The position numbers and the translations under genes were made by a program. From Sipunculus nudus (lineage: Eukaryota > Annelida > Sipuncula > Golfingiida > Sipunculidae), in contig CM049310.1 of the NCBI GenBank assembly GCA_026874595.1, positions 5,270,001 to 5,334,000 on the forward strand: a DNA stretch of 64,000 nt. The letters run 5' to 3'. Positions within the stretch are counted from its first letter, which is position 1, and each line of letters starts with the position of its first letter. Below, one piece after another: positions 1 to 64,000 of the stretch. The notes under the pieces were generated by a model. The model was not told the origin of the DNA and searched no databases. It saw only the letters and a program-made list of their open reading frames with translations.

Positions 1-18
1 CTCTGTTTTGGCGGATAC
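1..18 (-). mobile_element. 5' tip of a Helitron-like (family A) element running in from outside
   Basis: The first bases match the tip of family A elements seen complete elsewhere in the window (for example at 4,108-4,126). On the minus strand the tip reads A|TCCGCC..., that is a 5'-TC end next to a host A. Only the last few bases of this copy are inside the window. Confidence 0.55.
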
Positions 19-419
19 AAATACAGATATATCTCAATGATGGCAAATTTTTTAATTAAGTTGAGTAAGGATACCAATAATTTATAATCCACGTACAGTT
101 GTCTTTTTATAGCCACAGAGAGCTGAATATCCATGATTGTATTATTGCCTGGTATGATGAATAACTTAAATCATAAATCTAAATTTTTTAAAAGCTTTTA
201 AAAAACTTTCTTGTCAATATTAACCAAAGATAACCTGAAATCCAAATGTCTAGTGGCATGATGTAATAGATGCTGATAAACTGGTGCCAGGCTAGATGTA
301 ACAGCATCACACAGCTAACATACATGGTAAAATGACTCAATTCAAGCTCCATAATTCAGCCAAAAATCCTTCATGTGGAACCATAAATGACAATTATTAT
401 AAGAATAATTGTAGGGATT

Positions 420-1985
420 ATTCTTGTAAAATATTTAACAAACTGGCTTCAGTGGCATCAGTCGAAAAACGTTTTGCAGGTTTATAACTCATATAGGAAG
501 ATACAGCAAAATGGCTAAGTTCAGCTTCCCTTAACTCAGCCAAAAAGCACTGAACCAAAACCATTTTAACAAAATTGAATTATCAACATCTGAGGATAAA
601 TAATGTGTGAGAATTAAGAATTTGGCCCAGTGGTTTTTGAGAAGAAGATCTTTGTAGCCACTGAGCTAAAATGGGCTGTTATGGCATATGACTAAATTCA
701 GCTTCCCATAACTTAGCCAAAAGTCACTGAAAACTGACCATTTGAACAAACTTCAGATAGCAATACCCTAGGATCATTTCTGTGCGATATTAAACATTTT
801 TGCCATATGGTTTCAGAGAAGAAGTTATTTGTAGCCCTCAGTGTGATACAGGCACTGATGACCCCGTACAAAAAAGGCCGATGCAGGTGGCCCCACCAAT
901 ACCTCAATTTCAGATATGACTTATGTGACCAACATTGGCATAAAATTTGGTGATGATAGCTCCAGCCGTTTCTGAGATTTAAATTTTAATATGCTTTTTT
1001 GCACAGGTAACAAAGTTCAACCTCCTGTAACTCGGCCAAAAATCTCTGAACTGGAACCATTCGAACAAACTTGAGAAAGATTGTTCCAAGGATCATTTCT
1101 GTGAAATATTGGACAATTTGGCTGGATAGTTTCCGAGAAGAAGATTTTTAAAGCTTTTTTAGCTTTTTCCCTATAAATTCTAAGAAAATGCAGTTAGAAA
1201 AAAAATAAACAAAATCCGATATAGTTTTTTGGATGACTGATTATTTGCAAAATATTTGGTAATGCTAGCTCCAGCCGTTTTTGAGATATCCATGGTTAAC
1301 GAACAGACGACGCACGACACACTACGCACGACTGACACTGCCGCACCATCGCATAAGCTCACAGGTTCGCTAACAAATTGGCCTCAGTAGGGTCAGTCAA
1401 AAAAAATTTTACAGGTTTATAACTCATATGGGAAAATACAGCAAAATGGCTAAGTTAAGCTTCCCATAACTCAGCCAAAAATCACTGAACCGAAACCATT
1501 TGAACAAACTTGAATTATCAACATCTAAGGATAATTAATATGTGAGATTAAAGAATTTGGCCCAGTGGTTTTTGAGGAGAAGATCTTTGTAGCCACTGAG
1601 CTAAAATGGGCTGTTACAGCATATGACTAAATTCAGCTTCCCATAACTCAGCCAAAAGTCACTGAACTTAAACCATTTGAACAAATTTGAGAGAGATTAT
1701 TCTAGGAATCATTTCTGTGAAATATTGGACAATTTGGCTAAACAGTTTCGGAGAAGAAGATTTTTAAAGCTTTTTTAGCTTTTTCCCTATAAAATCTAAG
1801 AAAATGCAGTTAGCAAAAAAATAAGCAAAATCCTATATAGTTTTTTAGATGACAAATTTTAAAAAAAAAATTTCTGTATGCCACCTCTAGCCGTTTTCAA
1901 GATAGTATGGGTTAACGTACAGACGACGGACGACGGCCAACGGATGACGCCACACCAACACATAAGCTCACAGGTTCACTAAAAA
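420..1985 (+). repeat. Tandem-monomer repeat (family C), Helentron-like ends
   Basis: Monomers of roughly 200 bp recur from about 470, 660, 1,010, 1,430 and 1,620, each with a core like 'aactcagccaaaaatcactg'. Two nearly equal terminal segments lie at 1,293-1,375 and 1,912-1,985: a gttaacg start, a cagacgacgg-rich tract, then 'cataagctcacaggttc' and 'ctaaaaa' or 'ctaacaaa'. Read backwards the end begins TTTTTAG, like the other Helentron-like ends in this window. There is no coding potential. The two ends suggest a nested or tandemly repeated element. Family name is mine. Confidence 0.6.
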
Positions 1986-2149
1986 GAGGAAAACTTAACC
2001 CTCGGGCTGCATTAAATATGCAATTTATTCCAAGATATAAAGAGAGGACTAACTTTCTGGTGGACTTGACACTTTTGTAACATCAGATGTACTTCCGGGT
2101 CGTTTCAGATCTGTAAAATTGGGACTACATTAAAACAAAATTTATATAA

Positions 2150-2440
2150 TAAGGCCAAAAAAATAAAAGGTATGGTTCTCAGGCACCACCTGTGTCAATT
2201 TTAACCCCCCGCATCAAACATTTTATTTTCATCTTTCAAGAAGATATAATAATACAATTTTGATCATATTTCCTTTGTTATGTAGTGCTTTTGCCTGTTT
2301 AACTAAACAATTCTGTTATTTTCATGCTTTTCCCTGACATTTTTATCAAAAGATAAAAAAAAAAGGTGAAATAAAATATCACCTGCCCGCACTGGTTTCT
2401 GAAAAAAAGTGCCTGAGAACCATACCTTTTTTTGGCCTAA
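2150..2440. mobile_element. MITE with about 30-bp terminal inverted repeats
   Basis: The left end (AAGGCCAAAAAAA, then GGTATGGTTCTCAGGCAC) is the inverse of the right end (GTGCCTGAGAACCATACC, then TTTTTTTGGCCTAA), apart from a 5-bp insertion in the left arm. The 290-bp body is AT-rich and non-coding. This is typical of a small non-autonomous DNA transposon. The superfamily cannot be told from the termini. It lies just downstream of the CCNB1IP1 stop codon. Confidence 0.75.
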
Positions 2441-2795
2441 CATATGTATTGATATACATTACAAACTCAAAATGTCAAACTGCTTGCGTCACCTAGTGCT
2501 TACTGATCTAATTAAAAGCCTAAAGTTCTTGTAAAATTCATTTAAATTATCATCCATCAAATCCTGCTAGTGCTGAACCTGACACATGTTGAAGCTTCTA
2601 CAGTAATTCCCTCCAATGCGGTAAATTTTAAAAAAAATCAAGGCAGTTACATTCAAGTTACCCATTGCATTCAGATGGACAATGGTTAATGCTGACAGTA
2701 TCAAACATACAATTAAGTTATTGTAGAAAATAATAACAATTTCTGTTATTTAACTGATCACATATGATATCCTGTTACTAAAGTTGAGGGACAAT

Positions 2796-2939
2796 TCAAC
2801 ATGTTATGAGCTGCTGACCTTCTCCTGTGACCAGTGGGATCTGGAAACTGTTTAACGCTCTTGGAGCATTAACAAACTGACTTTCTTCTCCAAATGATGC
2901 TGGTGTTATACATTTCCTTCTCATGGCATCATACATGGT
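2796..2939 (-). CDS. CCNB1IP1: CCNB1IP1 last coding exon
   Basis: Begins TMYDAMRRKCITPAS after acceptor gttctttcag, matching the vertebrate LYDSLRLRN region. It then runs through NAPRALNSFQIPL to a TGA at 2796-2798. The vertebrate C-terminus is about 60 residues longer. A donor-like GAAG|GTCAGC before the stop means a further exon cannot be excluded, but 1-2795 offers no recognisable one. Confidence 0.78.
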   Translation of the reverse strand, partial: TMYDAMRRKCITPASFGEESQFVNAPRALNSFQIPLVTGEGQQLITC

Positions 2940-5900
2940 CTGAAAGAACAAAAAAAAGAGTCATATCAAATTATGTAAATTATACAATGCTGAGTAAAAT
3001 CAGGGATGAGAGAGGACCCAAGAGAAATTTCATGAAAATGGGTGGTCGAGCTGGTTAAAAGTGTTATATATGCAAGAATAAGAATAAATGAGGTAAGATT
3101 TCCTTAAATCATCTGTTGCACATACAAACACAAGTGACCCATGGGTCATGACGCTCAGCTGACTGGGAAGAGATTCGCAAAAGGAAATTTTATCATCAGA
3201 ATGGTAGTATATACCCATTCAACTGAAGCAACTTTTAAAACTAGAATACAGGTAACCGACAAGTGACTACATGTATCTGCCAAAATCGGATAGTGAGGCA
3301 TGGATTGAGTGGCATGGGGAAATAGAGTGAGGTATGTTGCATATTAGCATGGATGTCTGCAGCCTAAATGTGTATGTAGGTTGTGCCACCTATCACAAAT
3401 CCAGAAAGCTGTCCAAGTTGTATACACCTGCAAAATTTTAGGCAGAAAAGTCAAACCACTACATGTATATGAGCGATTTTTGCCCATGGCAGACAAACAG
3501 ACAAACACTGTGCAAAAATCTTTGCAGGTAACCCCTCCAGTTTTGTGTATGATAAAGACCTATGTGAGATCTAAACACATGCACAATTTTGGCCCAATCG
3601 GTCAATGGTTCCTGAGATATGAGCTTGGATGTGTCCAGCGTTAACTAGAATGTAGGTGGCGCCACCTGTCATAAAATCATGAAAGCTGTCCAGGATGTAT
3701 AAACCTGCAAAATTTTAGGCAGTTATGTCGAACCACTACAGAGAAATGAGTGATTTTAGGCCACGGCAGACTAACAGACAGACCCTGTGCAAACATTGTT
3801 ACAGGTGGCACCACCATTTTTTGTGTATGTTATAAGCAATCCAAGGGCTACATTTGTATCAATTTTATTTCCTGATCGGTCAAACGGTTCCCGAGATATG
3901 AGGGTTTATGAGTGGAAACAGACCCACAAATGGACACTGGATAGAGAGAAAAGGTCAGAGGTCAATGTAAATTGGTTAGGCACCAGTTCACATGTGACCC
4001 GATAATAGGTGTAAGTTTGGGAAAAATCGGTCCATTAGTCTCCCAGGAGCTCTCTGGAAACGAACGCCGCCGCGGCGGAGGAACTCTGTCAAAAACATAG
4101 TATCCACAAAACTTTGTTTTGGCGGATACAAAAATACAGGTGGCTCCACCAGTCTGCAGAAACTAATAAAAACACTTAATGGTCAATATCCATGCAAAAA
4201 ATCATGGTGATCTCTGCATTAGTTGTTCAGATACTTCAGTTTTTGTATCAAATTGTCCATTATTCTGAGGGATACTTCGGAGTCCTATAGCTTGAAGGAT
4301 ATGGGTAACAGAGACCTAATTTCAAGTTTCCACAGGCACCTTTCATGGGCCTCCTTGCATGACAAGAATGAAGATTCTAGGTCCAGTTGTTGCGATTTGT
4401 ACCCTGTTGACAGATAACCACATCTTTAAAGGTCTCAAAAAAAAAAAAAAATTCATAAAAATTTGAAAAAAAAATAGAGGTGGCACACCCAGTCTGCAGA
4501 AACTGATGGAACAGCTCATGATCAATATGTATGCCGAAAATCATGACCATCAGTGTTGTAGTTATTGAAATACTGCAGTTTTTGTATCAAATTTTCCATT
4601 ATTCTGGGGGGGGGGGGGGGTATTTTGGACCCATACAGCTTAAAGAATATGGGTAACAGAGACCTAATTTCAAGTTTCCATGGAGACTTTTCATGGGTCT
4701 CCCTGTGTGTCAAGAATGAAGATTCTTGGTCCAGTTGTTACGATTTGTGCCACGCTAACAGATGACAGCATCCTCAAAGGTCTCAAAAATAGAGGAAAAA
4801 ATCGTAAAAAATCAAACAGTACAGGTGGCGCCACCAGTCTGCAGGAACTTATGAAACACTCCATGATCAATATCCATGCAAACAATTATGGTTATCTCTG
4901 CATTAGTTGTTCAGATACTTTAGCTTTTGTATCAAATTTTCCATTATTCTGAGCTGAACTTTGGAGTGCCATAGCTCAAAGGATATAGGTAACAGAGACC
5001 AAATTTCAGGTTTCCATGGAGACTTATCATGGGTCTCCCTGTGTGTCAAGAACGAAGATTCTAGGTCCAGTCGTTACGATTTGTACCCTGTTGACAGATA
5101 ACTACATCCTTAAAGGTCTCAAAAATGGAGAAAACAATTCGTGAACATTGAAAAATACAGTTGGCGCCACCAGTCTGCACAAACTGATGAAACATCTCAT
5201 GATCAATATGTATGTCGAAAATCATGACCATCTGTGATGTAGTTAATGAGATATTGAAGTTTTTGTATGAAATTTTTGACTATTCTGGGGGGTAATTTTG
5301 GGCCCCATAGCTCAAAGGATATGGGTAACAGAGACCTAATTTCTGGTTTCCATGGAGACTTTTCATAGGTCTCTCAGTGTGTCGAAAATGAAGATTCTAG
5401 GTCCAGTTGTTACGATTTGTGCCACGCTAACAGATGACAGCATCCCAAAGGTCTCAAAAATAGAGGAAAAAATCGTAAAAAATCAAACAGTACAGGTGGC
5501 GCCACCAGTCTGCAGGAACTGATCGAACATCTCATGATCAATATGTATGCCAAAAATGAAGACCATCTGTGATGTAGTTATTGAGATATTGAAGTTTTTG
5601 TATGAAATTTTTTACTATTCTGGGGGGTACTTTGGGGCCCCATAGCTCAAAGGATATGGGTAACAGAGACCTAATTTCTGGTTTCCAAGGAGATTTTTCA
5701 TGGACCTCTCAGTGTGTCAAGAATTAAGATTCTAAGTCCAGTCTTTATGATTTGTGCCTTGTTAACAGATGTTCACATTTTTAAAGGTCTCAAAAATAGA
5801 GAAAAAAATTCGTAAAAAATCGAAAAATAGAGGTGGCGCCACCAGTCTGCAGGAAGTGATGTAACATCTCATGATCAATATGTATGCCAAAAATCATGAC

Positions 5901-8900
5901 CATCAGTCAAGTAGTTAATGAGATATTGAAGTTTTTGTATGAAATTTTTGACTTTTCTGGGGGGTACTTTGGGGCCACATAGCTCGAAGGATATGGGTAA
6001 CAGAGACCTAATTTCTGGTTTCCAAGAAGATTTTTTATGGACCTCTCAGAATCCCAAGTTACAAGGTTCTAGGTCCAGCGGTTACGATTTGTGCCTGGTT
6101 AACGGACGGACAGACGGACAGACGGACGACGGACAAAGAGTGATCGCTATAGCTCAGATGACTTTCAGTCAGCTGAGCTAACAAGGGAGAAGTTGGTGGG
6201 GGGGGGGGGGGGAACATTTATCCACTAGCCTGACTGAAATGAAAGGATTCTTCTGCAACTACAACTCCTTCAAAAACAGCACATAAATTACTTTATTGTC
6301 AGGAAAATAAACTTGTTGGTAAAACTTAGAAGTTGGAAGTGTGCTAAACCCAGCTGCCATGGTAGTGGATTTTTATGGCAAATTCACTGCCAAGGCAAAT
6401 ATTCTCCCAGTGCCAGGGCCTGCAACAGTCCTTTGTAACCCTGGGCAGGTCAGTTATGGGCGTGACAATGCTTTTAGTGATATAGATTTTTTGGAAAGAA
6501 TCAGATTGTGTTCAATGACATTCCAAATTATCACTGATGATATCTTTAGATTTCCAATGAACATGCTTACCTTGCTGTATGTGGGAGAAATCTTATGGTG
6601 TTACTAAGCCGACCCTGGCTGTAAGCCTACCTGTAGTTTCTGGTACTGCCTATGCTTACCTTCCTGTATGTGGGAGAAATCTTATGGTGTTACTATGCTG
6701 ACCCTGGCTGTAAGCCTACGTGTAGTTTCTGGTACTGTCTATGATTACCTTGCTGTATGTGTGAGAAATCTTATGGTGTTACCATGATGACCCTGGCTGT
6801 AAGCCTACCTGTAGTTTCTGGTACTGTCTATGATTACCTTGCTGTATGTGGGAGAAACCTTATGGTGTTACCATGATGACCCTGGCTGTAAGCCTACCTG
6901 TAGTTTCTGGTACTGTCTATGCTTACCCTGCTGTATGTGGGAGAAATCTTATGGTGTTACCATGATGACCCTGGCTGTAAGCCTACCTGTAGTTTCTGGT
7001 ACTGTCTATGCTTACCCTGCTGTATGTGGGAGAAATCTTACAGTGTTACTAAGCTGACCCTGGCTGTAAGCCTACCTGTAGTTTCTGGTACTGTCTATTC
7101 TTACCTTACTGTATGTAGGAGAACCTTATAGTGTTACTATGATGACCCTGGCTGTAAGCCTACCTGTAGTTTCTGGTACTGTCTATTCTTACCTTACTGT
7201 ATGTAGGAGAACCTTATAGTGTTACCATGATGACCCTGGCTGTAAGCCTACCTTTAGTTTCTGGTACTGTCTATGCTTACCTTACTGTATGTAGGAGAAC
7301 CTTATAGTGTTACCATGATGACCCTGGCTGTAAGCCTACCTGTAGTTTCTGGTACTGTCTATGCTTACCTTGCTGTATGTGGGAGAAATCTTATAGTGAT
7401 ACTATGCTGACTCTGGCTGTAAGCCTACCTGTTGTTTCTGGTACTGTCTATTCTTACTTTACTGTATGTAGGAGAACCTTATAGTGTTACCATGCTGACC
7501 CTGGCTGTAAGCCTACCTGTAGTTTCTGGTACTGTCTATTCTTCTCCATAATCTTTTCTGATGCCTCCAGGTATTTCTTTTTCAGATTTTCCAGCTCCTT
7601 CTTTGTTCCTGAAGATGACAGGGAAACATTAACATAATGCATTGCATAAGCATGTATATATAATTAATTTGGGTATATTGTCCAAGTTGCTGTTCACATT
7701 TTAGATGAAAGGCCAGACCCTTTACAAGTTAGGCTAAATAATAGAAATCATTAAAGGAAAGATAAATCTAATGTTATATTTTTACAGACCAAAATGGTTC
7801 TTAATACAAGAATGTTATTTGTTGTAACTGAATACAAGTTAATTTGTCAAAAGGGTTCAGTTGGGAAGCAGATTTTCAAGCTGAAAATATTTCATGAACT
7901 GCTTTAAATAGCCCTACCTTGCTAAGTTTTTTATTAGGCCATGATGTCAACTGCATTATTTACATAACTATTATATAAATCAAAAAGAAAAATTAAATGA
8001 CATAAATTAAATTATAAAATGACAGCACACAATCACATAAATATTGAGCATCTGGTATCCTTGCCAAATATAAACTTGTTTCTGATATGAGAATCACAAT
8101 ATAAATAACTCACCTGAAAGCTGGGATTTAAGAGCTGACAGTTAAGGAATAGAATACTATCATTACAAGTTGACTTCCAGCTTAGGCAATATTTAAGTGT
8201 CTTTATAAAACAGTCTTTAAGCCCTGATTTAATACAATCACCTGAAGAGGGATACTCAAGAAGGGAGCTTATAAAATGCACATATCAACATCTGAAGGGC
8301 TTAATTTTACATCCCAGCCAGACTATTTCACTTTTGCTGTCCTTTAGCTGACAATCATTTTGAGAGAAACATCCCCCCTCCAGAAGTGCCCCTGTACTAA
8401 CAGTTAGTTTCCCTGAGTTTGCTGAAACTAGCATTCAATGCATCAGGATCATGACATTTTAAGCAATTCTCATTTCATTAAAGACTGCCCCTGTTATGTT
8501 AACAAAAGGATACAGTTGAGTTCAACCTGGGCGCTGTTGACAAGCTGCTCAAAGTACTGCTCCAACTTGGTTGTCTTTTCCTTGGCTTTGTTAGCCTGGT
8601 ATTCCTGATACATACGTTCTTGGTGCATCTGACCAACAGGATACACATTATATATGTACATTACATAACAGTACATGATCAGTAATTTGCACAAAGTAAT
8701 TTTACCATTCTGACACATTAAAGGAGACAAATAATATAAAAAAGTATGCATCAACTAAAATGGCAGTCAGTATTGTGTGGCCCTCTGCCAAGGGAAAACA
8801 ACTGCACTTGATCTATATCTTTTTTACTAATTTAAACTTATATTTATTGTAGTCTACCTTAGCACATTCCTCCCTCTAAAAAGTTGTTACTGCAGTCAGT

Positions 8901-11419
8901 CTAACCACAATCTGGGACAGACCAGATTTAATTCATGCTAAAAGAAGTAAGGCTGTGTGAACAATCACTACATCATAGGAAAAACATGCTTTGGACCAAG
9001 AAATTATTCTTGATTAATTGGATCAAATTGATTAGAACACCTTACTTTCCAACCTTTCCTGTCTTGCAAATTTTATAAATTTATGTAGCACACAAACCCC
9101 AAAAAAACCTACCAAGTGGCTACCACCATCAGGTGCTGCATAACATGACAGCACACAACAACATCAATGTAGGCTATTACTAGAAACGACAACCGTCAGA
9201 TTTTTAATACATGTAATAAAAAATCATTAAAAATTGCTGCATCTGATATTTATCAAATGTTGCACAATTGTGAACTGATTCTAAGCTGCATGTGTAGATA
9301 CATACACGTTACATACAGCATCTCACCTGATATGTCCAAAAGTCCATGGCTCGTGAACATATCTCCATGATCACCTCAGGTCTCTGGCCTGTTAATATTA
9401 TCTACAAAGAAAAAAGTTCATTTATTATTTCACACCATTGTGATAAGCAGTTTTGATGTTCATCATTTTGATTGAAAATATGGAAAACTAGCTTGTACAC
9501 TTAACAGTGGAGAGATAAATTAAATGCATGGTTAGCATATAGAATCAATAAATGGCTTTCAAGTTTGTTGGTTACAACAGCTTAAAGCAGTCACTGGCGT
9601 TTTAGTAAAGAAAAATCTGAGCTCCTGCAAATGGTTTAAGGAACTTTACTATAGAACTTACAGATCTGTACTGGACTGATGGCTGCAGATCTACTCTGAT
9701 GATATCAAATTTTCCTGATAAGTTTTTCTCACCTGAAATCAGATATGGTGCATAATACATCCCTAAGACATTACAGGATCTGAAGAACTATAACAACTCT
9801 GAACTTAATCATGGCAAATGAGAACTTTTCTCTGAAAGAACATGGTTTGGCTGTTCATAATTTTCATTACTAAACCCGTCTTCTCTTTACTTACAAGCCT
9901 TTGAAAACAGCAACTAATTATGTAATAATAATCAGCAATATTTTCCTGTTCCCACACTAAAAAACTTCTGATTCTTTCCAAGTTGTAAAAGTCCGTGCTT
10001 TCACCTTGAAACCAAAACATGAAGTGCATATGAATGATAATTAAAGGGATCAGTAAGAACATAAGACCCTCTGAACTCAAAACTTATGCAGATTTAGAAA
10101 GAAACATCCTGTAAAAAACCTGTCCTTTTCTGCAGGTTGTTATATAACTGAATACTAAATGCAATGATCATCAATTGATTATGAATGGGTAAGCTCAAAT
10201 AAAGGATGGCAAATAAAATATATTTAACTTTTATGCATTACTGTCTGGATTTCAATTTTCAGTTTTGGAATTTAATATCCTTTGATACTTGTTCAAAATA
10301 TGTTGTCTTTTGTAAGTTATAAATACTTACATGCAGGGCATGTGTATGCTTTATTGAACTCCCTGTTCCCGTCTTCTTCACAGAAAATATCTTAAAACTG
10401 TTAAGGAACACATAACACTTATCCATTGAAACTAAAAGAAAACAGGCCAGTTTCTTTAGAGCTCTGGATGTAAAACATTCATAAACTCAGGAGTGCAAAT
10501 ACTCCAACAATGACTGTTTAGAAGCACATAAATGTCCGCCCCAAAATAAACTGATATGCTGCAAAATTTACACATTACTGGTAGTTCCTTGGCTAATGGC
10601 CCAGTTTCACTGAAATTCATTTAGCACATGTAGATATAATAATAGACAAACAAACAAAAAGGGGTAATATTGGATGAACCTGTATCTAGATCCACAACAA
10701 ACATTGAATGATCCATCCAAAATTCTAGCACTTCTTACATGGATTACATTTTGCCCTCCCACACAAATGAAACTCACTGCACACAACTTTCTGAAGCGCA
10801 GGATACGAGAACATGATGTGACCTACAAAAGATGAACAGTTCATAAACATGAAAACATATTAACACTATTTAGTATCAGTGGGGACAAAAGATTCACAAA
10901 CTAAATTGATCAACTGCACAATATGTCTCTTATATATTTTTTTTCTTCATTTCAGATTGTCTACAATATTGGGATGGTCTTGACTGGATACATATAAAAG
11001 AAGTTCATAATTTTCTGTCCAATAACCTTATGAACAGTTTGCTTATCAACAGACATTTATTCTATCATTCATAAACTTAACACAGACCTGTGGTATTATT
11101 CCGGATTCAAAATGTACACATACCCAACCTAGATGGAGTTAGGGCTCAATTAGGCAAATTGCATTCTTTAATCAAGTGTGTGAAAATGTGTAGGAGAGAG
11201 AGAGTTCACTAATATATCTGTTCTTTGTAAATTCATATTTAATACTAAAAAGAAATAATATGACCAATGAGAGCTCCTTGGCTCAACTTGTTTACAACTA
11301 ATCCAAGACATATTATAAATTAATGGTTCCATACATAAATTTAATATAAAACAAACCCAGGCATGGTCTGTCAGCTTCTTTCTGCACTTCCTGTAGTTAC
11401 AGACCAGATCATTGTCCAT
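2796..11419 (-). CDS. CCNB1IP1: E3 ubiquitin/SUMO ligase CCNB1IP1 (HEI10), complete 9-exon model
   Basis: Family role: HEI10/CCNB1IP1 is a RING E3 ligase that accumulates on the synaptonemal complex and marks crossover sites in meiosis; in vertebrates it also binds cyclin B1. Nine minus-strand segments with consensus splice sites join in frame into 218 codons plus stop: 11357-11419, 10807-10822, 10331-10390, 9662-9732, 9327-9401, 8514-8628, 8114-8134, 7517-7608, 2796-2939. RING residues visible are C7, C12, C25, H27, C30, C44 and C47. The segment around residues 70-105 (ending FWTYQMHQERMYQEY) is almost identical to vertebrate CCNB1IP1, and residues about 100-175 are coiled coil. The vertebrate protein is about 277 aa, so the C-terminus is shorter here, or a terminal exon was missed (a GAAG|GTCAGC donor lies just before the stop). 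FOXRED1 lies head-to-head about 11 kb away. Confidence 0.92.
3131..6181 (+). mobile_element. Composite Helentron-like element E1 (family B array with nested Helitron A)
   Basis: Starts CAAGTGACCCATGGGTCATG with the palindrome TGACCCATGGGTCA, followed by CTCAGCTGACTG. It ends with the inverse CAGTCAGCTGAG inside a hairpin and ...CTAA. Between the ends: a family A element (3241-4126), then six family B monomers of about 340 bp marked by GGTGGCGCCACC-like palindromes near 4139, 4481, 4825, 5162, 5498 and 5834, then a (GACG/GACA) tract. Asymmetric inverted repeats plus a terminal palindrome fit non-autonomous Helentrons. It sits in the last CCNB1IP1 intron. Confidence 0.72.
3241..4126 (-). mobile_element. 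Nested Helitron-like element (family A) inside E1
   Basis: On the minus strand it starts A|TCCGCCAAAACAAAG and ends ...CATATTCTAG-type with CTAG next to T, the termini expected of Helitrons (5'-TC...CTRR-3', inserted between A and T). Its body is tandem units carrying palindromes at about 130-150 bp spacing. It is one unit shorter than the E2 copy. Confidence 0.65.
6564..7545 (-). repeat. 88-89-bp minisatellite copying a CCNB1IP1 5' splice site
   Basis: Eleven units begin at 6612, 6701, 6790, 6879, 6968, 7057, 7145, 7233, 7321, 7410 and 7498, after a partial unit from about 6564. On the minus strand every unit contains the last bases of CCNB1IP1 exon 8 (AGACAGTACCAGAAACTACA) followed by the intron start GTAGGC. 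The unit at 7498 is the real exon end; the other ten lie in the intron just downstream of the true donor. Confidence 0.95.
7517..7608 (-). CDS. CCNB1IP1: CCNB1IP1 coding exon 8 (coiled coil)
   Basis: Encodes TKKELENLKKKYLEASEKIM, then EKNRQYQKLQ; the SEK-LME-NRQYQKLQ pattern matches the vertebrate protein. Acceptor catcttcag, donor CTACAG|GTAGGC. The last ~26 bases of this exon and the donor are the source of the adjacent minisatellite at 6,564-7,545. Confidence 0.92.
8114..8134 (-). CDS. CCNB1IP1: CCNB1IP1 coding exon 7, 21-nt microexon
   Basis: A 21-nt segment flanked by acceptor taactgtcag and donor GTGAGT. It contributes SLKSQLS and the first base of G. Joined to its neighbours it gives VELNSLKSQLSGTKKELENL, matching the length and pattern of the vertebrate coiled coil at this point, and it removes the stop codon that a direct exon 6 to exon 8 splice would produce. 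Confidence 0.82.
8514..8628 (-). CDS. CCNB1IP1: CCNB1IP1 coding exon 6 (coiled coil)
   Basis: Encodes MHQERMYQEYQANKAKEKTT and on to QVELN, the start of the coiled coil. Acceptor ttggtcag, donor GTATCC; it ends in phase 1. Reading straight on to exon 8 would create a TGA, so the microexon at 8114-8134 is needed between them. Confidence 0.9.
9327..9401 (-). CDS. CCNB1IP1: CCNB1IP1 coding exon 5
   Basis: 25 codons (IILTGQRPEVIMEICSRAMD, then FWTYQ) between acceptor ttctttgtag and donor GTGAGA. This is the most strongly conserved segment of the family. Confidence 0.93.
9662..9732 (-). CDS. CCNB1IP1: CCNB1IP1 coding exon 4
   Basis: Encodes the end of C47, then EKNLSGKFDIIRVDLQPS and VQYRS. It aligns without gaps to the vertebrate segment that follows the CPAC motif. 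Acceptor tttcag, donor GTAAG, ending in phase 0. Confidence 0.9.
10331..10390 (-). CDS. CCNB1IP1: CCNB1IP1 coding exon 3 (RING end)
   Basis: Encodes the rest of H27, IFCEEDGNREFNKAYTCPA and the first base of C47. Acceptor ttttaag, donor GTAAGT. It contains C30 and C44. Where the vertebrate protein has His after FCDQ, this one has Asp (FCEED), a possible change of zinc ligand. Confidence 0.9.
10807..10822 (-). CDS. CCNB1IP1: CCNB1IP1 coding exon 2, 16-nt microexon
   Basis: A 16-nt exon (VTSCS plus the first base of the His codon) between acceptor ttttgtag and donor GTATCC. It is the only segment that restores the W-V-T-x-C-S-H-I-F-C stretch of the RING in frame, joining phase 0 to phase 1. 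It carries zinc ligand C25. Confidence 0.82.
11357..11419 (-). CDS. CCNB1IP1: CCNB1IP1 coding exon 1 (RING start)
   Basis: Starts MDNDLVCNYRKCRKKL and supplies zinc-ligand cysteines C7 and C12. The exon ends after the TGG codon at donor GTTTGT. A likely 5'-UTR acceptor (gtttacag) lies about 11 bases before the ATG on the minus strand, so the leader is probably spliced. I chose this ATG because the N-terminus aligns with the vertebrate protein. Confidence 0.9.
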
Positions 11420-13229
11420 GATGTTGGTCCTGTAAACAATGTATATACAAGTGTAAGATCAAATCAAAACCGGGGGGCCGTTTAATCGGGCTCGCCACGA
11501 TCCACGGGTCCGTTGTCCCTGATATAGGGCGGTGGATTTACAATAACTACACAGTCAGGCATAACTCTTAGCAACCAGACAAAAGGAAACAAGTCAGTCC
11601 ATTTGTATGAAAAAGTAATTAACGAAAGACATACAAAGTTATCATCCCATACCTAATTACCACATGTCCCAGTCTGCTATTTCTTAATGTGGAGGTTTTG
11701 GCTCTACATCTACTAGGCTGTCTAATTATTGTGACGTACATACATAAACTGTATGTATCTAAAACTGTGTGCTAAAACTTCCCTGCTGCCATATTGATCT
11801 GAATTCGGCAAGGCGGGTTCCCTAAACATATTTTCACAGTATACTGGCCACTTAACGATATTACAACCTGTGATACTGCCATCACTGGTCCTCCCCAACT
11901 AAACACTTCAATGTCACTCTTGCAAGCACTGCCTTAGACTTCTTTCTGAATATATCGAGCCCATTCTTTAGCATCAGTTCACCACTTGCTTCTCTAAAAA
12001 CAAAACCCCCCCCCCCCCCCCTTCTTCAAGCCAACTCGCTTCCCTAGTGGGAAACTTCGTACCTTACAGGTTCCCAACATATCAATTTGGTCCCTAGGAC
12101 AATCCCGCCATAGTACAATTAGTTATTGGCTGGCTGTTGCCGTAGGTTCCAATTCCAGTTTACACATGATATTTTTGTAGCATTTTCTACAAAATTCAGT
12201 GGGTTGTGGGATGAAATAGGCATTTAATAACAAAAGATAGAGTAGAACTTCCTGGAATATATGCAAGATACATTTATTTTATATCTGACCCACACAGAGT
12301 TCATTATGCACAAAAATCCACTAACAGTGGTGATCCAACAGAAGGCCATTGTTCGGTATCTGAATACATCAGTTTGTAAAGATCTGCAGTACAGAGCATG
12401 GCTTTGATAAAATTGCTTCATGTCAATGAAGTAAAAACAAAGTGGGAGTTGAAAAAGACCTATCATTAAGTACTAAAGGCAGGCTGTAATGTAATGGCAC
12501 TGTAACATGTATGTACAGCAAAACAAAAAAACATTGATAGACTTTTATGGTGGGGGTAATCGCCTCAATATTTTAAAATTGACTTGTTCAATTCTTAACC
12601 AATGTAGGTAGCCCTGGATTTCTGTTATTGTATTTTATATACTGGTGTCACCCAGGCCTGCTGTCTAACAAATATGAGGTACTGGATCTGTAATTCACCC
12701 CATTGCTGAAACCAAGGAACCTTTCAAAGATGCATTGGTTTGTGAGTAATATACAGCTGTGCGGCACAGCCTTCTCATCAAGCATTCAGAGTGCTCACCC
12801 TAGATAGGGGCCAACCGTGAAAATCTCACTGCTCCTGGGCTCAGATTTGAACTCTGGAGCTTTTGGCTTTGAGTTCTGACTTTTTCTGTGCTCTACCCCT
12901 AGACTAATCCACACAAGCCAGAAACTCAATTTGACAAACTTGACCTGAGACAGACAAAGAATTTTTACTCTTAATCCTTATTTAAATAATACTTTATAGG
13001 TCATATATGACATCCCACATTCTTACTTTGTTCCCAATTAACATCACCACCAGAGCCCTTATGCCCTGCCCTTTTGACCGAATTTAATTATAATGAGCCC
13101 CAAAAACTCTTCTACACAGAAGGTCTTCCTTCCAACAGCTCTATACAAAGCAATAATGACATCACAAAGGCCAATGATGTAGACATTGCATTGACTGATG
13201 TCCTCATCTGGATTCACTGCACTGATGAA
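11420..13229. other. Intergenic stretch upstream of CCNB1IP1
   Basis: Presumably holds the CCNB1IP1 promoter and leader exon, but I see no clear TATA box. A poly(C) tract lies at about 12007-12020. No coding region is supported here. Confidence 0.5.
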
Positions 13230-14627
13230 CTAGAATACGGGTCGTTGACACACGACTACTTGTATCCACAAAAATCAGAGTGGAACGGGTGAAGTGAGGC
13301 ATGGATTGAGTGGCAGGGGAAATAGAGTGAGGTGTGTTGCATATTAGCATGGATGTCTGCAGCTGAAAAGTATATGTAGGTTGCGCCACCTACCAATAAA
13401 TCCAGAAAGCTGTCCAAGTTGTATACATATGCAAAATTTTAGGCAGAGATGTCAAACCACTACATGTATATGAGTGATTTTATCCCACAGCAGACAAACA
13501 GAAGGACTTGTGCAAAAATGGTGGCAGGTGGCGCCACCAATTTTGTGTATGATTAAGAGCTATGTGAGATCTATACACATGCAAAATTTTAGGGGGATAT
13601 GTCAAACCATTCCTGAGATATAAGCTTGAATGTCTACAGCTTTAACATAAATGTAGGTGGTGCCACCTGCCAAAAAATTGAAAAAGCTTTCCAAGATGTA
13701 TAAACACACAAAATTTTCGGCAGATAAGGCAAACCACTTACAGAGATATGAGTGATTTTAGCCAACAGCAGACAAACAGACGGAAGCTGTGCAAAATTGG
13801 TTGCAGTTGGCCCCTCCAGTTTTGTGTATGATAAAAAGCTCTGTGAGATCTATACACATGCAAAATTTTGGCCCAATCGGTCCAACAGTTCCCAAGATAT
13901 GAGCTTGGATGTCTGCAGTGTTAACTAGAATGTAGGTGGTGCCACCTGTTATAAAATCAAGAAAGCTGTCCAGGATGTATAAACCAGCAAAATTTTAGGC
14001 AGATATGTCAAACCACTGCTGAGATATGAGTAATTTTTTTCCCACGGCAGACAAAATGACGGACGCTGTGCAAAAATGGTTGCAGGTGGCGCCACCAGTT
14101 TTGCTTATGATAAAGAGCTATGTGAGATCTATACACATGCAAATTTTCAGGAAGATACGTCAAACCAGTCTGGAGATATAAGCATGGATGTCTGCAGCGT
14201 GAACTTGAAGGTAGGTGGCGCCACCTGTCATAAAATCAAGAAAGCTATCCAGGATGAATGTGCATGCTGAATTTGAAGTGGATTAGTCAAACCACTGCAG
14301 AGATAGGAGTGATTTTAACCAGAAGCAGACGAACAGATGGACACTGCAAACATGGTTGCAGGTGGTGCCACCATTTTTTGTGCATGTTATAAAGCTATCC
14401 AAGGGCTCCATTTGTACAAATATTTTTTTCCTGATTGGTCAAACGGTTCCCGAGATATGTGGGTTTATGTGTGGAAACAGATGCACAAATGGACGCTGGG
14501 CAGAAAGGAAAGGTCAGAGGTCAACAGCAATTGGTTATGCACCAGTTCACATGTGACCCAATAATTGGTGTAAGTTTCGGAAAAATCAGTCCAGTAGTCT
14601 CATTGTATCCGCAAAACTTTGTTTTGC
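13230..14627 (-). mobile_element. Solitary Helitron-like element (family A)
   Basis: On the minus strand the 3' end is CCCGTATTCTAG followed by T. The 5' hairpin (GGCAAAACAAAGTTTTGC) has lost its outermost bases. The body repeats units with a GGTGGCGCCACC-like palindrome about every 130-150 bp (13387, 13530, 13660, 13940, 14083, 14215, 14360). This copy is outside any B array. There is no long ORF. Confidence 0.65.
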
Positions 14628-15119
14628 CTTCATTGTGAACTATCTTGCAATAATTTGGACTATTTTTCTCATACAAATTACGTGCCATGCGGGTAGGACA
14701 TTATTATTCATGCAGTAGTCAGAGGAATAGCTTCTGCAACATTTTGCCTGGAACTTTTTATACTGTCTCCTTTGTAAAATTGTACATGAGGAAAAAATCC
14801 CGGAAAACATGTAACATGGATACTCAGAAGGGGATCCAGGGGAGGGGTCCAGACCCCCCCCCCCCCCTCCTTTTTCATGCGCTTCAAGCTTTTTTAAGGG
14901 GTTCAGATAAAATCTTAGCAGCCTGGACCCCCCTTTTCCGGACCTGGTGATCAATTTTTTGGGTTTTTACTATTCCTCCTTGGTTGGACCCCCCCCCCCC
15001 TTTTCCTAAATCCTGGATCCGTCCCTGATACTGGTACTGACTACACATGTTCTGTTTAGGAGAGGTCTCCCAAATTATGCAAATTATTATATAGAACAGT
15101 TATTCTCATGATCATTTAT

Positions 15120-15744
15120 TATAGTCCGTTCCAGTACCCCTGTCCACCTGTTTTTTCACGATTATTTATTTGTGAACCGGAGAACGCCAAAACTGTTTGA
15201 CCTTGGGGAAGAAAGAGGAAAAAGCGTAGTAAACTATTATGGAAATAATAGCCTACCTTATGTAATTTTCCTGTAAACAATTTAAAACCATTTTATGAGT
15301 AACTAGTCTATTCTTTAACAACATCTTGCCACTTATCTGTTAAATGGGCATATCAGGGGATAGTGATGACGTCACAATAGACATGACGTACTAAAAAGGC
15401 ACCAACATTCACGGAACCAATAATCATGAGCTGCCGACCCCTGTTTACAGCGAGACTTGTATTCTCCGCGTGCACGCGCTTCACTGTTACGTCACATCCT
15501 TTTTATCCATATCCAAGGAGGATTAACAATGGCTGCATATTAGGGACGCCATGAACCACAGATACATTTGAGACATGTCAACCACGCCGTAAAGTTAATA
15601 ATATATATATCGTGAGTAGGTAAGGTACCAAAAATTACGCTTTTGCCTCTTTATGCCAACATTGCACATTTTGTTTGCCAAATTTGTCTTATATAGAGAT
15701 AATCGCGAAAAATCAGGTGGACAGGGGTACAGGAACGGACTATA
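15120..15744. mobile_element. MITE with 31-bp TIRs (full-length copy)
   Basis: The ends begin TATAGTCCGTTCC and continue with GTACCCCTGTCCACCTG; the right end is the exact inverse except for one base. TA at both edges suggests a TA target duplication (Tc1/mariner-like habit; inference). The 625-bp body is non-coding and rich in CpG. Confidence 0.85.
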
Positions 15745-16506
15745 AATTAGGCTATTGCTAGTAAGGTCACGTAAAATTCATGGTGAGGTCAATTCATTGG
15801 CTGATTGTCAGTGATTGAGCCAGCAAAAATGGATACCAGCCAAGGGAGGACCGCCCTTAAGCCAGTGTTGGAATATTTTTTAACTTTCGAACTCGATGTA
15901 TAACTACACAATTACAACAGAAAACAAAGCAGTATATACTGTTTCGCTCAAACCTCTGATTTTGTAGTCCTTCGTCCTGCACTCTCCGTGTGTTTAGACG
16001 CCGTGGTCAGAATGTGCTTTGGCGCGAGATGTAACAAACCTTGTGATTGGCTGAAAGGAAGGAAGGCGTGCTATAATGTTTAAACGGACTTCTCCATTTA
16101 TTTTAAATGCATAAATGAACCATCGCCTTTTCTATCCATCAAACAGATAATACGAAATTGTAATACACTTTCTTCCTAAAAGAAATATGAGCGCAATTAT
16201 TGTAGTTATAACTTTTACAGTCGGATAGTCGGAAGACGTACGGGAAGAATAGTTTTCCTGTGACACCATGGGCGATAATAGATAGGTCACTATGGGGAAT
16301 GCATGACAGGAACCTGACTTGGTAAGTAAAGGTAATGAGGTAATCATCCTGAAACATAACAGGTGCCACTCTCCAAATTTTGTCGTATCAGACAAAGCTA
16401 GATCCGTCCACTGTTCTACTGTTCGTTAAATCCATGGTTGAAACCTGTGTTGGTTACATAGCTGATGTGATGTCTAAGTAATGATTGTGTCTCATGATAG
16501 ACATAC

Positions 16507-16953
16507 TTTATGAGTATCTAGTCTATTTTTTAGCAACATCTTGCCACTATTCTGTGAAATGGGCATATCAGGGAATGGTGATGACATCATAATAGATGTG
16601 ATGTACTAATATTAGTAATAAGGCACCAACATTCATGGGACCAATGATCAAGAGCTGCTGACCTCTTTAAACAGTGAGACTTGTATTCTCTGTGTGCACA
16701 AGCTTCACTGTTACATTACTTTATATCCATATCCAAGGAGGATAAACAATGGCCACGCCATGAACCACAGATATATATGAGAAATTTCAACCAGGCAGTA
16801 AAGTAAATAATATTTATATGGTGAGTAGGTAAGGTACCAAAAATTACACTTTAGCCTCTTTATGGTATTGGTGCAAATTTTGTTTGCCAAAATTGTCTTC
16901 TGTAGAGATAATTGCAAAAAATCAGGTGGACAAGGGGTGTGGAATGGACTATA
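16507..16953. mobile_element. Truncated, CpG-decayed copy of the same MITE
   Basis: Matches 15293-15744 of the full-length copy in order, ending GGAATGGACTATA, but lacks the left terminus. Many CpG sites of the other copy are TG or CA here (for example gtgcacgcgcttc versus gtgcacaagcttc). Confidence 0.8.
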
Positions 16954-17639
16954 GTGAGGGTATTACTAATACAGTAATAGTGTCTTGACTCTTGTCATAA
17001 TAATGTAATTGATGTACTGATGATGACCAAATGATATTCCAGATTTAGATATCAGTACTCCAACCACACTTGCAGTCATAAATGGCATTCGACTGAACTG
17101 CCTTCACAATTGCTGTGTAAGCATGGTGTGGTCATTGCTGAAATTTACTCTGAGATTATTACTATATAGTTGGTTTCAGTTTTATATTGTTACATATATC
17201 TGTTTATAATACGCAGGCATTCTGATTCGTGAGGCACTAGCCCTGTGCGTTGCTATGGGAACTGCACCTGCTAAACACTAGAGAGTTAAATCAAAGCCTT
17301 GGATCTGGACACTCTGTTGATGTAAATTTTTTTTTGTTATACTGTGTAATTGTATTGATTTACTGTATTGTGTATTACACATCCACTTTGCTCATGCCTT
17401 TTCAACCTTTTATGACATCAAGACTGTTTTATCATAATAATATTCCCATTGCCAGCAAAACAGATATGAGCTCAGTGAATATATATGTGCAGACCAGACC
17501 ACCTGCTGGTCTGGTACATATAAGCTGTCCCGTCCAGGTCCGGTCCAGCAGTTGGCGGTCAGTTAGGTGGACTGGTCTAAGCAGTCTTGTCCATTTATGA
17601 AATATCAATAAAAATGTTAGCAGGGCACAAATAGTCACC

Positions 17640-18170
17640 CATGGACCTCAAAACTACTTTGTAAATATCTAAGGAGGTCAATAAAAAATCTCCTAGGAAA
17701 CCTGAAATTAGGTCAGTGCGACCTATTTCTCGCAGCAATGGGGCTTGTAAGTAACCCCCCCCCCCCAGAATAATTAAAAATTTGATACAAAACCTCCATA
17801 ACCTTGATAATTAATGCATGGATTGTCATAAATATTGCCTTGAATATTGACTAATTTTGTCAGCTCCAGAAAAAAGGTGGCACCACCTTTTTTTAATGAG
17901 TTTTTGCTATTTTTGAGACTGTCAAATGACAGCAATCATGCCAGTTTCTCAGCTGTGGTTTCACCTGGTGTCCTGAAACCAGTTATGTTTTATAAAAATG
18001 ACCAGTTCCTTCAGTTGCAGAAGACAGGTAGTGCCACCTGTATTCTTTTGTCCAATCAAATCACAGCAATGTCAGTATTTAGATGTGATGTTATCTAGTG
18101 ATGCATTTATTGAACATAATTAGTTTCTTTAATTCCTGAAGACTGGTGGCACCATATATTTTTAGTTAAG
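17640..18170 (-). repeat. Family B-related monomers
   Basis: Segments such as 'aggaggtcaataaaaaatc' and 'aataattaaaaatttgatac', plus GGTGGCACCACC boxes at 17876 and 18145, resemble the B monomers. The best match is the sequence flanking the Helitron at 41.3 and 43.8 kb. The junction 'cttgataattaatgcatg' is uninterrupted here. A poly(C) run lies near 17757-17766. Confidence 0.6.
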
Positions 18171-18340
18171 CTGTGAGCTTATGGGAGGATGTGGCATCGT
18201 CCGTTGTCTGTTGTCCATCGTACCATCAATAATTATTATATAATCTCACTTTCATTTACTTAAAAGGCAACATGCGACTCATGTAAACTCTTTGTTGTCA
18301 GCTCTGTAATGCAACCATTTAAGAAGACTTATCCCAATTG

Positions 18341-21235
18341 TTTTTTTAGCTCAGCTGACTGTAAGTCATCTGAGCTTTAGCAATCACTCTTTGTCCGTCG
18401 GCCGTCCGGTCGTCTGTCTGTTAACAGGGCACAAATTGTAACCACTGGACCTGGAATTTTCTAACTACTCCAGAGAGGTCCATGAAAAATCTCCTTGGAC
18501 ACATGAAATTAAGTCTCTGTTACCCATTTTCTTGAGCTATGGGTCTCCAAAGTACCCCCCAGAAAAATGGAAAATTTGATTCAAAAGCTCAAGTATCTGA
18601 ACAACTCATGCATTGATCACCATGATTCTTTGCATAGATATTGATCATGGAGTGATTCATCAATTTCTGCAGGCTGGTGGCACCACCTGTATTTTTTCGA
18701 TTTTTTACGATTTTTTTCTCTCTATTTTTGAGACCTTAAAAGATGCGGTCATCTGTTAACAGGGCACAAATCGTAAAATGACTGGATCTAGAATCTTCTA
18801 TCTTGACATGCAGGGAGGCCCATGAAAAGTCTCCTTGGAAACCTGGAATTAGGTCTCTGTTACCCAGAATCTTCAAGCTATGGGGCTTTGAAGTACCCCC
18901 CAGAATAATTAAAAATTTGATACAAAAGCTCAAGTCTCTGAACAACTAATGCATTGATCACCATGATTCTTGCATCGATATTGATCATGGAGTGTTTCAT
19001 CTGTTTCTGCAGACTGGTGGCGCCACCTGTATTATTTTCACGATTTTTTCTCTGTTTATGATACCTGAAAAAGATGCGTTCATCTGTTAATAGGGCACAA
19101 ATCATAACGACTGGACCTAGAATCTTCTATCCAGACATGAGATGAGGCCCATGAAAAGTCTCCTTGGAACCCTGGAATTATGTCTCTGTTACCGAGATTC
19201 TTCATGCTATGGGGCTCTGAAGTACCCCCCTCCCCCAGAATAATGGAAATTTGATACAAAAACTCAAATATCTGAACAACTAATGCATTGATCACCATGA
19301 TTCTTTGCATAGATATTGATCATGGAGTGTTTCATCAGTTTCTGCAGACTGGTGGCGCCACCTGTATTTTTTCGAAATTTTACAATTTCTATCTCTATTT
19401 TTGATACCTTAAGAGAACCGGTCATCAGATATTGATCATGGAGTGTTTCATCAGTTTCTGCATACTAGTGGCGCCACCTGTATTTTTAAAAATATTTTTA
19501 CGATTTTTTCTCTGTTTATGATACCTAAAAAAGATGCGTTCATCTGTTAACAGGGCACAAATCATAACGACTGGACCTAGAATCTTCTATCTTGACATGA
19601 GGGGAGGCCCATGAAAAGTCTCCTTAGAACCCTGGAATTAGGTTTCTGTTACCCCAGATTCTTCAAGCTATGGGGCTCTGAAGTACCCCCCCCCCCAGAA
19701 TAATGGAAATTTGATACAAAAACTCAAATATCTGAACAACTAATGCATTGATCACCATGATTCTTTGCATGGATATTGATCATGGAGTGTTTCATCAGTT
19801 TCTGCAGACTGGTGGTGCAACCTGTATTTTTTTATTTTTTAACAATTTTTTTCTCTGTTTTGGATACCTTAAAAGATGCGGTCATCTGATAACAGGGCAC
19901 AAATCGAAACAACTGGACCTAGAATCTTCTATCTTCACATGCAGGGAGGCCTGTGAAAAGTCTCCTTGGAAACCTAAAATTATGTCTCTGTTACCCAAAA
20001 CAGCTATGTGGCTCTGAAGTATCCCCCAGAATAATGGAAAATTTGATACAAAAGCTCAAGTATCTGAAAAACTAATGCATTGATCACCATGAATTTTTGC
20101 ATTGATTTTGATCATGGAGTGTTTCATTAGCTTCTGCAGACTGGTGGCGCTATTTTTTCAATTTTTTAGATTTTTTTTTCTCTATTTTTGATACCTTAAA
20201 AGATGCGGTTAACTGATAATAGGGCACATATCATAACGACTGGACCTAGAATCTTCTTTCTTGATTTGCAGAGAGGTCCATGAAAAGTCTCCTTGGAGAC
20301 CTAAAATTAGGTCTCTGTTACCCAAAACCTCAGAGCTATGGGGCCCTGAAGTATCCCCCAGAATAATGGAAAATTTGATACAAAAGCTCAAGTATCTCAA
20401 CAACTAATGCATTGGTCATCATGATTCTTTGCATGGATATTGGTCATGGAATGTTTCATCAGTTTCTGCAGACTGGTGGCACCACCTATTTTTTTTTATT
20501 TTTTTGTGATTTTTTTTCTCTGTTTCTGAGACGTTTAAAGATGCGGTCATCCTTTAACAGTGCACAAATCGTAACCATTGTTCCTAGATTCTTCTTACTT
20601 GACATCCAGGGAGGTCCATGAAAAGCCTTCTTGGAAACATGAAATAAGGTCTCTGTTACCCATATTTTCCTAGCTATTGGGCTTATAAGAACCCCCCAGA
20701 ATAATTGAAAATTTGATACCAAAACAGGGCACAATTTATAACCATTCGACCTAGAATCTTCTATTTTGACAACCAGGGAGGTCCAGAAAAAGTCTTGGAA
20801 ACCTGAAATTAGGTCTCTGTTACCCATATTTTCCAAGCTATGGGGCTTATAAGCACCCCCAGAATAATTGAAAATTTGATACCAAAGCAGGGCACAAATC
20901 ATAACCATTTGACTGTATTCTTCTTACTTGACATCTTGAGAGTTCCTCAAAAGTTCTCCTCAGAAACTTGAATTGAGGTCACTGTGACCTATATTATCTG
21001 AGTTACAGGCCATGTTTGAGTACCCCAGAAATGATGCAAAATACACAAAAATTGCCAGATTCCTCAGGAGCAGCTGGATGGATTGTAATCAAATTTGATG
21101 TGCTTATGGGTGTTGATGAACTTCAGCTAATATGCATGAACTATGATGCCACCTACGTTATCTTAATTTGTTGCTGTGCAAGGACATATTGTCAACATGC
21201 CAGTGGGCTGAGCGTCATGACCCGTGGGTCACTTG
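18341..21235 (-). mobile_element. Helentron-like element E4 (family B array, no nested Helitron)
   Basis: The left edge is TTTTTTTAGCTCAGCTGACT; the right edge is GGGCTGAGCGTCATGACCCG then TGGGTCACTTG, next to a T. Six to seven B monomers of about 340 bp carry GGTGGC-type boxes near 18674, 19017, 19351, 19470, 19812 and 20477, followed by shorter decayed units. Unlike E1-E3 it has no family A insertion, so it represents the 'empty' form. Confidence 0.68.
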
Positions 21236-22525
21236 TGTTACAGGGTTGGGGTGTGGGAGATAACCACCCGAGTGGCGTGTTCAGTGTAAGGACATGCAGC
21301 AACCCCAATATTATTACACAGTATTCAGATGTGTGTTCATACTCAGTGGGGACATCAGTTTTAACTTTATGTGCAGTATCAACGAAAATACTGATACTGA
21401 CTCTGTAGAAAATCAGATTTAAATGTTGTCTTTATTGGTACGTGCAGCTCTCTGGGATGACGGTGTTTATAACAGTTATTTATTGATCCCCAGAGTGACA
21501 TTCTTAATCCTGAAGTTCTTACCTTGATGGAGGTGTGCTTGCCCTGAATACTGCCTGGTTATATATCTGTCATTGCACATTGAACTTGCAGGTCACTGTA
21601 ACAATAAGCCGGTAGTGTTTGTGATCCAAAACATGAGCAGGAATATTTACTGCACAAATTGTACATTGTTTGCTAAATAATGGTACAAAGGCTTGTATTT
21701 TACATGTTGGTTCATTGAATAATTAAACATCTTTTAATCACTCATCAATATAAATTGTCCACAGACAGGTTTGTAAATGGCTTTTTGTGTATCTATGCTC
21801 ATTCTTAACAACAGAAGTGATATAACTCATTAAGTGAGTTTGGCATACTGATAGTCGCCATACATCAGGGAGGGGTAGGTCAAATGTGGATGACCTTGAC
21901 ACAGGCCACCTTACTATGTTAACACGATAATTGAAAAGAATTTGAGGCACAGTCACCATATTTACACTCATGATGCATTATGTGCGAGGCTAGATTAAAT
22001 TTGAATATGGATGACCTTGATGCATTTTTCAAGATGACAGAGGTGATTTTGAAAAATGATAGTGGCACAATAACTTGAAAACACTGCTACACAGTCACCA
22101 TATACACACCATTGATGCATAACCTAGGTCAAGTTCAGATTTAGATTTCTAGGTCAGGTAGTATACCCTTCTCCTTTGCTAATGAACAGTGCAAATTCTC
22201 CCTGGTGTAACAATTTGTCACTTATATTGGATTTCCTACAAGAGGTACCCGCACTTCCATGAAAGGCGGGAGACAAACAAGATCTGTTCCACAGACCAAA
22301 CTTTCTGCTTCAGTATTAACTTAAATAGTATGAAATAATATAGTATGCAAAATGATTTTGAAATAAAGGGAGGTATTCCCTTATTGGATCAGTGTGTTGA
22401 CCACATCCTGCACATGTACCATTTGTTATCTTAATGAAGGCATCATAATACAAGTGGCTTTTCTTGTTATTCCAGGTGAAATACCTACAACTCTAGGTAT
22501 TGTGTAGACACTCGGAGGGGTACAA
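21236..22525. other. FOXRED1 upstream region
   Basis: Fragments of AGGTCA-type repeats lie around 21850-22160 (for example gatgaccttga). A likely 5'-UTR acceptor (ttgttattccag) ends at about 22474, 50 bases before the FOXRED1 ATG. No TATA box or other gene is evident. Confidence 0.45.
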
Positions 22526-22801
22526 ATGGCCAGCAGGTTGTGTCGGCATTTCCTGCGATATTACAGTCGGAACGTAAAAAGAAACCCACCTGCAGGGGAG
22601 GCAGGTGACTCATGGCAACCACTCAAAAATGAATTTGACATCAAACAGTGGTTTCAAAACCCCGAGCAAATCCGAAAGGTTCCAAGAGAAACAGATGTGC
22701 TGATTATTGGTGGCGGTGCCATTGGGTCTTCAGTCGCATACTGGTTGAAGCAGCGGCACCCAGAAGGGTTCTCATGTGTTGTGGTTGAAAAGGACCCATG
22801 T
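22526..22801 (+). CDS. FOXRED1: FOXRED1 coding exon 1
   Basis: 92 codons: presequence, then [19 protein letters not shown] (Rossmann FAD site) and VVVEKDPC. Donor TGT|GTATGT, phase 0. It is the first ATG of the open frame and gives the N-terminus expected of the family. Confidence 0.95.
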
Positions 22802-25800
22802 GTATGTATTTGATGTATACACTAAGTCTAATACAAGTTAAATAACAAAATCACTTTATTTCTAACATAAATATTGCACCAGTACATTTTTTTACCCAAA
22901 GTTGGCCCAATTTTTAATTGCTTTATTTGTTGCTTAAATATTGTGGTACATTTTATATTATGGTAAATGTTCATAAAACTTGGCACCAGTTATTTACTAC
23001 CCTATTTTTATCATAGCCTTTGTATGGTATTTTCATAAGCATGTGAATTCACAAATTATTAAGTGCTCTATTTGTACTATAAATATTGTTATGGTTTAAT
23101 TTTTACATAAGATGTGCCCTAAAAGTTGGCACAGTTTAAAATATAATTCATTTGTGCCTTAAATATACTAGTGTGTTCTTTCCAAAATGGATTTCAGATC
23201 TTATCAAACTTCACACACAAAACAGTTTTACCGGGTTCTTTACACCTGAATCAGAAATACTGGTTAACACAGGAAAACAGTGAAAATGGGGTTTTATTGG
23301 CTGGTATGTGACTTGTTATGTTATTTACAGTATACCAGAGCATCCACGGTCCTGTCAGTGGGTGGTATCCGACAACAGTTCTCACTGCAGGAGAACATAG
23401 AGATGTCACTGTTCTCTGCTAAATTTCTAAGAGAAATTAAAGAACACCTCAGTGTGTTAGGTGAGTTATTTTTCAGTCACAAATGTAAATTTTGAAGACA
23501 TTGTGTTATTAATATTCATATAAGGTTCAATTATTCATGTTTCTGTTAACTAACTGTTCAGACTTAACAGATTTAAAGATAGACTTTGTAGATGTCAGTA
23601 CATATGTAATTATTTAATGGGCAGGCATGTGAAGATTTTGCAGATGTGAAGAGTTTGCTGACATAACTATAGACTTTTCAAACACAAGTATATAATTTGT
23701 AGATATAAATACAGAGCTTTCAAATAAACATAAATGTAGACTTTACAGAAATAGACTTTTCAGATATATTTGTACACTTTGGAGATATCAGTGTAGACTT
23801 TGTAGGGACAAGTTTTGACTTGGCAGATGTGTAGGATATGCAAGCATGATTGTAAGCTCTGTAGACATAAGCACAGAATGAGCAGACATATGCGGACTTG
23901 GTAGACAAGTTTAGATTTTGTAGAAATAAGTGTAGACTTTGCTTGCACAATATTGACTTTCAAGACAAGACTTTGCAAACAAAAGTGTATATTCTGAACT
24001 TTGCAGACATGACTTCTGACTTTGCAGGATTTGCTTTTTTTTCTGTTTGAGACATGTAAACATTGTCACTGATGTTCCTCCAGATTTAAACTGGCATGGT
24101 TTAAAAAATTTAGAGGAAAACCTTAACTTGGGTTACCAGTATGTAGTTTTTAGCCAGTACCAGTAGGAAAATAGGACACCTTGAACCAACACTTCTGTAA
24201 AATTCATAAAATCCTGTCGTGCTGTATATCCATACCTAGTAGAGATAAGAGCTGACTTTGCAGGCATAATGGTAGGCTTTGGAAATGTAAGTGTTGACTT
24301 TGCAGCCTTAATCATTGACTATGCATAGTTTTTGCCATCAATGTTCATTGATAACAAATGTGGTAGTATATAAGACTACTATTTGAATACTTAACATATA
24401 TTTTACATATGTGCAATTGACTTCCACTGATTCATGTAAAAGCAGTTAAGCATATGCTTTAGTATATAGAGTGTCATTAAAAAATTGATATACTTATAGA
24501 GTCCCTTTAGGAGTCCTTTTATTTAGTAGTTATGTTATTTTCCAGGACTTGACCCTCCTGATGTGCAGTTTAACCCACAGGGGTACTTGTTCTTGGCAAC
24601 AGAAAAAGGAGCAGAGACCCTCAAGACTAATTACGACTTACAAAGGTCAGGATCATGAATATTCATCAGGAAACAGTTGAATCAGAAGATGATCCTTCTT
24701 TATATAAGTTGTTGTAGTTTTGAATATCCTAAATGCACTTTTTAAATTAAAACTCCATTGTTCCACTGATAGCAAATGTTCTTAACTTAATTACTGATCA
24801 GAGGAAAGTTCACAATTCTTTTAAGACAAAATGTTTTTTTGCTATTATTATCTGAAAAAGTTGTTAGATTTCAAAATTAAATTGATCATTTCATCTTTAT
24901 TATGATGTGATAAATGGTTCTTTTTTATGCAGCAAGCTAGGTGCCAAAGTGGACTTAATGAATCAGACACAACTCAAGGAAAAATTTCCATGGTTGAAAA
25001 CAGATGATATAGAGTTAGGAACATACGGTAAGCCATGACAATGATGACATATGTCAATTTTGTTGAATGAAAAACATCTGGCTTTTACTTGCCCTACAAA
25101 AATCAATGATTTTAAGAAGGAACACAGAGTATGTTGCACATGATTGTGTAGTAAATCAGTTGTAATTTCATGATCTGTCATCAGTAAACATGGGTTGACC
25201 TCTACTGACCATTCATTGCAAATAATCAGTTGTTTAGGAGTATGAATGTTTTACAGAGCCCTGTATACTGGCTTAAGTGATATACACACCTACATGTTTA
25301 CTTGTATATGTAATAATTCTATAGCTGGTATGGGAGTGTAGTGATTTTGGTATGAAGTTATTAGTAAACACAGACTTTTAGAGAGTTAGCTTGCATGAAA
25401 AAAATAAAAATGAAAGCATACATTTCTTCATAAGAAAACCTATGTTATGTGCAAAACTTAGTAATCAATTATGGCACTGCAAGATCAGATTGTTTTACAC
25501 AAACTGATTGGTCAAAGATTATAATTAATCATTGGTCCATGACTAGTTATCTAGTGCATCATTAGGTATTTTCTTTATTCATCTGCTGGCTCCATCATTT
25601 CTTTGTTCACATTTATGATTGCAGGTTTGGAGAATGAAGGCTGGTTTGATCCATGGGCTCTCTTACAAGCCTTCAAGCTTAAAGCAATATCCCTGGGCAC
25701 AAAGTACGTGGCAGGGGAATGTGTAGGCTTCACACATGAAGAGAAAATGAGAGGCACTGCACACGGTGACCCCACTGTAATCAGACATAAGACATGTAAT

Positions 25801-28800
25801 GTAGCACAGGTAAGTCTGGAGACGCTGTACTTCTTTTATAACTGGGAAGTACTCAGGTAGGTGAACATGAGTTTAGCTGTCTGGTGAAGGTGGGAGCATT
25901 TAAAGCATTCTGGGTAAATCTGCAAGCAAAAAACAATGGCATATTAACATTAGTACTGTAGTTCATGTTCAGGTAAGGGATTGAACATCTTGGTTTGATG
26001 GGACCAGGCTGGGTAGTCTGATATAAATATGTTCATGTACATTATCCATGAGAGAATCTGGTCTAAACCCCATATCAGGCATGTATGTATTTTCACAATG
26101 TAAACCAATTTTCTGAAATGTAAATCATTCATGATATATATATCCAAAATAGTATCACTTTCCATGCATGTGTAAATTTATAATGGATGGTTCCTAGAGA
26201 ATTTGTTTTTAGCTTTTATTCAATCATTATGTTAGATAAACTGCTAAAAAAGTAAATAAATACCAGTAATGCTAAATGAAAGCAACACTCATAATACAAT
26301 TAATGCTGAATTTATATTTTTGTCTAATGAGAATTGGAGAATGCAAACATCTCTCTTTCATTAGAATCATTGTAATTTGTAAAGCATTTGGTAACAACTA
26401 GTGGTGGAGTTGGTACATATGTCATTATCAATCATCAGATTGGTCAAACCAATCGGTAATCATTTAACAATCAGTTCAAGTGTATATTCCATTACTTGTA
26501 TGTGTAAAACTGGAAAATTGTTGGAGTCTATAAATGCTATACTGTATATAATTTTTATTTAAATTTTGCCAAAAACTGCTAATTCTTGAGCTCATTCTCC
26601 AGATTATTGCTCAGAGTTTTCAACAGAATGTTATAAAAATTCTTAGATTGTAGAGCTTTTTTAAGCCAGTTGAGTCACTTAACAGGATGTTCTGTTTTTT
26701 GGCCTTTTTTGTCATTGGTCAATTGAGCACTTAAAACTGAAAGAAGAATGGCTGATTTCCAATAAAACATGATGACCATTCCATCACTAGTTAAACCACT
26801 TGAATGACAGGTTGATGTATAAACATTTGGTGTATGGTGTACAGACATATCCTCTGTGTTTCAGATCAGGACACCTGACGATGAGCTTCATGAGATTAAG
26901 TTTTGTTACTGCATCAACAGTGCTGGTCCCTGGGCTGGAGAGGTGGCTAACATGGCTGGTATTGGTAGTCATGAAGGGATTAATATGGTGCCCCTGCCTG
27001 TCCAACCAAGGTAATATATTAATTAGTCCATACTCCATAATGCACATACCAGTATTCTTGCTAGACAAGTATCCCAGTCCAAGTGCTCAGGCCCTCATTA
27101 CCTCAGTCAAAGGTTATATGTTTTCACTTATATTTGCTTGTCTAATAACAGATCATTGTGAATTAGTCATCATTGAGGGCAGATGTGTTTTCTTTGACAT
27201 TCAACCCTGGGAGGCCATTATAGGATAACTTGTTGATAGTAATCAGACAACAGTGATGATCATATAATCAGCACTGTTGTATTGCCTCATGAAGACTACC
27301 TTGCCAGATGTAGGCTTTGAAGCAACATTCAGTACAAGGCAAAGATCTAACAGTGAAACCTGTGTATTAAGACCTCCCATGGGAATGGCCAAAAGTTGTC
27401 TAATTAAAAGGTGGTCTTTTTAGACAGGTCAGTAAAAATCAATGTGAATGTTTGGTTCACTGAAGGGTGGTTTTATTAGACAGGTGGTCTTTCAGAAAGG
27501 TTTCACTGTAAATATACCTGAGAGACTCAAGGCACTACAGAGTTTAGTCACTCTTACTAATTTACCACTACTTTCAGAGACCCAAGAAAAAGATGAGACA
27601 AGTCAAGCCACAGGAGTTTCCCATCGTCATCAAACCCCAAATTTGGTCAATTAGATCAAAACTTATGACAGGAGTACTCTAAAGCTGATAAACCAATTTC
27701 CCCTTAACTTAGTGTAGGGGTTTGGACATGGGCTAAAAAAAGCTACATTAAATTTTGGTGCAGATCCATGGCATAGCCGGCAGGATTGATTTGCCTTGGT
27801 TGAGCTATGATTGAAATGCTAGGTTAAGGGGGCCTATATGGATATCTGACATCAGTTATTTAAGGGTAATCCCATGAACCTTGTATAAAAATATGCCAAG
27901 TAAGGCTGATCTTACCACACACAGGCTGCTCTTCTTATAAGGAATTACCTGTAGAATGTAAATGTCACTCGGAGGCTGATTTAAGAACCTTCCAGAAACA
28001 CTAAATTCATCTGACCTATTTCAGCAATCGAGGATTAGTTTTTACATAAGTCACTTGGTGGGGATTTCTTGTTTGTGTTCCAGGAAGCGTTTTGTGTACA
28101 TGTTCCACTGTCCAGATGGGCCAGGCCTGGAATGTCCCATGATCATAGACCCGAGCGGGACATACGTACGCCGGGAAGGGCTCGGGGGTAATTATATCTG
28201 TGGCGCTTCTCCTGAAGAGGTGAGATATTTATCTGTGTTTTATAGTTATTTGTAATACTTATTATGACAACTGGAACTCTTCTTTTCTAAAATCAAAACA
28301 TTCATTTACATGTATTGTTGTCATAATGTGGATTTTGCAACAATAGATATGTTTCCATTTATCTAGCCTATTATGTTTATATCAAGTAAATTGCTTTATA
28401 GAATCTTTAACTCAGCTGACTTTCAGTCATGCTAAGCTATAGTGATTGGTCTTTGTCTTTCTATCTTCCATCTGATTGTACATCCCTGAATCTGGCCAGT
28501 CATTAACAGGGCACAAACTGTAACAGTTTGACCTGGAACCTTGTCACTTAATATCCAAGGAGGACCTGGGAAAATCTTTAAAACCTGAAACTAGGTCACA
28601 GTGAAGAATATTCTTCAAGCTTCACATTGAAAACATACTTTATAGCATGGTGAAAGTCAGACTCTTCTAAGTGTTTGAATATTTGCATATTTTTCCCTAA
28701 AACATGGTACACAAATTGTTTTAAACAGTTCCAAACAGTTTCAAAACTTGTCTACAAAGTCATATCTTCAGAAATAGGGTTTCAGGTGAACACCTTAACT

Positions 28801-31800
28801 TTTGAAGTATTTGCAGATTAATTCCCTTCAAATTTAATACACAAAATTGTTTCAACCAATATAACTAGTGACTTTGACCTTGATCTTAAAGATCACATTG
28901 GCAGAAATAGAGGCTTGTTAACCTTTGGGATACTGCAAATTTTTTACTCCCATTTCATGTAAAAATTGTTTCAGTAAAGTTCTCAGTGTCGTAAAACTTG
29001 TGACCTTGACATTGATCTTCAAGGTCAGATCAGTGGAAATAAGGTGTATTTGTTTCCTCGTTTTTAGCTCAGCTGACTATAAGTCATCTGAGCTATAGTA
29101 GTGGTCCATTGTCCTTCGACTGTCTGTCCGGATGTTCGTCCGTAAGACTGGTACGTTTCGACACCATTGGACCTACGAATCTGAAATTCGGCATACAGTT
29201 AGATGTCCCCAGTATCTCCTAACATGCTGAAAATTGGGTCAATAGGATTTCCTTCCTTCGAGATATTAAGGAAAAATCTCAGTTTTTTATTAGAAATCTA
29301 TTTTAACACTTCAGGACTGCCTAATATCAAAACCACTCATCTGGTTTTTTAGCTCAGCTGACTGAAAGTCATCTGAGCTATAGCGATCACTCTTTGTCCA
29401 TCGTCCGTCTGTCTGTCTGTCCGTCCGTTAACCAGGCACAAATCGTAACCGCTTCTGAGAGGTCCATGAAAAATCTCCTTGGAAACCAGAAATTAGGTCT
29501 CTGTTACCCATATCCTTCGAGCCATGGGGCCCCAAAGTATCCCCCAGGAAAGTAAAAAATTTCATACAAAAACTTCAATATCTCATTAACTACTTGACTG
29601 ATGGTCATGTTTTTTGGCATACATATTGATCATGAGATGTTCCATCAGTTCCTGCAGACTGGTGGCGCCACCTTTATTTTTCAATTTTTACAAATTTTTT
29701 TCTCTATTTTTGAGACCTTTAAAAATATGAACATCTGTTTACAAGGCACAAATTGTAAAGACTGGACCTAGAATCTTAAATCTTGACACACTGAGAGGTC
29801 CATGAAAAATCTCCTTGGAAACTAGAAATTAGGTCTCTGTTACCCATATCCTTTGAGCTATGGGGCCCCAAAGTACCCCCCCCCCCCCCCCAGAATAGTC
29901 AAAAATTTCATACAAAAACTTCAATATCTCAATAACTACATCACTGATGGTCATGATTTTTGGCATACATATTGATCATGAGATGTTCCATCAGTTCCTG
30001 CAGACTGGTGGCACCACCTGTATTGTTTGATTTTTTACGATTTTTTCCTCTATTTTTGAGACCTTTAAGGATGCTGTCATCTGTTAACATGGCACAAATC
30101 ATAACGACTGGACCTAGAATCTTAAATCTTGACACACTGAGAGACCTTTGAAAAGTCTCCATGGAAACCAGAAATTAGGTCTCTGTTACCCATATCCTTC
30201 CAGCTATGGGGCCCCAAGGTACCCCCCAGAATAGTCAAAAATTTCATACAAAAACATTAATATCTCATTAACTACTTGACTGATGGTCATGATTTTTGGC
30301 ATACATTTTGATCATGAGATGTTCCATCAGTTCCTGCAGACTGGTGGTGCCACCATATTTTTCAATTTTTTTCTAATTTTTTTCTCTATTTTTGAGACCT
30401 TTAAAATGTGAACATCTGAATTGGCACAAATCGTAAAGACTGGACCTAGAATCTTAATTCTTGACACACTGAGAGGCTCATGAAAAATCTCCTTGGAAAC
30501 CAGAAATTAGGTCTCTGTTACCCATATCCTTCGAGCTATGGGGCCCCAAAGTACCCCTCAGAATAGTCAAAAATTTCATACAAAAACTTCAATATCTCAT
30601 TAACTACATCACTGATGGTCATGATTTTTGGCATACGTATTGATCATGAGATGTTTCATCAGTTCCTGCAGACTGGTGGCGCCACCTGTATTTTTTTCAA
30701 TTTTTACGAATTGTTTTCTCTATTTTTGAGACCTTTAAAATGTGAACAGCTGTTAACAGGGCACAAATCATAAAGACTGGACCTAGAATCTTCATTCTTG
30801 ACACACTGAGAGGTCCATGAAAAGTCTCCATGGAAACCTGAAATAAGGTCTCTGTTACCCATATCCTTTGAGCTGTGGGGGGGCTCCCAATTACCCCCCA
30901 GAATAATGGAAAATTTGATACAAAAGCTGCAGTATCTGAACAACTAATGCAGAGATCACCATAATTGTTTGCATGGATATTGATCATGGAGTGTCTCATC
31001 AGTTTCTGCAGACTGGTAGCACCACCTGTATTTGTTCGGGTTTTTTTACGAATTTTTTTCTCTATTTTTGAGACCTTTAAGGATGCTGTCATCTGTTAAC
31101 GTGGCACAAATTGTAGAAACTGGACCTAGAATCTTCATTCTTGTCATGCAAGGAGGCCCATGAAAAGTGCCTGTGGAAACCAGAAATTAGGTCTCTGTTA
31201 CCAATATCCTTCAAGCTATAGGACTCCGAAGTATCCCTCAGAATAATGGACAATTTGATACAAAAGCTGAAGTATCTGAACAACTAATGTGGAGATCACC
31301 ATGAATCTTGCATGGATATTGGTCATGGAATGTTTCATCAGTTTAGTGTTTTTTATTAGTTTCTGCAGACTGGTGAAGCCACCTGTATTTCTTATCTGCC
31401 AAAATGAAGTTTTGCGGATATTATGTTTTTGACCGTGTTCCTCCGCCGCCGCCATGTTCGTTTTCATAGAACTTCTCTGAGACTAATGGACCAATTTTTC
31501 CGAAACTTACACCAATTATCGGGTCACATGTGAACTGGTGCCTAACCAATTAGCGTTGACCCCTGACCTTTCCTCTCTGCCCAGCGTCCTTTTGTGCGTC
31601 TGTTTCCACACATAAATCCTCATATCTTGGGAACTATTTGACCGATCAGGAAATAAATTTTATACAAATGTAGCCCTTGGATAGCTTTATAACATACACA
31701 AAAAATGGTGGCGCCACCTGTAACCATGTTTGCACAGTGTCCATCTGTTCATCTGCCTTGGGTTAAAATCACTCATATCTCTGCAGTGAATTGACTAATT

Positions 31801-34800
31801 CACCTGAAATTCGGCATGCGTATACATCCTGGATAGCTTTCTTGATTTTATGACAGGTGGCACCACCTACAATCACTTTCACGCTGATGACAACCAAGCT
31901 AATATCACGGGAGCCATTTGACCGATCGGGCCAAAATTGTGCATGTGTATAGATCTCACATAGCTCTTTATCATACACAAAACTGGAGGGGCCACCTGCA
32001 ACCATTTTTGCACAGCGTCTGTCTGTTTGTCTGCCATGGGATAATGTCACTCATATCTCGGCAGTGGTTTGACATATCTGCTTAAAATTTTGCAGTTTTA
32101 TACATCCTGGATAGCTTTCTTGATTTTATGTCAGGTGGCGCCACCTACATTCACGTTCGCATTGATGACATCCAAGCTCATATCTCGGGAAACGTTTGAC
32201 CGATTTGGCCAAAATTTGCATGTGTATAGATCTCACATAGGTCTTTATCATACGCAAAACTGGTGGCACCACCTGCAACCATTTTTGCACAGCGTCCGTC
32301 TGTGTGTCTGCCTTGGGTTAAAATCACTCATATCTCTGCAGTGAATTGACTAATTCACCTGAAATTCTGCATGCATATACATCCTGGATAGTTTTCTTGA
32401 TTTTATGACAGGTGGAGCCACCTACATTCACATTTACGCTGCAGACATCCAAGCTCATATCTCGGGAACCGTTTGAATGATTGGGCCCAAATTTTTTTTC
32501 ATGTGTATAGATCTCACATAGGTCTTTATCATACACAAAACTGGAGGGGCCACCTGCAACCATTTTTGCACATTTTGCACAGCGTCTGTCTGTTTGTCTG
32601 CAGTGGCCTAAAATCACTCATTTCTCTGTAGTGGTTTGACATAACTGCCTAAAATTTTGCAGGTTTATACATCCTGAACAGCTTTCTTGATTTTATGACA
32701 GGTGGCGCCACCTACATTCTAGTTAATGCTGCACACATCCAAGCTCATTTCCCAGGAACCCTTTGACTGATTGGGCCAAAATTGTGCATGTGTTTAGATT
32801 TCACATAGGTCTTTATCATACACAGAACTGAAGGGGCCACCTGCTACCATTTTTGCACAGCATCTGTCTGTTTGTCTGCCATGGGATAATGTCACTCATA
32901 TCTCGGCAGTGGTTTGACGTATCTGCCTAAAATTTTGCAGCTTTATACATCCTGGATAGCTTTCTTGATTTTATGACAGGTGGAGCCACCTAAATTCTAG
33001 TTAACGCTGCACACATCCAAGCTCATATCTCAGGAACCATTTGACCGATTGGGCCAAAATTGTGCATGTGTTTAGATCTCACATAGGTCTTTATCATACA
33101 CAAAACTGGAGGGGCCACCTGCAACCATTTTTGCACAGCGTCCGTCTGTTTGTCTGCCGTGGGCTAAAATCACTCATATACATGTAGTGGTTTGACTTTT
33201 CTGCCTAAAATTTCACATATGTATACAACTTGGACAGCTTTCTGGATTTGTGGTAGGTGGCACAACCTACATACACATTTAGGCTGCAGACATTCATGCT
33301 AATATGCAACATACCTGACTATTTCCCCATGCCACTCAATCCATGCCTCACTTCACCCGCTCCACTCTGATTTTGGCAGATACACGTAGTCACTTGTCGG
33401 CTACCCATATTCTAGTTTTTAAAGTTTACACATTTTTTCTCTATTTTTGAGATATATAAATACAGACTTAATCTTGGCCTGTTGGTTAATCTGTTTGATG
33501 CTTCAGTTGAATGAGTATATACTACCATTATGATAATAAAATTTCCTTTTGTGAATCTCTTCCCAGTCAGCTGAGTGTCATGACCCATGGGTCACTTGTT
33601 TCATATTTACCATAAATATTCCTCTATATAGTTCCTATGTACATGCCAGAAATTAAGTCAGTATTATTTAATTTTAAAAAGTTATGGGCCCAAACATAAT
33701 GGACTTTGTAAAAAAATCAGGAAAGATATTTGGTCACTTAAGACCAAAGTGTTAAAGGTAGGGACTTTTTTTCAGTAATACTACTTTAATTAATCAAAAT
33801 TTAATTGTATACCAAAAATTAGATCAAAATCTGTTAAATTTTTTTAAATATTGGCAAAAATATAAAATTGGTACCTTAAATTTTGCCCAACTTTGGCCAA
33901 GGCACGTTTTTTTTGGTAAGTACTGTGGATTTAATTTTCACAGCCTGTACACATAAGGATTTAATCTGTTAAAATCTGAAATTTGAAAATAAAAGCTGCA
34001 AAATCAGGCTAGTTATTGAATTTTTTTTGCAGGCTCTGGTTGTATTCCCTTACTTTGTCAAGCAGTCCACTTTAGTGACTGTAGGTCATTCAGTGCAGCT
34101 CTCTATGCTCCCAAGGCTGTTGGCATAATGTTATGCAATCCCATCACTAAGGCAAGTCCTCTCTCCACTGAGATGAGCTTGATCAGGCTGTCTGCAGTTA
34201 ATACCATACCACAGGGAGCCTTTTTCTCTGGCACCCCCCCCCCCCACCCCACCCACCCTCCACCCCATTCTGTTGACAGACCTGTACTATGAACTAGATG
34301 AATTTTAAAATTAACATTTTTTTCAACAAGAGCAGTGACAACGGAGACCCCCCCACCCACCCCTTCAATAAACAGGACTAATAAACAAGATCTTATTATT
34401 TTAATGTTAAATAAATTCTTTTTGATGAGACTTGCACAATTTCTTGCACCATTCCTATGATTACCAAGTATGTCTCCACCAAATATTGTCATTCCTATGT
34501 TTACCAAGTATTACTCCACCAAATATTGTCATTCCTATGATTACCAAGTATGTCTCCACCAAATATTGTCATTCCTATGATTACCAAGTATGTCTCCACC
34601 AAATATTGTCATTCCTATGATTACCAAGTATGTCTCCACCAAATTTTGTCATATCAATGAATACAAAGTATGTCTCCACCAAATATTGTCATTCCTATGT
34701 TTACAAAGTATTACTCCACCAAATATTGTCATTCCTATGATTACCAAGTATGTCTCCACCAAATATTGTCATTCCTATGATTACCAAGTATGTCTCCACC

Positions 34801-37800
34801 AAATATTATCATTCCTATGATTGCCAAGTATGTCTCCACCAAATATTGTCATTCCTATGATTACCAAGTATGTCTCCACCAAATATTGTCATTCCTATGA
34901 TTACCAAGTATGTCTCCACCAAATATTGTCATTCCTATGATTACCAAGTATGTCTCCACCAAATATTGCCATTCCTATGATTACCAAGTATGTCTCCACC
35001 AAATATTGTCATTCCTATGATTACCAAGTATGTCTCCACCAAATATTGCCATTCCTATGATTACCAAGTATTTCTCCACCAAATATTGTCATTCCTATGA
35101 TTACCAAGTATGTCTCCACCAAATATTGCCATTCCTATGATTACCAAGTATTTCTCCACCAAATATTGCCATTCCTATGATTACCAAGTATGTCTCCACC
35201 AAATATTGCCATTCCTATGATAACCAAGTATGTCTCCACCAAATATTAAGTGATATATGTTGAAAACAAATGAAATAAAAATTCTTTGGGAGTGTTCCAT
35301 CTGTGCTTCCAATTTTTTAATGCCATCAAGGGATGAATTGTTTTTTCTGTAAAACATGGACCTCCCTGAAATGCCTGCCTATGGGGAAAAACACCTCGCT
35401 AGAACTATCTTAAATATAAGTTGTTGAGCTGTACGAGGTGTGTCTGAGCCTGCTTGCTTGGTTTGGACCTGGCTAGGCTTATGCTTGATGTGTGTATAAG
35501 CTACTTTGTGGCTGGGTTTTCTTACAATCCTCACAAAGTAACTTGAATTAAATTTCCAGCATTGATCTTAAATTTCCTGTGATGACACTGATTTTCATTT
35601 TGTATGGAATTTCAAATTTTAAGAAAACTCATGGTGTGTGGGCAAACTGAAGATTTGTAGAGAAGTTGTTTGCAAACTTAAAAATGAATTACAAAATATT
35701 TGGAAATTTTGTAAATTGTTGAAAAACTTATGAATTGTAGGATGAAGAACCAGATAGTACCAATCTGGATGTAGACTACGATTTCTTTAATGACAAAATC
35801 TGGCCAGTTCTGGCAAATCGAGTGCCTGCCTTTGAAACATTAAAGGTTGGTAACCATGGAGATCACGAGGCCTTAGTAACTCTTATGATTGATTGGCAAC
35901 CCTGTATGCATGCCCTAGTGAATACTATTGTCTCAAAATCAGATGGAAGTATGGTACAGCAGCCTGGCTGCAGCCGTGATTGGCTCATGATGATTGCTCC
36001 CCTTGGCACTTGAATAACAACATCTGGAGAGTCATGAATATTCATGCCTGTATACCTCGGTGAATTTGGGAAAATTACCAGTTGCACATTTTCATGATGC
36101 ATTTAAAGAAAATTAAGGTGAAGGTTTTCAAGAATCGATGGTGTTTGTATAAATTTAGGAATCTCCGCTGTGCCTTCCCTTAAATGTCCACCTTTTTGTC
36201 AGAGGTTGCTTCTACCAAGCCTTTTCCTGATTGGGGTGGCTGGAACTGCTCACCTCACCTGCCAAAATTAAAAATAAAAATTTGTCACATTCTAAGAAAA
36301 TACTTTATTAACATTGCAGATGGGCATGGCCACCAATTGTTACCAATTTCATCCAATTCTTATCACACACATTCATTCATGTAATTAATCTGGTATTATT
36401 CTAACATATATTAATTGACTACCCATTCTCTTCCTCACATGTTTACCTGAACCTTTTTTGTTTGTTGATACCGTTATGAATTGTGAGGGAATGTTCCTTT
36501 GTGAACAATCTCTAAGGTAGCAGCAGAGTTGTAATGTTTGTGAGTGCAGTTCTGAGCTGAGTATGATTCTGAAGCTGCTGTCTTTCCAACTGATTTTGAG
36601 AGTGCTATTAAGATGGCATGATGTCATCATCATCATCAAACTCACTTGATTCTTTTTGTATAGTTTAACCCAGATTGTACTTGCTCTGTCTAGTGACCAT
36701 AGTGTAGTGATGGTTTAAAGGTGTGATGTTTTCCTCAAACCCCATAGACTGGTGCTCTGTGTGATTCATGGTTACCAAGCTTCACTCTACTTTGGTTCCA
36801 ACTGTGACCACATGGTACATGTGGAGTAAAACTTACAGTTGGAACTGTGTTCATGCATGGCCTGTAATGATCCATGGGCAGGGCGGGATAGTTGGGTTCA
36901 GCAAGACAATATTTACCGGACTCCATTGCATCTGACTGGACCACATGATTAAATAAATAGTTCATGGTAATATGATTGAAAACAGTAATGTGTTAGTAAT
37001 GTATTACATGGATTTGTACATTGTTAACTATTTTGTAATGTTTGAATTCATAAAGGGTCACTCACATGGGGATTACTTAGATGATGCGACCATCTTTATT
37101 GTGCAGCAAATAAAATATTTGTGTAATTCCTGAAAAAAGTTTGATCTGAATCAGAACCTATAAAATTACTGTATTGCCAGCCAAGGGTGCTGGCTCTAAA
37201 CTAAATTTGCCATACCTCCCTCAAAACTACATGCAAAGTCTTGTAGTCTGACGCTAATTTTGATCCCTTCCTGGGTTTGTAATAAATTTTGAATTACAGT
37301 ATTATTGATATTTTTGGATGTCCTTATATCAGTATATTGACAGTAGTTGATCATCAAATAGAAAACAATGTCTTATATTTAAATGGAAGTCTTTTGGCAC
37401 TGTAAGACATGCAAGAAATGTCATTGGTCAGAAATAAGTGAAAATGACCTCTGATTGGTTAATCACAACATATTTACATCAATAGAAGGGGCTATTCTAG
37501 ATGCATAATTAAAATGTCCACTATGGCAATCATTAAACATTCTTGTCTTAATTAAATGGATTGGAAATAAATTTTATTAGTGGGAGTTTTTAGAGGTTTC
37601 TAGAGAACTGCAGAAAATTTGTTTGAAAAATTTAATTTTAATAGCAATTTTAATATTTTTTATGTATAAAACATGTTGCGTATGGTACTGCCAGGAAAGT
37701 ATTGAGATACCTAGTGAGATAATGTGTCATTACAGGCCTTGTTCTTTCTGTGCCTCCCGTCTTTTTTCACTATCATTTTGTTTTTGCTGCAAGTCAAATC

Positions 37801-39548
37801 AGATGTACAAAGAGCTGCCAGAGACTGTTTGGTTTTCATTGTCATCATGTATTGTGCCTCTTTCACATTCTTCATCCTTTCTGAGTGATGGCTCAAACAT
37901 TTGTTCCTGCACCAGTTACATATAAAATATTACTATAAAGAGAACCAAAAATGTTTAACACCATTTTGTGAATTTGAAAAGACACCAGGTATACAATAAT
38001 ATCATGTGTGAAAATTTATTTAATAAAAAACAGCAGGAAACGCAAAATATGTTGACTATTTATATTCAGTTCCATAAAATTTTTCTTTGAATTGGCACTT
38101 CAGGGAAAACTAAATCATTCTCACCTTGTTTAATGGGTATGGAAAATTACACCTCATTAAATTGATGAAGTAGTGGCTAATAAAAAATCAAATGAGCAGC
38201 CATCCTCAGTATTAGATGTTCGTGGTATATTTCTGTGTTGCACATGTATTATGAGTGGTGTGTCTCATAACCAAGCAGTCAGTCATAATAGAGTGGCATG
38301 TCACATGACCAACCAGCAGCCTGTTTGATGAACTGTATCAGCTTCAGCATGCTTTTGATTTGCATAAGTGGAATGTTTGAGGATTTGTAGCTACTAACAA
38401 CTGTGTCACATGACCACAAAACTTCCAATCAGATCTGGCATCTGCCAGAACACATCCAATCAGATGCTTTGGTCAGGGAGGTTTTCCTGATGTTGAACTG
38501 TTGATGTTTGCACCTTTAGGATGAAGTTGATCACAGTCATGTAGGAGTGGAGGTAGATTATTTTCACAAGAAACTATTACCTGAGTTAACCCATAGGATA
38601 CCTGTCTTCCAAAATCTACAGGTAAGTATGTGATAAGAGGTGATACCTTACTCAACTGGAGCATCTTGCAGGTATCATTAAATGTGGTAAGAATGAATAC
38701 AGAAGCATAGCATTTGTGTGGTATGTGTTTTATTTCCTTTATTTTTTGCAAAAAACCTTTCACACAGAAAATATAATAGTGATGCAAGCTTTTTACTTTT
38801 TGCACTGTCTGTATGATATTTTTATACAATCATAAATTAATTTTTAAAATATGTTTAAAACCAGGTTATGTATGTAAATTTATTGATGTGTGTTGCGTAG
38901 TTCAGCAAAACTTGCATTAATTTGTAGTTATATGTTTATGGCTTAGTGGGCTGCCATTCCTAATATATTCAAGCCTGTAATGTGATTTATTATTGTATAT
39001 ACTAGTTCATTTTGATATGTGCAGCTATTTAAACTGTCTTCATATGTCAGTAGATCTGTTACACTGAAATGTATTAAATTATTTTTAAATTTCTGTTTGA
39101 TAATATGTTATGATGGTTACATGTCTTTGTAAGATGTTGAACTTAAAACACATTTAATGATGATACATCATTAAAAATTCTGTGGTAATATTATCTAATC
39201 TTATAAAAAAATATTAACATATCATAGTGATTTGTCCATATATAACCAGTGGATGAATCTTACCAAGTTTAAAAGGTGATTTTGTCTTTTCAGTTGAGAA
39301 GTGCCTGGGCCGGCTTTTATGACTACAACTACATCGACCAAAACCTGATTATTGGCAATCATCCATACTACCGTAATATGTTTTTCACGAATGGCTCAAG
39401 TGGTCATGGAATACAACATTCACCAGCTATTGGTCGTGCAATAATGGAACTCATTATAGATGATGAATTTCAGACTGTGAATCTTTCTCGACTCAGCTTT
39501 GACCGTTTTCTCGCAGAGGAACCAGTTTTTGAATCTAACATCGTCTGA
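22526..39548 (+). CDS. FOXRED1: FOXRED1, mitochondrial FAD-dependent oxidoreductase / complex I assembly factor
   Basis: Family role: FOXRED1 is a mitochondrial FAD-dependent DAO-fold protein needed for assembly of respiratory complex I. Nine exons join in frame to 475 codons plus stop (the human protein is about 486 aa): 22526-22801, 23331-23460, 24546-24645, 24933-25027, 25625-25809, 26865-27010, 28084-28219, 35741-35845, 39294-39548. Residues 1-20 are Arg-rich and lack acidic residues, fitting a mitochondrial presequence. The FAD-binding GGGAIG is at residues 62-67. Diagnostic stretches include [55 protein letters not shown] and [17 protein letters not shown] second version of exon 8 lies at 38520-38621. 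Intron 7 is 7.5 kb and filled with repeats. Confidence 0.96.
23331..23460 (+). CDS. FOXRED1: FOXRED1 coding exon 2
   Basis: [20 protein letters not shown] and on to HLSVL. Acceptor ttatttacag, donor AG|GTGAGT, ends phase 1. Confidence 0.95.
23560..24320 (+). repeat. Degenerate short tandem repeat in FOXRED1 intron 2
   Basis: Variants of 'agactttgcagacataagtg' recur at roughly 20-30-bp spacing through 23575-24020 and again at 24240-24310. The units are too diverged to give a clean consensus, so the array is old. There is no coding meaning. Confidence 0.6.
24546..24645 (+). CDS. FOXRED1: FOXRED1 coding exon 3
   Basis: [20 protein letters not shown] onwards. Acceptor tattttccag, donor AAAG|GTCAGG, ends phase 2. 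Confidence 0.95.
24933..25027 (+). CDS. FOXRED1: FOXRED1 coding exon 4
   Basis: [21 protein letters not shown] and on to GTY. Acceptor tttatgcag, donor CG|GTAAGC, ends phase 1. Confidence 0.94.
25625..25809 (+). CDS. FOXRED1: FOXRED1 coding exon 5
   Basis: [20 protein letters not shown] and on to CNVAQ. Acceptor tgattgcag, donor ACAG|GTAAGT, phase 0. The EGWFDPW motif is strongly conserved in FOXRED1. Confidence 0.95.
26865..27010 (+). CDS. FOXRED1: FOXRED1 coding exon 6
   Basis: [20 protein letters not shown] then [12 protein letters not shown]. Acceptor tgtgtttcag, donor AAG|GTAATA, ends phase 2. The NSAGPW segment is the usual DAO-fold FAD-contact region. Confidence 0.95.
27353..27513 (+). 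repeat. Interspersed repeat copy, plus orientation
   Basis: Contains 'tctaattaaaaggtggtctt', 'ggttcactgaagggtggt' and 'gacaggtggtctttcag'. The inverse copy is at 41092-41245, with the same blocks in reverse order. A short non-coding transposon-like element in FOXRED1 intron 6. Confidence 0.65.
28084..28219 (+). CDS. FOXRED1: FOXRED1 coding exon 7
   Basis: [20 protein letters not shown] and [16 protein letters not shown]. Acceptor gtgttccag, donor GAG|GTGAGA, ends phase 0. Confidence 0.95.
28400..29344 (-). repeat. Decayed Helentron-like end fragments with D-type units
   Basis: Two partial element starts (28407 'aactcagctgactttcagtc' and 29066 'tttttagctcagctgactat') with intervening 'tgaccttgatcttaaagatc'-like D-family units. 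Both are older and more diverged than E3, which follows at once. Confidence 0.55.
29345..33598 (-). mobile_element. Composite Helentron-like element E3 in FOXRED1 intron 7
   Basis: The left edge is TTTTTTAGCTCAGCTGACTG and a GTCC/GTCT tract. Six B monomers have palindrome boxes near 29665, 30007, 30344, 30676, 31014 and 31373. A nested family A element follows (31395-33415), then the common end with GTCATGACCCATGGGTCAC and TTG next to T. The order and the A/B junctions are the same as in E1 and E2. At 4.25 kb it is the largest of the four. Confidence 0.72.
31395..33415 (+). mobile_element. Nested Helitron-like element (family A) inside E3
   Basis: Starts A|TCTGCCAAAATGAAG and ends CCCATATTCTAG|T. 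A short stem (GTAGTC/GGCTAC) lies about 11 bases before the CTAG. The body is a tandem array of ~280-bp units, each with two palindrome boxes (31857, 32134, 32411, 32700, 32979, 33256 and the intermediate ones). These are Helitron-type termini without any Rep/helicase coding. Confidence 0.72.
34451..35247 (+). repeat. 40-bp minisatellite, about 20 units
   Basis: Unit 'attcctatgattaccaagta' plus 'tgtctccaccaaatattgtc', repeated about 20 times with few substitutions (gtc/gcc; tgtctcc/tttctcc/ttactcc). It lies in FOXRED1 intron 7 about 500 bp before exon 8a. The homogeneity suggests recent expansion. Confidence 0.95.
35741..35845 (+). CDS. FOXRED1: FOXRED1 coding exon 8a (canonical version)
   Basis: 35 codons, [20 protein letters not shown] then [15 protein letters not shown]. 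It is the closer match to vertebrate FOXRED1 (DFFQDKVWP..., RVPAFETLK). Acceptor gaattgtag, donor AAG|GTTGGT. Both ends are phase 0, so it can be swapped or skipped without shifting the frame. Confidence 0.93.
38520..38621 (+). CDS. FOXRED1: FOXRED1 exon 8b, duplicated alternative exon
   Basis: 34 codons between acceptor tgcacctttag and donor ACAG|GTAAGT, open throughout and phase 0 at both ends. It encodes [20 protein letters not shown] then [14 protein letters not shown]. It lines up along its whole length with exon 8a (same DE start, D-[FY]-F, K, P, L, R-[VI]-P-x-F, L end), about 13 identities in 34 by eye. The likely reading is a mutually exclusive cassette encoding residues 357-391 of the DAO domain. 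A dead exon copy is unlikely because frame and both splice sites are intact. Confidence 0.85.
39294..39548 (+). CDS. FOXRED1: FOXRED1 last coding exon
   Basis: 84 codons plus [43 protein letters not shown], ending ESNIV. The GHGIQ segment is the C-terminal FAD-contact region of the fold. Acceptor tcttttcag. Either exon 8a or 8b splices here in phase 0. Confidence 0.96.
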   Translation: MRSAWAGFYDYNYIDQNLIIGNHPYYRNMFFTNGSSGHGIQHSPAIGRAIMELIIDDEFQTVNLSRLSFDRFLAEEPVFESNIV

Positions 39549-40650
39549 CAAACAAGCTGGTGTTTCCATTTGGGTTATGATCGTCGATTTTCACATAACA
39601 GGGCTTTCCCTGACATCTTGTAAAATTGCTTAATTCCTTAATCCTTCTGTGACCAGTCAAAGATAAAATTTTACCAAGATTATGGGACAACTCTTTTTTA
39701 CAAGGTTTCATTGTAAATCTGTAAACCAGGAAAGGTCATGGATCAAATTGCTTAAGATTCTTAATAATGGTGACTTTTGTGTGTTATAGTTTTGTAGTCT
39801 TCCATTGTGTGATTCCACTTACGAATTTGCTTTTCATTCTCCTCATATGTCAATATAATTATATAGATTAGTAAATGGGACATTTGATATGCAGGAAATG
39901 AGATACAATGACTTTAAGAGAAAAATATGTTGAAGAAATATACAATGTATGATCCTTTTCTTAAAACTAAATTGATTAAACTTTGCCATCTGGTCAAGGG
40001 TAAAAATTTACATCCATATGGCAGAATAGACTGGTACTAGCACTATTTTTATATTTAAGGTTTACAGTCTGTCAATTGGCAAACACACTATGTTTTGGTT
40101 ATATTTTCTTGTGGTTTATAAAACATTATGTTTTGCAATAGTATGAATATGACCCCATGTTTATAAATTAAACACTACTTTGTGAAGTCCTGTATGTCTG
40201 TGTTGAGCCAAATTGAGCAGTCTTTTCTGAGTGCAGAACCAATCTACAAGAATCCCACAGTTCCAGAATCTCAAGGGGTGTAAGAACCACATCATGTGAT
40301 CACAGTATCTGTGTATTAGTCAGTATACAGGGCTATCTATTGTACAATACAAACATGAAATGCTCGTATTCACACCATTCCCCAGTAGTGGACACTTTTG
40401 TGAATAAATTTCTGTTCTGTAAGAGCTGCAAACAAATGGCAGGTGTTTGCTGGTCATTACAACTGGTTTGCCCTAGGATTTAATTGATGGCACCAGTCTA
40501 CAGTTAATATCAATCTAGTGCTATTAAAACCTGCCAAGTCATTTTAAAGTGAACCTTGTTGAATTTTCAGTATTGTTATATGCACAAGTTGAAAACATAT
40601 GTATAAGATCTGTGTGTATCTCTAATAAAGATTTTTTAAAGATAAAATTG
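39549..40650 (+). other. FOXRED1: FOXRED1 3' untranslated region
   Basis: AT-rich and non-coding. The best poly(A) signal is AATAAA at 40624-40629 followed by a T-rich stretch. Alternatives are at about 40402 and 40968. The exact cleavage site is not known. Confidence 0.55.
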
Positions 40651-41091
40651 TATTGTAAGATTGCTGTACCATAGATTCCACAGTGAAATAGATTTTTTTT
40701 TCAGTTAAAATGTAATTGTTATTGAAGTTTTGTGTCAAGAATGTTGGGAGAATGTGATAGACATATACACTAAGAGTTTACATAATGTAAAGCCATATTT
40801 TAATTACTGGATAACAAATAGATGGAAGGTGGATATTTTATAATTACAACATCCCTTTTAACCAAGATGTTGTCTAAGCTAGTCACAAAAAGCAAGTTTG
40901 TAACCATTACCTTTCTGATTGCAGATATTTGTAGACACATATGCCAGGAAAGTGTTCTTAGTGTCACAATAAAATGTTTTTAATTATAGCAATAGCTTTG
41001 TTGTTTACCTATATATTTATCTGCAAAAACGGGTTCCAGGTGAAATGTATTAATTATTCCTTTAAACTTAACACAGTATGACAATAAAGTA

Positions 41092-41245
41092 CAGTGGCAC
41101 CTGTCTGAAAGACCACCTTTCTGTTGAGACCACCCTTGAGTGAACCAAATGCATTCATATGGTTAAAACTGAGCTGTCTAATAAGACCACCTGTGACCAC
41201 TTTCTGCAAGTCCCATGAGAGGTATTATAACACTGGTGTCCCTGT
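41092..41245 (-). repeat. Interspersed repeat copy, minus orientation
   Basis: Inverse of the element at 27353-27513: 'acctgtctgaaagaccacct', then 'gagaccacccttgagtgaac', then 'gctgtctaataagaccacct'. Confidence 0.65.
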
Positions 41246-41683
41246 TTATGACAAGAACTAACAAATTTTGTTTTACAATTTCTGAATCTCGTTGTAATGT
41301 CTTAATAACTTCTAAGTGAACATCCAAGGAGGTCAATAAAAAATCTCCTTGGAAACCTGAAATAAGGTCACTGTGACCTATATCGGCCGAGCTATGGGGC
41401 TTGAAAGTACCCCCCAGAATAATAAAAAATATAATGCAAAACCTCCAATATCTTGATAATTGTATCCGTCAAAACGAAGTTTTGCGGATACTATGTTTTT
41501 GACCGGGTTCTGCCGCCTCCACCGCCCCTCTGGTTTCCGGAGAACTCCTCTGAGACTACTGGACGGATTTTTCCCAAACTTGCACCAAGTATCGGGTCAC
41601 ATGTGAACTGATGCCTAACCAATTGATGTTGACCTCTGACCTTTCCTCTCTGCCAAGCGTCCATTTGTGCGTCTGTTTCCACA

Positions 41684-43105
41684 GAACAGAACAGAACTTT
41701 ATTCAGGAAAAATGGCCACAGGGCCTACAGTTCCCAACATGATTGACATAATTCAAGTTCTTATTTAACAACTGAATGAAAATGATCTGAATACAGTCAG
41801 TTAAATGAACAAACTTAATATAAACACAGAGAACTAAATAAAGCATAATTGACTGAATCTTGCTAAAGATTCTCATAAACATCTGTACTGACTTAATACA
41901 AAATTAAACATTTAATGTAACAAATTGAATAGACAGTGAAAGCAAACAAAATGACAATTATTATTTGCTGACAATAACATATGCATATATTTTCTTTAAA
42001 TAAACTGTGCGCACATGTAAGTTCTATACATGTTATCTGCCTGAAAATATTTAACATTTACCAGTATATATAAAAAAAAATGAATATAATAGAAAATATG
42101 TAAATAAATAAACAAAGAGATGAACAGAAAAATATATAAACACTTAAATAATAGCTAGAGATATCTTACCTCTGCATGTATCCTTCAAGGAAATATAAAA
42201 CAAGTTTTATTACAGTTCGGTGAACCGTTACAGTATAAAAACTATATAATACAGTATTCATATATTCAGCAGAATTCTTGTATTTAAAGTGCAGACTTTT
42301 AAACATTAAACAGAGATAATTTGGCTCTATAATATATGTAATTGGAATATTATTATATGAGTATTTATTTAATTACTGACTTTATAATAAAGGAAGTTTG
42401 GCCATCTTTGACCAGCTTGTCAAAATTAAGGTATACTGATTTGCTATCTTCCCTGGCCTTTAGCATACGTAGTATTAAGTTACTTCTAACTTTCCTCACT
42501 GCTTCACTATAATTGTTTACCACTCTTTCTGATTCCTTTAAATGCTCCCTAGCCTTTTCCATTACAATTTCTTTCTCTTTGTGCCGAGTAAACTTTACAA
42601 TAACAGGCCTAGGTTTACCCCTCCTATTTTTAACAGGTAGCCTGTGTGCTCTATCTATGCCTAGTTTATCGTCTGTATCACAGTCAATTTTCAGCTTTTC
42701 TTTCACAACTTTTCTGATTTTCTCCTCGCAGTCTTTCCAAGTTTCCTTCCCCTTGCTCTCTGGAATTCCATGAAAAATCACGTTCTGCCTTCTGGATTGG
42801 CCCTCAAGCTGATTACATTTTCTACGAAGGTCTTTGTTTTCTTGTTCCAGTTCCATCACTCTCTTAACAACATTCTGCAGCCTGGACTCCAGGGTTTTGA
42901 TATGTCCAGCAAGTTCTGACAGTTGCTGTTGCCCATTTGACAGACCTGTTGGGTGTATACCAATAGGGTCTCCCTCACTGACAGTGGCTGTCATTTGGGA
43001 TGGGTATGTGGCTGACTACCCTGACTGCTACTGACCAGTGTCGAAGTAAAACTTGAGTGAGCAACAGTTGTCCCCTCTAGGGTAATGCTACCCTCTGCAT
43101 TTGCA
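41684..43105 (-). mobile_element. Short LINE carrying only ORF1, with 12-bp target site duplication
   Basis: TCTGTTTCCACA occurs at 41672-41683 and again at 43106-43117, and once in uninterrupted family A copies, so it is a true target duplication. On the minus strand the insert has a ~110-bp leader, one ORF (42365-42994), a ~680-bp AT-rich tail region, AATAAAG, and a (TTCTG)3 end. No reverse transcriptase or endonuclease coding is present in its 1.42 kb. Confidence 0.8.
42365..42994 (-). CDS. L1-type ORF1 protein (RNA-binding, coiled coil), intact
   Basis: 209 aa. Family role: LINE ORF1 proteins trimerise through a coiled coil and coat element RNA as a chaperone. Here residues about 25-68 are a heptad-like coiled coil (LESRLQNVVKRVMELEQENK). 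Residues about 70-150 hold the RRM-like part (RRQNVIFHGIPES, DRAHRLP, RPVIVKF). Residues about 165-205 match the ORF1 C-terminal domain (NNYSEAVRKVRSNLI, LKAREDSKSVYLNFDKL, KDGQ). There are no internal stops. The element has no ORF2, so its mobility would depend on enzymes from another LINE. Confidence 0.8.
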   Translation of the reverse strand: MTATVSEGDPIGIHPTGLSNGQQQLSELAGHIKTLESRLQNVVKRVMELEQENKDLRRKCNQLEGQSRRQNVIFHGIPESKGKETWKDCEEKIRKVVKEKLKIDCDTDDKLGIDRAHRLPVKNRRGKPRPVIVKFTRHKEKEIVMEKAREHLKESERVVNNYSEAVRKVRSNLILRMLKAREDSKSVYLNFDKLVKDGQTSFIIKSVIK

Positions 43106-43990
43106 TCTGTTTCCACACATAAACCCACATATCATCGGGAACTGTTTGACCGATTGGGCCAAAATTTTGCATGTGTATAGATCTTACATAGCTCTTTATC
43201 ACTGGGGGCACTACCTGCAGCCATTTTTGCACAGCATCCGTCTGTTTGTCTGCTGTGGGATAAAATCACTCATATCTCGGCAGTGGTTTGACATATTTGC
43301 CTAAAATTTTGCAGGTTTATACATCTTGGACAGCTCTTTTGATTTTATGACAGGTGGCGTCACCTACATTCTAGTTTACGCTGCAGACATCCGAGCTCAT
43401 ATTTCAGGAACCGTTTGACCGATTGGGCCAAAGTTTCACATGTGTATATAGATCTAACATAGCTATTTATCATACACAAAACTGGTGGCGCCTTTGCAAC
43501 CATTTTTGCACAGCATCCGTCTGTTTGTCTGCCAAGGGCTAAAATCACTCATATACATGTAGTGGTTTGACTTATCTGCCTTTAATTTTGCATATATTTA
43601 CAACATGGACAGCTTTCTTGATTTTGTGTTAGGTGGCACAACCTACATACACATATCGGCTGCAGACATCCATGCTAATATGCAACACTTCACTCTATTT
43701 CCCCTTGCTACCCAATCCATGCCTTACTTCACCCGTTCCACTCTGATTTTGCAGATACATGTAGTGGCTTGTCGACTACCCATATTTAGTTAATGCATGA
43801 ATTGTCATGAATCTTGCCTTGAATATTGACCATGACTAGTTTTGTCAGTTCCTGAAAAGTGGTGGCGCCACCTGTATTTTTTGTTATTTGAAGGAATATT
43901 TTTCAATTTTTTTTACTATAAAATGACAACAATCATGTCAGTTTCTCAGCTGTAATAACATCTAGTGTCTCAGAACCTGGCGTATGTATT

Positions 43991-45478
43991 GATCACAAGT
44001 GGATGCCATATAGTAATCACCCTGTCTGTTTGTCTGTCTTTCCATCCATCCATCCATCCACAAATTTGTTTCCAGATGGTAACTCCAGGTTGTATTGACA
44101 CATGGATTTCAAACTTGACTTGCGCATGGCCCACCACTAAAGCAAGGAGCTATATGATTTAAGGGTCAGGAGGTCAAAGGTCAAGGTCAAAGGACTTGAT
44201 TATTTAAAAAGATTATGGCTGCGTTTTAAGCCAAGCTTTTCATCCCAAACTTTCAATTTTGTGCATTTTGCTGACTTTCCAGTATGGGGAGAGCATAAAT
44301 AAATTTGGGGTCACATGGTCAAAGGTCAAGGTCACAGGGGCCATCTGTTCACAAATTAGTTTCCAGATGATAACTCCAGTTTAGTTTGACATATTGGTTT
44401 CACTTATATATGACTTTCAACTAAAGTAAGAACCGTTTCGAATTTCGGGTCCAACGGTCAAAGGTCAAGGTCACAGGACTCGTATCTTTAAAAAGAATGA
44501 TATGCATATGAAGCCAAACTTTTCATTGCAAACCTTCCATCTTCAAGATATTGCTAACCTGCCAATAGGGGAAGATTCTGTTCAATTTTTGGATCATGAG
44601 GTCAAAGGTCAAGGTCACAGTACCCACTTAGAAAGATTGTGGATGTATTTTAAGCCAAACTTTTCATCCCAAACCTTCCATATTGCACATATAGTGAGCT
44701 TCCAACAGGGGAAGAACCTGATTGACTTGGGGGTCACAAGGTCAAGGGTCATGGTCACAGGGGCCCATCTGTCCATATATTTGTTTCTGGATGATATCTC
44801 TTGTTTGGATGGACATATTAGTTCTAATTTTGACTGATATACGACCCACCAATAATGTAAGAACCCTTTTGATTTGGGGTCATAAGATCAAGGTCACAGG
44901 ACCCACTTCTTTAAAAAGATTGTTGATGTATTTTTAGCCAAACTTTCTGTCCCAAACCTATCTTCCAGATGTTGCTCACTTGCCAATAGTGGAAGTAACT
45001 TATGGATTTTGGGGTCACAAGGTCAAAGGTCAAGGTAATGGGGCCATCTATCCACATATTAGTTTCCAGATAATAACACCAGTTTGGTTTGAAATATTGG
45101 TTTCAAACTTGACATATATATGTCAAAGTAAGAACTGTTGATTCTGGGGTAATGAGATCAAAGGTCAAGGTCACATGACCCGCAACTTTAGACAAATTGT
45201 GGATGCATTTAAAGCCAAACTTTTCATCTCAATCCTTCCATCATCGACATGTGGTGCACCTGCCAAAAGGGGAAGTTTTCTTTTGATTTTGGGGTCACTA
45301 GGTCAAAAGTTAAGGTCACAGGGCCCACCCACTCACAAATTAGTTTATGGTTGATAACTCCAGTTTGGGTAGACAGGTTGGCTTCAAACTGATCACAGGA
45401 ACAATATTTTGGAAAACCTCATAAACATATATCCTTATAGACAAATGCAGCTGAGCGTCGAGACCCATGGGTCCCTAG
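43991..45478 (-). repeat. Family D tandem repeat rich in AGGTCA motifs
   Basis: About nine blocks at ~140-150-bp spacing contain variants of AGGTCAAAGGTCAAGGTCAC (44170, 44317, 44457, 44601, 44738, 44888, 45018, 45160 and 45299). Between them lie 'aagccaaacttttcatccca' and 'agtttccagatgataactcc'. The right edge carries CAGCTGAGCGTCGAGACCCA then TGGGTCCCTAG, the same terminus type as E1-E4. The left edge has (CATC)n and CTGTCTGT tracts. Confidence 0.7.
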
Positions 45479-47142
45479 GGTTTTTTTTTTTATTAAAAAA
45501 AAATATGAAAAATTGTTTTTGTTGGCTGTCTAAAATTTTTGCTGATCCATGCTGTCTTTCTATCTGTTTATTTATATCAGTATTGGTTGAATGAATCGCA
45601 GCAACCACTGAGCGCTGACTTTTTTCGGGGGTGGGGGGGGGGGGGGGGTCATGAATTTTTGTTTTTGGCTATGATAAGTCATAAAAATCCTATCTGCTGG
45701 ACGAGCAGGAACCCTGTATAAAACATATGGTTATTTTTTCCAAAAGTATTTAGGTTGAAAGGGGGTCTTGTTCCCCTTTGAATCTGCCCCTGGTAATGAG
45801 AGTGGGGATGATCGAGCACTACCACTCTTAACCTTCTTTCCTATACAATAGAAATTTAACCAATTTCTCTGTAGTATCCGCTACCATCATTCAAGTAGGA
45901 GTTGCTCAATCCATTCAGAATTGTGCAGTTATGCCTTTCCATACATGTGGGCCGTTTATCTGAGGAATAATTCTAATATGCTTTGCAAGTTTTAATGTTA
46001 TATGAATATCCCAAAGGTGTGTATTTATTTATTGTAGCTGAGAGTACAAATGTATCAATGATAGTTAATCAGGTTCACATGATGTAGCGGTATAAATAAA
46101 GTATTTTAATAAAAATATCATGTCTACCGCACACTTGAAGAAAAGGCTTGTGACCTTTAAATACTTATATATTGGCTATTTCGTGTGTTTAATAGAATAT
46201 ACCTTAATATATAAAATTTTTTTCAGTAGGTCGACCGTCGCGCTAATTATACCTGAATGTCTTCAGACTGTTAACTCTAATATAACAGTACTTTTATTAT
46301 AAATTAAGAAGAACACTTCTACGATTGGAATATTTCAATTCAAAATTGAATAACAAATAATGATAAGGTTCAAAGGTTCAATAAATTTACCTATTGTCCT
46401 CGGGATAAGTTCACAGGTTTTATATCTGTTTATAAAAAAGTGGAAAAATAAAAAAAAGTAAAGCTTAAAAGAAATATATCAAACGTCAGTTTGAGGTTTG
46501 TCGAATAAGTTTGATATAATTAATATTTAAAAAAAATAGAATTTATTAAAAGTAAATATTAAATATGTTTTAGCAATTCCTAAAAATGTTTCCTAAATAT
46601 CTTAAAATATTTCGCGATTTGTTCATATTTTAATAATATTTTACGTGATATTTTTATTCTATTGCTAAATGACTGACTTTAAAAATGATGACCATTATTT
46701 TATAAAACCTGAAGGGCGGTTTATAGGAAACTTAAACTGACCCTATAAACAGTTTATGTATATCTCAAAAATTAGTAACATATATAGATTGATAGGGAGA
46801 CACAGGTGAACTTGCATTATGAACAGGACGTATATTCTTCACCGGGATATTTAGTACCACTTTTGAAAACGGTTTTTATATATACTGTACAAATATTTGG
46901 CTTGATTATTAGAAATTATCCTGTTTTTTTTTTATAAAAATGTGCAATTCGACTACTAATCTTACTCATTTACTGACATTGGTATCTTACCAAAGAGGTT
47001 TAAATCAAGATGCATATGTCAGCTAATTTGTCACCTCCTTGATATTTTTAATGTATAATGGCTATAAAAATAGTAATTGTAGAATTTCTGAACCTGAATT
47101 GACTTTTTATTATCTTTGTTTTTAAGCACTTTTACTGTTCAG
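45479..47142. other. AT-rich stretch without recognisable genes
   Basis: Poly(T), poly(A) and a poly(G) run (about 45627-45648) near the start, then AT-rich unique-looking sequence. Short open frames here have no domain or splice support. Confidence 0.5.
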
Positions 47143-47379
47143 TCATGATAAACATGCATAAAAAATAACGTAATAATAATAATAAAAATAATTAACATGT
47201 ATATCGAAACTGCAGAGATATTTTTCTGTATACGTATATAATTTTAATTGAATTATGGAGGAAAAGGCGTTTTTCACTTCGAGCAGGGTCGGCGGATAAT
47301 ACTTGAAAGATGTGAAATGTAAATAAACTACAGTAACAAGAACACAAATTAATAGAAATAACAGCCAAAGACTGCACAT
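47143..47379 (-). CDS. Possible first exon of a type II membrane protein
   Basis: The open frame starts MCSLWLLFLLICVLVTVVYL: a very short cytosolic tip, a ~17-residue hydrophobic segment and then a polar stem (FKYYPPTLLEVKNAF). This layout is seen in Golgi glycosyl- and sulfotransferases. No catalytic motif or following exon could be found, and the 3' boundary is uncertain. Chance is quite possible in such AT-rich DNA. Confidence 0.22.
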   Translation of the reverse strand: MCSLWLLFLLICVLVTVVYLHFTSFKYYPPTLLEVKNAFSSIIQLKLYTYTEKYLCSFDIHVNYFYYYYYVIFYACLS

Positions 47380-47601
47380 ATGAAAGGTTTAAAAAATTAA
47401 CTTTCAGTTAACTGACCAGAAATTAAACGGGTAAAATGTAGGTTTACTTTTACTTCTGTAGAAAAGTCAAATGTTTTAGCCTGAAGATTAAAGTGCTTTA
47501 CTAAGTATGGTTATCCCTTCTCAACGGTAGCGAGGTTTCTTGCATAAATCTGAAACGATACAATTAATGAGAAAATACAAGCAAGAAACACATGAACATA
47601 C

Positions 47602-47685
47602 CCGAGTTACCAAGTTGATCTTGAATTTAACGTGATCACGTATACGCCTTGCTGTTAATTCGGTTCTTGAAATTTGGATCAAACT
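47602..47685 (-). CDS. Possible 84-nt exon of an unidentified gene
   Basis: Flanked on the minus strand by a strong acceptor (attattctgccttacag) and donor CGG|GTATGT. Open in phase 0 for 28 codons (SLIQISRTELTARRIRDHVK, FKINLVTR). GC content is higher than in its surroundings. No family recognised; it could be an untranslated exon. Confidence 0.25.
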
Positions 47686-48066
47686 CTGTAAGGCAGAATA
47701 ATGATTATAATAGGAATGCGAGTTCATGTTGTATCAAACATATAATTTCGTAGATCTTGATGTCCATTTTGTCCTTAAAGTTTCTAGGTGAAATTGATTG
47801 AGGCTGTCCAAATAATGAATGGAATACGATGAAAAAAATGAATGGGAAAGGACAACACCAAGAAGTATGATATGGACCCTAACCAGCGGTCAAATAACTA
47901 CAAGAAAAGAAATGGAAGTTTATCTTGCAATTAAATGTAATAACGTAAACCGTCCTGTTCATTCGCCCTTAAAATTTAGATGTGTACCTAAATGAGCATT
48001 CTTGATTCCATGCTGGTTCAGTCGACGTTGCATGCATGTAAGGAGAGAAGGTATTCTCCATCTCAG

Positions 48067-48120
48067 TATAAAAGGATAACCTATACACATCAGACTATTG
48101 ACAAGCCAGTTGCCGTAAGA
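48067..48120 (+). promoter_or_regulatory. TATA-box promoter candidate
   Basis: TATAAAAG at 48067-48074, a CAGACT initiator-like site about 24 bases on, and GTAAGA 48 bases after the TATA box that could be the donor of a short untranslated first exon. Same spacing as at 49956. No coding exon can be attached. Confidence 0.3.
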
Positions 48121-48293
48121 TAATTTGAAATTTCACACGTGAGTATCCGAATTATTAGTTGATCTTGAATTTAAAACATATTTACATATATATCTAGCTG
48201 CAGTGTTGTAGTCAAACCCACACTAACCGAGTCAGAGTGCCAAGTTTCAACAAAACACATTATTGACCATGCCAACAGGGTGCAAGATAGTTT

Positions 48294-48968
48294 TGAATTT
48301 CTATAGTGTTCTGATACTTTAGACTATTAGTTTCTATAGTGTTCTGATACTTTAAACTATTAGTTAATATAGTGTTCTGATACTTTAGACTAATAGTTAA
48401 TATAGCGTTCTGATACTTTAGACTGTTAGTTCATAAAGTGTTCTGATACTTTAGACTATTAGTTGATATAGCGTTCTGATACTTTAGACTGTTAGTTAAT
48501 ATAGCGTTCTGATACTTTAGACTGTTAGTGAATATAGCGTTCTGATACTTTATACTATTAGTTGATATAGCGTTCTGATACTTTAGACTGTTAGTTAATA
48601 TAGCGTTCTGATACTTAAGACTGTTAGTTAATACAGTGTTCTGATACTTAAGACTGTTAGTTAATACAGTGTTCTGATACTTTAGACTATTGGTTAATGT
48701 AGTGTTCTGATACTTTATACTATTGATTAATGTAGTGTTCTGATACAATTATACTGTTGGTTAATATAGTGTTCTGATACTTTGGACTATTGGTTAATGT
48801 AGTGTTCTGATACTTTAGACTGTTAGTTAATGTAGTGTTCTGATACTTTAGACTATTAGTTAATAAAGTGTTCTGATACTTTAGACTATTAGTTAATAAA
48901 GTGTTCTGATACTTTAGACAATTGGTTCTGATACTTTATACTATTAGTTGATTCAGTATTCTGACACC
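48294..48968 (-). repeat. 33-bp minisatellite, about 20 units
   Basis: Unit 'gttctgatactttagactat' plus 'tagttaatatagt'. Because 33 is a multiple of three, the minus strand stays open for a 105-aa 11-residue repeat (KYQN-[AT]-[IV]-LTNSL) at 48431-48748. I treat this as a by-product, not a gene: no flanking coding sequence. Confidence 0.93.
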
Positions 48969-49955
48969 CATTGTGACACATTATCTCACACCTCCAATTT
49001 TTCCGAATTAAAGATATATACAAGAGAAACATGAAAACCCAGCAGATTAAAAAAAAACACCATTCCTCAGAACAAAACTGATGATTTATTTGGACCTTAA
49101 ATCTGTTGCTGGAGAGTTTCGACTGAATAATGAAAGGAGTATACAGTGGTTAAGGCAGTGGTTAAGTGCGATTCAACAGAAGGATTCACGTGTATCACGT
49201 GTATCCCTTTTGTGGGTAATTAGTGTCTTCTTTTTGTATATACCAAGTGTCGTGTGTATCACAAAGAGTTGTACTTGAATTATTGTCACTCTCATCACCA
49301 GAATAACAACAGTCATTGAATCACAATAAGTTGGACAGGATATGACACGTCACGTTCCAACACCAGAAATAAACCATGGTTAAGTCTGAGTAACATGATT
49401 GACATCTCAATGAGGCCGGATCTTTCTGTGTATATATTTTCGTTGACTCTACATCATAAAGGATCGGGAGGAGATGCTGATGTCATGATGTACAGATAAA
49501 CAAGACCTGAGGCATAATTTATTATTTTAACAGAAATGAAAAAATCATGCTGGAGATATACCCTAAAAAGCCAATTTTGAAGTTTTGGATACAGAAAATG
49601 AAAGGACAGGTGGTGTGGTTTCCTGTGCAGTTTTATCAAAAGGGTGCTTTCGAAATTGTAGAATCAGCGATACTTATCAGAGGCATGTGTAATAATGTAC
49701 ATCATGTTTACTGAGCATAATGACAGTCTAATTCATGATCACCAAACGGATGCCGAGGTCACAACCTGCGGGGAGAAATATATTACGTCAGTGTGGTTAG
49801 CTGGAATATCCGTCTGCAGATATATTCATATGATGTCATCAGAGTTATGTTCATTCATGGTTCGTTTTCACTGTCACATGACACACTTATATTTAAAATC
49901 AGACGCTGAGGAAAGTTGCTGGTTGGTAAAGCCAATTTTCATGTCTGAACATTAC

Positions 49956-50010
49956 TATAAAAGTGTTCGGCTGCTCGCATGCAGGATATTGTGAATTATA
50001 CAAGGTAAGA
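49956..50010 (+). promoter_or_regulatory. TATA-box promoter candidate, possibly for LPMO 1
   Basis: TATAAAAG at 49956-49963, followed 49 bases later by ACAAG|GTAAGA, a good donor. The LPMO coding exon at 54906 is preceded by an acceptor (ctctcacacag, ending about 54838), so a spliced leader from here is plausible. If so, composite E2 lies inside the leader intron. Inference only. Confidence 0.35.
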
Positions 50011-50516
50011 CACAGTTTGTGTTGTTTTACTTCTTCGCGAAGATTTACATTCTTTTAAAGATTTTTGATGTTGTATTATTTTGATATTTATATCTTGATA
50101 AGGGGGCATATAGGCTGAGGCATAATAATGTCCAATAACGGACGCGGACGGGGATAGAGATTTTATAATTTATCTCGCGGGGTGGATCCTGGAGGGGTGT
50201 TTAGTTTATATGGTATATATATTGTAGAATTTAAATAAATATACATGTTAGAAATTATTTCCTAAATAGTTTGCGCAACTCAGACCCCCCCCCCCCCCCC
50301 CCCCCGTCCCCGTTTATAACCATAGCGAATCTCTTAGCCTCGGTAGATCTGTAACTAAATCTCAAAACAATAAATATGCCGAATCCCATGACTAACCTAT
50401 GTACATATGCTTTCTCTGTTCTTTTTTTTGGAGTTTAATAGCTTACATACTTTAAAAACTTTATGTATGTCTATTCCTGCCTCGTATAACCAACATTCGT
50501 CAACTGTTATTATAAA

Positions 50517-53500
50517 CAAGTGACCCATGGGTCATGACGCTCAGCTGACTGGGAAGAGATTCGCAAAAGGAAATTTTATCATCAGAATGGTAGTATATAC
50601 CCATTCAACTGAAGCATCAAACAGATTAACCAACAGGCCAAGATTTAGTCTGTATTTATATATCTCAAAAATAGAGAAAAATGTGTAAACTTTTAAAACT
50701 AGAATACGGGTAACCGACAAGTGACTACATGTATCTGCCAAAATCGGATAGTGAGGCATGGATTGAGTGGCAAGGGGAAACAGAGTGAGGTATGTTGCAT
50801 ATTAGCATGGATGTCTGCAGCCTAAATGTGTATGTAGGTTGTGCCACCTACCACAAATCCAGAAAGCTGTCCAAGTTGTATACACCTGCAAAATTTTAGG
50901 CAGAAAAGTCAAACCACTACATGTATATGAGCGATTTTTGCCCATGGCAGACAAACAGACAAACACTGTGCAAAAATCTTTGCAGGTAACCCCTCCAGTT
51001 TTGTGTATGATAAAGACCTGTGTGAGATCTAAACACATGCACAATTTTGGCCCAATCGGTCAAATGGTTCCTGAGATATGAGCTTGGATGTGTCCAGCGT
51101 TAACTAGAATGTAGGTGGCGCCACCTGTCATAAAATCAAGAAAGCTGTCCACGATGTATAAACCTGCAAAATTTTAGGCAGTTATGTCGAACCACTACAG
51201 AGAAATGAGTAATTTTAGGCCACGGCAGACTAACAGACAGATGCTGTGCAAACATTGTTACAGGTGGCGCCACCATTTTTTTGTGTATGTTACAGAGCTA
51301 TCAAAGGGCTACATTTGTATAAAGTTTATTTCCTGATCGGTCAAACGGTTCCCGAGATATAAGCTTGGATGTCATCAGCGTGAACGTGAACGTAGGTGGC
51401 GCCACCTGTCTTAAATTAAGAAAGCTATCCTGGATGTATACACATGACGAATTTCAGGTGAATTAGTCAATTCACTGCAGAGATATGAGTGATTTTAACC
51501 CAAGGCAGATGAACAGATGGACACTGTGCAAACATGGTTACAGGTGGCGCCACCATTTTTTGTGTATGTTATAAAGCAATCTAAGGGCTACATTTGTATC
51601 AATTTTATTTCCTGATCGGTCAAACGGTTCCCGAGATATGAGGGTTTATGAGTGGAAACAGACCCACAAATGGACACTGGATAGAGAGGAAAGGTCAGAA
51701 TTCAATGCAAATTGGTTAGGCACCAGTTCACATGTGACCCGATAATAGGTGTAAGTTTGGGAAAAATCGGTCCATTAGTCTCCGAAGAGTTCTCTGGAAA
51801 CGAACGCCGCCGCGGCGGAGGAACTCGGTCAAAAACATAGTATCCGCAAAACTTCGTTTTGGCGGAAACAAAAATACAGGTGGCTCCACCAGTCTGCAGA
51901 AACTAATAAAAACACTTAATGGTCAATATCCATGCAAAAAATCATGGTGATCTCTGCATTAGTTGTTCAGATACTTCAGTTTTTGTATCAAATTGTCCAT
52001 TATTCTGAGGGATACTTCGGAGTCCTATAGCTTGAAGGATATGGGTAACAGAGACCTAATTTCAAGTTTCCACAGGCACCTTTCATGGGCCTCCTTGCAT
52101 GACAAGAATGAAGATTCTAGGTCCAGTTGTTGCGATTTGTACCCTGTTGACAGATAACCACATCTTTAAAGGTCTCAAAAAAAAAGAAAAAAATTCGTAA
52201 AAATTTGAAAAAAAAATAGAGGTGGCACACCCAGTCTGCAGAAACTGATGGAACAGCTCATGATCAATATGTATGCCGAAAATCATGACCATCAGTGTTG
52301 TAGTTATTGAAATACTGCAGTTTTTGTATCATATTTTCCATTATTCTGGGGGGGGGGGGGTATTTTGGACCCATACAGCTTAAAGAATATGGGTAACAGA
52401 GACCTAATTTCAAGTTTCCATGGAGACTTTTCATGGGTCTCCCTGTGTGTCAAGAATGAAGATTCTTGGTCCAGTTTTTATGATTTGTGCCCTGTTAACA
52501 GATGTTCATATCTTTAAAGGTCTCAAAAATACAGAAAAATTTTGTAAAAAAACCCGAACAAATACAGGTGGTGCCACCAGTCTGCAGAAACTTATGAAAC
52601 ACTCCATGATCAATATGCATGCAAACAATTATGGTTATCTCTGCATTAGTTGTTCAGATACTTTAGCTATTGTATCAAATTTTCCATTATTCTGCGCTGT
52701 ACTTTGGAGTGCCATAGCTCAAAGGATATAGGTAACAGAGACCAAATTTCAGGTTTCCATGGAGACTTATCATGGGTCTCCCTGTGTGTCAAGAACGAAG
52801 ATTCTAGGTCCAGTCGTTACGATTTGTACCCTGTTGACAGATAACTACATCCTTAGAGGTCTCAAAAATGGAGAAAACAATTCGTGAACATTGAAAAATA
52901 CAGGTGGCGCCACCAGTCTGCACAAACTGATGAAACATCTCATGATCAATATGTATGTCGAAAATCATGACCATCAGTGATGTAGTTAATGAGATATTGA
53001 AGTTTTTGTATGAAATTTTTGACTATTCTGGGGGGTAATTTTGGGCCCCATAGCTCGAAGGATATGGGTAACAGAGACCTAATTTCTGGTTTCCATGGAG
53101 ACTTTTCATAGGTCTCTCAGTGTGTCGAAAATGAAGATTCTAGGTCCAGTCGTTACGATTTGTGCCACGCTAACAGATGACAGCATCCTCAAAGGTCTCA
53201 AAAATAGAGGAAAAAATCGTAAAAAATCAAACAGTACAGGTGGCGCCACCAGTCTGCAGGAACTGATCGAACATCTCATGATCAATATGTATGCCAAAAA
53301 TGAAGACCATCAGTGATGTAGTTATTGAGATATTGAAGTTTTTGTATGAAATATTTTACTATTCTGGGGGGTACTTTGGGGCCCCATAGCTCAAAGGATA
53401 TGGGTAACAGAGACCTAATTTCTGGTTTCCAAGGAGATTTTTCATGGACCTCTCAGTGTGTCAAAAATTAAGATTCTAAGTCCAGTCTTTATGATTTGTG

Positions 53501-53930
53501 CCTTGTTAACAGATGTTCACATTTTTAAAGGTCTCAAAAATAGAGAAAAAAATTCGTAAAAAAATCGAAAAATACAGGTGGCACCACCAGTCTGCAGGAA
53601 GTGATGTAACATCTCATGATCAATATGTATGCCAAAAATCATGACCATCAGTCAAGTAGTTAATGAGATATTGAAGTTTTTGTATGAAATTTTTGACTTT
53701 TCTGGGGGGTACTTTGGGGCCACATAGCTCGAAGGATATGGGTAACAGAGACCTAATTTCTGGTTTCCAAGGAGATTTTTTATGGACCTCTCAGAATCCC
53801 AAGTTACAAGGTTCTAGGTCCAGCGGTTACGATTTGTGCCTGGTTAACGGACGGACAGACGGACAGACGGACGACGGACAAAGAGTGATCGCTATAGCTC
53901 AGATGACTTTTAGTCAGCTGAGCTAAAAAA
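50517..53930 (+). mobile_element. Composite Helentron-like element E2, near-identical to E1
   Basis: Same order as E1: CAAGTGACCCATGGGTCATG end, nested A (50699-51866), six B monomers (boxes near 51879, 52222, 52566, 52905, 53239 and 53577), GACGGACAG tract, and CAGTCAGCTGAGCTAAAAAA. It differs from E1 mainly by one extra ~280-bp A unit and a 75-bp segment after 50618 that E1 has lost. Elsewhere only scattered substitutions; some 190-bp stretches read identically. Confidence 0.75.
50699..51866 (-). mobile_element. Nested Helitron-like element (family A) inside E2
   Basis: On the minus strand the 3' end is CCCGTATTCTAG followed by TTTTAAAAG. The 5' hairpin (CAAAACGAAGTTTTG) abuts B sequence 'acaaaaatacaggtggc'. 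The junctions are identical to those of E1 and E3. Confidence 0.68.
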
Positions 53931-54905
53931 CCGGGCGTCAGCGAAGGAATCATGTTCCTTATCACATTTTTTGTAAAGAGCCGATGACGAAAGAAAAGAA
54001 AACGAAAGGACAGGCGGTGTGGTGTCCTGTGCAGATAATGATATTCATGCTCTCACGGTTAAACATTTACCTAACTGATTTTATACCTTTTTTATGTGTT
54101 TTGTTTTGGATGACCATGGGTTAGTTCTTAGATAATAAAAAACGTATACACACGATGCCTCATTGTAAAGTACTCATTGTAAATTTACTGTGCCGGGGGG
54201 TATTCGGATAATGATTCTTTACGGAACCGTATATTACCAATTCAGGAGTCCGTACAAAATTAGCCTCTCCTACTCTGCTATAATGAAGACGCCAAACATC
54301 GCTCGTTATCGTTCGTTATGTTCTCGGCATGGCTAGTCTCTCTGTACGCTGGTAGTAGGGGTCCTCAGGTTAAAGCATCGAGTGAGCGTGCTGATATTAC
54401 TCTGTAATTTCTTACTGTTGTACAAGGTAGTTTCTCATATCTGATTTCCCGTATTTTTTTAAATGATTCTTTTTCTTACTAGTATGAAAGGTTGTTGTTA
54501 TTTACCTTATTGTAAATTAAGTCTACCTCTCAGGCTTTCTCTGCAACATGCATTTTCCTAAAAGAGGTTTCCACTGTAAAGATACTCCCCAAAAACAAAT
54601 GCATGGGCTTGGAATGGTGGATCATTTTATACTTAGTTATTTTTTCAGTATAACTGATTTGAAAAATATATATATACCTCTCAAATATCGAAGGATCATC
54701 CTTGATTGGAATGACTTAAGAATTACCTTCATACCTAGGAAAAGTGCACATCAGAACGGTTGTCCCTATGTGTAGCCCTGACCTTTGCTTAATATCTAAT
54801 CTTATAGTGACCTGTTCAGCTGCACTTCTCTCACACAGGCCTCGTTGGTTGCGATATATTACAGATACTCGGGCACTACCATCAGATCATACTACACCAT
54901 CCATC
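53931..54905. other. Region before LPMO 1
   Basis: Mostly unique-looking. A 38-bp segment (53997-54034) repeats 49593-49630 with three mismatches. The likely LPMO leader acceptor is at about 54838. Confidence 0.45.
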
Positions 54906-55058
54906 ATGCCCGTTTTAGCGCTTGTCGCCTGTCTGTTCGGACAAGTGCTCGGCCATGGCCGCCTGGTGGAGCCACCTGCACGTTCAACGATGTGGCGTTT
55001 CGGCTTCAATACACCCAGAAACTGGAATGATAATGAATTATTCTGTGGCGGGTTCAGC
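54906..55058 (+). CDS. LPMO 1 coding exon 1
   Basis: Signal peptide MPVLALVACLFGQVLG, then HGRLVEPPARSTMWRFGFNT and on to FCGGFS. Start chosen as the ATG that gives a signal peptide ending just before the copper-binding His. Donor AGC|GTAAGT, phase 0. Confidence 0.95.
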
Positions 55059-58000
55059 GTAAGTCAACAGTTTTAGAAAACTCACAGTTTCATCTACCTG
55101 GAACATGTGTCTCATATTACTGAAAAGAAAAAAAGACAAAAGTAGCCCTAAGATTAAAAACAAAATGATCATTATTATTTTACTGATCATCCATGAAAAT
55201 CAATGGTCAGCTTAACACTGAGGCAATTTCAAAATTAAGTTTGCCGCTCATAACTGTGCTTTTAAAAAAACTTTTAAAGCTTCTTTCCGAAAATAAAAAA
55301 AAAGTATAAATGTATAATAGTATTAGATAAATCAATATCATATGTGAACAAACTTTAAGCATGGCGTGTGCAGTGAAGGTAATGGTCTTCTTATAAAGCT
55401 GGCTGGTTTTGCATATGGATCTCACTGCAACGTTGAATAACATCGAGGAGTAAATAAATATATGTACGAGTCAACAATTAAAACTTTGCAGAGGATTTCG
55501 AACGGGAAAAATATGGAAATGGAAATATTATAAGAACTAGATTTTCTGAAAAAGATAGCTCAGCAATATGACCGTTGTATCATGCCCCTTTGATTGACAT
55601 TAGACAAATAAATTATTATTGATCTCTGAAGGCTACATAATAAATAAATAAGTTAATATAAATTTATTTTGCAGTTCCAGCAGTCTCAAGGCGGCAAATG
55701 CGGTGTTTGTGGCGACCCCTACCCTGGTCCACGTGACCACGAGGCTGGCGGGAAGTACGCCACCGGAACTATTGCGAAACGCTACGAGGTCGGACAAGTC
55801 ATAGAGGTCGGCGTTGACATCACGGCCAATCACAAAGGGTGGTTTGAATTTAGGATCTGCCCCAACAATGATGTTAACCGGTCAGTGTACAATAATCTTT
55901 CTCCCAATACTTTTCAAAGCATGGTACACTTTCATGCCCAACAGAATCTGTCGAAAGGAAATTGAGCTTTTATAATAGATTAAAACTAATTAAGATTCCT
56001 TATGTAAGGAAAGCGGCATGCGGAATCCGGCATGCGGAATACGTGTTGAGAAATTTCATATGTGGCGGCACGGCAGCATGCATGTTTTCTATGAGGTGCC
56101 CCTGGATACCATGCGGAACCGACAGAAATCGCTACATGTTACGATTCGTTTTACCGAATACGCATTTCGCATGGCGGATCTGCGCATAAGGTATTTCACC
56201 TTGTTTATTTTTTACTAAAAGCGATTTTGTCCTCATCCCACATTCCGCATTCCGTACAAAAGGAATCTTAGCTTAACTGTACCGGAACTTCATTTACACG
56301 GTTACTATTGGTGCTGCAGAAGCTAAACTGCCCCATTACAGGGCTTTCTCACAATTACAGAGCTTCCTCGCCATTACAGGGCTTCCTCGCCAACGTATGT
56401 GGCTAAATCATACCTCAACACACACATGCATCCGTGTGTCAAATATAGGCCTGTCTTATTATGTCACCAGCTCATACGAATTTAACTCTAAGACGTTTAA
56501 TTTTTAAGTTATTTTACCGGGTTTTAAACTTTGCTCAGTTTCATTCTGTTATAAGTTTCAAGGGGCTTATTACCTATAAAGCATATTGAAGTAACATGAA
56601 AAATGGCTTCTTTCCTTCAAAATAAATTTGTACCTGCAAAAATATTGCCCTGAAATCGTTTGCTTACTCCTGTAAACGAGTGTTAAAAAAACAGTGGAAC
56701 CAGCGCGATCTCAGGTGTCAACATAAACACACGGCGTGCATGGCCCGGGCCAAAAAATGTGCCAATCAGATGCTTGACTCACTTAGCCCAAATAATGTAA
56801 TACATGTTCCCGCTGGCTGAAACACCGCGTGTTGTGGCTCACGCGGTCTTGTTATTGTTAACAAATACATGTTGACTGTTTACCAACACGCAGAGCCATA
56901 ACTAGGTGTTTAACATGCGAGTTACTGAGACGTGTGCCTGGATGGTTTGATTGGAAACTTTTTATAATGCAAAACTGAACATAAAGTGTGAAAGAACGGG
57001 CATAATATTGCTCCTGATTATGTCCCTTTAAGTATAGTACGCCTCATTTGTTGAAGGCGTTATACATATCCATTATCATCGATGATATGCTTAACTCACT
57101 CATTAACGTTGACAGGTAACATGTCAGCCAAGTTTTGTAAAATTTTATAGGTTAAAATGTATATAAAATTTGCATCTATATGACTGAAAACGTAACGGTG
57201 CGCTATTTGATCGCGTCTGTATTTTTAAAAAATATTATATAATTTAACAGACCTGCAACCCAAGAGTGTTTAGACCGCTATCTGCTCCCCAAGGCGGACG
57301 GCTCTGGTACCAGATACTACATTCCCAGCACTGAGAAGAGAATATTCAACGTGAGGCTTCAGCTACCTCCGTCACTTACGTGCTCACAGTGCGTCTTACA
57401 GTGGAAGTACAATACAGGTGAGTGCTATAGATCACTACAAATCCACCGACATATATCGAATGACACTAAACATCATTAGTGGCACCTACCCATATAATTC
57501 CATATATAAACACCCCGTATAAATTGGTCACGGTCGACAAGTTCTTAAGGTCATTTATCTGATTAAAAGCCATTTTTTCAAAACAAAAAATTGATTATAT
57601 TCAAACGGCGATGACGTCAAACTGTCTTTGTCGTTAGAACCGCTGTTCTGTATAGCAAGATTCTCCGCGTTCCACCACCAGGAGCGCCATAGAGCATAGA
57701 AACCACTGATAGCCTAACCTAACCTTGTTTATTTTTTTACTAAAAGCGATTTTGTCCTCATCCCACATTCCGCATTCCGTACAAAAGGAATCTTAGCTTA
57801 ACTGTACCGGAACTTCATTTACACGGTTACTATTGGTGCTGCAGAAGCTAAACTGCCCCATTACAGGGCTTTCTCACAATTACAGAGCTTCCTCGCCATT
57901 ACAGGGCTTCCTCGCCAACGTATGTGGCTAAATCATACCTCAACACACACATGCATCCGTGTGTCAAATATAGGCCTGTCTTATTACGTCACCAGCTCAC

Positions 58001-58822
58001 ACGAATTTAACTCCAAGACGTTTAATTTTTAAGTTATTGTACCATAGAGCATAGAAACCACTGATAGCCTAACCTAACCTTGTTTATTTTTTTTTACTAA
58101 AAGCGATTTTGTCCTCATCCCACATTCCGCATTCCGTACAAAAGGAATCTTAGCTTAACTGTACCAGAACTTCATTTACAAATGATAGCGTGTCATTGCA
58201 TCGTGCATCCAGCTCCAAGGTTAAAACCCGCGACACCGCGCTCTCGTATGTCTGATTAAACCGGTTCTGGTATCACCGCTGCATAAGGAGCGTACAAAGT
58301 GTCCACGATGATGTCTTGTATTGAGTGTGTTTAATTAAGACTCTTCTGTCGCCTGTTCAGACAAATACATATATAATAATGACTTGTATCTACATATAGA
58401 TATTTGGATGCATTTCAGGAAACTCCTGGGGAAGAGACGCAGATACTGGACGTGAGTGCGTGGGATGTGGCCCTCAGGAGCAGTTCTACGGATGTGCCGA
58501 CGTCTCTATTGGCAGCGATGGTCCCATTCCGACCACTCCCCCTAGAACTTATCCTCCAAGGACAAACCCTCCATCAACAAACGCACCCAGGACGGACCCT
58601 CCAGCCACTGACCCTCCCTTCAGTCCGCCCGCGCCCACCCCGTCTCCATGGCCAACCGAGTGGCCCGACAAGGACTGTAACGCCGTCGGTGACTGGGCAA
58701 ATAACCCGTCAGGCGATGACTGGTGCCGCGCAAACTGTCTGCACTTCCCGCCATATTGTCCTGAACACATGTGTCGGTGCTTCACACCTCAGCCACGAAA
58801 ATATGAACTTGATCCGAAATAA
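54906..58822 (+). CDS. AA15 lytic polysaccharide monooxygenase with C-terminal cysteine module (LPMO 1)
   Basis: Secreted copper enzyme. AA15 LPMOs cleave chitin and/or cellulose oxidatively. Four exons join to 309 codons plus stop: 54906-55058, 55675-55880, 57251-57417, 58419-58822. Residues 1-16 are a signal peptide; cleavage before HGRLVEPPAR exposes His17, the N-terminal copper ligand. The second histidine-brace ligand is H104 in TANHKGWFEF, and the axial tyrosine is Y199 in EQFYGCADV. Cysteines of the catalytic domain include C60/C63, C113/C126, C164/C167 and C189/C192/C201. Residues about 209-258 are a T-x-P-P-rich linker. Residues 262-296 form a cysteine module (WCRANC...PYCPEHMCRC) like those I recall on mollusc carbohydrate enzymes. 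A tandem paralogue starts at 62361. Confidence 0.95.
55675..55880 (+). CDS. LPMO 1 coding exon 2
   Basis: FQQSQGGKCGVCGDPYPGPR, DHEAGGKYATG, VDITANHKGWFEF, CPNNDVN. Carries copper ligand H104. Acceptor attttgcag, donor CCG|GTCAGT, ends phase 2. Confidence 0.94.
55991..56270. mobile_element. MITE in LPMO 1 intron 2
   Basis: Ends TAAGATTCCTT and AAGGAATCTTA are perfect inverse repeats, and similarity extends inwards to about 28 bp (GCGGCATG/CATTCCGC). 280 bp, non-coding, with internal palindromic 'gcatgcggaat' copies. The flank TTAA at the left and TTAG at the right hint at a piggyBac-like target, unproven. Confidence 0.7.
56198..56518 (+). repeat. Intronic segmental duplication, copy 1
   Basis: About 320 bp in LPMO 1 intron 2, from 'accttgtttattttttacta' to 'tttttaagttatt'. 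About 98% identical by eye to 57722-58043 in intron 3. It overlaps the right part of the MITE at 55991-56270. Confidence 0.88.
57251..57417 (+). CDS. LPMO 1 coding exon 3
   Basis: RPATQECLDRYLLPKADGSG, LQLPPSLTCSQCVLQWKYNT. Acceptor atttaacag, donor ACAG|GTGAGT, ends phase 1. Confidence 0.93.
57688..58180 (+). repeat. Intronic segmental duplication, copies 2 and 3
   Basis: Copy 2 (57722-58043) repeats the 56198-56518 segment. Its leader 'catagagcatagaaaccact' plus the first ~100 bp of the segment are repeated again at 58042-58180, where the match stops at 'acttcatttaca'. So a ~355-bp unit has begun to tandem-duplicate in intron 3. Confidence 0.85.
58419..58822 (+). CDS. LPMO 1 coding exon 4 (axial Tyr, linker, cysteine module)
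   Basis: GNSWGRDADTGRECVGCGPQ, EQFYGCADVS, then the TPPRTYPPRTNPPSTN linker and the DCNAVGDWANNPSGDDWCRA module, ending TAA at 58820-58822. Acceptor gcatttcag. AATAAA overlaps the stop and occurs again at 59097. Confidence 0.94.
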
Positions 58823-59616
58823 AATTTTAACCTTTTATGTAGAAAGAGGTTGGTTATATAAATCATGTTTGTTACAAACAGGAAAGAATTATCTTGAAGG
58901 CCTATGCTCATTTGGATTAGATTGTATAGCCTATATTCTATAAATTGTGAGCTCTACCCAGCAGATCTTCTAGTGCACACGTGTGCACAAGAACGCCACA
59001 AACAAGTAAACTGGTTGGGATCGAGATTCCTTTCTCTCCATATAGTTAGCGCATTTAAACGAAACTCGGATCTCATCATTAAATATATTATTAGGAAATA
59101 AATATCCAGTGTGTGTGCTGCAGATGTAGGTCACAGCGCGGGTGTTTGAATCTCTGTTATAGTAGCCTATATAAGCCAATAATATTTGCTGAAACATTTT
59201 TCATTCACCTTGATAAACATCACCATGTACCCATAACTAAGCTGATGAGCTACTATTACACGGATTCGAGTACCTGTTGTTACAGCCAAGCACAGAACAT
59301 GACCTGACTACATGACAGGTTATTTTTTATTTACGGAATGAGATCAAAGTTAGATCATCCTTGTCACTCTTATACAACATTACCTATATAGCGTGTCCAG
59401 ATTGGATATGTATCGTCGTGATATCTAATACTCGGACTACATTGCCCCAGTTATGCGTCTGAAGAATTTGGAAGCATGACTCATTCCATAGTACCCTTAA
59501 AGCAAACAGGTACAAGTATTATAAAGTATATGCCGCTGGTTAGTCAAGCGTGGAAAGATATCCTGGTATATATACAAACAACTACGTTGACATAACATTT
59601 TGTGCGAAAGAGGAGC

Positions 59617-59652
59617 TATAAAAGGGTTTCCGTATATGAAGGCAAGGTAAGC
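59617..59652 (+). promoter_or_regulatory. TATA-box candidate upstream of LPMO 2
   Basis: TATAAAAG at 59617-59624, with GCAAG|GTAAGC 30 bases later. The short spacing leaves little room for a leader exon, so the donor may be fortuitous. It lies 2.7 kb upstream of the LPMO 2 coding exon. Confidence 0.3.
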
Positions 59653-60249
59653 TGACTCTTAACTAATTCATACGTATATAAAATAATAAATTAATATCCA
59701 GATTTCCTGTGTTTTATATTTAAAATACATTGGAATCGTGCTTTAAAATTATCTAAGCGACTATACTCATTTTAGGTCCGTGTGTGTCTGTTTGTGTGAA
59801 GTTTGATGAACAGGACACAACAGTTACATAGACTCATTCTCGGATGGTTTATATTTTTCTTTAAATCAGCAGAATGTTAGGTCAAGGTGAACACAGATTA
59901 ATTCAGAGTTACAGACGGTGATGCATGCTTATAGTATACATTATAGTAAAAAAAGGAGTAATTTTCCAGATGTGCTCAGTTGTCATACGCTTCGCATCAG
60001 AGACCGCAATATCGGGGTATAACGCAGGTGCGTCAATACGGGGGGGGGGGGGGGGATATAGGAAATGAAATATATTATTAATTAGAATTTAAGACTTTGG
60101 TGTCATTTCTGAGTCTACTATGAAATATTATAGGAATCTGAACAAGGTTAAGAATAAACATATGTTGGAAACGTAATACCTAATTTTTTAAATCCTTATT
60201 TGTAAAACGTTAATTGTATCGATTTGAAATGTGTCATAGACAATAAAAG

Positions 60250-60285
<36 letters not shown>

Positions 60286-61069
60286 GTTACGGAACCTAAT
60301 ATCAACAGATCACGTTTGCTTGATGAACATACATTTTGTCAAGGAGATAAAAAAAATCAGATTCTGTAACACTAGGCAGCGTGAAATGTCTAGGGGAATG
60401 AATAAAGAAGTCAGTGGTTTTTTTGTTAACAAATAACTATAATTAATTCTTAAAACAACCCTAACATTACAATACACTAAATCAATACAATGACACAGTA
60501 TAACAGCAAATCAATACAATCACACAGTAAAATAAACAAAGTGCACAGTACCTGGATACCACCACTGTCACAGCGATAAGTCTTTTTAAATGTATAAGCC
60601 GGGCGAACAGTTCGGCTAAAATTCTCAAGTCCAATGTAAAGCTCTTGTAAATCTTGTCAATCCAGAAAATAAACTGAAGACCAAATAAGATTCAAAATCC
60701 AGAAGAAAATCTATAAATGCCGCACTTATCGGAATAGGTCCCCCAAACTGACATACACGCTTCTGTGTCCGCTGGAATATTCTCTCACCTCTCTCTGGGC
60801 TCTAAAACACAGCCCCTAATTAAAACCTTTCCTCCGAAAACTCTAAAAAATTCCCTTTCACGAACAATCCATAATACACAGTACACACGCTCAAAGAACA
60901 TACTAGAACGGAAACGGCGTGTAGTTAGGGTTCACCCAATGCGGATTAAACCGAGCTTGCAACATCCGGCCAGGCACACAAACAAAATGCCAACAACACA
61001 TGGAACATCCGTGTGCACAATAAAACAATCATCTGTAAAACCGCTGCATACATTAAAGGGGGCACCTGT

Positions 61070-61073
<4 letters not shown>

Positions 61074-61126
<53 letters not shown>
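61074..61126. repeat. (TA)n microsatellite
   Basis: About 53 bp of uninterrupted TA, followed by a short CAT run. Confidence 0.97.
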
Positions 61127-61130
<4 letters not shown>

Positions 61131-61263
61131 CATCATCATCAGATCACTATGAATTTTACCTCGCGAGTATAAATCTGTCTAGGCGAAATCTCAATCGCAG
61201 TCTATTTAAAATCCGCCTAGGTTTACAAATCCGCCTTTTTTTTTTTAATTATGTCTGTTGTAT

Positions 61264-61267
<4 letters not shown>

Positions 61268-61315
<48 letters not shown>
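61268..61315. repeat. (TA)n microsatellite
   Basis: About 47 bp of uninterrupted TA, 140 bp after the previous TA tract. Confidence 0.97.
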
Positions 61316-61316
<1 letters not shown>

Positions 61317-62360
61317 TTTTGTCCCGGTAAAGTAGTTGTAGCAAGTAATTAGTCATACGAAAAATACTAAAATCACCGTAAACAAACCATTCCAGATGTT
61401 TCCATGTAAAGGCGTGGTTTATACCATGACTGTAGAAAACGATTGTTCGATGAATGCATACAAATCTGCCAAAGCTGAGTCACACTTCACTTAAAAGAAC
61501 TGGCACAAGAATGGGGGTTTTCTGTACCCGTCATTCCGTTGGCATGTCAATACAAGTGAGGGACTAATAGGGGTCATTTGATACCTGCAGTTGTTTGTTA
61601 CAGGAATATTTAGTAGAAAAAAAGTAAATTGGACCCATTGGCATGAAAGGTAATCTGAATTCACAGGTTGTCTTCCTGGTCTTTCAGGCCTGTTCGTGAT
61701 TGTGGCTTTGCACGAATGCATGTATAAATAAAGAACATTAAAGGGGCATATTTCAATATCTGAGGTCTATTAACTAAAGAGCATCCTTCGGACCATTTAT
61801 AACAATAGGCCAGAAAAGCTCGATCCCACGGCACAAATTAGGATGCTCGTTTTGTTTATATCTACGTGTTTATAACATGTGGGACTCCGCCATAACAGGC
61901 CCGGAACCAGGATTTTTTTGCAGGGAGGGATTCAACGGGTCCATTTCATTAAAAATGTCTAAAAAAGGTCGTTGGTTGAGAACAGGGAAGGGTCTCGACC
62001 CCTAAAACCCCCCGTCATGCATAAGATTTGTCTAAAAATGGTCGTTGGATGAGAGCAGAAGGGGGGGGGGGGCGTTTTGCAACTAATGACTTGTCGTTTT
62101 TTTTTGCACACAACATGCAAACAGCTATCTTATAGGTTGCATCGCTTACCCGTTTGTCAACATTGCTGTGTTTAGCTTGTAGATACATGAACTTTGAATA
62201 ACAGAATGAAATAGTCTCAAATATTTACGCAGAGCAAACCAGAAATCATATAAATTTAAAAGAAAGGGTCAGTGAACTATTGGCTTTAAGTAAATATAGG
62301 GAATGGTAATATTATGGTTTTTTTTCACTTTTCAGACTAGACAGAGGCCTTTAACTTAAA

Positions 62361-62555
62361 ATGTCGAAGTCGTTAAAAAGACACGCCTTTGGACTGAGGG
62401 TGGTTGTATCTGCGTGTATTCTGTTATTATGGATCCCTTATATTGATGGTCATGGCCGCTTGGTGGAGCCACCTTCCCGTTCCAGCATGTGGCGATTTGG
62501 GTTCTCAACTCCACACAATTACAACGACAACCAGCTCAACTGTGGAGGATTCAGT
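62361..62555 (+). CDS. AA15 LPMO paralogue (LPMO 2), first coding exon, gene truncated by window end
   Basis: 65 codons. Basic N-terminus and hydrophobic core (LRVVVSACILLLWIPYIDG) form a longer signal peptide than in LPMO 1. Cleavage before HGRLVEPPSRSSMWRFGFST would expose His31 as the N-terminal copper ligand. It continues NYNDNQLNCGGFS to donor AGT|GTGAGT, the same codon boundary and phase as LPMO 1 exon 1, so the two are tandem paralogues. No sequence like LPMO 1 exon 2 is present in the remaining 1.4 kb, so the rest lies beyond the window. Confidence 0.92.
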
Positions 62556-64000
62556 GTGAGTGTAGACTGTTTAATAAAACATGCAAATTTTTCTAACAAA
62601 TATGAAAATATTGGTTTGCATAAATTTTTCACAATTTGTCATCAGTTAAAACAAGCTGTCAGAAAAGGGTCCCGGTGTTACATATATATGGTCCACATAC
62701 AATCGCAATCACCTTCCTATTACCTCTGTCAAGGTTGATAAAGGCTGGTGCAAGGCCAGAATTAACACCGAGGAAACCGGGCTCCATTCTCCGCCTTGAA
62801 ATTTGTCTTACGATTTTGCGTAGCGTTCCTTCTGGTATACCAGGAAGGTCAAACAAAAGAGTCATAAAGAATAAGATGCAGCTTAAACTATGTTCACTCT
62901 ACATACCTCTCCTTTATTTCACAGTTGCCGTATACATGTGGAGTGTCCCGGACATGAATATATGATATTACAGCTTTTTTATTAGGACCGTCACTGTCAC
63001 AAGCATACTGGCAAGATATGAACTCTAGTCACCCGTGCTATGACCTGTGACCTGACCTCTTTGGTGTATCAAAACACTCAGATAAGTTTTGTTGTTAATA
63101 AATCAAGACATATGTGGCTACAATGTGTCCTCTATAGGTTTAGGACTAGATCTTTTAAATTTGTAATAAATTAACTGAGGGAACCAATATTCACTTAATT
63201 TATGTGAGGCATTAAACATTTGGACAATTTTTCTCATTCTGTTTATTCACTCCAAGGATACATATATGCATTTTTATGCAAAAAGATTCACATACATATC
63301 TTCATACATTTTGACAAAAGATATATGTACATAACAAGAAGTCCAATTGCCCCCCCCCCCTCCCCCCCCCCCCCCACCGCTTTCACATACATACCTTTGA
63401 ATGGATATACAATAATACACACACACATACATATAAATTTGTCCATACAAAAAATACTCAAATAACTACATATATTTGTGCTACAGCTATCCTTTCTGAT
63501 AAAATACTGTATTTTTAACCAAGTATTCTGCCCATCTCTTTATGAATATTCAGTTTTATTATTTCTCTTGGCTATAAAATACTCGAGTCTTGCGTACTCT
63601 CATATAAACTGTGTAATATGGTACAGCCCACGTTCTTCCAAGTCCTGCCATGACCTTCAAGACGTGGTGCACCGTTTACAGAACGTGATAAGTCAGGCTT
63701 TATGAGACAACTGACATCAATGGAATATAACGTTCTCATCCCCTGCTGAACACGGGACCCCCATCTAACGGATCGGATTCAGTATCGTTGTTTATACATT
63801 CGCTCAGGTTAGTGTCATTCTTGTTAAATCATATATTAATTAATCAAATCAGAAACCAACCGTTTTGTAACATACCCAACAAGTGTCAGCTAATTGTACA
63901 AATGGACAAAATGTTACCATGTTGCCACATCTGTCTCTTGATTTACACCATAATTGTAATTTAAAGACAACGAAAGACAGGCACAGACAGACGGACAGAC
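62556..64000 (+). other. LPMO 2 intron 1 (partial)
   Basis: Presumed intron running off the window. Contains poly(C) tracts at about 63350-63375. A GC-richer patch at about 62650-62870 is open on the minus strand but resembles no family I know. The last bases are a GACAGACGG tract, perhaps the edge of another repeat. Confidence 0.5.

What the first reader, a model, noticed from the sequence alone, without database searches (positions are those of the whole stretch)
35741..38621. FOXRED1 has a duplicated, diverged exon 8 (8a/8b) that looks mutually exclusive
Seen directly: two segments 2.7 kb apart, each bounded by good splice sites, each phase 0 at both ends, each open, and alignable along their whole length (about 13 of 34 residues identical by eye). 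8a is the canonical vertebrate-like version; 8b changes most surface-type residues but keeps the D-[FY]-F, P, R-[VI]-P-x-F and L anchors. Either can join the last exon in frame. Inference: the gene makes two isoforms differing in one ~35-residue block of the DAO domain. I know of no description of such an exon pair in FOXRED1.
Basis: partly seen in the sequence, partly recalled or inferred. Interest (0 to 1): 0.85.

Follow-up and report, generated by a model that had tools for sequence, protein, structure and literature searches.

The report
Duplicated penultimate exon in FOXRED1
A gene that looks like FOXRED1, a helper enzyme for building mitochondrial complex I, carries two old, diverged versions of the same 35-residue exon, so it can probably make two forms of the protein, although no RNA data were available to show that the second form is made.

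Summary
A FOXRED1-like gene (+ strand, 22526-39548) has exon 8a (35741-35845, 105 nt) and a diverged homologous copy, 8b (38520-38621, 102 nt). Both are phase 0 at each end and open, and either joins exons 7 and 9 in frame. They share 12 of 34 residues (13 with a gap); 0 of 20,000 shuffles reach their alignment score. A genome search found 8b only here. Synonymous sites are saturated (pS 0.93) while non-synonymous ones are not (pN 0.35). A family profile accepts 8b far better than shuffles or simulated neutral drift, so 8b was kept as coding sequence for a long time. Its donor scores highest of 635 GTs between exons 7 and 9; 8a's acceptor is the weakest in the gene. In a model of a bacterial homologue the block is a loop plus one helix before a long strand. 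Mutual exclusivity is not shown: including both exons or neither is also in frame, the 2.67-kb spacing gives no steric block, both introns are GT-AG, and no convincing RNA pairing was found. No other animal and no RNA data could be searched. Best reading: a tandem duplicated exon substitution, a known kind in a new gene.

The parts
22526..22801 (+). FOXRED1-like exon 1 (start codon, presumed mitochondrial leader, GGGAIG motif typical of FAD binding; both roles recalled)
23331..23460 (+). exon 2
24546..24645 (+). exon 3
24933..25027 (+). exon 4
25625..25809 (+). exon 5
26865..27010 (+). exon 6
28084..28219 (+). exon 7
35741..35845 (+). exon 8a, canonical copy, residues 357-391 of the 475-aa isoform; weak acceptor
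38520..38621 (+). exon 8b, diverged tandem copy, 34 residues; strong donor
39294..39548 (+). exon 9, last coding exon with stop codon
35907..35912 (+). TGCATG (RBFOX-type motif, recalled), 62 nt into the intron after 8a; lead only

Best explanation
8b is a functional alternative exon that arose by an old tandem duplication of exon 8. Exon 7 is spliced either to 8a or to 8b and then to exon 9, giving a 475-aa or a 474-aa FOXRED1. The two differ only in a loop plus one helix of the DAO fold that lead into a long strand (WAGFYDYN). Shown from the sequence: homology, matching phase, intact frame, a strong 8b donor, long-term coding constraint on 8b, and family-compatible sequence. Inferred: that 8b is spliced in, and that it replaces 8a. 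Inferred mechanism: 8a, with its weak acceptor, needs activation (possibly through TGCATG downstream), and 8b is the default or is repressed where 8a is used. The swap would retune a surface or partner contact while the other exons, among them exon 1 with the GGGAIG motif, stay the same.
For: Homology and in-frame architecture. One FOXRED1 locus found: 10 rows for the protein (query lacking exon 3), 8 of them exons of this gene; 8b found only here. pS 0.93 (19.5 of 21.0 sites) against pN 0.35 (28.5 of 81.0) over 34 codons. Codon-position differences 16/10/22 for first/second/third of 34. Neutral simulations from 8a to the same 48 nt differences: 0 of 20,000 reach the 8a-8b score and 4,295 of 20,000 stay stop-free; 0 of 20,000 reach 8b's score on a profile built only from 14 bacterial homologues. 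Family HMM from 33 bacterial and archaeal proteins: 8a 409.3 bits, 8b 397.3, neither 350.5, 200 shuffles mean 362.8 and maximum 377.0. Pfam DAO: 172.1, 169.4 and 148.9. 8b donor is first of 635 GTs.
Against: No transcript evidence. No second species. 8b loses W (14/14 bacterial), A (14/14), A (13/14) and P (13/14), and scores 21 on the bacterial profile against 75 for 8a. The identity alone is less striking than the score: 775 of 20,000 neutral runs keep 12 or more residues. Nothing enforces exclusivity in the sequence; 15 intron pairings gave z no lower than -2.4. With its strong donor 8b would tend to be included alongside 8a unless it is repressed. The HMM does not penalise double inclusion (417.1 bits). 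PMC9741552 (passages) says that mutually exclusive splicing of duplicated exons is uncommon though tandem duplication is common.
Confidence: 0.62

Rival explanations
1. 8b is an in-frame cassette exon spliced in addition to 8a, at least in part of the transcripts, giving a 509-aa protein with a duplicated loop-helix insertion.
For: Both exons are multiples of 3 and the double form is open; the 8b donor is strong; the family HMM does not penalise the double form (417.1 bits against 409.3). PMC9741552 (passages) notes that mutually exclusive splicing of duplicated exons is not common and that not all tandem duplications are spliced that way.
Against: 8b keeps enough family residues to replace 8a at the same place in the fold, which an inserted extra copy would not obviously need.
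Confidence: 0.17
2. 8b is a relic: it was a functional duplicate for a long time but is now little used or beginning to decay.
For: Loss of W, A, A and P at sites kept in 13 or 14 of 14 bacterial homologues; the canonical copy 8a scores much higher on the family profile.
Against: Open frame, correct phase and a consensus donor still intact; coding constraint averaged over the whole divergence, though these tests cannot date a recent loss of constraint.
Confidence: 0.13
3. 8b became the default exon in this lineage and 8a, with its weak acceptor, is the rarely used one.
For: 8b donor rank 1 of 635 GTs against 22 for 8a; acceptor score 1.5 against -3.2.
Against: 8a protein is the conserved version (75 against 21 on the bacterial profile), so it is probably used somewhere; the scores use recalled, not species-specific, weights, and exons 1 and 6 have weaker donors than 8a.
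Confidence: 0.05
4. The resemblance is chance, or an assembly artefact.
For: None found.
Against: 0 of 20,000 shuffles; protein divergence far beyond allelic; the protein search finds this one locus.
Confidence: 0.02

Closest known systems
Tandem duplicated exon substitution events / homologous mutually exclusive exons (Martinez-Gomez et al. 2022, PMC9741552; passages and section 17 read)
   Same: Adjacent homologous exons, same phase, near-equal length, deep divergence; non-conservative changes tolerated (the paper's Cacophony example keeps 16 of 39 residues).
   Different: FOXRED1 was not met with this: the search for FOXRED1 with exon duplication listed one paper, on clinical RNA-seq, not opened. 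No RNA or proteomic proof here; taxon unnamed.
OGDH exons 4a/4b (PMC7969005; abstract and passages seen)
   Same: Mitochondrial enzyme whose properties are switched by an ancient duplicated exon pair.
   Different: OGDH exclusion is enforced by distant branch points, with an intron of 118-131 nt in birds and mammals; here the intervening intron is 2,674 nt. No Ca2+ motif was sought in 8b.
FOXRED1, complex I assembly factor (PMC7887287 and PMC6723710; abstracts and passages seen)
   Same: FAD-dependent DAO protein of similar length (human 486 aa, 11 exons); 4 of 8 published human variant residues fall on identical residues at one offset.
   Different: Nine coding exons if one version of exon 8 is used, plus the second exon 8; at that offset the block corresponds to human residues about 368-402, where none of the eight variant residues tested lies.
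Archaeal L-proline dehydrogenase beta chain 1y56_B and the DMGDH/sarcosine oxidase family
   Same: Closest solved relative by sequence and by fold of a bacterial homologue.
   Different: About 26-29% identity; enzymatic role not transferable.

Membership tests
Tandem duplicated exon pair | Adjacent exons homologous at protein level | tested here: met
   0 of 20,000 shuffles reach score 75
Tandem duplicated exon pair | Same phase, near-equal length, intact splice sites and frame | tested here: met
   105 and 102 nt, phase 0/0, GT-AG, no stops
Tandem duplicated exon pair | Both copies retained by selection on coding sequence | tested here: met
   pS 0.93, pN 0.35; neutral simulations 0 of 20,000; recent loss of constraint not excluded
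Mutually exclusive exons | Each transcript carries one copy only | not testable with these tools
   no RNA data
Mutually exclusive exons | Enforcement by frame, steric limit or U2/U12 incompatibility | tested here: not met
   double form in frame; 2,674-nt intron; GT-AG at both
Mutually exclusive exons | Enforcement by competing RNA structure | tested here: inconclusive
   15 pairings of 300-nt flanks, lowest z -2.4 with 40 shuffles each
FOXRED1 | DAO domain over most of the protein | tested here: met
   Pfam DAO 172.1 bits over residues 57-444 of 475, cut-off 27.9
FOXRED1 | Orthology to animal FOXRED1 | tested here: inconclusive
   published human residues Q118, G307, R352 and N430 match at a single offset, 4 of 8; human sequence itself only recalled
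FOXRED1 | Complex I assembly function | not testable with these tools
   from the literature on human FOXRED1 only

The most novel reading that the evidence does not exclude
A regulated, ancient exon switch in FOXRED1 gives an animal two complex I assembly factors, or two oxidoreductases. The 8b block, with four histidines where 8a has none, changes partner binding or adds pH or metal sensitivity, much as OGDH 4b adds Ca2+ sensitivity, so that complex I biogenesis is tuned by tissue or by hypoxia.
Probability: 0.1. Interest if true: 0.75.

Novelty: new member of a known kind. Interest (0 to 1): 0.48.

Why it matters
If 8b is used, complex I assembly can be varied by splicing, and the exon pair marks which part of FOXRED1 can be retuned without loss of the fold. 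That is useful because the reaction and partners of FOXRED1 are not settled (recalled). The synonymous saturation predicts that the pair is old and so should be present in related species, which makes the claim easy to test.

Tried and rejected
A third copy of exon 8, or duplicates of other exons, between 22000 and 41000: none that I accept. Two weak look-alikes, of exon 5 at 25067 (score 47) and of exon 6 at 36830 (score 44), came out of 10 exons x 855 fragments and were dropped. Taken alone the exon 5 one beat all 5,000 of its own shuffles (maximum 36), and the exon 6 one was reached by 3 of 5,000. By a hand estimate with recalled statistics (no call) a score of 47 is expected about twice over all these comparisons, but I did not test this further.

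Copies elsewhere in the genome: the protein search, with a query that lacked exon 3, lists 10 rows. Eight are exons of this gene; the others are a 26% match on C113 (E 0.001) and a weak one on C3. In one search (8b plus exon 9) the rows outside the gene have E 0.86 and 1.63. The tool scores only the best candidates and some stretches read N, so this does not prove absence.

RNA pairing between introns: nothing convincing (shuffles of 2-mer blocks only).

Taxon: the hemocyanin family search was uninformative. The COX1 search returned mainly near-identical copies on contigs C60-C89, which I did not use.

8a/8b substitution rates: the Biopython LWL85 and YN00 methods failed on saturation, so counts come from a hand-written NG86.

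Duplicate DNA in the flanks: none of the 10 direct-repeat families of 40 nt or more listed for 28220-39293 links the surroundings of 8a and 8b.

Rows dropped: of 80 loci I took 34 into; L038 fell out because its frame broke, leaving 33. The 'close bacterial' set is L001-L014 (14), chosen by rank; L026 (41%) was not taken. Alignment A2 holds 28 of the 33.

I moved it to the rival and lowered the best explanation from 0.66 to 0.62 and raised that rival from 0.14 to 0.17.

Full report
WHAT IS THERE. The window holds one gene on the + strand whose spliced product is a 475-residue FAD-dependent oxidoreductase (Pfam DAO, 172.1 bits, cut-off 27.9). I rebuilt nine exons: 22526-22801, 23331-23460, 24546-24645, 24933-25027, 25625-25809, 26865-27010, 28084-28219, 35741-35845 (8a) and 39294-39548 with the stop, plus the extra segment 38520-38621 (8b). 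The name FOXRED1 rests mainly on recall of the human protein. One check from print supports it: of eight human variant residues given in the passages of PMC7887287, four (Q118, G307, R352, N430) meet the same residue at a single offset of 11; the other four do not. That the genome is an animal's is inferred, not tested.

THE PAIR. 8a and 8b begin and end in phase 0, are open, and align over their whole length: 12 of 34 identical without gaps, 13 of 34 with one. The score of 75 was reached by 0 of 20,000 shuffles, maximum 43. Among 1,515 open AG...GT segments of 25-45 codons on both strands of the window, nothing but forms of 8a itself and 8b exceeded 30. In the 1.43-Gb assembly the protein search (query lacking exon 3) lists ten rows. 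Eight are exons of this gene, one is a 26% match on contig C113, and one is weak. A search with 8b plus exon 9 finds 8b only here. The tool scores only its best candidates, so this is not proof of absence. The simplest reading is a tandem copy inside one gene, not a stray piece of a second gene.

HAS 8b BEEN SELECTED AS PROTEIN? Three tests say yes, averaged over its history. (i) Synonymous sites are saturated (pS 0.93, 21 sites) while non-synonymous ones are not (pN 0.35, 81 sites) over 34 codons; second codon positions differ least (16/10/22 for first/second/third). (ii) Neutral evolution simulated from 8a to the same 48 differences reached the observed protein score in 0 of 20,000 runs; 4,295 of 20,000 stayed free of stops, and 775 kept 12 or more identical residues. 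(iii) Using only bacterial homologues as the yardstick, 8b scores 21.1; neutral runs average -33.0 with a maximum of 15.8, 0 of 20,000 reaching 8b. In a full-length HMM of 33 bacterial and archaeal proteins the protein scores 409.3 with 8a, 397.3 with 8b, 350.5 with neither, and 362.8 on average with 200 shuffled 8b blocks, maximum 377.0. Pfam's DAO model agrees (172.1, 169.4, 148.9). These tests cannot exclude a recent loss of function.

WHAT COUNTS AGAINST. 8b is the derived copy: 8a scores 74.9 on the bacterial profile. 8b has lost a tryptophan (14 of 14 bacterial homologues), an alanine (14 of 14), another alanine (13 of 14) and a proline (13 of 14). No transcript and no second animal could be searched with the tools at hand.

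SPLICING. By a simple score with recalled weights, 8b's donor CAG|gtaagt ranks first of 635 GTs between exons 7 and 9, and 8a's AAG|gttggt 22nd; the acceptors rank 68 and 253 of 493 AGs. 8a's acceptor is the weakest of the nine in the gene. Its donor is low but not unusual here: exons 1 and 6 score lower. Exclusion is not built in: the double form (509 aa) and the empty form (440 aa) are open and in frame, the intron between the copies is 2,674 nt, and both introns are GT-AG. Fifteen pairings of 300-nt intron flanks gave z values no lower than -2.4, not convincing for 15 tests. One TGCATG lies 62 nt past 8a, where 0.10 is expected per 200 nt; RBFOX as its reader is recalled and the motif is a lead only.

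WHERE IN THE PROTEIN. A model of a bacterial homologue (L002, 28-sequence alignment, mean pLDDT 93.2) shows the block mainly as a loop, one helix and a short helical turn, ending about two residues into a long strand. Its closest solved fold is archaeal L-proline dehydrogenase 1y56_B, TM 0.87, which is also the closest by sequence to the 8a isoform. The isoforms themselves were not folded. 8b carries four histidines where 8a has none, and a net charge of -3 against -6. What this does is unknown; my inference is a changed surface contact.

COMPARISON WITH WHAT IS KNOWN. [quoted passage not shown] PMC9741552 counts 236 in 214 human genes (passages and section 17 seen). The same passages say that mutually exclusive splicing of duplicated exons is uncommon, which counts for the cassette rival. 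A mitochondrial precedent is OGDH 4a/4b, where exclusion is enforced by distant branch points and a short intron (PMC7969005, passages seen). Searches for FOXRED1 with mutually exclusive exons (3 papers, two opened), mollusc (0), exon duplication (1, listing only), oyster (0), and alternative exon or isoforms (10 of 3,440 listed), and the listing for FOXRED1 alone (25 of 259 papers shown), showed no description of this pair. The two opened papers give a human FOXRED1 exon-skip event in thyroid cancer, a different event type. Subscription papers and supplements were not searched.

VERDICT. A real, old, selectively kept duplicated exon; probably an alternative exon; mutual exclusivity plausible but unproven. 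A new member of a known kind, in a gene where it would be interesting.

Noticed in passing
window 28220-35740 (intron 7): Intron 7 holds three tandem arrays: 346 bp x 5.3 (29455-31265), 278 bp x 5.8 (31693-33305) and 40 bp x 20 (34450-35247); no array was reported between 8a and exon 9.
   Followed up: partly
window 4130-6135 and 51870-53880: Two arrays with a 336-bp unit, each 5.8 copies and followed by the same GACGGACA run, lie about 47.7 kb apart and look like copies of one another.
   Followed up: no
G000 contigs C60-C90: Several near-identically scoring DAO-family (529 aa) and COX1-family (577-578 aa) open frames without stops sit on these contigs; they look bacterial and suggest a symbiont or contaminant present as several assembled strains.
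   Followed up: no
G000:C5:67852325-67852477: A 51-residue COX1 piece with one TGA on the same contig as the window, possibly nuclear mitochondrial DNA.
   Followed up: no
window 42365-43015 (-): 216-aa open frame with a weak L1 ORF1-like match (Transposase_22, 20.3 bits, below its cut-off of 22.4) among other weak coiled-coil-type matches.
   Followed up: partly
window 62355-62738 (+): 127-aa open frame with a signal-like start and HGRLVEPPSRSSMWR, which resembles the start of an AA15-type lytic polysaccharide monooxygenase (recalled); Pfam gave no match.
   Followed up: partly
L001-L014: Bacterial homologues (Gemmatimonadota, alphaproteobacteria and others) are 41-46% identical in the best segment to this protein, 13 of 14 of them matched through to residue 474 or 475 of it.
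   Followed up: partly
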